From assembly GCA_949361645.1 (NCBI GenBank), contig OX442424.1, positions 814,241 through 878,240 of the forward strand: DNA of 64,000 bases, written 5' to 3'. Shown here in pieces: positions 1 to 64,000 of the stretch. The position numbers and the translations under genes were made by a program. The DNA is from Spongilla lacustris (taxonomy: Eukaryota; Porifera; Demospongiae; Spongillida; Spongillidae). The notes under the pieces were generated by a model that had not been told where the DNA came from, searched no databases, and worked only from the letters and a program-made list of their open reading frames with translations. How positions within the stretch are numbered: position 1 is the first letter of the stretch; each line of letters begins with the position of its first letter.

Positions 1-333
1 CCATCCGTACGTTCAGTTGCGTGCAGCAAAAACTATTCGGTTGGTTTCCAAGGATGGTTTTTCACAGAGAGCATTCACCTTGAGCTGCTGTATAACCGTT
101 GTGGATAGTTGAGCTATAAATATCCGGTTCTTTGGATCTATGCGGGGTCAAACATTTTATCCATTATTTTATCCACTTACATGTAATTCTATAATTTCTG
201 GGGTTATAGACATCTGATGTTTAAAAGCAAACCATGACTCAGCAGAACTAGCAAATCAAAAAGTTAAAACGAACCCAAGCACTGCATTAATTTTCCTGTC
301 ATGTCCAGTCGCGTCGATGCGCACAATTGAAAT

Positions 334-803
334 GGACCCTTTGCACGAAAGATCGGAAGTACGATAAACGTCACGTCCGGAGTAAAAACCACAGCGGTTG
401 CCTATAGAGACATCGTGTCACGTTCGCGGACCTTTGCGTAATAAAATGGCAATTCTCTTTCCCGCTCAGACATTTATCCTTCGGCCGATCCAGTTCCTGA
501 TCAAACTATGCTGCCAACAGTAAGTTTGACCGAGTCTGACATACCCAGAGCTTTTTAAAGCCATCCATTTTAAAAGGCTCCGTGTATGTCAGACTCCGTC
601 AAGCTTACTGTTAGCAGCATACTGAGCATAGTTTGACCAGGAACTGAATCGGCAGAAGGATCACTGTCAAGGAATGACTACGAGCGTTGCCATTTTATTA
701 CGCAAAGGTCCGCGAACGTGACACAATGTTTCTAGGCAACCGCTGTGGTTTTTACTCCGGACGTGACGTTTATCGTACTTCCGATCTTTCATGCAAAGGG
801 TCC
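334..803. mobile_element. Foldback element with identified empty site
   Basis: 470-bp near-perfect palindrome with ends GGACCCTTTGCA/TGCAAAGGGTCC. The flanks (218-333 and about 810-945) match 40890-41150, where the element is missing, so this is an insertion. A short AT duplication may flank it. No coding capacity, a MITE-like foldback. Confidence 0.8.
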
Positions 804-942
804 ATTCCACATAGATACGTTTTGCAAGGTCACGCGATACGTATTTAGAAGGAGGGCGTTACTAAATTCGACGACGTAGCCTTTGGTGACTGAACTGGAA
901 GGTAAGCGTACTACAGCGATGATCAGGAGGCATGTGGCTACT

Positions 943-1002
943 AGTTGGGCGTAGCCCGACCTTCGCGTATTAGCGGAAGAAGGTCGGGCTACGCCCAACT
1001 AT
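943..1002. mobile_element. Short AGTTGGGCGTAGCCCGACC palindrome
   Basis: About 60 bp, both arms complementary. The same termini bound a larger palindrome at 1505-1709 (nested in the MULE-like element) and a short one at about 6104-6151. A family of very small foldback elements. Confidence 0.65.
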
Positions 1003-1006
1003 GTGG

Positions 1007-2104
1007 TAGTCTCGTTCCCAGACCTATTTATTGAGAAACAAGGTAAAAATAGGGTCTGGTACAACGCGACCAAATTTCGGTTGCAAAGGGCTACGTAAGA
1101 AATCTAATTATACACATTCTTCAACATTAATTAAAAACAGTTAACTCTGGAATGTATTAAACGTTGCCGAGTTTTTGATGAGGTCCAGCGGTCTTATGAA
1201 GAAACAAGAATTCTAAATCCGGCGATTTAGGGCATGAGAGGCACATAGTGTGTTGAAAGGGGGCTTTGCCTAAGGTTAACAGGTCAAGCCTGCCTCTCCG
1301 TCTGCAACCCTCCCCTCTAAACAACTTATCCAGTCTGGAGGACAAAAGTATTTAACATTGAGGACAAAAGCATTGGGGACAAAAGCATTTCAAGGTCAGA
1401 AGTATGCGCCTGAGTCCAAAAAGATCCACTTGATACTCTCCTTGTATAACTTCTTTTTCAACATTTTCGCCACCGTGATCACTTCCTAGGCCTACCGTAC
1501 GTATACGCGTTGGGCGTAGCCCGACCATCGCGTGTATTGGCGGAAGGTAGCTAGGTCGGTATATACGTATACAATGTACATGTACCTTTGTTCCCATCTG
1601 ATAGCGTATGTGGGCTATACACAATAGCCCACATACGCTATCAGACGGGAACAAATCCATTGATACCCGACCTTCCGCCAATACGCGAAGGTCGGGCTAC
1701 GCCCAACTAACCTGATCCTTCATCAGTGCTATTAAGGGTGATATAACGATGGTGTCAAACAGCAGGCGAATTAAGTATGGCGTAGCATATTGTATTTCAG
1801 ACACCAGTTGGAAGGGACACAAATACATCTCTTCTCTTAGCAATTAATGCTCTGCCTCTTGTTCTAAATTCGTAGGATTCTGCAACAGCTCTCTAACGCT
1901 TCGACTTCGACAACACTAAGCGTACACGTAGCCATGTATGTGGGCACTCGACGCACTTAGACACGCCCAATATTAAAATTCCACGCATACCTGTAATCTG
2001 ATTGGTGCCGCCGAGATTCCAGCGCTTGCAACCGAAATTTGGTCGCGTTGTACCAGACCCTATTTACCTAGTTTCTCAATAAATAGGGTCTGTGAACGAG
2101 ACTA
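1007..2104. mobile_element. Mutator-like element with 9-bp target duplication
   Basis: 1,098 bp with inverted ends beginning TAGTCTCGTTCCCAGAC, flanked by ACTATGTGG at 998-1006 and 2105-2113. The inverted repeats continue past 60 bp. No transposase is recognisable. The 9-bp duplication and long TIRs fit a non-autonomous Mutator-like (MULE) element. Confidence 0.75.
1505..1709. mobile_element. Foldback element, GTTGGGCGTAGCCCGAC family
   Basis: Inverted ends as in the 943-1002 copy, with an inner palindrome around 1592-1651. Nested inside the 1007-2104 element. Confidence 0.6.
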
Positions 2105-2182
2105 ACTATGTGGCTACCAGAATCTACAAATCTCAAGTGGTAACGGATTTTCTATCACCACGAACAAGCTGAGCGTATTGCA

Positions 2183-2220
2183 TTATTCCAGAGATAATAT
2201 ATATTATCTCTGGAATAATC
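2183..2220. repeat. 38-bp palindrome
   Basis: ATTATTCCAGAGATAAT and its complement around TATA. A close relative (GCAGAGATAATATATTATCTCTGC-like, arms only) lies at 27959-27985. Absent from the paralogous copy at 41.2 kb, so an insertion. Confidence 0.7.
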
Positions 2221-2296
2221 GACGTACGTTGTCGTTTTGCCCCTACATATAAACATTATAGGTAAGGATTACAATTTCCAACAAGTTCCCATACAT

Positions 2297-2840
2297 TGCA
2301 GAGTGTGTGGGCAGAGGCTAACGAAGTACAGGTAAAAGAAAAGAACCAGCTCTGAGTGCATAGCATTCTCAGCTGAGCTGAAAATAGCTTTTGACATTGA
2401 CACATCTGGGGATGATGTCACTCTGAGATGTTCTGCATGCAATGTAAGTGGGTATGGAGAGAACCTATCACAAAGTGAGTGCATCACAAATGTGCAGTGA
2501 TGCTATTTGAGTGGCAAAACAAGTAAACATATGACATCATGGTGTATGTATGTGAGTGGACACAGCAGGAGGTAAACACTTGGTAGAGGTCATCACGCAG
2601 GCATCACACCTAATTCACTAATACCTCCTCTTGAGAAGATTGCCCCTCCTCCAGTTCTCCATAGTGAGCCTAGCCCACCTTTAGCAAGCGCTAACAACCT
2701 GTCAATGCCAGTCTGGTCAATGCTAAAGGAGCTGAAGTGTGCATTGTGCTCCAACATCCTCTCATAGCCACTGGACTGAACTGCAGTGTGGTGTACTGGT
2801 GTGCTCCAAATGCCTCTGGGAGTGGATAGCAGCATATGGT
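2297..2840 (+). pseudogene. RAG1-N-terminus-like zinc module, broken copy 1
   Basis: About 2298-2443 codes CRVCGQRLTKYR, an in-frame stop, then IAFSAELKIAFDIDTSGDD and RCSACN before a GTAAGT donor. About 2729-2840 keeps a RING-like remnant (ELKCALCSN, then a stop, LVCSKCLWEW in a shifted frame). The order CRxCG, hydrophobic helix, IDxxxDD, CxxC, then RING resembles the N-terminal zinc-binding region of RAG1 and N-RAG-type invertebrate proteins. Stops and frame breaks make it a pseudogene. Confidence 0.5.
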
Positions 2841-3478
2841 GCTAAGATTAAACATTAACTCTTTGGGTGCCAGATGTGTATAATAATGATATAATTATGT
2901 ACATGGTATACCTTGCACAAACTGTCAATTGCTGATAACTGCTTGCGTTAGTATCAATAGTCTCCCACATCAAAAATGTGCACACGTAGCATATGACCTG
3001 TGGGATGCACTGGCAACAGTTTGTGTAGTGTTGCTGAAATTTGAAGAGTTTTACTACTTCCTATAATTAGTTTATGCATGTACCGTATTCCTCCTCTTAC
3101 GTAACTCATTGCACCTTCAAGAACAGAATGGAGTTATTATTGTACCTCCATTTACATGTATGTCCTGATACCATGGACATTGCATGCATGGTATATATAT
3201 ACATGGTAGTGATATATATTATATATATAAATATGCATTTGGCACCAAAGGGCTAAGCTTATTAAAGTTATCATCTAATTGACACATGACAAAACAATCT
3301 GATTGGTCACAACCCAAGTTAGTTACATGTAGAAATATAAACACTACTTCTAGGTATGTGTTGTTCGTCCCCAGTCCTTCATACGTCGATCGGTTATATA
3401 AGACGGCAAAATCGCCTGGTCGCAGGGCTAAGGGTATATTAATCGGAAGTATAGGACCTTTTAAAAAGGCGGCTTGGT

Positions 3479-4267
3479 GCAAGGATTATTAACATTACAT
3501 GGATTGGAAACCCGCATTGAACGCACGTATAATTTTTTTTCACCATCCTCGTTTCGCCTCGTACCCCGACCAAGAGGCAAAACTAAGCCTTCTTTAGCCT
3601 TTAAAGAGGTTTGTATTTGCTGTACTAAGCTTTTGTGTGTTTTTTTATGTACAGATATGTAACAAAAGTGTCCTTTGTACAGTTTTTACCTGGTTTGCTC
3701 CGATTGAAATCATTATTTGGCACTTGGCGCCTCTGTACTGTGTGCTGGCTAGTTTCCGTACCGCCGGGATGGGCCAATTTTTATCGCTACAACGTTACCA
3801 TGTAGTCCTTGGAAGTTTATAGGCCGAGTTCGTCTCTCAGGTCTTAGAGGCATTGCGTTTTGGAGATAATAACCATTTTGTCGCGAAAAAGAGCTAGTTT
3901 TGTGGGCTGGCTTGTCGGGTCCAGCAAGGGATCAGTGGTGCTGTAAATAAGCGATTCGTGACATTCTACACAGTCGTTTATAAGCCGAGATTATAAATTT
4001 GTAGGGCAGTAGCCCTTTTTAACTGGCACCGGCTTTATATAACACTTAATAACTATAGATCGAATGCCTAAAGTGAAAAAGAGTACGAAGAAATTCAGAC
4101 AAAGCTCTGGCGTTAGTGTATGGCGTACACTCCCGTGCGCCTCTGCCTCCACCGTTGGTCTCATCTAGCTCTGAAGCAGCCGTGGTATCATGAATAATTC
4201 ATGCAAACGAGGATAGCGACACAAATTTTTGCGGGTTTCCAATCCATGTAATGTTAACAATCCTTGC
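3479..4267. mobile_element. TIR element with 5-bp duplication and empty site
   Basis: 789 bp. Inverted ends GCAAGGATT-TTAACATTACATGG (left has one change) and TTGGT duplications at 3474-3478 and 4268-4272. The uninterrupted equivalent is at 34961-34985 (GGCGGCCTGGTCACTG). No recognisable transposase; superfamily not assigned. Confidence 0.75.
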
Positions 4268-4639
4268 TTGGTCACTGATGCTGACGTCATCTTTTCTTTG
4301 CAGGATTGGGACTGGATATTCGAGACGTTAGCCCGGCAGCGGGATTCATAAGACCCACATCAAAATTAAGGTAAAGTATTGCTGTAAAGATGTATACTGC
4401 ATTCTGTTCTACGGTACCGGCTGGGAGTAGGGGCGTAGGCTTTAATCCATACCAGAGGGGCGTAGTGAACCCTGTGTTAAATCTTGGTTTGTCAGTCGGT
4501 TAGTTTGACCGGCCGGCTTTACAGTGCGGCGCCGCTCTCAGCGCACGATTGACGGCGCAATTAACAGACTCACACATGTGCTGTGAGCATGTCCATCTGA
4601 GAGTGGAACATTTATTACATGCAATACTGGTGGGACAGT

Positions 4640-5060
4640 GTGCCTGTAGCCGGGGGAGGGGGGGGGGGGGGGGGGTTCGAACGAGAGGCTCGTGTAAGGT
4701 CCGCTTAAAGGAGTCCGATCTCGGCTCCCCGACTTCGTCCGGTACTGGTAGTATCTGTGGCAGCTCATAGGCTAGGCGTAGGCCCGGCCCCCCCCCATCC
4801 CCCTTCCAATGCTATAATAGAAGGGGCCCTACATTATATAGTTCCCACAATATTTGGCGCTACGCTTGCGGAGAGAAAAAAAAATTATTCAGGTTACAAT
4901 GTCGTTTTTAACGATCCGCATTACCGACAGACGCGAGTGTCTCCAGCTCCAGAGTCCAGACCCTCCAAATGCCAAACACAAAGGGGGACCCCCCCCCCCC
5001 CCCACACACACACACACAATCTTATGCAGCTTTCTACGCCTATGCTAATTAGCCGAAGCC
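4640..5060. repeat. Poly-G and poly-C/CA low-complexity stretches
   Basis: A run of about 25 G near 4650-4675, a C run at 4780-4800, and C15 followed by (AC)n at 4985-5020. No gene is supported. Homopolymer lengths are likely assembly-sensitive. Confidence 0.7.
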
Positions 5061-5920
5061 TTAGACATGTACATGCAGAAAGATTGGAAACCGATCAATG
5101 AATTTAATGCCTTACGTTATTCACTGAAAGACTCATGAAAGCCTTGATAGGAAAGAGCCGTCTTTCCATGCAGCCCTGCTCTCCTCCATACAGTCATTAT
5201 GATATGGACGTTGACTTATAGACCCATTTGCATCCAAGCTCGATCCTTCATCCGCCCTTGAATTCTTTTTATGTATATAAGGTTTCATGAGATGTACATG
5301 TTTATGATATGTATAATGTAATAAATATTGGCAAAACTGATTAATAGTTGGCCCCTGCATGCTCATGTGCTGGCAGTATGTGTGTTGTACAGTGTACTTC
5401 GTGTACCGAATGTGAAGTAGTGCAGGTGGTGTGCAGTGAGCATATTCAAGACGCCAAAATGTACTTTACCGTAGAGAAATGGTGTATTAGTATGCAAGGG
5501 CGTAGACAAGTGGGGGGGGCTAAGTTAGTAACTATTATTAAAAACTCATTAATTTAACCATTTTGTGATGTCGTTGCTCTCCTGGCTTGCTACACATAAA
5601 CCAAAGAGCTGTACACTTCCAACTCAATCAGCTCATGACGATAACCTTGAGGGTAGAGGCAGTCATCTTCAAATCGACAATCCTGTCAGGCCCGTAGGCT
5701 GGTCGGGAGACGGGGGGGTTCGGGAAAGCAATAAGGTGGAACTGATTAAGAGCTGGGGTGGGAGCAGGAGGGGGCGTAGCCCCCTCTCGCCCAGCTAGGG
5801 GGTATGGGGGAGCGCTGTAAGCTCCCCCATCGGGATCTGGGGCGGAGCCCCAGCCGCTTTGCAACTTTTGCAATTTTTCAGCCACAAAACATAGCATAAT
5901 TGCATAGAAACATGGATAGC

Positions 5921-6292
5921 CCAGTTTGTGTTCGCGTTCAATAATGAAGTACATGTAGGTCTGGCTTGCGAGTTGCGAGTCTAAAGGCTGGCATACACGG
6001 GGCAACTTCCGGGCGATTTGTCGTATGCAACTCAAATGACTACATGTAACAGTATGCAAGTTGGGCGCTTTGCAACTTTTGCAATTTTTCAGCCACAAAA
6101 CATAGTTGGGCGTAGCCCGACCTTCGCGTATTGGCGGATACGCCCAACTAGCTTACTGTTACATGTAGTCATTTGAGTTGCATACGACAAATCGCCCGGA
6201 AGTTGCCCCGTGTATGCCAGCCTTTAGACTCGCAACTCGCAAGCCAGACCTACATGTACTTCATTATTGAACGTGAGCACAAACTGGGCTAA
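5921..6292. repeat. 370-bp palindrome inside hAT-like element
   Basis: Long complementary arms around a spacer that contains a short AGTTGGGCG foldback (about 6104-6151). Likely a foldback element nested in the hAT relic. Confidence 0.7.
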
Positions 6293-6829
6293 CAGTATGC
6301 ATGGGTAAAAGTTCCGCAATTCTTGATCGTATGCGGAAGTACTTCTACCCATAGTTGCATGGGAACCCGTAATTTAATTCACGGACCCTCCCCCTGTTCC
6401 GCCGCTGCTATTTGTTGTGGGCAGGACGTGGGCGCCCCATTTAGAATGGATGTCCCGCGGTTGCTAAGCCTACATGTATTGTTATCTCATTCTCGCGGGC
6501 TATAGCTATGCACGTATAGAAGTATATGAATAAATTATTTTGATGGCAAGCGGAACTAGTTCTGACCCCCCCCAGCCTACGGGCCTGCCTGTTCCGTTGC
6601 TCGATAAAGCACAGTCAATTAATCAAGCGGAACCATTTATGATTTATGCATGGCTCAGATTTTGGTAGTGCTGATAGACTTTATACAACACTGTTACTCA
6701 TTTTGATATCTATACTAGTTCTGGCATTGAGACTCAGAAACTTAACTTTCAGTCAGTTACATGTATTACATACATGAAGACATTGACCAGCTCAACAAAA
6801 GGAATACTTTTCAGAAGTGACTAAGATTC

Positions 6830-7009
6830 CCAAACTTATCAGTTCTACTTATGCCTGCGACTAACGCGACTTCTGAGAGAAGTTTCAGTGCTCTAAGAAG
6901 GTTAAAAACATGGCTTCGCACTACGACGAGCCAGCAAAGAATTAACTGGTGCATGATACTACACGTGCACCAGGATCGGCCGGAACAGATAAAAACTGTC
7001 AATCACTGA
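6830..7009 (+). pseudogene. hAT transposase C-terminal (dimerization) fragment
   Basis: Sixty codons ending in TGA: LMPATNATSERSFSALRRLK, then TWLRTTTSQQRIN. The SERSFS-ALRR motif is diagnostic for the hAT C-terminal dimerization region. No upstream catalytic part is recognisable in frame. Confidence 0.75.
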
Positions 7010-7701
7010 AATAGCAGATGAATTTCTCACAAGAAACCAAAGTAGAATTGATATCTTTGGTTTATTTAAGTAATAAGTATACAACTGATGGACCCGGCTA
7101 GAAGTGGAAATTTAAGCCTCTATCTTGTTTTATTGCCTGTCCTTCCTTGCAGGTGTTTCATTGAACTGAGTCCATGCTAGTTAGTATAAGTATAATCGAG
7201 AATGAGATTGTCATATATTTACTCATTTCAGGATTTTTTTTGTTTCAGAGCAAAATAAATAAATACACCTGTTGCATTATACTTTATTTTTGATTAGTTA
7301 TTCTATATACGTGATGTAATGCGCTTGCGACATTGTAACAACGTATCCAAACAATTACACGCAATTGTCAGTGTAATATGCGCGTGTGGTGTCACATACA
7401 ACTCTATTGAATAGAGCGCGCTTTACAATTGATTATTAACGACTTCAGAAATTTTAATAACTCAACTGCATAAATCTGGGGGGGCTAAAGCCCCCCCCCC
7501 CCCCCCCCCCCCCCCATGCACCCTCGTCTACGCCCTTGGACTATGAAGTGCCGAAAATAGGAAGTTGATAGCTTTAACCGTTCGGAAGTTATCGCAATTC
7601 AAACGTAATGCCATTTTTATAACATTTTTTGCGCTAGGTCCCCTTTTCTCGGAAACTTTCCCCTATAATTATATGGGACAGTTTCCGCGAAAATGTCCTA
7701 T

Positions 7702-8439
7702 AAATAATCGTGTTATAACTTTTGAATCGCTATATCTTCCGAACGGTAAAGGCCATCGAGTTCCTATTTTCAACACTTCATACTACACCATTGCTCTATG
7801 GTAAAATTCATTTTGGTGTCTTGCACTTGCTCCGTGCCAGCATTGCAACGTTCGATACCCCACCATGTTCAAACCCAACATAACTTTCTGTAGGAGTAAT
7901 CAAATCGCTTCAAATTCGGTTTATAGGTAGACTGAGAGGTCCTATACCTATCGATTTGTTCTGCTTGCTAATTTTTATATCATCCGTTACGGAGATACAG
8001 TTGAACAAACTAAGTGCACTTATTCCCGCTCGATTTGCGCCAATGATTCAGTTGGGCAAATCGCGTCCGCTCAATGTATGGGGGGCGGTGATTATATCAT
8101 TGGCGCGAATCAAGCGGGAAAGAGTGCACGTAGTTTGTTCAACTGTATTTCTGTAACGGATGACATAAAAATTAATGAACAGAATAAATCAATAGGTATA
8201 GGACCTCTCTACCTACAGACCGAATTTGAAGCGATTTGATTACTCCTATACAGAAAGTTAAGTTGGGTTTGAACATGGTGGGGTATCGAACGTTGCAATG
8301 CTGGCACGGAGCAAGTGCAAGACACCAAAATGTATTTTACCACAGAGCAATGGTGTAGCATGAAGTGCTGAAAATAGGAAGTCGATAGCCTTTACCGTTC
8401 GGAAGATATAGCGATTCAAACGTTATAACACGATTATTT
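7702..8439. mobile_element. Large foldback element, copy 1
   Basis: Near-perfect inverted repeat centred near 8065. The arms share blocks such as ACCGTTCGGAAG and GAGATACAGTTGAACAAACT with the copy at 28.2-29.0 kb. No protein coding seen in either. Confidence 0.75.
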
Positions 8440-8748
8440 TACAAGATATAAAAATTTAATTAAAATAAAATTGGTGATGTAGGATTTGTATAGATAGCAA
8501 TTGAGTAAAAAGTAAGGAAACAAGGAATTACGGATATTATGCATTCATTAAATTATAAATATTACAGACCTACATTATTTAGCAAATCTACCTGCCTGAA
8601 GGTCTGCTAAATGTAGGTATGTAATATTTATAATTTAATGAATGCATAATATCCGTAATTCCTTGTTTCCTTACTTTTTACTCAATTGCTATCTATACAA
8701 ATTCTACATCACCAATTTTATTTTAATTAAATTTTTATATCTTGTTTC
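8440..8748. mobile_element. Foldback MITE, ACAAGATATA family, copy 1
   Basis: 309-bp palindrome with ends ACAAGATATA/TATATCTTGT, abutting the previous foldback. Relatives lie directly after the gene B stop (39088-39379) and at 11862-12043. Confidence 0.8.
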
Positions 8749-9478
8749 ACTCCTTTTTTTCCCCCGGCGGGTTCCGACATGTACTTATACATTGCATGCA
8801 TGAGCACAAACGTAGAAGGAAGGGGAATCTTGGAATACAACCCTTTGCATCACATACATCACAGCAGTATGTACAATAGGACAGTTTGTTCTGCTCACTT
8901 GCTATCATCATTAAATCACATCACAATCAAACAATTTCCTTTAAACAGTTAATGTCTCTGAATTGGCATGTGACTGGAAGATGAGGGGATCCCTAAAGAA
9001 AGTAGTAGTGTAGGAAAGGAGGAATTAGTAGTGAAGTCACAAAATATAATGTGAGCTCAAACCATAATTGCCCTTCCCATGGCTCCAACCAAAACATCCT
9101 AAACTGACATACATGTAGCCCCAACCCGAATCTCCATCACAACTATCCTCACAGGATTCAAAGCCCTCACCTCTTGACTGAAGGTACTCATACGTTCTTC
9201 AAAGCCAGTAGTGAAGGCATCAGGAATAATCGCCATAAATGTCTGTCCTTGATGTGAGTACATGTATATGATCAGAGCAATTCGCCATTCACACAAAAGA
9301 TGCTTACCAGATTGCCTGCCTTTTATTTTGAATACTGATCCTCTTCGTACAATAAACAAGCACGTGCTTTTGCTTTGCTAAAATTTGAAGTAGTTGGGCT
9401 GGCCCGACTAAACTTAAAGGTCGTTCTTTTAATAGGGCTACTAGCTCTCACTTTCAGACGTGTTCCGCTCGTCTTTTA
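8749..9478. other. Unassigned intergenic sequence
   Basis: No conserved coding signal recognised. An 86-codon minus-strand ORF at 9099-9359 has no recognisable domain and is not called. Confidence 0.5.
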
Positions 9479-10600
9479 GAAGGGAATGGAGAAAGGAGGG
9501 AAGGGGGAGGGGAAGAGAGAGGAGGGAAGGGGGTGAAGAGAGGAGAGAAGGGGATAAGGAGAGAGGAGGGAAGGGGATAAGGAGAGAGGAGGGAAGGGGA
9601 TAAGGAGAGAGGAGGGAAGGGGGAGAGGAGAGAGGAGAGAGGAAGGGGGAGAGAAGAGAGGAGGGAAGGGGGAGAGGAGGAGGGAAGGGGAGAGGAAGGA
9701 AGGGGGAAAGGAGAGAGGAGGGAACTGGGAGAGGAGGGAAGGGGGAGAGGAGGAGGAAGGGGAGAGGAGGGAAGGGGGAGAGGAGAGAGGAGGGAAGGGG
9801 GAGAGGAGAGAGGAGGGAAGGGGGAGAGGAGAGAGGAGGGAAGGGGGAGAGGAGAGAGGGGGGAGTGGAGAGAAGAGGGAAGGGGAGAGGAGAGAAGAGA
9901 GAAGAAGGGGGTGAGGAGAGAGGAGGGAAGGGGGAGAGGAGAGAGGAGGGAAGGGGGAGAGGAGAGAGGAGGGAAGGGGGAGAGGAGAGAGGAGGGAAGG
10001 GGGAGAGGAGAGAGGAGGGAAGGGGGAGAGGAGAGAGGAGGGAAGGGGGAGAGGAGAGAGGAGGGAAGGGGGAGAGGAGAGAGGAGGGAAGGGGGAGAGG
10101 AGAGAGGAGGGAAGGGGGAGAGGAGAGAGGAGGGAAGGGGGAGAGGAGAGAGGAGGGAAGGGGGAGAGGAGAGAGGAGGGAAGGGGGAGAGGAGAGAGGA
10201 GGGAAGGGGGAGAGGAGAGAGGAGGGAAGGGGGAGAGGAGAGAGGAGGGAAGGGGGAGAGGAGAGAGGAGGGAAGGGGGAGAGGAGAGAGGAGGGAAGGG
10301 GGAGAGGAGAGAGGAGGGAAGGGGGAGAGGAGAGAGGAGGGAAGGGGGAGAGGAGAGAGGAGGGAAGGGGGAGAGGAGAGAGGAGGGAAGGGGGAGAGGA
10401 GAGAGGAGGGAAGGGGGAGAGGAGAGAGGAGGGAAGGGGGAGAGGAGAGAGGAGGGAAGGGGGAGAGGAGAGAGGAGGGAAGGGGGTGAGAAGAGAAGGG
10501 GGAGAGGAGAGAAGAGGGAAGGGGGAGATGAGGGGAGGGGAGAAGAGAATGGAGAGGAAGGGTAGGAGAGAAGAGAAGATGAGACAGGAGGGAAGGGGAG
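9479..10600 (+). repeat. Homopurine 23-bp minisatellite
   Basis: 1.1 kb that is almost purely A and G on the plus strand. The central part (about 9930-10480) is near-perfect copies of a 23-bp unit (GGGGGAGAGGAGAGAGG plus AGGGAA). Open frames of 394 and 247 codons on opposite strands arise only because the unit lacks stops. Confidence 0.95.
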
Positions 10601-11389
10601 GGGGATAGCTAGCACAACACTACACAACTTGGCAACATATCCATGAGACATGGCACACACTTTTCAACACACACAGTCACATACACCCACCTATTCAGAG
10701 TGGTTCACCCCCATCCTGGTGGGACGGTGTTCTGTTTTCCATCACCTTTGCAGCTTGAATGAGCAGCACCTGATTTGCTCTAGTGGGACCACGCAATTGT
10801 GGAGGACATTCCCGTTACCATTGTCGGCATTGAACAAAACTCACTTATAAATGGTCCTACCAACAGGTCATCTTTGACAGCTTGCTTACATGAGGGTGGG
10901 GGGCGCAAATATAGTGTTACTTTCGTTGTATGTTAGGTAGCTCACCTGTATAAGTCACCCATGGCCAATCAATGCCAACTTCTTTGGCCTTAATTGCGAC
11001 GGCCAGTTGCATGCAGTGGTTTTCCACCTTCACGCTATCCGCCTTCTTTCTGCCTTCATGCTAGCCTATCGATCCTTCTTACTTTTGCGATCGGCTTAAC
11101 CCACTTTGTAGCGTTCAATTGTTCTTTTTTTTTTCACGTGAACGGTCTTTCGGAGCTTCATCGCGCGACTCGTCAGCACAACCACACGTACAACTGTCAG
11201 TGTCATAATTTAACTGGCAATATTCTTGCACTATTCTTTTCTCTTGGCGATCGACGTGACTGCAGCTGCATACACTCGCCAGAAACACGTGTTCAACCAC
11301 AAGTTTATTCTGGATCTCCACTTTATGGTTTCCAAGGGCCGATAAAATCTGTTGTGGGCTATTGCTAACAAAACTAAGTTGCTAAAGAT
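10601..11389. other. Unassigned intergenic sequence
   Basis: Short ORFs (10650-10850, 10994-11368) show no domain, splice partners or paralogue in gene B's flank. No gene called. Confidence 0.5.
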
Positions 11390-11830
11390 CGAATTTGTGT
11401 CAAGCATAACTCCCCTTACGAAAATAATAAAACAAATCCGACTCGGCAGTAAGTTTGTAACTTGGTGGTTCTAGTGCTTCCGCATAACGGCTAACATTAC
11501 GCTTCAATCGTGACAAAGATACAGCACAATAAACCTCTTATCCGAGTGAATCTTATCTTATCAGATCCGGAAGAAGAAGAAGAAGAAGAAGAAGGAATCG
11601 TGTTTTCCCATGTTTTCAGGTTCTAGTGTGGGAACGAGTGAGCGTTATCTCTGTTGTCTGAGCTTTCTAAGCGTCGGCAGTTTTACTACATTGTAGATAA
11701 TCGTTGGCTGTATCCAAATACGCTCGCTAAATTCCAACTGATTCTACGGTGCATCGGCAATAATGGAATCTGGTGTTTTGCTAATCGTATTCATGACACT
11801 TCAAATCCTACATAGGACCTACTAACGTAG
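11390..11830 (+). repeat. Segment duplicated at 41510-41880
   Basis: Shared blocks include CCCCTTACGAAAATAAT, CTCGGCAGTAAGTTT, TTATCAGATCC and GTTTTACTACATTG in the same order, with scattered differences. Part of an older segmental duplication linking the regions around genes A and B. An (AGA)n tract lies near 11570. Confidence 0.7.
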
Positions 11831-11861
11831 GTCCCGATAATGTTACAAGATATAAAAACAT

Positions 11862-12043
11862 TCTCTCTGAGAAAGTTAGTGGTATATAGGATTTGAAAGC
11901 AATGGTGGTGTAAAAAGAAAGGGAACAAGGGATTCAGTGGAGATACAATGATTATTCCTATATTTAGCAACATATTTGTAATGACGTTCTATACAGTGCT
12001 AAATATAGGAATAATCATTGTATCTCCACTGAATCCCTTGTAG
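11862..12043. mobile_element. Foldback MITE, ACAAGATATA family, diverged copy
   Basis: Starts TTACAAGATATAAAAAC; an inner palindrome at about 11919-12043 has arms GGATTCAGTGGAGATACAAT and complement. Confidence 0.65.
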
Positions 12044-12177
12044 TCGTTTTCAAGAGGTCCATAATAAATGGAGAAACTGTTCAAAGTGTACAGCCTGAGT
12101 TGACAGAATTTTGTGACAAGTACAAGTTGAATACATTCCTATGCCTCAGGAATTGTTAAGTTTTGCGGAAGTTCAAG

Positions 12178-12333
12178 AAGTTTACACGGCTGAGATCAAC
12201 AATGCTGCAGGAAAGACTTGAAGGTTTGCTGCTAATGTCAGTCGAACGCCAAATTCTATCTACTGTTTCATCCAGTTTAGTAGTAGAGCAGTTTTCTCAT
12301 AGCACACATGAACATAGGAATGCATTGCTTTAA
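12178..12333 (+). pseudogene. Transposase C-terminal fragment (hAT/ZMYM-like)
   Basis: Fifty codons to a TAA: LRSTMLQERLEGLLLMSVER is the pattern seen at the end of hAT and zinc-finger MYM-type transposase-derived proteins. Truncated upstream by the foldback MITE. Confidence 0.5.
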
Positions 12334-12429
12334 CAGACTGTTAATTCGGCTTCAGTCGGAAATGCATGCATGTAAACATGATGTACATTACAAAGACCTG
12401 AAAGGTAATCTCGAGTCATTTGGAGGGGG

Positions 12430-13208
12430 GTGGGGAGCATCATTTATGGTTCTTGCCCCTGCACATCCTTGCAATTGGGCACATTAGTTGGCTGTTTCTA
12501 GGATGGCCATGTCTACAGAAGGCTTTATTTTTGCCCCGCTGGAGTGTGTAGGAGAAGCTACCACTTATTAAAAAAAAAAAAAACTCCAGACAAGCTTGGA
12601 TTCTGGTCCACTTAAAAAGGGCTCCTAACCTAATATGTCAGACACAGGAAGGGAAACTTCTTGTCAGCAGTGACACAGCATAAAAGTCTGGCAACACGAC
12701 AGATTTGATCTCATTATGCGCTGCATTACTAGGCAACAGTGGTGGTGTATCCACCTGATTTTCTGAGCCATGAAATCAAGGCACCCACAGTTTGGAAGTT
12801 GGTATGATTAGTGAAGGCTTCCTGTGGGCATGTGATGTGTGGTGTATGAGCACATGTGATGTGTGGTGTGTGGGTGTGATGTGTGATAATGTGATGTGTG
12901 GTGTGTGAGCATGTGTTATATTATGCAGCAACTGAGTCGGCAGTTTCATCATTTTCTGCTAATCATAGTCACAATCTGATAAACATTCATCCTTCATAAT
13001 ACTTTGACCAGTTGTATGTCCACATGTATAAACGTTGTTTTATTTTTTTCATGGTTTCTATAATTATAACATATACATAAGATAATATAGCAAGCAAATA
13101 ACACAGGATAGTTCCAAGGGGCTCAATCCTACTAAGGATGGCCGATACCACTGATCTGTAAAAATGTTAAAAATGAAGTTTTTCTCTGTCATTTCAAAGG
13201 TTCATCAA
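12430..13208 (+). promoter_or_regulatory. Gene A upstream region, duplicated in gene B
   Basis: About 12540-12750 matches 35590-35870 (GAGAAGCTACCACTT, CACAGCATAAAAGTCTGGCAA, GCATTACTAGGCAACAGTGG) and 12950-13208 matches 35990-36171. Each ends about 10 bp before the signal-peptide ATG. Contains TG-rich simple repeats (12830-12910). Presumed promoter and 5' UTR; no core element stands out. Confidence 0.55.
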
Positions 13209-14054
13209 ATGAAGGCTTGTCACATTATCTTGATTCTGGCAGCAGCAGCAGGACTGTCCTGTGGTGGTAGGGTCCCCAGTCCCATGTCAGTGTGGTGATT
13301 ATGTAATAATGTTCCTCACACAGTACTGCAAGTTGTACCTCTTCCCAACCCTGTGGTCCAGGGAAATGAAGCAAATCCCTCTACAGTCACTTCTCTGACC
13401 TGTGCAGTGTCCCCATCTCAGTTCTCTGCTACATGGAACATGTCTGGTACAGCCTTACAACCAGGAGGAAGGTATATGATACAGCAGAATGTATTAGTAT
13501 ACAATGGCACCACATATGGAACAACACTGCTGATTCCAATGTTGAGTTACACTGATGCAGGGAACTATACCTGTGTGATACAGCCATCCCCACCCAATGG
13601 ACCAGAGTCCTACTCAGCCACCATCCAACTGATCCTGTTAGGTAAGCTGTGTAGTGTGATATGTGAGGGTGTGACTGTGTACCCTCCTCTCCACAGTGAA
13701 GGTGGAGGTGTTGGCACCCACCTACATCACTGTCAATGCCACCACTACATCCCAGGTGGAGCTGAGTTGTGAGATGTCCCAGTACATCCATCCTGATGGA
13801 GACCTCTGGTGGTTTAGAGGAGGACAGAGTGTGGACACGGCCCAATCCAAGTACAGTGTTATGTACCGGAATGGGAACAAGCGTGCTCAGAATGGGGGCA
13901 GTATGAACACCATCAGTAGAGTGTCTGTACTAACAATCTTCCAGCTGACCTCATCAGACAGTGGGGTGTATACTTGTAGGCTGTCTGGAACTGACCAATC
14001 AGGAGATGTCAAACTGATGGTGGTGGGTAAGTGGGGTACGAACATGTGTGTGTG

Positions 14055-14107
<53 letters not shown>

Positions 14108-17100
14108 CAAAGGACAAGACACCTTCACTCGTGGGAAACAGTACTGTATGGGTAAGCTTCTCTCTGAAATATCCTTCCCTTCCACAGTCAGTGCCACTGT
14201 CACAAGTTCACCAACAACTGCTGTTGCATCCACTTCAAATGGTCTGTTCATACTCTTGGGTGGTAGAAAGGGGGTAGTGTGTACTATATAGGGGTTGAAG
14301 AGGGTAGTGTGTACTATATAGGGGTTGAAGAGGGTAGTGTGTACTATGTAGGGGTTAAAGAGGGTAGTGTGTACTATGTAGGGGTTGAAGAGGGTAGTGT
14401 GTACTATATAGGGGTTGAAGAGGGTAGTGTGTACTATATAGGGGTTGAAGAGGGTACATGTAGTGTGTACTATAGAGGGGTTGAAGAGGGAAGTGTGTAC
14501 TATATAGGGTTGATTAGGGTAGTGTGTACTATATAGGGTTAAAGAGGGTAGTGTGTACTATATAGGGTTGAAGAGGGTAGTGTGTACTATATAGGGGTTG
14601 GAGAGGGATATACCAGTAGCAGTTGAATGTGTGTGAGAGACTCAGAGAGAGAAGGACACCTTCACTCATGGGAAACAGTACAGTATGGGTAAGTTTCTAT
14701 CTGAAATATCCCTCCCACAGTCAGTGCCACTGTCACAAGTTCACCACAAACTGCTGTTGCATCCACTTCAATAGGTCTGTTCATACTGCTGGGGGGAGGG
14801 GGGGGGGGAACTGCAGAAAGGGGGTGGTGTGTACTATATAGGGTTGAAGAGGGTAATGTGTACTATATAAGTTTTGAAGAGGATAGTGTTTCTATCTGAA
14901 ATATCCTTCCCTTCCACAGTCAGTGCCACTGTCACAAGTTCACCAACAACTGCTGTTGCATCCACTTCAATAGGTCTGTTCATACTGCTGGGTGGAAAAA
15001 TTGTAGAAAGGGGGTAGTGTGTACTATATAGGGGTTGAAGAGGGTAGTGTGTACTATATAGGGGTTGAAGAGGGTAGTGTGTACTATGTAGGGGTTGAAG
15101 AGGGTAGTGTGTACTATATAGGGGTTGAAGAGACTATGTAGGGGTTGAAGAGAGTAGTGTGTACTATATAGGGGTTGATCAGGGTTGTGTGTACTATATA
15201 GGGGTTGAAGAGGGTAGTGTGTACTATATAGGGGTTGAAGAGGGTAGTGTGTACTATATAGGGGTTGAAGAGGGTAGTGTGTACTATATAGGGGTTGAAG
15301 AGGGTAGTGTGTACTATATAGGGGTTGAAGAGGGTAGTGTGTACTATGTAGGGGTTGAAGAGGGTAGTGTGTACTATATAGGGGTTGAAGAGACTATGTA
15401 GGGGTTGAAGAGAGTAGTGTGTACTATATAGGGGTTGATCAGGGTTGTGTGTACTATATAGGGGTTGAAGAGGGTAGTGTGTACTATATAGGGGTTGAAG
15501 AGGGTAGTGTGTACTATATAGGGGTTGAAGAGGGTAGTGTGTACTATATAGGGGTTGAAGAGGGTAGTGTGTACTATATAGGGGTTGAAGAGGGTAGTGT
15601 GTACTATATAGGGGTTGAAGGGGGTAGTGTGTACTATATAGGGGTTGAAGAGGGTAGTGTGTACTGTATAGGGGTTGAAGAGGGTAGTGTGTACTATGTA
15701 GGGGTTGAAGAGGGTAGTGTGTACTATATAGGGGTTGAAGAGGGTAGTGTGTACTATATAGGGGTTGAAGAGGGTAGTGTGTACTATGTAGGGGTTGAAG
15801 AGGGTAGTGTGTACTATATAGGGGTTGAAGAGACTATGTAGGGGTTGAAGAGAGTAGTGTGTACTATATAGGGGTTGATCAGGGTAGTGTGTACTATATA
15901 GGGGTTGAAGAGGGTAGTGTGTACTATGTAGGGGTTGAAGAGGGTAGTGTGTACTATATAGGGGTTGAAGGGGGTAGTGTGTACTATATAGGGGTTGAAG
16001 AGGGTAGTGTGTACTGTATAGGGGTTGAAGAGGGTAGTGTGTACTATATAGGGGTTGAAGGGGGTAGTGTGTACTATATAGGGGTTGGAGAGGGTAGTGT
16101 GTACTATATAGGTTGAATAGGGTAGTGTGTACTATATAGGGGTTGAAGAGGGTAGTGTGTACTATATAGGGGTTGAAGAGGGTAGTGTAAACTATATAGG
16201 GTTGAAGAGGGTAGTGTGTACTATATAGGGGTTGAAGAGGGTACATGTAGTGTGTACTATATAGGGGTTGAAGAGGGTAGTGTCTACTATATAGGGGTTG
16301 AATAGGGTAGTGTGTACTATATAAGGGTTGAAGAGGGTAGTGTGTACTATATAGGGGTTGAAGAGAGTAGTGTGTACTATATTAGGGTTGAAGAGGGTAG
16401 TGTGTACTATATAGGGGTTGGAGAGGGTAGTGTGTACTATATAGGGGTTGAAGAGAGTACATGTAGTGTGTACTATATAGGGGTTGAAGAGAGTAGTGTG
16501 TACTATACAGGGGTTGGAGAGGGTAGTGTGTACTATGTAGGGGTTGGAGAGGGTAGTGTGTACTATATAGGGGTTGAAGAGAGTACATGTAGTGTGTACT
16601 ATATATGGGTTGAAGAGAGTAGTGTGTACTATATAGGGGTTGGAGAGGGTAGTGTGTACTATGTAGGGGTTGAAGAGGGTAGTGTGTACTATATAGGGTT
16701 GAAGAAGGCAGTGTGTACTATATAGGGGTTGAAGAGGGTAGTGTGTACTATATAGGGGTTGAAGAGGGTAGTGTGTACTATATAGGGGTTGAAGAGGGTA
16801 GTGTGTACTATATAGGGGTTGAAGAGGGTAGTGTGTACTATATAGGGGTTGAAGAGAGTACATGTAGTGTGTACTATATAGGGGTTGAAGAGAGTAGTGT
16901 GTACTATGTAGGGGTTGAAGAGGGTAGTGTGTACTATGTAGGGGTTGAAGAGGGTAGTATGTACTATATAGGGGTTGAAGAGACTATGTAGGGGTTGAAG
17001 AGAGTAGTGTGTACTATATAGGGGTTGAAGAGGGTAGTATGTACTATATAGAGGTTGAAGAGGGTAGTGTGTACTATATAGGGTTGAAGAGAGTAGTGTG

Positions 17101-20100
17101 TACTATATAGGGGTTGAAGAGACTATGTAGGGGTTGAAGAGAGTAGTGTGTACTATATAGGGTTGAAGAGGGTAGTATGTACTATATAGAGGTTGAAGAG
17201 GGTAGTGTGTACTATATAGAGGTTGAAGAGGGTAGTGTGTACTATATAGAGGTTGAAGAGGGTAGTGTGTACTATATAGGGGTTGAAGAGGGTAGTATGT
17301 ACTATATAGAGGTTGAAGAGGGTAGTGTGTACTATATAGGGGTTGAAGAGGGTAGTGTGTACTATATAAGGGTTGAAGAGGGTAGTGTGTACTATATAGG
17401 GGTTGAAGAGGGTAGTATGTACTATATAGGGGTTGAAGAGGGTAGTATGTACTATATAGAGGTTGAAGAGGGTAGTGTGTACTATATAGGGGTTGAAGAG
17501 AGTAGTGTGTACTATATAGGGGTTGGAAAGGGTAGTGTGTACTATATAGGGGTTGAAGAGGGTAGTGTGTACTATATAGGGGTTGAAGAGGGTAGTGTGT
17601 ACTATATAGGGTTGAAGAGGGTAGTGTGTACTATATAGGAGTTGAAGAGGGTAGTGTGTACTATATAGGGGTTGAAGAGGGTAGTGTGTACTATATAGGT
17701 AGAAGAGGGTAGTGTGTACTATATAGGGGTTGAAGAGGGTAGTGTGTACTATATAGGGGTTGAAGAGGGTAGTGTGTACTATATAGGGGTTGAAGAGGGT
17801 AGTGTGTACTATAGGGGTTGAAGAGGGTAGTGTGCACTATATAGGGGTTGAAGAGGGTAGTGTGTACTATATAGGGTTGAAGAGGGTAGTGTGTACTATA
17901 TAGGGGTTGAAGAGGGTAGTGTGTACTATATAGGGGTTGAAGAGGGTAGTGTGTACTATGTAGGGGTTGAAGAGGGTAGTGTGTACTATGTAGGGGTTGA
18001 AGAGGGTAGTGTGTACTATACAGGGGTTGGAGAGGGATACCAGTAGCAGTTGAATGTGTGTGTGAGAGAGAGAGAAGGACACCTTCACTCATGGGAAACA
18101 GTACAGTATGGGTAAGTTTCTATCTGAAATATTTTTCCCTCCCACAGTTAGTGCCACTGTCACAAGTTCACCAACAACTGCTGTTGCATCCACTTCAAAT
18201 GGTCTGTTCATGCTGCTGGGGGGAAAACTGTAGAAAGGGGGTAGTGTGTACTATATATAGGGGTTGAAGAGGGCAGTGCGAACTATATAGGGGTTGAAGA
18301 GGGTAGTGTGTACTATGTAGGGTTGAAGAAGGTAGTGTGTACTATATAGGGGTTGGAGAGGGTAGTGTGTACTATATAGGCATTGGAGAGGGTAGTGTGT
18401 ACTATATTTATATAGGGGTTGAAGAGGGTAGTGTGTACTATATAGGGTTGAAGAAGGCAGTGTGTACTATATAGGGGTTGGAGAGAGTAGTGTAGGGATG
18501 AAGAGGGTAGTGTGTACTATATAGGGGTTGGAGAGGGATACCAGTAGCAGTTTAATGTGTGTGTGAGAGAGAGAGGACACCTTCATCTCTGCAATATTGT
18601 TCTCTTCCACAGTCAGTGCCACTGTCACAAGTTCACCAACACCATCCATTTCAATAGGTCTGTTCATGCTGCTGGGGGGGGGGGGGGGGGGGGGGGGAGG
18701 GGGGGGGAAGCAGTAGAAAGGGGGTAGTGTGTACTATATAGGGGTTGGAGAGAGTAATGTGTACTATATAGGGTTGAAGAGGGTAGTGTGTACTATATAG
18801 GGGTTTTGGAGGGTAGTGTGTACTATATAGGGGTTGAAGAGGGTAGTGTGTACTATATAAGGTTTGAAGAGGATAGTGTTTCTATCTGAAATATCCTTCC
18901 CTTCCACAGTCAGTGCCACTGTCACAAGTTCACCAACAACTGCTGTTGCATCCGCTTCAAATGGTGTGTTCATGCTGCTGGGGGGAAAACTGTACAAAGG
19001 GGGTAGTGTGTACTATATATAGGGGTCAAAGAGAGTAGTGCGTACTATATAGGGTTGAAGAGGGTAGTGCGTACTATATAGGGGTTGAAGAGGGTAGTGT
19101 GTACTATATAGGTTGAATAGGGTAGTGCGTACTATATAGGGTTGAAGAAGGTAGTGTGTAATATATAGGTTGAATAGGGTAGTGTGTACTATATAGGGGT
19201 TGAAGAGGGTGGTGTGTACTATATAGGGGTTGAAGAGGGTAGTGTGTACTATATAGGGTTGAAGAAGGCAGTGTGTACTATATAGGGGTTGAAGAGGGTA
19301 GTGTGCACTATATAGGGTTGAAGAAGGCAGTGTGTACTATATAGGGGTTGAAGAGGGTAGTGTGTACTATATAGGGTTGAAGAAGGCAGTGTGTACTACA
19401 TAGGGGTTGAAGAGGGTAGTGTGTACTATATAGGGTTGAAGAAGGCAGTGTGTACTATATAGGGGTTGAAGAGGGTAGTGTGTACTATATAGGGGTTGAA
19501 GAGGGTAGTGTGTACTATATAGGATTGAAGAGGGTAGTGTGTACTATATAGGGTTGAAGAGGGTAGTGTGTAATATATAGGTTGAATAGGGTAGTGTGTA
19601 CTATACAGGGGTTGAAGAGGGTAGTGTGTACTATATAGGGGTTGAAGAGGGTAGTGTGTACTATATAGGGTTGAAGAGGGTAGTGTGTAATATATAGGTT
19701 GAATAGGGTAGTGTGTACTATACAGGGGTTGAAGAGGGTAGTGTGTACTATATAGGGGTTGAAGAGGGTAGTGTGTACTATATAGGGTTGAAGAGGGTAG
19801 TGTGTACTATATAGGGGTTGAATAGGGTAGTGTGTACTATATAGGGGTTGAAGAGGGTAGTGTGTACTATATAGGGGTTGAAGAGGGTAGTGTGTACTAT
19901 ATAGGGTTGAAGAGGGTAGTGTGTACTATATAGGGTTGAATAGGGTAGTGTGTACTATATAGGGGTTGAAGAGGGTAGTGTGTACTATATAGGGTTGAAG
20001 AGGGTAGTGTGTACTATATAGGGGTTGAAGAGGGTAGTGTGTACTATATAGGGGTTGAAGAGGGTAGTGTGTACTATATAGGTTGAAGAGGGTAGTGCGT

Positions 20101-23100
20101 ACTATATAGGGGTTGAAGAGGGTAGTGTGTACTATATAGGGGTTGGAGAGGGTAGTGTGTACTATATAGGGTTGAAGAGGGTAGTGTGTACTATATAGGG
20201 TTGAAGAGGGTAGTGTGTACTATATAGGATTGGAGAGGGTAGTGTGTACTATATAGGGTTGAAGAGGGTGGTGGGTACTATATAAGGGTTGAAGAGGGTA
20301 GTGTGTACTATATAGCGGTTGAAGAAGGCAGTGTGTACTATATAGGGATTGGAAAGGGTAGTGTGTACTACATGTATGTAGGGGTTGAAGAAGGTAGTGT
20401 GTACTATATAGGGTTTGTGACAGATCGGCCTTCACACGGTTGAGGACAGTAGTGTGTACTAAAGAGGGTAGTGTGTACTATATAGGGTTGAAGGGGGTAG
20501 TAGTTTGTACTATACAGGGGTTGAAGAGAGTAGTGTGTACTATATAGGGTTGAAGAGGGTAGTGTGCACTATATAGGGTTGAAGAGGGTAGTGTGTACGA
20601 TATAGAGTTGGAGAGGGAAGTGTGTACTATATAGGATTGGAGAGGGTAGTGTGTACTATATAGGGTTGAAGAGGGTGGTGTGTACTATATAGGGTGTGTA
20701 CTATATAAGGGTTGAAGAGGGTAGTGTGTACTATATAGCAGTTGAAGAAGCTGGCAGTGTGTACTATATAGGGATTGGAAATTTTTACTATATAGGGTTT
20801 GTGACGGATCGACCTTCACAGGGTTAAAGAGGGTAGTGTGTACTAAAGAGGTAGTGTGTACTATATAGGGTTGAAGAGGGTATTGTGTACGATATAGAGT
20901 TGAAGAGCTAGGGAGTGTGTACGATATAGGGGTTGGAGAGGGTAGTGTGTACTATATAGGGTTGGAGAGGGTAGTGTGTACGATATGGAGTTGAAGATGG
21001 TAGTGTGTACTATATAGGGGTTAGAGAGGGTAGTGTATACTATATAGGATTGGAGAGGGTAGTGTGTACTATATAGGGTTGAAGAGGGTGGTGTGTACTA
21101 TGTAGGTGTGTGTACTATATAAGGGTTGAAAAGGGTAGTGTGTACTATATAGGGGTTGAAGAAGGCAGTGTGTACTATATAGGGATTGGAGAGGGTAGTG
21201 TGTACTATATTTATATAGGGGTTGAAGACGGTAGTGTGTACTATATACAGTTTGTGACGGATCGGCCTTCACACGGTTGAAGACAGTGGTGTGTACTAAA
21301 GAGGGTAGTGTGTACTATATAGGGTTGCCACTTGGAGAGGGTATAGTGTGTGATGTATAGGGGTTGAAAGGGATATTGGTAGCAGTTAAATGTGTGTGTG
21401 AGAGAGAGAAGGGCACCTTCACTCATGGGAAATAGTACAGTATGGGTAAGTTTCTATCTGAAATATTTTTCCCTTCCACAGTCAGTGCCACTGTCACAAG
21501 TTCACCAACAACTGCTGTTGCATCCACTTCAATAGGTCTGTTCATGCTGCTGGGTGGAAAAACTGTAGAAAGGGGGGTAGTGTGTACTATATAGGGGTTG
21601 AATAGAGTAGTGTGTACTATCAGTGTGGGGGGGGGGGGGGGGGGGGGGGGGGGCAATTGCCCCCAGGCGCCAACCTAAGTGGGCGCCAAAATGCCTAGAT
21701 ATTTGGTATAAATAGTATTGCAATGCGTACCGGATAATAAGCCGAGGAAAGGCCTATATTAATGCTCTTCAGTTTATACCTATGAAGAAACAGCAAGTCC
21801 GTGCATACTGTGATGAAATTGTGCTTTAATGGAGCTGAATTTTGGAACAGCAGCAGGGCGCCCCTCCTTCTCCCTCCCGTGCTGATAAATCGGCGCACTT
21901 GAGCTATACATTTCTACAGCGGAGAGTTCAGCGTGCACTCTGTGAAGTTGCTCAGTAAACAGCTTATTCTTATTGCTTATTCATTGGTTAGTAGTAGTAC
22001 TATATTTTAGTTCTGTAAACTGCGCGATGCGTAGTAGGCTGCTATTTTTACGTATAAATCTTGGTAAATGTATTAAAATGTCGTAATAGAGCGATTCTTT
22101 CAGCAGTTATTTTGATTGGTGCGCTAGTATTAGTACCCATCAAAGTTTAATGCACCTTGCTGCAAGCTTTTAGAGATGATGGTAAATTTTAACATAGCAA
22201 AGAAACTAAGCCGGCGCATGTCAGTAACGTACAATACAAATCTGCGATAAAACATATACAGCCGTTTAAATCCGCAAAATCACAATAGCCTGGAAACCAG
22301 AACGTAACGGAGTGGCGCGCATTTATTGGTTATGATTGCCTCCGTTTCTAATCCCCCTTATATGTACAATCTGTGGAAAAATTGGAATGTGTACAAAAAA
22401 AATTTTCGCGCGCGAATGTCACGCTGAATGAAATATCTATGTTTGAAGTAGGTCATCTGCCGGAATGTGTAAGTGGCTCAAATAGCAAGTAAAGCGCATG
22501 CATGTACAACACAGCCATTTTAAATTAGTAAAAGTACAATATAGCCTGGAACTTAACCAAGATGTAACGGAGTGGCACTCATTTATTGGTGTTGATTGCC
22601 TTATAGTTTCCAATCCCCCTTACATGTGGAAAAATTGGTATGTGCATCACAATAATTTTCGTGCGCGTCCCTCCCCTTCATCAATTTTCATGTCGGACCC
22701 CCCCCCCCCCCCCCCCCCCAAACCTATGTTATTAAAAATTAATGAACGCTTTAACGGCACAACGATCCATTGTTATAAATGTCCCAGCCCACAGGATGTA
22801 GTTAAACTGATATTCCGCGTGGAGGAAGCATTTAAGCTCTTCTGAAGCCAAGGAAATCTTCCATCGGGGTGGCCAATAGCAAACCCCTGCAAGTGAATTG
22901 ACTATAAGAGGAACTTAGTAAGCTTGATTGGTCGATTTTATGACCCTCTAAGATTCCTAGCTCCAGTTACTATAAGGTACAAAGTTCTATTCCAGAGTCT
23001 CTATCGATTGGGATTGTGACTTGTCACAAGAATTGTTTATAAATTGGAATGCTCTATTAGTTGACCTCAAGGAAGCAAGTCCGATTTCTATCCCTAGGAG

Positions 23101-26100
23101 CTATCACCATCACGTGGAAGGGAATTCAATGACTACATTCTTTGTGGCCTCTACGCAAGCCTATATGCTGCTGTGATTTATTTGGTGATCAAGTTGGATG
23201 TCAGTACAGAAGTGAAGTTCCTTGTCTCCAAAACCCGAGTTGCTCCTCTTCAAACTCAAACCATACCAAGATTGGAGTTACTCTCAGCCTTTCTACTCTC
23301 CAAACTCATAAGTTCTGTGAGTAACAGCCTTTCACCTACTTTCATTGAGATGCTACATGGATTCCCAAGTTGCACTCTGTTGGATTCGAGGAACTACAAC
23401 TATTCGTCAACAACAGAGTTAAGGAGATTCGCCACAAGGTTTGCCCCAATCTGTGGAACCATTGTCAAGCACTTCAAACCCTGCGGATCTACCTACTAGA
23501 GGTTTGACTCACCCGAACTATCTGTGAATCAGCTCTGGAGACGAGGACTTGAATTGTTACAGACTGGATTTGAACCTAGTGTTCTGAGTGAAGTATGTAC
23601 TTCCTGGGATCCCTGACGAGGTATCAAGAAGCCGAGCTCCTTTGGGTAAAATGTGCACAGAGAACCCCTAAGAACCATCCATGCACTGACATTCCTCATC
23701 ATAAAGCAAGCCCATGAACGTGTTCTCCACAATGGTGTTAAAGAAACACTAACTGAGGTTAGAGAAAGGTATTGAATACCAAGTGGAAGAAGTGTTACCA
23801 GAAGAGTTATACTGACACAAATATGGAATTTGTAAGAGATTTGAAGGAGCTCCTCTGAAGGCTCCAAAACCACCACCACTTCCAGAGTGCAGGGTAATGG
23901 AGTCTCCAGCTTTTACCTATTGACTTTGCAGGCCCTTTACTTATCCGCTCAGCACAGTCTGGATTGCATTGTTCACATGGTATGTGACTAGGGCCGTGCA
24001 TCTTGACACAGTTCAAGATCAGTCAACACTCCCGTTTATCAGATGTCTTAAGAGGTTTATAGCCATAAGAGGACTGCCAAGGTGTTTTGTATGAGACAAT
24101 GGGAAGACCTTCCAGGCAGCATCAAAATACCTAGATAAGGTGTTCAAGCATGGAGTACAAGATCATCTAAGAGTATTCAGAATCTCTTGGCAATTCAATG
24201 TTCCACTACGGTAGCTCCATGGTGTAATGGTTAGATCAACTAAGTGTTGCTTAAGGAAACTTATAGGACGAGCTCATTTCTCACTTGATGAACTGACTAC
24301 AACTCTGGCTGAGATTGAAGCAGTTTTCAATTCTAGACCATTGTCCTATGTATCAGGTGACGATATGGAAGAGCCCATCACTCCATCTCATTTGATTGTT
24401 GACCATCGAATACTGAACCTGCTAGATGACCTAAGCTTCGTGTGTGATTAGATCATGATGAGTTTACTCTCAATGCCACTCAAGTTACTCATCGAATTAA
24501 GCACTTGAATAATGTCCTTAACCACTTTTGGAAAAGGTGGCGCAAGGAGTATTTGAGTGGCCTGAGAGAGGCTCATGCTTACATGGCAAGGAAGCATTCA
24601 GACCATGGTAACCCTCCTGTCACAGTGGGAGACATTGTGATTGTTAATCTGTTGTGTGGACATTGGAAACTGGGCATTGTGCAAGAACTCTTCAAAGGAA
24701 AGGATGGTATGACAAGAGCTGCCACAGTCAAGATAGCCTCCAGTGATCAGCAGTATTCCACTTTGAAGAGGCCTATACAGTTGCTTTACCCACTTGAGAT
24801 ACGTTGTGAGTCAACAAATATCACCCATCCTGAGACACCATCTGTTCTGGATCCTGCAGAAGATGCGACTAAGCAAGTCCGCCCTAAAAGGACAGCTGCA
24901 AAGAAGGCAGTTGAGGTTATCTGGAGCTGGTTTACAGAGCTGGACAAAGATGACTGAAGCTGTAAACATTGTATTCACCTGTTTTGATTTGTACTCTGAG
25001 TTGACCCATCATGGTTAACGGGGGGGAATGTGTAGAAGTTATAATTAGATATTCGATAGCGATCCTCCGAAGAATTGTAGTAGCCAGGTAATTAGCGGCA
25101 AAAGCAGTGATAGGAAGTACTTCTTTACATGGTCCAGTACTTCCTATCACTGCTTTTGCCGTTAATTACCTGGCTACTACAATTCGGAGGAGGATCGCTA
25201 TCGATTGTAGCTGCGCCTTAGTAGTTACACGCGCGAATGATCATCATAGGGTCACTGGTACAACAATGAATATCTAATTACAACAGCTGTACTTTTTCAT
25301 TTCAAATTTTTTAAAAACAGGAACTGGCATAATAATTAATTATGAAGATACAAGCGCGCTTAGGTCCGTGTATAGGATCCAAGATAAACGCCCTGGCTCA
25401 CGAAAGAGAGTCATAGTACACTTCGATCGATTGAAGCCTTGCCCAGCCGACATACAGATGAAACCAGTGGTGGAGGATTTGCACAATTCTGATGCGAATG
25501 AGCAGCCTGTTCAGTTTCCTGGGAGTGATCTTCAGTTCTTTGAAGATGATGATCATGACGTCATGGTGGATTCCACAGAGACAAATGTGACTCGTAAGGC
25601 GGACCAACCTGGTAGCCGACAGTCGACACGCCCACTGAACAGAGCCCTGCTACTGATGGAGGGACAAATACAGAAGAAACTGCACCAGGTGACGCGGGAC
25701 TTTTAAACAGCACACCATCTGGTATCAATTCTGATGGCACAGTTTTTCAATCAGAAACAGTGACAACAAGGAGCCCGATGTCGAGACCTCAGAAACGGAT
25801 ACGCCAATCTCCCCCTGAACGAGACCGCTACCCAAAACAAACACGTCATGCCCCCTCCCGTTATGGCTGGTATTCTGGCTGGTGAAGCTTCAGTTATGAG
25901 AGTGCCTCTTTGCAAAAGGAGAGAGTGTAGCGATGCTATATGGACATATATTTTTGGTGTATGTACGTATGCGTGGGTGTTTAGCTGTGCAGCTCTACGC
26001 ATGCGCTGGTAAATGTCGTATTATTGCCCTTTTATAGCAGTCTGCTGATAATTATACAATTGCTGTGATTTGCTATAAGATTCACTCGGCAATAGCACTA

Positions 26101-29100
26101 CACAAGGAATAAAACCCGGACCACTATTGGCAACTCAAAGTGGACCAATTTTGGAGCGGCTTAGGGGACCCATTCGCGTCGGAGATGCCCCGTCTGCAAT
26201 ACGTTTTAAAAGGGGCGAGAGTTGAACGGTCGAAATCCACCCCTGGTGCCAAGCGTTGTCGCCTGCCAATCACGCCTGCCATCTTGCTAAGAATATAGAT
26301 GGGATGAGTGGCTCTTATCTTGAAGTGGAGACCCCATCGGGTTCCTATACAAGCAGGCTGTTAGCACTAGACAGCTGCGTGGCATCAAGAATTAGAAGGA
26401 TACCGATGGTACTCCAGAATATTTATATCCTATAAATAGAATTTTGGCAGCAAAAAGTGGTCCGCCCGGACCAATTTTAGCGTGACAGTTCCCCTCACGT
26501 TTAGCCAAATACGAGAGCGGGGTAGTCTCGTTCCCAGACTCACTTACGTAAGCATTACCGCATAATGTGTAATGCTACGAAAGAGAGTCTGGGAAGGAAG
26601 TTCAACTTTATCGTTCTGCGCGCACGAAATTGTGCGCGTCCAATCAAATTGCAGGTACGTCGTGACGTATACTAATTGCCTATAACTGCATTCACGTTAT
26701 ACCACATTGGTTGAGAACGATCATATGCTATGTATTTCCCTTTTGCCTTGGGCGTTCTACGTACTTTGCAATCGTAAATAGCTATTGCAGTCGAAGGACC
26801 AGGTACGTATTGTGCATTTAACGTTACTAGATTTTCATTTTATCTCATTGTTAGCTGCTTTTGCTACAGGAGACTATATAACAGGAGAAAGCAATGAGTC
26901 AACGCAGGCAGGAGCCTATAACGCTTAACATATATATGTTGAGCACGTTAATTCCGTGTTGCTGCAAGCATGCTATTGGGTACCCCAAAATGACCTGCAG
27001 CAAGAGGTCAGATAGATAATGTGATAACAGCGGTCATACGCCAGTCATAATCAGATAAGGTAGTCTGCGGCCAGCTGTCCTCATATTCCTGGAACAATGG
27101 AAGGTCTCGGACACTGGCAACATTTTTCAAGCTCCTTTTGAAAAAATACTGTATATCCTTCACTGAATAAGAGCTCATGCAGAGGCTATATATATCTGCG
27201 GTGGCTTGGCACACAAAGATATTGTATGTGCTAAATTAAATGTTTCACAGGAAGTATTCCCAGCCCTGCGTTTACCCTGCATGGGTTTTGTTCGACTATC
27301 CTAGGTTGATCCCAGGTTCCGATATGCTATTAACAAAATTCACAGTTGACTTGGCGGACCTCAATGCTTAGTCGTATCAACCTGGGATCATCGAACAAAA
27401 CCCAGCCTTCGGTTATTCAAAACAGGGTTATTACAAACTTTGCAGCTATTCATTCCGCGATCAAAAGCGGAAGAAAGCGAGTGAAACGTCACGCACAAGA
27501 TGTATTCCGTAGCTTCAAAGCATTCCTAAATGATAATTGAGCTATTGGTGACGTAGAGAATAAGTTGTTGCGTCACGATTATTGTGTAATATGGAATATT
27601 CCGCGGAACGAAAAAGTTGAACTTCCTTCCCAGACTCTCTTTCGTAGCATTACACATTATGCAGTAATGCTTACGTAGTGAGTCTGGGAACGAGACTAAG
27701 AGCGGGGGGCGTTCAGCCAAACACTAGCCTCGTCCCCAGGCCCTGTTTTATTGAAGTTACGGGGGGTGAAAAACCACCCCCCGTAACTTCAATAAAAACA
27801 GGGCCTGGGGACGAGGCTAGCCAAACACGAAAGCGAGAGTGCTGTCACCTTAGCTTCGGGCCTGATGCAAATGTTTTTAAGTACCATAGCTAGAGGGGGC
27901 AGAGCTAATTTCATTTTAATCATGGCGTTTAGCCTTATTATCACGACATACCTGAAGCCGCAGAGATAATATATTATCTCTGCCTGAAGCGTTGCGCAAA
28001 TAGCACCTAGCTGGCAGACAAGTTTGACATATGGGTGATGTAAACACTTGAAGTAAAGGTCTGCATGATTTACTATGTGCTTTCAGACTGACTGAAAAGC
28101 TTAGCTGCCATACCATTGGAGAGTGTGTGCCAATCAAGAGAGAGAGAGAGCAAAAATGACACTGAGGCATTAACTCAGGCACTTCATTCTGAGGAAGATG
28201 CTCCTACAAGCATTCCCTATTGATGGGAAAGTTTACGAGAATAGGGACCTAGCGCATATTGTAAAAAAATGTTATAAAAATGGCATTACGTTTGAATTGC
28301 TATATAACTTTCGAACGGTTAAAGCTATCAACATTCTATTTTCAGCACTTCATACTGCACCATTTCTCTATGGTAGAGTACATTTTGGCGTCTTGAAGAT
28401 GCTCCATGTCAGAATTGCAACTTCCAATACCACAAGGGGTTCAAACTCGCCATAACTTTCGGCAGGAATACTCAGATCGCTCCAAATTCGGTTAATTGGA
28501 TTGTTCTGTTCGTTGATTTTTATGTCGTCTGTTACAGAGATACAGTTGAACAAACTACTTGCACGTTTTCCCGCTTGATTCGCGCCAATGATATAACCAC
28601 CGCCTCCCCATACATTGAGCGGGACGCGATTTGCCCAAATCATTGGCGGGAATCGAGCGCGAAAACGTGCACGTAGTTTGTTCAACTGTATCTCTGTAGC
28701 AGCGGATGGCACAAAAATCAACGAACACAACATTCCAATAGCTAAGGGACCTCTCTATGTACAAACCGAATTTGGAGCGATTTGAGTATTCCTGCCGAAA
28801 GCTATGGCGAGTTTGAACCCCTTGGGGCATCGAACGTAGCGATACTGGCATGGAGCACGTTTAACACCCCCAAAATGTACTTTACCGTAGATAAAGGATG
28901 TAGTATGTATAAAGTGCCGAAAATAGGACGTTGATAGCTTTAACCGTTCGAAAGTTATAGCAATTCAAACGTAATGCCATTTTTATAACGTTTTTTTTTA
29001 TAATATGCGCTAGGTCCCTTTTCTCGTAAACTGTCCCTGATATTGGTATATAGTGTGGTTGTATTTCAATGGAAAACACATGTGTACAGTGAATCATATA

Positions 29101-31297
29101 ATTACTCTGGGTACCCGACTGATCGGTTGCTATAACTATAGTGATACGCAACCGATCAGTCGCGTACCCAGACTATATATATAATAATTATAATAATATA
29201 ATATATATATTATAATAATTATATATATATGCATGCATATGCTCGGTATGTGAACTACAACTACATGTATGTACACAATTTCACTGCCACCAACTTAATC
29301 TGAGTCTAGGACGAGGCCAATCTAGCTGAAGTGGAGGTCTGCAACTTGGCTGTTGAACTTGCGTATAGTATGGCTCACTGAGAATATATTCGAATATATT
29401 CTGTCATTGTTGATAAGAAGTGCAGATATTCACTATACATGTAGTATCATTAAAATCATAATAACGACTTTTAATAATTAAACCATTACTAGTTAGTAAA
29501 TCGTTCCATATGGATAGTATGTCTGAGTGTATTAGATTTAATTTACCATTGAATGGTTTATGATAAACCATGTTAAACCATGTGTTATTTCCAGACTGAG
29601 ATATTTACAATACATTAAAATCATAATAACGACGTTTAATAATTAAACCATTACTAGTTAGTAAATCTAGTTCCATATGGATACTATGTCTGAGTGTATT
29701 AGATTTAATTTACCATTGAATGGTTTATGATAAACCATGTTAAACCATAAGTGTTATTTCCAGGCATTGACGTCACGCGCGTCTTGTTACGTAATACGTC
29801 ATTGTATGTTGCACGACATGCTATAAATATGTACCACGTGAGCGTATGACACCACCTTCTTTCCTCCGTTGTTCGTTCTCGTCCGGTTATTGTTTATCTC
29901 GTACCCACGTGGTGTATATTTATAGCAACATACACAGTGATGCAAGACGCGCGTGACGTCAGGTTCAACTCCTCTATACATGTAGGCGCCAAAATGAGAA
30001 ATCTTGGAAGTACAAGTCGATCGTGCAGTTTACTACTATAGATGTAGTACTGGTAAGGACTGGTGCAGGAATTATAGCGGATGCCGATGGGTTTGTAGTT
30101 GTCTGTCCTACACCTGATCTGGGCACGAGACCACACCCACGCATCAATGAATGACCCGTGAATCAATAATACACGGAAAGCAACAAACAATTGAAGAGAA
30201 TCTCAAAAATACAACAACGTATTGGTCTGTGTGCCTTTCCGCCATGTTGAAATTTCTGTACCATTCTAGTTTTGATGCATCGATTTGTTGCCGTTTTTTT
30301 CGATTTTCCATTTTTTTAGGAGTACTGTATCACACAATTTTGCCTAATACTTGCTTCAGATTTCGACGCTTTCATTAACGAGTGGATCGAGAAATGGAAC
30401 GATTGCTTTAAATTACTTCCTATCTTGGTCCCGACAAATTTCGACATAAATATTGCAAATTTGGAATGGAACCAAACAAGCCCGGAATGCAATTGGGCTT
30501 CAATAATAACCGTAAAGCCCCACCCATATCCATTGAGAAGGGCGTAGCCCATTACGTTATGTCGTTATTACGCCAATATCCAGGGGGGTACCTGGTGTTG
30601 CCTAAGGCCCAGAGGTATTTGGCAGTGCCTCAGTAGGGCCCAGGGGTAGGTCGATCTCATTCTCACCTTTCACTACCTTTCTTTCCCCTTAGTTGCCACT
30701 CCTACAAATGATGGAGCCATTTCTCCAATAGTTCTATGGGCTGCAGTGGTTTCTACAACTGTAGTCATGGCAACTGTCATTATGGTAATTGTGTACCTCT
30801 GCATAAAGATACACAAAGCCAAAAAGGAAGAGAAACCCAACACCGGGTACAATCGCATGCCTCCTGTTGACAAAGGTGATGTGTGGTAGTACTGTGTACA
30901 GTACCCAATGTGCATTCATGTTACTGCATGAGGTTGTGATGACATTTTTGCATTGTTACAAATTTCTATTTCCTATCATTAATTTCCTCCATTAGCCACA
31001 CCTTCCGTCGAGGAGCTGATGTCCATATATGTTGGTAACCTGAACATGATCCAAAGTGTTGGTATCAAGTACTCCACCCTGGGGATATTCCTGCTGGAGG
31101 ATGATAATGGAGTGTTGGTGGCTGCACTCACATTGGAGCACCAGCGTAATGCTGAAGAGATCACACGTGCCATCTTCCAGAAGTGGATTGGTGGTACTGG
31201 AAGGAAACCCACAACATGGAGGACACTAGCTGGTGTTCTTAGACAGAGCCAGTTGGCTACACAGGCTGATGCAATTGAAACTTACTTAAATCGTTAG
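13209..31297 (+). CDS. Gene A: Ig-Ig-stalk-transmembrane-death domain receptor
   Basis: Type I membrane receptor reassembled from exons with consistent GT-AG sites, all phase 1: 13209-13266 (signal peptide, starts MKACHIILILAAAAG), 13324-13641 (Ig 1), 13697-14026 (Ig 2), 14188-14241 (Ser/Thr stalk), 30693-30875 (transmembrane), 30996-31297 (death domain and stop). With one stalk exon the product is 414 aa. Ig 1 has a Cys, a Trp and DAGNYTC; Ig 2 has LSC, WWFR and DSGVYTC. The helix is about residues 263-292, ending YLCIKIHK. The death domain (about 340-412) shows WIGGTGRKPTTW and LATQADAIETYL. The start is the only Met giving a signal peptide, and its context matches gene B. Six more stalk exons lie in the following intron and could be included without a frame change. 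Seen: exons, frame, motifs. Known: death domains recruit adaptors by homotypic binding. Inferred: a surface receptor feeding a death-fold pathway; the ligand is unknown. Linking 14241 to 30693 across transposon debris rests on phase and on identity to gene B. Confidence 0.8.
13324..13641 (+). CDS. Gene A exon 2: first Ig-like domain
   Basis: 318 nt, phase 1-1, the usual exon form for mobile Ig modules. It contains the B-strand Cys (LTCAVSPSQ), a Trp in ATWNMSG and the F-strand YTDAGNYTCVIQ motif, with sites for N-glycosylation (NMS, NGT, NYT). It corresponds to gene B 36287-36613, which is three codons longer before the first Cys. Confidence 0.85.
13697..14026 (+). CDS. Gene A exon 3: second Ig-like domain
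   Basis: 330 nt, phase 1-1. It contains VELSCEMSQ, the core DLWWFRGG, and the C-terminal DSGVYTCRLSG. It is nearly identical to gene B 36669-36998 and equal in length. The donor at 14027 (GTAAGT) is followed by a long (GT)n microsatellite. Confidence 0.85.
14045..14106 (+). repeat. (GT)n microsatellite
   Basis: About 25 GT dinucleotides just after the Ig 2 donor. Confidence 0.95.
14188..14241 (+). CDS. Stalk exon copy 1 (gene A)
   Basis: 54-nt phase 1-1 exon coding a Ser/Thr-rich 18-residue module (VSATVTSSPTTAVASTSN) after a polypyrimidine tract and CCACAG acceptor. The donor begins GTCTGT, a weak site. A mucin-like spacer between Ig 2 and the membrane is inferred. Confidence 0.75.
14270..14605 (+). 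repeat. 30-bp minisatellite, block 1
   Basis: Tandem units of a 30-bp consensus (core GTGTGTACTATATAGGGG then TTGAAGAGGGTA) directly after stalk exon copy 1. Ten-codon periodicity keeps frames open on both strands. Confidence 0.95.
14721..14774 (+). CDS. Stalk exon copy 2 (gene A)
   Basis: Second copy, 54 nt, acceptor CCCACAG, donor GTCTGT. It differs from copy 1 by a swapped AAC/CAA order in the middle and an Ile in place of the last Asn. Use in the mRNA cannot be told from DNA; phase 1-1 makes inclusion silent to the frame. Confidence 0.6.
   Translation, partial: SVPLSQVHHKLLLHPLQ
14920..14973 (+). CDS. Stalk exon copy 3 (gene A)
   Basis: Third 54-nt copy with acceptor TTCCACAG and donor GTCTGT, only about 145 bp after copy 2. 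The conserved 5' flank (TATCTGAAATATCC) is present, but the GTATGGGTAAG block seen before the other copies is missing. Confidence 0.55.
   Translation, partial: SVPLSQVHQQLLLHPLQ
15010..18030 (+). repeat. 30-bp minisatellite, main block
   Basis: About 100 units of the 30-bp repeat between stalk copies 3 and 4. A variant junction (GAGACTATGTAGGGG followed by TTGATCAGGG) recurs near 15130, 15390 and 15830, showing amplification of multi-unit blocks. Units with a 6-bp ACATGT insertion recur at 16240-16870. Confidence 0.95.
18148..18201 (+). CDS. Stalk exon copy 4 (gene A)
   Basis: Fourth 54-nt copy after 3 kb of 30-bp minisatellite. It starts TTAGTGCC rather than TCAGTGCC, still Val-Ser across the junction. 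Acceptor CCCACAG, donor GTCTGT. Confidence 0.55.
18613..18657 (+). CDS. Stalk exon copy 5 (gene A, short form)
   Basis: 45-nt version (three codons shorter, ending SPTPSISI), still phase 1-1. It resembles the single stalk exon of gene B (37128-37172), so gene B's form may derive from this type. Confidence 0.55.
   Translation, partial: SVPLSQVHQHHPFQ
18676..18708 (+). repeat. Poly-G run
   Basis: Long G tract after stalk copy 5. Similar runs follow copies 2 (14791-14809) and 7 (21626-21653). Confidence 0.9.
18910..18963 (+). CDS. Stalk exon copy 6 (gene A)
   Basis: 54-nt copy with one Thr-to-Ala change (ASASN). The donor begins GTGTGT, arguably better than the GTCTGT of the other copies. Confidence 0.55.
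21482..21535 (+). CDS. Stalk exon copy 7 (gene A)
   Basis: Last 54-nt copy, after 2.5 kb of degenerate 30-bp repeat, with the full upstream cassette (GTATGGGTAAG, then TTCCACAG). Beyond it the minisatellite fades and a poly-G/hAT-like sequence follows. Confidence 0.55.
   Translation, partial: SVPLSQVHQQLLLHPLQ
21640..22900. other. hAT-like and unassigned repeats in gene A intron
   Basis: After a G run, GGGCAATTGCCCCCAGGCGCC resembles a MITE terminus. About 22711-22810 is present in inverted orientation at 34545-34720 (shared ATCCTGTGGGCTGGGACATT on the minus strand). A C run lies at 22688-22709. No gene. Confidence 0.5.
22905..25028 (+). mobile_element. BEL/Pao retrotransposon, degenerate pol 3' half
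   Basis: Frameshifted and stop-ridden. Order: RNase H region (KTRVAPLQTQTIPRLELLSA at about 23236, PADLPTRGL-like at about 23490), integrase (YVTRAVHLD near 23980, DNGKTFQAA near 24100, LAEIEAVFNSRPLSYV near 24310) and the C-terminal DUF5641-type domain (HFWKRWRKEYL, then GDIVIV, to about 24790). It ends in a GGGGGGGAATG purine tract at 25020, as expected before a 3' LTR. Dead element in the gene A intron, sense orientation. Confidence 0.85.
25055..25208. repeat. Foldback element in BEL/Pao 3' end
   Basis: Palindrome with arms CGATAGCGATCCTCC and complement around TTTACATGG; about 70-bp arms. Confidence 0.7.
25350..25925 (+). mobile_element. Ty3/Gypsy retrotransposon 3' fragment
   Basis: About 25368-25450 codes VYRIQDKRP and VHFDRLKPC, the usual end of Gypsy integrase, followed by a low-complexity acidic C-terminus to about 25706 and a polypurine tract (GCAAAAGGAGAG) at 25913-25925. 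Confidence 0.7.
25926..26102 (+). repeat. Putative Gypsy 3' LTR
   Basis: 177 bp starting TGTAG immediately after the polypurine tract and ending CTACA, the expected short inverted LTR ends. The 5' LTR is not in the window. Confidence 0.6.
26523..27698. mobile_element. Mutator-like element, copy 2, 9-bp duplication
   Basis: 1,176 bp with ends TAGTCTCGTTCCCAGAC/GTCTGGGAACGAGACTA and AGAGCGGGG duplicated at 26514-26522 and 27699-27707. Long TIRs (about 100 bp with small gaps). An inner inverted repeat lies at about 27283-27410. No transposase recognised. Confidence 0.78.
27725..27819. mobile_element. Miniature Mutator-like foldback, 95 bp
   Basis: Perfect hairpin-like element with ends TAGCCTCGTCCCCAGG/CCTGGGGACGAGGCTA and GCCAAACAC duplicated at 27716-27724 and 27820-27828. 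Ends match the TAGTCTCGTTCCCAG family. Lies 8 bp past the previous element's duplication. Confidence 0.75.
28220..29040. mobile_element. Large foldback element, copy 2
   Basis: About 820 bp, arms meeting near 28630. Same family as 7702-8439. Neither strand codes a recognisable protein. Confidence 0.75.
29449..29762 (+). repeat. 148-bp direct repeat, two copies
   Basis: Copies at about 29449-29596 and 29615-29762, starting AAAATCATAATAACGAC and ending GTGTTATTTCCAG. Nearly identical, so recently duplicated. Confidence 0.85.
29766..29961. repeat. Palindrome with paired TGACGTCA and CACGTG sites
   Basis: Inverted repeat of about 196 bp. Each arm holds a CRE-type TGACGTCA (29768-29775, 29954-29961) and an E-box CACGTG (29835-29840, 29906-29911). 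Confidence 0.7.
29965..30692. other. Gene A intron end, unassigned
   Basis: No coding or element termini recognised apart from worn 29-bp repeat units at 30570-30650 just before the transmembrane exon. Confidence 0.5.
30693..30875 (+). CDS. Gene A transmembrane exon
   Basis: 183 nt, phase 1-1. It codes a short Thr-rich lead, a helix from about PIVLWAAVV to VYLCIKIHK, then a basic/acidic linker. It aligns with the start of gene B's last exon. Its donor (GTGATG at 30876) lies where gene B's tail has the similar sequence GTGATA. If the intron were retained, translation would stop at 30887 after four residues, giving a short-tailed form. Confidence 0.8.
30996..31297 (+). CDS. Gene A death-domain exon
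   Basis: 302 nt including the stop. Helices visible as YSTLGIFLLEDD, NAEEITRAIFQKWI and TWRTLAGVLRQ match the death-domain pattern, with both conserved tryptophans. It is preceded by a T-rich acceptor ending ATTAG. No equivalent exon is found near gene B. Confidence 0.8.
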
Positions 31298-31337
31298 CTA
31301 TGTGTTCTGTGTGTGCATTTATTGTTCTACCCAAATG

Positions 31338-31850
31338 AATGCTACGCTTTTAATTGAATATAATTCCTTAATTAATCTAAACGAATTTAAAAGTATACGA
31401 AGACTAAGTTAGGCAAATATAAACTGTGTTGTTACAATTCGATTGCCTTTAATGATAAAATCAAATAGCTTCTAATTAATTAATTTAACATAATAATGTA
31501 TGGTAACTTTTAATTAACTGCAAGGTTTATAAACTGCAGAATAGCATAAATGGAAGTTTGAAACATTGTATTGACTTTTTACTAGTTAATATTCAAAACA
31601 ACAAAGCAAACTTGAAAATGCTAGAAGACCACTTCAATTTTGAGCTTTAATAACTCACTATGGCATAATCACATAAATTTAAAAGGTGTTTCCTATTTTA
31701 TTATCTATGCTTTATAAACAACAGCTTCAATCCTTTAAAGCTAATTATGACCTTAATTGTTTTAATATCTCACTATAGAACTTAGTAGCTTGAAATCAAT
31801 TTTATTCCACTGTATATTCATATCCTGTGCTATTTATAAATAACTATTGT
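31338..31850 (+). repeat. Dispersed AT-rich repeat, copy 1
   Basis: About 510 bp shared with 50098-50550 and partly with 46310-46540 (blocks AAATCAAATAG, ATAAACTGCAGA, AAAACAACAAA-CAAACTTGAAAA). No TIRs seen; type unknown. Separates the death-domain stop from the relic tail. Confidence 0.7.
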
Positions 31851-31912
31851 TATCAGATATCTCTAACCTTAATCTTGAATGATTTTAATGATAGTAAAAA
31901 TATACATGTAAG

Positions 31913-32241
31913 GAACCCTACTACAGTGAAGTCCAGAGATCACCCCCTCATACTGACATGGCTGCTTGCAGTCACATGCCTTCTGTTGACATAGGTGATA
32001 AGGTGACCACTGCTCAGAGACCACCACATTCAGATCCCATTGGTCCAAGACCACCAGATGATCCCATTGGTCTAAGATAAGATCACCAGATGATCCCATT
32101 GGTCTAAGACCACCAGATGATCCCATTGGTCTAAGATCACCAGATGAACCCATTGACCTTAAAGATTGTGAAGCTTACATAGAACGAACAGCTTTGGAAG
32201 CTCCTCCTCTTCCTGTTCAAGATGAAGATGACTATATATAA
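31913..32241 (+). pseudogene. Relic of a gene-B-type cytoplasmic tail
   Basis: Closely similar to the tail part of gene B's last exon: it begins EPYYSEVQRSPPHTDM and ends QDEDDYI. A 5-bp insertion near 32075 creates a TAA at 32078-32080, and the reading frame is lost for the rest. The nearest AG (31911-31912) would join out of phase with the gene A transmembrane exon and stop after a few codons. It lies 0.6 kb past the death-domain stop, separated by a dispersed AT-rich repeat. Most simply a dead tail left when gene A adopted the death-domain ending. Confidence 0.75.
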
Positions 32242-32655
32242 ACAGTCCTGACCTTCCCATGTTAGCTAGCTTATTTTGTGCGTGTGTGTGTGTGGTGAGG
32301 ATGGGTTGCATTTAAATATACCCACCACCTAAATGTATATACCATCAATTGCACACATCACACCACTTTTTCATACTTACATGTCACTAGTGGAAGCATG
32401 TATAATTACTTATGTACACTTGTATACCGGTACCTAGCATTATATTAATAGTTAATTGATTGGTGCAATACACTTTTTCCTTCCATTGTGACATTGTTGA
32501 CCAGTGTTTTGCTGATCTCTTCAGATTTGCCATGTCCTGTGACATAGCTTTCAGCAGTCAAATTATGTTTATAGACGATACATGGATCACATCCCATTGT
32601 GGGGATTTGTGCTAAGTAGGGCTGCACACAAAGACTTGGGGAGGGGAGGGGCCTG
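32242..32655. other. Unassigned spacer after relic tail
   Basis: Short GT-rich stretch near 32280; no gene. Confidence 0.5.
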
Positions 32656-32679
32656 TTGTGCCTAGCCACTGTGCTTCAT

Positions 32680-32885
32680 GTGGGTACAGGAGGGTACATG
32701 TGGGTACAGGAGGGGTACGTGTGGGTACAGGAGGGGTATGTGTGGGTACAGGAAGGGTACATGTGGGTACAGGAGGGGTACAAGTGGGTACAGGAGGGGT
32801 ACGTGTGGGTACAGGAAGGGTACATGTGGGTACAGGAGGGGTACAAGTGGGTACAGGAGGGGTACGTGTGGGTACAGAAGGGGTG
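32680..32885 (+). repeat. 21-bp minisatellite
   Basis: About ten units of GTGGGTACAGGAGGGGTAC plus two variable bases. Open in all frames but not a gene. Confidence 0.9.
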
Positions 32886-32986
32886 ATGTCCTGAGCTAAG
32901 AGCTGTCCTGATCTGTTTTAACTTGTATTGAATGTAATATTTTGATCGAAACCAATTTATCCTATTGCAAGGTGCGAAGGCTGAAC

Positions 32987-32987
32987 T

Positions 32988-33018
<31 letters not shown>

Positions 33019-33045
33019 TTAACCCCCCCCCCCCCTCCCCCCAAC
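32987..33045. repeat. Poly-G/poly-C inverted tract
   Basis: About 28 G, TTATTAA, about 20 C. Could fold on itself. Confidence 0.9.
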
Positions 33046-33248
33046 TTTACCTTGAGCATGATTTGTTGATTTGATATTATTACGTAATTAAATTAACCAG
33101 CTGCATGGAAGTGATAAAGCCCCCCTTTCCAAAATTCTGCGCACGGGCCTGAACATTCAGCACCATTTGTTTATTAACGTTATCATTGAGTTGACACATG
33201 CCGAAGCACCTGCCTGCAATCTGATTGCCCAGATTGGGCACAACCCCA

Positions 33249-33480
33249 GGGGCGGATCCAGGATTTAGGAGCGGGAGGGGGGGGGGGGCAAGGTGACATA
33301 AGTGCAAGGGCGGGGCAGGACACCACGCCTACCACCAGCAAGGGGGTATGGGGGAGCGCTGTAAGCTCTGGGGCGGAGCCCCAGCCGCTTTGCACTTTTA
33401 ATGTCACAAAACATAGCATAATTGCGGAGAAACATGCTAAAACCAAAATTACTTGCTTCCAGACTTTACTGTAGTATTGA
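33249..33480. mobile_element. hAT-type terminus and hairpin block
   Basis: CAGGGGCGGATCCAGGATTT is a typical hAT/MITE end, followed by the GAGCGCTGTAAGCTC and GGGGCGGAGCCCCAG hairpin seen also near 5810 and 33600-33810. The matching far end was not identified. Confidence 0.5.
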
Positions 33481-33493
33481 ACGGCATAACGAT

Positions 33494-34477
33494 CAGTGGC
33501 GGATCTAGGAATGGGGCTATAGGGGGGGCGGTTGGTTGGAGGGGCGGCCGGGGGCGGGGCCCACCCACTCACCAGCAAGGGGGTATGGGGGAGCGCTGTA
33601 AGCTCCCCCATCGGGGCCTGGGGCGGAGCCCCAGAAGCTTTCACATTTTTCGCTTCAAAGCCGCTAAAAATCAGCGTATTCGCAGCGCAGTGAAAGGTGG
33701 TTCCCCCGCCTCCCCGGGGAGGGTACGGGAGGGGGCACCCCTCCCGGCCAGCTAGGGACACGGGGGAGCGCTGTAAGCTCCCTCATCGGGGTCTGGGGCG
33801 GAGCCCTAGAAGCCAACGCTTTTTTGTAGAAAACCCCCCAAAACAACGCTAAAACTGTAACCAGGTTAATTTGTTTTGAGACCTTGCCTCTGCACATGTA
33901 ATATAAAATACAAAACGGCTATAGTGCAGCCAAGGCCACTTTTGGTAACCGTTGTACACTGGGTAGCCTAGCTTGAGCTAGCTCTCGCGATCGATTTGAA
34001 GACCACTTGCATGTCATTAACTATAGCAGCAATTGCTCAGCTATAATTGAATTGATACATGCGCGCTTGTGAACCTATTATTATAATATTTTTTTTATTG
34101 TTGTGATAAAGTGCAGCGGCCATGGCCGCTGCTGCCGCCCCAGCTCCTACGCCACTGCCTATGCACATGCAGGCAAGATTTCGAAGGAACGTTCGCGGTT
34201 ATTAAATAAAATTTCCGGTATTAGATTAAATTTCTCACTGAAACTTTTAAGAAATTGCCGCCCCCCCCCCCCCCCCCCCCCCCCCCCACATACACACACA
34301 CACAAAAGGTGTGCTTTCTAGATGCGCGTGCGTTACGTACGGTAGGAAGTGCGCGCGCACGCTGTGTGTGTGTGGGGGGGGGGGGGGGGGGGGGCGGCAA
34401 TTTCATGACAGGGGCGGCATTTAATATGAATGGGGGGGGCGGCCGCCCCCCCCAAGGCTATGCTAGATCCGCCACTG
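33494..34477. mobile_element. hAT-type element with exact 8-bp duplication
   Basis: 984 bp, ends CAGTGGCGGATCTAG/CTAGATCCGCCACTG, flanked by ATAACGAT at 33486-33493 and 34478-34485. Non-autonomous. Contains two GGGGCGGAGCCCC-type hairpins, C and G homopolymers and ACACAC tracts. Confidence 0.82.
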
Positions 34478-34544
34478 ATAACGATCGATATATGGTATCC
34501 TCTCGTCGATCCGCCATAGTTAAATATTCCAAAGTAGATCGGAA

Positions 34545-34693
34545 TATTTAACTACATCCTGTGGGCTGGGACATTTATAACAATCACTCCACCTACCACT
34601 AATGGAAGGATCGTTGCGCCGTTAACGCGTTCAGTATCGTCGTGCCAAATCTTGTTACCGTAAGAAGTCATGAATTTTTAATAACAGGTTTTG

Positions 34694-34726
<33 letters not shown>

Positions 34727-34740
34727 ATACCCCAGCCGCC
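34545..34740 (-). repeat. Inverted relative of 22711-22810 plus poly-G
   Basis: Shares the sequence around GGGACATTTATAACAAT and GGATCGTTGCGCCGTTAA with the gene A intron copy, opposite strand. A G run of about 30 lies at 34695-34725. Confidence 0.6.
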
Positions 34741-34779
34741 CCCCCCAAGTTAGGAAAAGTAAACACTGGTCAAAGTAAA

Positions 34780-35270
34780 CAGACGTACTTCTAGATATGT
34801 TTTACTCGTCCCCAGTCCTTCATACGCAGAACATTAACTAAATATTGCGTATACCAAATATCTATGCGTATACCAAGGACATTATTTTTTAAAATTATAA
34901 GTGTTCTTGCGTATACGGCGGCAAGATCGACAGGTCGCACCGTCGCAAGGGTACCTTTTTAAAAGGCGGCCTGGTCACTGATGCTGACTTCATATCTTCT
35001 TTTGCAGGATTGGGACTGGATATTTGAGACGTTAGCCAGTTCGTAAACGCACATCAAAAGGTAAAGTATTGTACTGCATTCTGTTCTGCGGTACTAGCTT
35101 CAGTTTTAATACAGCGGGAGTAATATTAATCGCATGCATGCTGACCCCTATAGCAGAGGGGCGTACTGAACCCTGTATGCGTTCAATCTTGGTTTGTCAG
35201 TTGGTTAGCTCGACCGGCTTTGCAATTGCAGGCGCGGCGCCGCTCTCAGCACACGATTCTGTACCGGGGC
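34780..35270 (+). repeat. Paralogue of 3340-4540 lacking its insertion
   Basis: Shares TTCGTCCCCAGTCCTTCATACG-like sequence, GCAGGATTGGGACTGGATAT, GACGTTAGCC and GTAAAGTATTG with 3340-3475 plus 4268-4540. The copy without the 789-bp element. Confidence 0.75.
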
Positions 35271-36171
35271 GGGCGTCGCAACAGTCTCGGCACGGCATAC
35301 ATGTTCTGTGAGCGTGTCTATCAGAGATTTATTGCATGCAATGCTGGTGGGGCAGTATGCACACAATACTCGCTTATTGTAGCCGTGTAGCGCTTATGTC
35401 TCGGTCGGAAGTTGAGCGTAGGCGCACCTTGCTATTCAACATGCAGTGCCCCCACTCAGGACTGGTGAGGCGCCCTTGCCTGCTGCTGCGCCTGCTGGTC
35501 ACGTTATACAATAGAGGAGGCAGTCAGTATACACACCACCTGCGCATGCACGTCCTTGCAGTCCATGTCTTTAGTTTTCCTCTGAAGTGAGGGGGAGAAG
35601 CTACCACTTGAGCAAAACATGGGCAGTTAAGTCAAGACCAGCTTGGACTCCGGTGAAACACAACCACGCTGATCAGTAGATCTACATGTATAGACCCTTT
35701 TTGCAAAAAGTTCAATTTTTAGACACCCTGCACTTTGGAGTTGATTGGTACGCTTAAAAGAGCTCCTAACTTGGCATGCCAGCCAACTTATTGTCTGACA
35801 CAGCATAAAAGTCTGGCAACATGACAGATTGGATGTCATTATGTGCTGCATTACTAGGCAACAGTGGTTTGGTGTGTGGGTGTGGTATGTGTGCATGTGT
35901 GTGCATGTGGTGTGTGAGCATGTGATGTGTGGGTGTGGTGTGTGGTGCATGAGCATGTGATGTGTGGGTGGACTATTAATTGGGAAGTGCATTCAAGTTC
36001 TGTTATCTGAGTTAAACTGTGTTATCATATATATTCTGTGTAATCATAGTCACAACTGATAAACATTCATCCTCCATAAGATCTTGACTGGTTTATATGT
36101 CCACATGTGTAAAAGTTAAATGCAAATGGTTAAAAACAAAGTTGATCTCTGTCAGTTCAAAGGTTCATCAA
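35271..36171 (+). promoter_or_regulatory. Gene B upstream region
   Basis: From about 35590 matches gene A's upstream region. TG-rich simple repeat at 35870-35965. No ORF with a domain. Confidence 0.5.
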
Positions 36172-39087
36172 ATGAAGGATCATCACATTATCTTGATTCT
36201 GGCAGCAGCAGCAGGACTGTCCTGTGGTGGTAGGGTCCCCAGTCCCATGTCAGTGTGGTGATGATGTAATGATGTTCCTCACACAGTACTGCAAGTTGTG
36301 CCTCTTTCCAACCCTGTGGTGCAGGGAAGTGAAGCAAATCCTTCAGGTCCCACTCCATTCACTTATCTGGTCTGTGTGGTGTCCCCACCTCAGTTCTCTG
36401 GTACATGGTACATGTCTGGTACAGCCTTACAACCAGGAGGAAGGTATACAATACTGCAGAATGCATCAGCATACAATGACACCACATATGGAACAGCACT
36501 GTTCATTCAAATGTTGAGTTACACTGATGCAGGGAACTATACCTGTGTGATACAGCCATCCCCACCCAATGGGCCAGAGTCCTACTCAGCCACCGTCCAA
36601 CTGATCCTGTTAGGTAAGCTGTGTAGCGTGATATGTGAGAGTGTGACTGTGTACCCTCCTCCCCACAGTGAAGGTGGAGGTGTTGGGGCCCACCACCATC
36701 ACTGTCAATGCCACCACTACATCCCAGGTGGAGCTGAGTTGTGAGATGTCCCAGTACATCCATCCTGATGGAGACCTCTGGTGGTTTAGAGGAGGACAGA
36801 GGGTGGACACAGCCCAATCCAAGTACAGTGTTATGTACCGGAATGGGACCAAGTCTGCTCAGAATGGGGGCAGTATGAACACCATCAGCAGAGTGTCTGT
36901 ACTGACAATCTCCCAACTGACCTCATCAGACAGTGGGGTGTACACTTGTAGGTTAAATGGAACTGACCAATCAGGAGATGTCACTGTGATGGTGGTGGGT
37001 AGGTGGGGGCATGCATGGTGCTTGGGCAGCAATTGAAGTGTGTGTGTGGGGGGGAGGGTGCAGAGGGATAGGCTTGTGGCAAACAGTATGGGTAAGCTTC
37101 TCTCTGCAATATCCTTCCCTCCCACAGGCAGTGCCACTATCACAGGTTCACCAACAACATCCATTTCAATAGGTATGTTCATATGGCTGGGTTGAAGTAC
37201 TGTAGAAAGGGCTGAGGGGTATTGTGTACTATATAGGGGTTGAAGAGGGTAGTGTGTACTATAGAGGGGTTGAAGAGGGTAGTGTGTACTATAGAGGGGT
37301 TGAAGAGAGTAGTGTGTACTATACAGGGGTTGAAGAGGGTAGTGTGTACTATATAGGGGTTGAAGAGGGTAGTGTGTACTATACAGGGGTTGAAGAGGGT
37401 AGTGTGTACTATATAGGGGTTGAAGAGGGTAGTGTGTACTATATAGGGGTTGAAGAGGGTAGTGTGTACTATATAGGGGTTGAAGAGGGTAGTGTGTACT
37501 ATATAGGGGTTGAAGAGGGTAGTGTGTACTATATAGGGTTGAAGAGGGTAGTGTGTACTATATAGGGGTTGAAGAGGGTAGTGTGTACTATATAGGGGTT
37601 GAAGAGGGTAGTGTGTACTATATAGGGTTGAAGAGGGTAGTGTGTACTATATAGGGGTTGGAGAGGGTAGTGTGTACTATATAGGGGTTGAAGAGGGTAG
37701 TGTGTACTATATAGGGGTTGAAGAGAGTAGTGTGTACTATACAGGGGTTGAAGAGGGTAGTGTGTACTATATAGGGGTTGAAGAGGGTAGTGTGTACTAT
37801 ATAGGGGTTGAAGAGGGTAGTGTGTACTATATAGGGGTTGAAGAGGGTAGTGTGTAGTATATAGGGGTTGAAGAGGGAAGTGTGTACTATATAGGGGTTG
37901 AAGAGAGTAGTGTGTACTATACAGGGGTTGAAGAGGGTAGTGTGTACTATATAGGGGTTGAAGAGGGTAGTGTGTACTATACAGGGTTGGAGAGGGTAGT
38001 GTGTACTATATAGGGGTTGAAGAGGGTAGTGTGTACTGTATAGGGGTTGAAGAGGTAGTGTGTACTATATAGGGGTTGAAGAGGGTAGTGTGTACTATAT
38101 AGGGGTTGGAGAGGGGTATATAGGGCTGATTCTGCGATCTTGCTTGCTAGAGTACATTACATGCTAGGATGTTCTTGTAGAAGCTGGGATACTGATTCTC
38201 CCCCGCAATATTAGAAGAAATTAGTAAGGTGCTGTGGTATATTTTGCATGAATACATGTTGCCTTTGTCTTGTATGGTGTTGCCTAGGGCCCAGGGGAAT
38301 ACCTGGTGTTGCCTAGGGCCCAGGGGGGTACCTGGTGTTGCCTAGGGCCCAGGGGGGTACCTGGTATTGCCTAGGGCCCAGGGGGGTACCTGGTGTTGCC
38401 TAGGGCCCAGGGGGGAGGGAGGGTACCTGGTGTTGCCCGGGGGGGTGAGGTATCTGGTGTTGCCCAGGGCCCGGGGGGGGGGGGGGGGGGGGGGGGGGAG
38501 TGGGTACCTGGTGTTGCCTAGGGCCCAGGGGTATGTCGTGTCTTGGTGTCTCCTCTTACTACCTTTCTTTCCCCTTAGTTGCCACTCCTACAAATGATGG
38601 AGACATTTCTCCAATAGTTCTATTGGCTGCAGTGGTTCCTACAACTGTTTTTATTGTAGTCATGGCAACCCTCATTATGATGGCTGTTTACCTCTGCATA
38701 AAGATACACAAAACCACAAAGCCTGTGGAGGTGTGTGAACCCTACTACAGTGAAATCCTGGGATCACCCCCTCATACTGACATGGCTGCTTGCAGTCACA
38801 TGCCTTCTGTTGACATAGAAGGTGATAAAGTGACCACTGCTCAGAGACCACCAGATGATCCCATTGGTCTAAGACCACCAGATGGTCCCATTGGTCTAAG
38901 ACCACCAGATGGTCCCATTGGTCTAAGACCACCAGATGGTCCCATTGGTCTAAGATCACCAGATGATCCCATTGGTCTAAGATCACCAGATGAACCCATT
39001 GACGTTAAAGATTGTGAAGCCTACATAGAACGAACAGCTTTGGAAGCTCCTCCTCTTCCTGTTCAAGATGAAGATGACTATATATAA
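36172..39087 (+). CDS. Gene B: Ig-Ig-stalk-transmembrane receptor with tyrosine tail
   Basis: Paralogue of gene A with exons 36172-36229 (signal peptide, MKDHHIILILAAAAG), 36287-36613 (Ig 1), 36669-36998 (Ig 2), 37128-37172 (short stalk) and 38579-39087 (transmembrane plus tail). The sum is 1269 nt, 422 aa, in frame across every junction. The helix is about residues 265-293. The tail has PYYSEI just inside the membrane, then six in-frame copies of a nine-residue Pro repeat (RPPDGPIGL type), EAYIERTAL, and a C-terminal DEDDYI. Several Tyr-x-x-Ile/Leu-like sites could bind SH2 domains or endocytic adaptors; none is a clean ITIM because the -2 residue is wrong. Only 0.9 kb of the 30-bp minisatellite and one stalk exon are present. 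Seen: complete ORF, near-identical ectodomain to gene A. Inferred: same ligand class, different output. Confidence 0.83.
37220..38120 (+). repeat. 30-bp minisatellite in gene B
   Basis: About 30 units of the same repeat in the intron after gene B's stalk exon, at the same relative place as in gene A. The array therefore predates the gene duplication. Confidence 0.95.
38277..38530 (+). repeat. G-rich minisatellite before gene B transmembrane exon
   Basis: Units of GGGCCCAGGGG plus GGTACCTGGTGTTGCCTA (about 29 bp), including a long G run near 38470. Two or three worn units sit at the same place before gene A's transmembrane exon (30570-30650). Confidence 0.85.
38579..39087 (+). CDS. Gene B transmembrane and cytoplasmic-tail exon
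   Basis: Single 509-nt exon ending TATATATAA. The tail repeats are a 27-bp coding minisatellite (units differ at D/G and R/S). A phase-1 donor-like GTGATAAAG at 38822 matches the position of gene A's real donor, so this exon could in principle splice out of the tail. No death-domain exon follows before 42 kb. Confidence 0.82.
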
Positions 39088-39379
39088 ACAAGATATAAGT
39101 TAGTTTAATTAAATAAAATTGGTGATGTAGGATTTGTAGACAGCAATTGAGTAAAAAGTAAGGAAACAAGGAGCTGATTACGGAAATTATGCATTTATTA
39201 ATTTTACAGACCTACATTACTTAGCACAGGATTTCAGTCAGGTAGATTTGTTAGCTCTGCATGTAATGTTTATAAATTAATGAATGCATCATTTCCGTAA
39301 TTCCTTGTTTCCTTACTTTTTACTCAATTGCTGTCTACAAATCCTACATCACCAATTTTATTTCTATCTGATCTTGTTT
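39088..39379. mobile_element. Foldback MITE abutting the gene B stop codon
   Basis: Palindrome beginning ACAAGATATA at the base after the TAA and ending TATCTGATCTTGT. Supplies an AATAAA near 39111. Same family as 8440-8748. Confidence 0.8.
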
Positions 39380-39870
39380 ATGTAACGGCACTCGTACCGT
39401 TTACGCTCGCGCTTCTGGCCACAATGACACCTGCTTACCATGCACTCAACCTGGGTTATCGCTAACAAAATTACTGGTAATGATTTCACTACAATATTAC
39501 ATAACAGTTCTGCACAAATCTTGGTAAATCACGTGCAGCTATAGCCTATAACCCACGGTGGTCTGCTCTCATTGAACGCGTGGAAACTAAGCCCTACGCC
39601 CCGAAAAATTGAAATGGTTACGTACACCCATAGCAACGAACCTGACAACCGATGCCCTTTAGAACCAGCTATGCACGAGGTACATAAAACGTAATCAACA
39701 CCTAAAAGCCATACTAGCAGTGATAAACACCTTTGAACTATATTGTAAGTGTATATATTATGTAACCTTGGTACAAGTCAATGACATTCACTTAATTGCT
39801 TCCCCTGTAGCAAGTTGTATGATGGCTTTGTCAGGACTGGTAGAGCAGCATTATCACACTTGATGATAGT
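39380..39870. other. Unassigned spacer
   Basis: No coding signal or element ends recognised. Confidence 0.5.
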
Positions 39871-39872
39871 CT

Positions 39873-40275
39873 GACTAGGGGACCATCCTGGTGACCATCC
39901 TCTGAGCAGCAGGGGGCCATCCTCTGAGCAGCAGGGGGCCATCCTCTGAGCAGCAGGGGACCATCCTCTGAGCAGCAGGGGACCATCCTCTGATCAGCAG
40001 GGGACCATCCTCTGAGCAGCAGGGGACCATCCTCTGAGCAGCAGGGGACCATCCTCTGATCAGCAGGGGACCATCCTCTGAGCAGCAGGGGACCATCCTC
40101 TGAGCAGCAGGGGACCATCCTCTGATCAGCAGGGGACCATCCTCTGAGCAGCAGGGGGACCATCCTCTGAGCAGCAGGGGACCATCCTCTGAGCAGCAGG
40201 GGACCATCCTCTGGGCAGCATGGGACCATCTCTGAGCAACATGGGACCATCTCTGAGCAGCAGAGGACTATCCGT
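39873..40275 (+). repeat. 22-bp minisatellite
   Basis: About 18 units of GGGGACCATCCTCTGAGCAGCA with G/T variants. Directly follows the RING-like fragment on the minus strand and extends its ORF artificially. Confidence 0.92.
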
Positions 40276-40740
40276 CCTCTGAGCAGCATGGACAGTTCAT
40301 AGCATCATATGCTGCTATCCACTCCCAGAGGCATTTGGAGCACACCAGTGCACCACACAGCAGTTCCAGTGGCTGTGAGAGGGTGTTGGAGCACAGTGCA
40401 CACTTCAGCTCCTTCAGCATTGACAGGTTGTTAGCTCTTGCCAAAGGTGGGCTAGGCTCACTATGGAGAACCAAGATGACCTCTACCAAGTGTTTACCTC
40501 TCATGATGTCATATGTTCACTTGTTTTGCCACTCAAATAACATCACTGCACATTTGTGATGCACTCACTTTGTGATGGCACAGATAGTTCTCTACATACC
40601 CAGCTTACATTGCATGCAGAACATCTCAGGGTGACATCATCCCCAGATGTGTCAATGTCAAAAGCTATTTTCAGCTCAGCTGAGAATGCTATGGACTCAG
40701 AGCTGGCTCTTTTCTTTGCCGTATGGAAATTGTAATCCAT
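40268..40740 (-). pseudogene. RAG1-N-terminus-like module with RING, copy 2
   Basis: Minus strand. About 40609-40730 codes RASSESIAFSAELKIAFDI and LRCSACN, followed by a GTAAGC donor. About 40504-40268 codes ELKCALCSNTLSQPLELLCG, ALVCSKCLWEW, and NCPCC, a RING-like pattern without the usual His. The CRVCG start is missing through a deletion of about 40 bp compared with copy 3. The C-terminal end runs straight into a 22-bp minisatellite. Probably a gene fragment; function not inferable. Confidence 0.5.
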
Positions 40741-40889
40741 ACCTATAATGTTTATGTAGTTTTGTAGTCGGGCGAGCCCTACTGCCGCGTTTGGTCGGGT
40801 TCACGGTTGTATGCGGCTGGAAACTAAGTCAACAATTAGATCATTTACGGTATTACCATATATTTCTTAACTGATGGCTCATTATAGAC

Positions 40890-41160
40890 ATCTGATGTTT
40901 AAAAGCAAACCATGACTCACCAGAACTAGCAAATCAAAAAGTGAAAACGAACTCAAACACTGCATTCCTTTTCCTGTCATGTCCAGTCAATGCGCACAAT
41001 TGAAATACCACTTCGATAGCATGCGCATACCGTTTAGCAAGGTCACGCGATACGTATTTAGAAGGAGGGCGTTACTAAATTCGACGACGTAGCCTTTGGT
41101 GACTGAACTGGAAGGTAAGAGTACTACAGCGATGCTCAGGAAGCATGTGGCTACCAGAAT
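40890..41160 (+). repeat. Paralogue of 218-333 plus 815-945 (empty site)
   Basis: Carries CATCTGATGTTTAAAAGCAA through GCGCACAATTGAAAT and then GCAAGGTCACGCGATACG without the 470-bp foldback or the Mutator-like element. Confidence 0.8.
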
Positions 41161-41270
41161 TTACTAACCTGAAGTGGCAACGCATTTTCTGTCACGACGA
41201 ACAAGCTGAGCGTTGTGGTTTTGCCCTATACATATAAACATTATAGGTATGGATTACAATTTCCATACAT

Positions 41271-41417
41271 TGCAGAGTGTGTGGGCAGAGGCTAACGAAG
41301 TACAGGGCAAATAAAAGAGCCAGCTCTGAGTGCATAGCATTCTCAGCTGAGCTGAAAATAGCTTTTGACATTGACACATCTGGGGATGATGTCACCCTGA
41401 GATGTTCTGCATGCAAT
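41271..41417 (+). pseudogene. RAG1-N-terminus-like module, copy 3 (first exon only)
   Basis: Codes CRVCGQRLTKYRANKRASSE without a stop through RCSACN and then a GTAAGC donor. There is no RING exon downstream on this strand. Together with copy 2 it forms a head-to-head inverted pair around 40.74-41.25 kb. Confidence 0.5.
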
Positions 41418-41889
41418 GTAAGCTGGGTATGTAGAGAACTATCTGTGCCATCACAAAGTGAGTGCATCACAAATGTGCAGTAATGTTATTTGTAAGTTAG
41501 CTAAAGATTAAAATTTGTCAAGCATAAATCCCCTTACGAAAATAATCCAACTCGGCAGTAAGTTTCAAACTTTAATATTGCTTCAGCATAACCGCGTACA
41601 CTATCGTAATAAACCTCTTATCGGAGGTATTCTATCTTTATCAGATCCAGAAGGAGGAACTTTTGTAAGGTTAGAGTGTGGGAACGAGTAAGCGTTATCT
41701 CTTTTCTAATCGTCGGCAGTTTTACTACATTGCAGACTAGGTATCCGTTGGCTCTGTCTAAATACGCTCCCTAAAGTCTAATTGATTGTATGGCTTTAGT
41801 GGTATCGCATGTTTGGCTATTAAAATCGTACCTCGTGAGTCGTGACAATTCAAATCTTACATAAGACCTACCAAAGTTACCCCTTATCT

Positions 41890-42760
41890 AACCAAGACCA
41901 CACCTCACCCCCTCCCCTATGGTTGGATACTGAACATGAGCAATAATGGTATCTTTTCTTGTAATAGTATGCTTCTCCTACTATTGTAATGGCACCATTG
42001 TAATTGTCTGGATGAAAAAATGCACTGTTTTAAAACCATTGTATCTTTTGTTTTGCTCATCCAATTTTAACCAATCAATTGGTAAAGAGGTAGTTTAAAG
42101 TGGATTACACACAATATTTGATGCATTTCCTTGGTCCCTGTACTTTTGGTCACATCATCCTCCAAACAAATATTTAGGTCCAGACTACGCAATGTGAACT
42201 TGTCTCCTTTTTGTAAATGCTACCTTTTTTAGGACTGGGCAGTATATCAGTGCATATCCATATGCCTGCCTTTGTGTAACACATGTGCACATAAATCATT
42301 ATCATTATTATTATTAAAGACATTTAACCACTTGTGTCCAACTTCTGAGCTTCTGTTAGAAATTGTGCAAGTATGATCATTGCATTTGTGCTTATGAGAT
42401 CCCCATGTACACTGATAAATAAGATTTCTTATATCTTCAAAATTGAAATGCAAAGTTTCAATAAGACAACAGCTTTCTGAATATAACTGTTTTCAAAAAG
42501 TGGCCAGTCCAATTAGTTGCAACTGAGGCAGGTTTGGGAACCTCCCATCAGCACCTATGGGTGACCCCTCCCCTCAGCATCTATGGGTGACCCCTCTCTT
42601 CAGCACCTACATGTATGGATGACCCACCCCTATCATACTTCATTACTGGATCATTCAACTTGTGAGGACAAATAACTTTGCAATACATACAACACCAAAG
42701 GCATAACAAAAGGAAGGGGGAGGGGCATCAGCTGGATGAAGGAAAGGAGGGGGAGGGGCA
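41890..42760. other. Spacer before the DED gene
   Basis: No domain-bearing ORF. Short repeats of GTGACCCCTCCCCTCAGCA type at 42540-42630. Two copies of AAGGAGGGGGAGGGGCATCA lie just past the DED stop. Confidence 0.5.
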
Positions 42761-44947
42761 TCAGCTGGAGGAAGAGAGCACATTTCCCATGGATGCCACA
42801 AATGATTTAAGAGAAGAAGAAAGACGAGTGGTAATACCCATGGATGATGACTGCCCAGTGATCACCTGACCTCCTTCACTGGCTTCTAGGTCATCCTCAT
42901 CCCCAGTCCCCTCTGCTTGTGAGACCTCCTCATCCCCAGACTGCTCTGCTTGAGGAATTCTCTCCTCCCCAGTCTCAACACCCCCCTCCTCCCCTTCCAC
43001 AGTTTCCTGATGGTGTATCTCCCCAGACCTGATTCCACCTCCTGCTGGACCAGTATCAGAGAGGCGCAGTAGCTCCCTTGAAGCGACGACATTGCTCCCC
43101 CCACCAGCATGCACTGGTGCCTCTGTGGACACATTACCAGGAGAACTACTACAGCAACCAAGATACCTCTTCTTTCCAACATGGCTGCTGTGCTCCCTAG
43201 AAGTAATGACATTGTTTCCACCAATACCACTACATGTACTTGCTGCTGTTTCCGTGGTGATATTAGATTGTATCTCCCCAGACCTGATTCCACCTCCTGC
43301 TGGACCAGTATCAGAGAGGTGCACTGGTGCCTCTGTGGACACATTACCAGGAGAACTGCTACAGCAACCAAGATACCTCTTCTTTCCAACATGGCTGCTG
43401 CTGGCTAGCTGAAGAAGTTCATGCTCCCTAGAAGTAATGACATTGCTTCCACCAATAACATTACATGTACTTGTTGTTGTTTCCGTGGTGATATTTAGTT
43501 CTTCAGGTGGCCTGCAATTGTGTCCCATACAAAGTGGGCGTGGTCCATTTACCACTCCAGACGCACTAGCAGGTTGCAGAGAGGGTCCCGGCTGATATGA
43601 TTCACCAGCCACAAAGGCCTGATCAGTTGGGTGTGGCTTTTCTTGCTGACACACCACTTCAATGACCCCAGCAGAGGTACAGAAGGGTAATATCGGTGTG
43701 TGCCCATGTCTTGGACCCAGTGTGGAGGCTGGGGAGGAGGAGGCCACACCCACCTGTTCTGCTCGATGCCACAATGGTTCAACAGACTCCTGCTGTGAAG
43801 GCTGTGCTGTCTGTTCTTCTGATGGGGTCAGCCACCTGTGCGAGCCTGTGCTGTGCTGTTTGGAGGGAGCAGCTGGCCCAGGCACAGCTGAAGGTGTGTG
43901 GTCACCAGATCCGGGAGGGTCAGAAATGGGTGTGGCATCTGAACTGGGTGGAGCCTCGGTGGGCGGGGCAAATGATTTGGGCGGGACATCAGTGGGTGGA
44001 GCTAAAGGAAGTGAACACTGCTTGGCACCAGGTGAGAGCATGAGACGCTTTGGAGGCGGAGCTTCGGAACTCTCACCTGACAACCTTTTTGACGGTCCAG
44101 AGCAGGTGGTCAGCGGAGGGGTTAAGGGAAGATCGGGTGCTGGGTGAGGTACAGAGAGGCGTACGGGCATTGAGAGAGGCGTGGAATGGAGACTGATTGA
44201 AGTCACTGTCATCGGCGAGCCACTGGAGGCACCTGGCTGCAGAGAGAAGGATAATGGACCACTGAACGTGTGTGGCCACGAGGGGGGCGTGACCCATGGG
44301 GTACGTGGGTGTAGTGGTGACCACGTGACCCCTGGGGTACTGCATTGTGTACTATAAGGTGAGGGCGGGGCCAGCTTCTGCTGGTACTGGTACAGCAGAT
44401 CCGTTGCGTCTTTCATCGCGAGGACGTCAAAGAAATCCTCCAACAGCTCCACGTCGGTCTCACTTATAAACCCACTTAGCCTCAGCTCATCGAACAGCTT
44501 AAAACCTTCCCTGAGACCGTCCTTGCACCCGCGGGGAAGTGGGCTCAGCATTACCATAATCTCCAGCTTGTTCTTCTGCAGCTTCCCGCTGATGCCGGAC
44601 AGCGTCTTGCGGAACTGGTGTCTCTGGTCGTCGCTCACGTTCTGGCTACGTGATTTTCCCCCCATAGTGGACTGGAGGTAGGGTTCGTCACTCTTAAATG
44701 CTCGAATAATCGCGCGGTACTTTCCGAAGTGCTCTACATCCGAAAATAGCCTCTCGAGTGACGTCAGGAAGTTCTCGGTGTCTACGTACGTTTGTCTAAG
44801 CACATCGAACAGCCTAATGGCGGAAGTCGCTTGGTCCTTTTGGACCTGGTTCAACTCATGACACTGAAACTTGAGGTCTTCTAGTTCGCTAGCGGTGACC
44901 TGCAAAGCCAGTCGCGCTAACAAGCGATCCAGTGGACTCAGTTTCAT
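42761..44947 (-). CDS. Tandem death-effector-domain protein, single exon
   Basis: 728-aa uninterrupted ORF. DED 1 is about residues 5-85 (ASELEDLKFQC, IRLFDVLRQ, GKYRAIIRAF) and DED 2 about 108-190 (FRKTLSGISGKL, KLFDELRLSGFI, ATDLLYQYQQ). Both show the six-helix hydrophobic pattern, but the RxDL charge motif typical of chain-forming DEDs is not evident. The remaining 530 residues are Pro/Ser/Thr-rich and disordered-looking, with a 70-residue (210-bp) internal duplication around HVGKKRYLGCCSSSPG. No caspase domain is present. Known: DED pairs occur in caspase-8/10, cFLIP and some invertebrate adaptors. Inferred: an adaptor or regulator of caspase-type signalling. Lacks introns although the neighbours are intron-rich. 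The start is the first Met, immediately before the first DED. Confidence 0.75.
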   Translation of the reverse strand: MKLSPLDRLLARLALQVTASELEDLKFQCHELNQVQKDQATSAIRLFDVLRQTYVDTENFLTSLERLFSDVEHFGKYRAIIRAFKSDEPYLQSTMGGKSRSQNVSDDQRHQFRKTLSGISGKLQKNKLEIMVMLSPLPRGCKDGLREGFKLFDELRLSGFISETDVELLEDFFDVLAMKDATDLLYQYQQKLAPPSPYSTQCSTPGVTWSPLHPRTPWVTPPSWPHTFSGPLSFSLQPGASSGSPMTVTSISLHSTPLSMPVRLSVPHPAPDLPLTPPLTTCSGPSKRLSGESSEAPPPKRLMLSPGAKQCSLPLAPPTDVPPKSFAPPTEAPPSSDATPISDPPGSGDHTPSAVPGPAAPSKQHSTGSHRWLTPSEEQTAQPSQQESVEPLWHRAEQVGVASSSPASTLGPRHGHTPILPFCTSAGVIEVVCQQEKPHPTDQAFVAGESYQPGPSLQPASASGVVNGPRPLCMGHNCRPPEELNITTETTTSTCNVIGGSNVITSREHELLQLASSSHVGKKRYLGCCSSSPGNVSTEAPVHLSDTGPAGGGIRSGEIQSNITTETAASTCSGIGGNNVITSREHSSHVGKKRYLGCCSSSPGNVSTEAPVHAGGGSNVVASRELLRLSDTGPAGGGIRSGEIHHQETVEGEEGGVETGEERIPQAEQSGDEEVSQAEGTGDEDDLEASEGGQVITGQSSSMGITTRLSSSLKSFVASMGNVLSSSS

Positions 44948-45044
44948 TTCATTTCATTAAAATTAATAAACATTAAAGTGAGGTACTTCAAATAACCACC
45001 ACATAATATTATAGTTGAATTGGTGCGCGAATTTTAGAAGCAAT
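44948..45044. promoter_or_regulatory. Divergent promoter between DED gene and CDC73
   Basis: Only 97 bp separate the two start codons, so both 5' UTRs and the core promoter must lie here or overlap the coding starts. AT-rich with no clear TATA box; an inverted CCAAT (ATTGG) sits near 45019. A bidirectional promoter would couple the DED protein to a housekeeping gene; that is inference. Confidence 0.6.
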
Positions 45045-45786
45045 ATGGCGGATTGCTTGAGCTTGCTACGCCAATACAACATCCAGAAAAAGGAGATCGT
45101 TGAGCGGGATGGCCTCATTATTTTCGACCAGGTAGCCTTTCCAAAGAATGCCAAGACGAACCATCTCATATACAGGTAAGTATATCGTACCCGTATCTCC
45201 ACTGCTCGGCGCTTGGAAGGCTTCTTGCACAAGTGCAAAGCGCTGAATCGTTATGTTTTGCAGAACTGGGCAAGGTGGGACTGTAAAGGAGTACTACACG
45301 CTCGAGTCTCTTCTGTTCCTGCTGAAGAATGTCAGTCTGTCACATCCTATGTATGTGCAAAGAGCCGGGGTAAGGGGCCCTCACTCAGTGCAATATCCTT
45401 GAATGACTCTGTTCTGTAATGCCAAAGGCACAATCTATACCAGTGATAAAATTTCCAGACAGGAGGGTAAGATACATATTAATGTGATTATGAAGGACAC
45501 ACTGCTCGTAATGATATGGCTCTCCATCACCACATCACTACCATCACCACATCACTACCATCACCATGACAACACACAGGGTCTGCTCAGCTTTCTGAAT
45601 GGAGAAGTAGGTATGTTCACATAGTGGAGAAGGATGGGGAGGGGCCTGCCATGTGCTAATGTGACTTCACTCTCTACCCCAGAATCGACTCCCAGCATTG
45701 ACAAGAGCGTGCACTTGGAAATGGGCATGCAGGCACCTCGTATGTCCTCCTCCCCGCTCCCACCTCAAATCATCCTGACTGTGTGT

Positions 45787-45824
<38 letters not shown>

Positions 45825-48800
45825 ATGTGTGGTGTGTGTGTATTTGTAGCTCCCAAAAGGCAGAATGAGGAGAGGCATGGAGGAGAGGCTGCCAAGAAGC
45901 TAAGGGTGGAGGTAGGGGTGCATTCGTCATGGCAATGACCTAATGACCCCCTGGTGTTTCTATCTACTCCTGTCATGGTCTGGTACGCATATTGGAAGGA
46001 TGAAGAACGGGACAAGGTAGGCTGACCCTCTTTTGAAGTGCAGTAGGTTAACCCTTTGAAGCACAATAGGTTAACCCTTGAAGCGCAATAGTTTAACCCT
46101 TTGAAGTGCAGTAGGTTAATCCTTTGAAGCACAGATGTTAATCCTTTGAAGCACAATAGGTTAACCCTTTGAAGCACAATAGGTTAACCCTTGAAGCACA
46201 ATGGTTTAACCCTTTGAAGCACAATAGGTTAACCCTTTGAAGTGCAGTAGATTAACCCTTTGAAGCACAGAATGCCAGGTATCCATGAAAGAACTTTTTT
46301 TTGGAATAGGATTATCATGTATAACTGAATTCATGTGTATACAATACGAATTGCATTATTAAAATTCAATTACCTATAAGATAAAATCAAATAGTTTATT
46401 GTGCAACACCTTTTAATTAATTTAGATTTATGAGCTGCAAATGACAACCTGAAAAAAATAATAATTTAATAATTAATTACCATTCAAAAAAAATCCAAGG
46501 ACCTAAATTTTTATGAAAAATAAATTTTGTGATACAGATGTGCCATAGCCACACCCATATAGTAACATGCACGCCTATCTAATCACATTAACAGTGGCGG
46601 TGGTATTAGATTCTGTAGTCCGTGGACATTCACAACCAATCTCCTTACAGGCACAGTCCTGCTGTGCCTGTATGTAGGCATCTTTGCACATGTTACCATG
46701 ACAACCAGGGAATTAATAAATTGCTATTTTTACACCTTGGGGATCATAGTTGCGACTGGCTAAGAAACTCGAGGCGAAGCAGGAAGGGGGAGGAGTCACC
46801 ACAGACCAGCTTAGACCACTCAGCGATGCACTGTCTGAAGAGAAGATAGCCTCCATCAAGGCCAAAAGACTGGCCAAGAAGAGAGGGACCATCAAGACAG
46901 ATGATGACATTTCTGGAGGAATGGTAATTATATATGTGTGTGTGCCGTGTGCCTGCTGACCCTGGCATCACTTCTGCCGCCCCAAGGAGAGAGTTCTTGT
47001 TGATGACATCACCAAAGACGTCCTGAGCAAGGAGCGTGTTCATCGAACCAGGACCTCAGTACTGCAGAGCTCGTCAAAGGTATGTTGTAGTGATCACAAG
47101 GGACAGCCTTTTTGGTTTTGCTGGATTCACACCTTTGGGTATCAATATTTTGTGGACAGCGCAGAGAAATGTTGACTCAGTGTTACTGCTCCTCCTCCCC
47201 CTGCCATCCTCCTCCTCCCCCTGCCATCCTCCTCCCCCTGCCTTCTTTCCTTTTTTGTCCAGTCATTTAGCAACATCTTCAGTGTTCTGCAGATGATCAG
47301 GGGCAAGGATGATGGGAAAGGAGAGGATGGGAACCCGACAGAGGCTCCTCAAGCAGTGGTCAGTTGTAATACCCTGGCCCCTCTGGCTGTGTTTAATTTG
47401 TCTCCACCTCCCTCATGTTGTCAAGGTGGACGAGGAGGAAGAGGAGGAGGAGTCCAAGCAATCACGCCCCCAAGCCCCTCCCATGCGTGGATACAATCGC
47501 TACGATCAGGAGAAGTTCAAACCCAAGGAAGGTGTGCCACTCCCCCTTGTTCCCCTTCGATGCGTGCCCCTCCCCTTATTGAGGGCGGTCAAGTCCATAC
47601 TCTGCTTGTCCCTCCTCCCCAGCGGACACTATATTCAAGATCGACGTGAAGGGATCCAACGATCCTCTGGCCAACAGGGTGCCCGGTGGTCTGGTGACAC
47701 AGAACCTCGCGGCAGCTCAGCAGAATGCCACCACCATCACCACCAAGGCTAACTCCACAGGTGCTACTGCGGCCACTCAGAACAATAAACGCACCAGTTA
47801 GTATTAAAGATTGGGGGAGGGAGGGAGGGAGGGAGGGAGGGAGGGAGGGAGGGAGGGAGGGAGGGAGGGAGGGAGGGAGGGAGGGAGGGAGGGAGGGAGG
47901 GAGGGAGGGAGGGAGGGAGGGAGGGAGGAAGGAGGAGGAGGAGGAGGAGGAGGAGGAGGAGGAGGAGGAGGAGGAGGAGGAGGAGGAGGAGGAGGGAGGG
48001 AGGGAGGGAGGGAGGGAGGGAGGGGGTGGTGGTGGCATGGTGAGGGTGGGTAGAGGAAGGGGAAGGGAAGAGGGCATGAATGGGGAAGGTGAGAGGAGAA
48101 GGGTATGGGGAAGGTGAGGGGAGAAGGGTATGGGGAAGGTGAGGGGAGAAGGGTATGGGGAAGGTGAGGGGAGAAGGGTATGGGGAAGGTGAGGGGAGAA
48201 GGGTATGGGGAAGGTGAGGGGAGAAGGGTATGGGGAAGGTAAGGGGAGAAGGGTATGGGGAAGGTGAGGGGAGAAGGGTATGGGGAAGGTGAGGGGAGAA
48301 GGGTATGGGGAAGGTGAGGGGAGAAGGGCATGGGGAAGGGCATGGGGAAGGTGAGGGGAGAAAGGGATGGGGAAGGTAAGGGGAGAAGGTTAACTAAACT
48401 ACCATATGTCCCCAGCACCAGAAGATAGCAGTAACGACTTGCCTCGAAAGAAAGGTTAGTTGAAGTGGTGTTTAATGTGTGGTGATAAAGGTTGTGTGTA
48501 CAGACCACCGCTCCAGAACTCCGATCATTATTGTACCAGCTGCTACCACCTCAGTCATTACAATGTACAATGCAAAAGACTTCCTGGAGGAGTTTAGGCA
48601 CGTGCTCATGTTCCGTTCCTGTGCTTGTGTTCCATTCTCATTCCTCCATTCCAATTCCTGTGCTTGTGTTCCATTCCTGTTCCTGTGCTCGTGTTCCATT
48701 CAATGCTCTCTTCTAATCTTTTATTTTTGCCCATTCCCCCTCTTGCTCGTTTGCCCCTCCCTCCCTCCCTCCCTCCCTCCCTCCCTCCCTCCCTCCCTCC

Positions 48801-50660
48801 CTCCCTCCCTCCACTTTACAACAGGTATGTTCCCTCTGATGAAAAGAAAATGGGTGGAGCCAAGCGTGAGACCGACATCATCATTCATCGTAAGAAGCCA
48901 CACCCAACACAGCCGGGCCAAAGTCTGTCCATTCCATATCGAGTATTGGATAATCCTCTGAGACTGACACCGCAGGAGTGGTAAGAGGGAGGGAGGGAGG
49001 GAGGGAGGGAGGAAGGGAGGGAGGGAGGGAGGGAGTCCGTTGTACTAGGGGCAATTTTTCTAAAATGGTTTTTAAAAATCACTGAAGTGCTCTGTTCGTA
49101 CAAATGTAATGTTTGGGAACCTTGCATAGGTTATGATCATGACTCCATCATGTGCTTATCATGTGACCCTCACATGATTGGTACTTATTTTACATTATCA
49201 GTGTCAAATCTAATTCCCACTAACACAAAGGTATCTGATTGGTTGCCATGTGATATAGAGCTAATATCACAGCTCCTCCCTGCCTTTTAACCCTCTGCAT
49301 ACAGGAAACAAGTAGTGGCTGTGTTTGTGGCTGGCCCCACCTGGCAGTTCAAGGGATGGCCTGGGGTACTGAGTGATGGCTCACCTGTGGATATATTCAC
49401 CAAAGGTGGGCTCGCATACTGAGAGTGTACTGAGATGTACTGAGGGTTTACTGAGAGTGTTCTGAGATGTACTGAGGGTGTACTAAGGATTTCTAAGGTG
49501 TTTCTGAGAGTGTACAGATGTACTGAGGGTTTACTGAGGTGTTTCTTGAGAGTGTACTGAGATGTACTGAGGGTGTACTGAGTTGTTTCTGAGGGTTTAT
49601 TGAGAGTACTGAGGTGTTTCTGAGGGTTTACTGAGTGTACTGAGATGTACTGAGGGTTTACTGAGGTGTTTCTGAGGGTTTACTGAGAGTGTACTGAGAT
49701 GTACTGAGGGTTTACTGAGGTGTTTCTGAGGGTTTACTGAGAGTGTACTGAGATGTACTGAGGGTTTACTGAGGTGTTTCTGAGGGTTTACTGAGAGTGT
49801 ACTGAGATGTACTGATGATTTTGGTTCTTTTCTTAGTCAAAGCTTTTCACATCAAGTTTGATGAGCTGAAGGTTGACAAGAATATCCAACAGTGGGACAT
49901 ACAAGTCTTGCAGGTCAGTTGGTTTGTGGTTAGTTAAGTTATTTGATATTTATTTTGAATTATTACAGATCAGTAGGTCTAAGAGACATCTTGATAAAGC
50001 ATCCATGTTGCAATATTGGGATTCTCTGGAGAGGTGAGAGTTTGCATTGTGTACATACATGTGGTATGATTGCATTGTGCCACAAAAGATCACAATGCTT
50101 TTAAATGAATGCTTTTAAATGAATGCAGTTCCTTAATCAATCTAAATGAATTTATGAATATACAATGTTTAAGAATATGAATCACATTACTAACCTTTAA
50201 TAATTGAAGTGTGATTGATCAAATAGCTTTTATGACATAACGTAACTTTTAAGTAATTATAAACTGCAGATAAAAGTTTGAATTCTACTAGTTAAAATAT
50301 TTAAAACAACAAATCAAACTTGAAAACGCAAGACCACCACAATTTTAATAACTCGCTTACATAATTTTAATACCAAATCAAGTGGTGGTTCCTACTTCAT
50401 TTAATAATGAACTTTGCTTGTTACCAAATAACATCGTGGTTTGTACATTATTTTGTGTAGTACTTATAAAATAACTTTAAAAAGTAAATTAAATTTTACT
50501 TGAAATCAATGCTGTTCCACATATTTATAAAATCATACAGAAACTGTCCCAGTTATACATATATATATATATGTGTGTGTGGTGACGTTCCTCATATGTG
50601 TGTGTTGACGTTCCTCATGTTAGGTTCATGTCCTCGCATCACCCTGAGCTGAGGTTCTGA
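45045..50660 (+). CDS. CDC73: Parafibromin, PAF1-complex subunit CDC73
   Basis: Nuclear PAF1-complex subunit acting in RNA polymerase II elongation and histone modification. 19 coding exons join in frame to 551 aa (human about 531): 45045-45175, 45264-45369, 45428-45466, 45580-45610, 45683-45739, 45850-45911, 45999-46016, 46750-46923, 46987-47079, 47263-47358, 47426-47531, 47623-47796, 48416-48454, 48504-48597, 48825-48980, 49305-49405, 49837-49913, 49969-50033, 50624-50660. N-terminus [19 protein letters not shown], then [12 protein letters not shown], the [10 protein letters not shown] block, and the C-terminal Ras-like fold domain from [13 protein letters not shown] through [16 protein letters not shown] and HHPELRF. 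Less certain: the 18-nt exon at 45999, the end of exon 12 (47760 or 47796), and the GC donor at 48598. Divergent from the DED gene and convergent with alpha-spectrin. Confidence 0.93.
45779..45842 (+). repeat. (GT)n microsatellite in CDC73 intron
   Basis: GT-rich tract ending TGTGTGTATTTGTAG, whose final AG serves as the acceptor of exon 6. Confidence 0.9.
46030..46270 (+). repeat. 23-bp minisatellite in CDC73 intron
   Basis: Units of CCCTTTGAAGCACAATAGG plus TTAA, about ten copies, after the putative 18-nt exon. Confidence 0.9.
46310..46540 (+). repeat. Dispersed AT-rich repeat, partial copy
   Basis: Aligns with part of 31338-31850, in the CDC73 intron before exon 8. Confidence 0.55.
47815..48390 (+). 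repeat. (GGGA)n, (GGA)n and 25-bp minisatellite in CDC73 intron
   Basis: Tetranucleotide array 47815-47930, trinucleotide 47931-47995, GGGA again, then about 12 units of GTGAGGGGAGAAGGGTATGG plus GGAAG. The whole intron between exons 12 and 13 is purine-rich. Confidence 0.93.
48752..48812 (+). repeat. (CCCT)n in CDC73 intron
   Basis: Pyrimidine tetranucleotide array just upstream of exon 15's acceptor; on the opposite strand the same GGGA motif as other arrays here. Confidence 0.9.
49410..49815 (+). repeat. Complex minisatellite in CDC73 intron
   Basis: Alternating GTGTACTGAGATGTACTGAG and GGTTTACTGAGGTGTTTCTG blocks between exons 16 and 17. Confidence 0.9.
50098..50550 (+). repeat. Dispersed AT-rich repeat, copy 2
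   Basis: In the last CDC73 intron; aligns with 31338-31850 over most of its length. Confidence 0.7.
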
Positions 50661-51051
50661 GACCACCCTGGGACAAAGTGTACAGTTACCTCAAGATGGT
50701 TCTCTCTCTCGTGTTGTACTCTCTCTCTCGTGTTGTTGTTTGTACACCTGTTTGTCTTGATTTAAACTTCCCTTCTTATGTGTTTCAAATTTATTAAGCC
50801 TTTTTTTGTACCTCGTCACCTTCCAACATTGGAGATGCCATAGGTCCCTCAGCCACTGAAGGCTGTAGATGATAAGGCTGTCCTTCCTTCCCCTTCTCTC
50901 TCCTCCTTTCTCTCCCCCCCTTGTTGAGGTGGTTAATGGAATAGGGTGCAGTGGAATGATATACATAATTTATTAAAGACAGTTATTACTCTTTATTAAA
51001 GTTGGTACATAACTAGCAGAAAATGAGATGACTATTGGTGACATCGCAGCT
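50661..51051. promoter_or_regulatory. Convergent 3' region of CDC73 and alpha-spectrin
   Basis: 391 bp between the two stop codons. On the minus strand AATAAA occurs near 50970 and 50993, suitable for alpha-spectrin; the same palindromic stretch reads ATTAAA on the plus strand. The 3' UTRs probably overlap. Confidence 0.5.
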
Positions 51052-63756
<12,705 letters not shown>

Positions 63757-63765
63757 CTAGTGGTG

Positions 63766-64000
63766 TGTGCAGAGGTGTGTGCAGAGGTGATAAGGTGTGT
63801 GCAGAGGTGATAAGGTGTGTGTGCAGAGGTGATAAGGTGTGTGTGCAGAGGTGATAAGGTGTATGTGTGCAGAGGTGATAAGGTGTATGTGCAGAGGTGA
63901 TAAGGTGTGTGTGCAGAGGTGATAAGGTGTGTGTGCAGAGGTGATAAGGTGTGTGTGCAGAGGTGATAAGGTGTGTGTGTGCAGAGGTGATAAGGTGTGT
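63766..64000 (+). repeat. 22-24-bp minisatellite at window end
   Basis: Units of GTGTGTGCAGAGGTGATAAG plus GT; continues past the window in the next alpha-spectrin intron. Confidence 0.93.

Follow-up and report, generated by a model that had tools for sequence, protein, structure and literature searches.

A putative sponge Ig-type receptor with a death-type tail, probably built by copying the last exon of a Roc-like GTPase gene

The locus described here raises the question of whether a sponge, Spongilla lacustris, encodes a receptor with two immunoglobulin (Ig) domains outside the membrane and a death domain inside, and where the parts of such a receptor would come from. The gene concerned, gene A, lies in the window, the whole stretch of 64,000 nt that was analysed (C11:814241-878240; C11 is chromosome 10). 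Genome searches covered 248.56 Mb in 51 contigs. Death domains in general are docking modules, and sponge Ig-TIR receptors combine Ig domains with a TIR signalling domain.

Results

Six predicted exons of gene A join in one frame

Checking splice borders and phases, we find that six exons in the window, with GT/AG borders and matching phases, give one open frame of 414 aa that closes with a TAG stop. The first exon is entered in phase 0 and the other five in phase 1. The first-pass annotation had claimed that these exons join in frame, which is borne out; so is the order Ig-Ig-stalk-transmembrane (TM)-death in a sponge gene, as a matter of predicted exons, with the membrane helix, like the signal peptide, read by eye. 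The exons are the following.

13209..13266, + strand: gene A exon 1, start codon and signal peptide, read by eye (MKACHIILILAAAAGLSCG); splice border and phase; counterpart in gene B at 36172
13324..13641, + strand: gene A exon 2, Ig domain 1, phase 1-1; borders and Pfam
13697..14026, + strand: gene A exon 3, Ig domain 2, phase 1-1; borders and Pfam
14188..14241, + strand: gene A Ser/Thr stalk exon, 54 nt, phase 1-1; splice border and phase
30693..30875, + strand: gene A transmembrane exon with a basic juxtamembrane stretch; 80% identity to the gene B TM exon over 45 aa
30996..31297, + strand: gene A last exon, death-type domain and stop; genome, Pfam, family-profile and HHalign matches

The Ig part of the earlier claim held in Pfam, where two domains were found by both Ig_3 (E 4.9e-16) and ig (E 4.4e-14), with two stretches per profile. 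The TM exon would be left through a predicted splice donor, AAG/GTGATG at 30875. Scored with a splice-donor matrix, this site ranks in the top 2% of the GT sites of the window and is the highest-scoring GT in 30780-30990. If it is unused, the frame stops four residues on (GDVW, then stop). A genome search with the juxtamembrane stretch matched only itself, giving no source elsewhere. Scoring 7,997 candidate homologues of the 414-aa product, we obtained three Ephydatia muelleri proteins, none of the three with a death domain; P0001, a relative from E. muelleri, ends in a short tail.

Gene B supports the long intron of gene A

Between its Ig exons and its TM exon, gene A would have an intron of 16.5 kb. 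Runs of N are absent from the whole window, so an assembly gap is ruled out as the origin of this intron. Further support came from gene B.

36172..39087, + strand: gene B, signal peptide-Ig-Ig-stalk-TM plan; tail with EPYYSEI and RPPD-PIGL-type repeats, ending in EDDYI; without a death domain

Gene B has the exon order of gene A with like borders, all within 3 kb, and the DNA at the TM-exon acceptor of gene A matches that of gene B. The repeated order and the shared acceptor DNA together support splicing over the long intron, from the Ig exons to the TM exon. The TM-tail exon of gene B gave no Pfam match at E<=0.001. At 3.7 kb past gene B, the minus strand (window 42764-44953) has an open frame of 730 aa in which Pfam recognises a death effector domain (DED, E 1.7e-9). 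A genome search for DED placed six of its eight matches on C11 at 518-528 kb, and the window's own DED was not among the matches listed.

Inside the long intron of gene A we find six extra copies of the stalk exon (five of 54 nt and one of 45 nt), all of phase 1-1.

14721..14774, + strand: duplicate stalk exon, in frame, candidate cassette, 54 nt
14920..14973, + strand: duplicate stalk exon, in frame, candidate cassette, 54 nt
18148..18201, + strand: duplicate stalk exon, in frame, candidate cassette, 54 nt
18613..18657, + strand: duplicate stalk exon, in frame, candidate cassette, 45 nt
18910..18963, + strand: duplicate stalk exon, in frame, candidate cassette, 54 nt
21482..21535, + strand: duplicate stalk exon, in frame, candidate cassette, 54 nt

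Seven in-frame Ser/Thr stalk exons of 18 or 15 residues are thereby spread through a minisatellite intron at 14188-21535. Any number of cassettes from 0 to 7 keeps the frame, and all seven would give 519 aa. Their splice donors are weak in six of the seven cases (82nd-85th percentile of window GT sites) and stand at the 98th percentile in one. The repeated cassettes are a possible means of varying the length of the receptor stalk.

The minisatellite beside the stalk copies has a 30-bp unit, with ~11 units at 14268-14607 and ~192 at 15008-20694. The same unit occupies the corresponding introns of gene A (14268-20694) and gene B (37217-38115) in very different copy numbers. Pieces of a Pao-type retroelement lie in the same gene A intron at 23098-24954 (Peptidase_A17, E 2.5e-14; DUF5641, E 3.3e-17).

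The ectodomain of gene A belongs with sponge Ig-RTKs

Searching the genome with the Ig exons, we found close relatives on C11 only, namely gene B and, at 245-276 kb, four full copies and one broken copy. A distant relative (39%) lies on C11 at 2.5 Mb. The Ig domain 1 exon has six further copies on C11 at 66-83% identity, one of them partial, and the C11 copies of the Ig domain 2 exon show 83-94% identity, one being in two pieces. Ig domain 1 also gave 20 weak matches on C24, C4 and C19 (32-37%, E 1.8e-4 to 0.008). A second, distant cluster of exons weakly like this domain (34-37% identity) occupies C24:6184620-6517365.

Read by eye, the four full C11 paralogues (245-272 kb) each continue into an open frame that has a TM segment and tyrosine-kinase motifs. 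One assembled paralogue product matched a kinase at E 6.3e-80 and Ig at E 7.6e-15. A search with the paralogue product returned 59 proteins, three of which carry both Ig and kinase: a class II receptor tyrosine kinase-like protein of Halichondria panicea, an Amphimedon protein named MAP kinase kinase kinase, and one unnamed protein. Alignment shows an Ig2 signature common to gene A and the Halichondria and Amphimedon proteins. The two Ig domains of gene A are homologous to the ectodomain of sponge class II RTKs. Neither translation nor Pfam gives a kinase in the gene A product; it is therefore an Ig-RTK family member by its ectodomain and not an RTK. Gene A, as predicted, is one chimeric member of the sponge Ig-RTK family and not an isolated receptor class.

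The last exon resembles a death domain at the family level

Taken alone, the last exon of gene A scores 15.9 bits against Pfam Death (E 0.015), the cut-off being 22.6. In a set of 20 such exons, ten reach E<=0.01 against Pfam Death, and that of gene A is not one of these ten. We translated 57 exons besides that of gene A; the one with an internal stop (L012) was set aside from the profiles and kept as DNA in the alignment, dN/dS and private-change analyses. A profile of 20 diverse death exons (gene A plus 19 of the 56 stop-free translations) retrieved three FAS sequences from PDB at E 5.7e-5 to 8.8e-5. FADD and TRADD followed at E 0.07 and up, not significant alone. When the 57-sequence exon family was compared by HHalign with eight death domains from this genome that are Pfam-positive (two of them nearly identical), the probability was 90.6 over 73 columns.

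AlphaFold modelling of the death exon with two E. muelleri relatives (3 sequences) gave a mean pLDDT of 70 for the best model and 45-52 for the other four. The best model places strands before residue 45, where helices are expected, and a PDB fold search with it gave nothing at E<=0.001 (best 0.91). Membership of the death-domain superfamily is found at the level of the family profile only. The earlier claim of a death domain stands in that the exon is death-type by its family profile, and is weaker than stated in that the single exon (E 0.015) falls below the cut-off. We take the last exon as a divergent predicted death domain whose C-terminal 60 residues are well supported and whose N-terminal part is putative.

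The death exon was probably copied as DNA from a Roc-like GTPase gene

Searching the genome with the death exon, we obtained at least 150 scored matches at E<=0.01, gene A included, some partial or with stops. Gene A and its close copies share a segment that extends beyond the exon at both ends.

30889..31323, + strand: segment common to gene A and close death-exon copies; intron end, death exon and ~25 nt past the stop

By blastn, this segment is 84-95% identical in all 14 close copies fetched. It starts at 30889-30905 in nine of them and at 30983 in the other five, and intron DNA is common with gene A in 9/14. Roc-like GTPase coding sequence lies within 1.5 kb upstream of 11 of the 14 copies. 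Roc-like GTPase sequence is also present in every 10-kb stretch around ten close copies (10/10), including L010 and L019, where the coding sequence lies further off and another, less similar death exon stands between. None was found at L015, at the distant copies L041-L043 or in the 64-kb window. At L031, the one donor locus tested, Kelch repeats are followed by a P-loop GTPase and the death exon; this GTPase matches Pfam Roc below threshold (E 7.6e-4). In the E. muelleri proteins P0004 and P0005, the GTPase and death parts follow one another as at L031; P0005 has precomputed Roc and Ras domains. The by-eye reading of open frames covered the death-exon loci other than L034-L039.

The acceptor and inferred phase of the death exon are identical in the donor-family locus and in gene A, which argues that the death piece moved as DNA with its acceptor. 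Most of the close copies end Roc-like GTPase genes, and intron DNA is common to them and gene A; up to 435 bp was therefore probably copied, as DNA, to a position behind the membrane exon. An mRNA retrocopy is ruled out as the route of transfer because intron sequence moved along with the exon. Downstream of the death exon, we find a relic of another tail.

31907..32241, + strand: broken remnant of a gene-B-type cytoplasmic tail; two pieces in different frames, stop in the first; DNA match to the L029 tail copy

The L029 copy is a further gene-B-type tail (L029:6749-7016), on C11 at ~811 kb just left of the window, and the 10 kb read around it contained no Ig or TM exon matches.

Near scaffold ends, those of C1, C3, C4, C5, C6, C9 and C18, there are also close death-exon copies. 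Of 33 near-full-length copies (>=76% identity), 28 lie less than 1.5 Mb from a scaffold end, against 22% expected for their contigs. Seven partial copies at >=75% identity were left out of this count, and the lengths of C4 and C12 came from a published table. The Roc-GTPase/death family appears to be subtelomeric and to have expanded strongly.

Substitution patterns in the Ig exons and the death exon

Compared with five paralogues over Ig1 and Ig2, gene A has pairwise dN/dS values of 0.54-0.69; the others give 0.58-1.19 among themselves. The ratios of gene A argue that it is not simply decaying; what the Ig exons undergo, judged from these values, is fast evolution and not plain decay. For the death exon, dN/dS between gene A and 14 donors is 0.73-4.9, at least 1 in 13 of the 14 pairs and based on few changes, and constraint after transfer is therefore unproved. 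Among the donors themselves, non-synonymous differences total 521.5 and synonymous ones 293.5 over the 91 pairs.

Counting at sites where at least 12 of the 14 donors agree, we find 11 private single-base changes in the gene A death exon, all 11 non-synonymous. They fall on residues less conserved in the family than expected by chance (P 0.012, 20,000 draws). Four of the 11 private states are common to the outgroup copy L041, so some of these changes may predate the transfer; the death-exon tree places gene A with a support of 0.54 only. In neutral simulations with 11 changes (n=5,000), the frame stays open in 70%. The pattern of private changes is weak evidence that would favour a working protein, with the times before and after transfer inseparable.

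Discussion

Gene A and known receptors

The combination of Ig and death domains is not new in animals, because UNC5 has it: in the portion of PMC9596381 consulted, UNC5 carries a pair of Ig domains, a TM helix and, at its C-terminus, a death domain. Gene A likewise has two Ig domains outside, one TM (by eye) and a C-terminal death domain. UNC5 adds two TSP domains outside and ZU5-UPA inside, and the Ig domains of gene A are of the sponge RTK type. TSP1, ZU5 and UPA are absent from the 17 Pfam families reported at E<=1 for the gene A product, and an UNC5 orthologue was rejected on this ground. Calling gene A a distinct receptor class, as was initially proposed, overstated the case, since in UNC5 a death domain is already combined with two Ig domains and gene A is a member of the Ig-RTK family.

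FAS and its kin share with gene A the type I plan and a cytoplasmic death domain, and the exon profile finds its best PDB match in FAS. Their ectodomain is cysteine-rich, of TNFR type, whereas that of gene A is Ig; with no TNFR cysteine-rich repeats in the gene A product by Pfam, a TNFR-type receptor was also rejected. The Ig-TIR (IL-1R-like) receptors are set apart by description, their cytoplasmic TIR being absent from gene A in Pfam. In the section of PMC6208332 consulted, a gene of Dysidea avara that combines Ig domains with a CARD is listed as up-regulated at 1 h; like gene A it couples Ig to a domain of the death/TIR network, and by description its signalling domain differs.

The closest likeness outside the membrane is to the Geodia RTK and class II RTKs, with a signal peptide, Ig1-Ig2 with a shared signature, a Ser/Thr stalk and a TM, Geodia being compared by description. 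Where gene A has the death exon, sponge Ig-RTKs have juxtamembrane tyrosine motifs and a kinase. Inside the membrane, the likeness is to the Spongillidae Roc-like GTPase death genes, which have the last exon, acceptor and inferred phase of gene A; these encode GTPase proteins, with no Ig or TM in the parts read. In open-licence PMC literature, as represented by excerpts that include PMC11999971, PMC6208332, PMC4772301, PMC6321704, PMC8195603 and PMC2575513, we found no sponge Ig-TM-death receptor.

Weighing the explanations

We favour, with a probability of about 0.6, the reading that gene A combines an Ig-RTK ectodomain and TM with a DNA-copied Roc-like GTPase death exon into a type I receptor with a death output. 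It is unlikely, in our view, that the death exon is a passive genomic passenger outside the mRNA, gene A being short-tailed (ending in GDVW) or dying. Read-through of the TM exon does stop after four residues, but the donor at 30875 that would avoid it is the best GT in 30780-30990 and ranks among the top 2% of the window's GT sites. The same acceptor stands before donor-family copies, and the phase fits, a 1-in-3 event by chance. The tail remnant downstream is already broken and the E. muelleri relative P0001 is short-tailed without a death domain, as a passenger would lead us to expect, while the Ig exons of gene A, at dN/dS 0.54-0.69 against five paralogues, do not show simple decay. The open frame is weak evidence when 70% of 5,000 neutral simulations keep it too, and death-exon dN/dS is at least 1 in 13 of 14 donor pairs; the private changes nevertheless avoid conserved residues.

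That the Ig exons and the TM/death exons are two genes is very improbable. The intervening 16.5 kb of minisatellite and Pao retroelement, with ~192 copies of the 30-bp unit in one array and Pao-type pieces, invites such a division, yet gene B has like exons in like order within 3 kb and the same repeat in its corresponding intron, and the exon phases match; separate genes were rejected because gene B shows the same plan. A different matter is what the last exon would do. It may be, though we put this below even odds, a death-fold docking piece for Roc-GTPase/death proteins that tunes immune or allorecognition signalling and does not kill. Its nearest relatives are the death exons of Roc-like GTPase genes. 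Amphimedon, as described in the part of PMC8195603 consulted, has very large death-like-domain families (357 TRADD-N proteins, most with death-like domains, and many of unique architecture). Such a docking role is compatible with the chimeric death receptor and not opposed to it.

A proposed history and mechanism

The history that we propose for the chimeric death receptor starts from what the sequence shows. By sequence, the ectodomain and membrane exon go back to the receptors of the sponge Ig-RTK family, and the cytoplasmic end is a DNA-level copy, intron end included, of the final exon of a Roc-like GTPase/death gene, placed behind the TM exon. Further downstream lies an older cytoplasmic tail, now broken. 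The TM exon is most likely spliced to the death exon, giving a type I receptor with the Ig pair outside and the death domain inside. A ligand, possibly a self or neighbour-cell molecule, would bind or cluster the Ig domains so that the death domains gather. These may then recruit death-domain-bearing partners through like-with-like contact, the candidates being adaptors or Roc-GTPase proteins with near-identical domains. Recognition that the RTK paralogues read out with a kinase, and gene B with tyrosine motifs, would here be turned into a cell-death or inflammatory-type output; we infer this routing from how FAS, UNC5 and death domains generally work. The DED matches of this genome, with the one in the window, bear on the death-signalling reading as circumstantial evidence.

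More speculative, and doubtful as a whole, is the picture of a working Ig-type death receptor built within the genus or species. Its ectodomain would come with three interchangeable tails (kinase, tyrosine-motif and death), forming a paired-receptor-like set at the base of animals, possibly for self/non-self, with a stalk tunable by up to seven cassettes.

Significance

Graft recognition is a context in which the ectodomains of sponge Ig-RTKs have been discussed. The excerpt of PMC12018476 consulted cites the Ig-like domain of the Geodia RTK. What we call new in gene A is the putative placing of a sponge Ig-RTK ectodomain on a borrowed death exon, which would be young and exon-shuffled; the Ig-death combination itself is known. 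Gene A would be a case in which a death-receptor-like protein arose by one exon copy event whose donor family, recipient, approximate limits and older-tail remnant are still readable. It makes testable the idea that one family of sponge recognition ectodomains may feed kinase, tyrosine-motif and death outputs.
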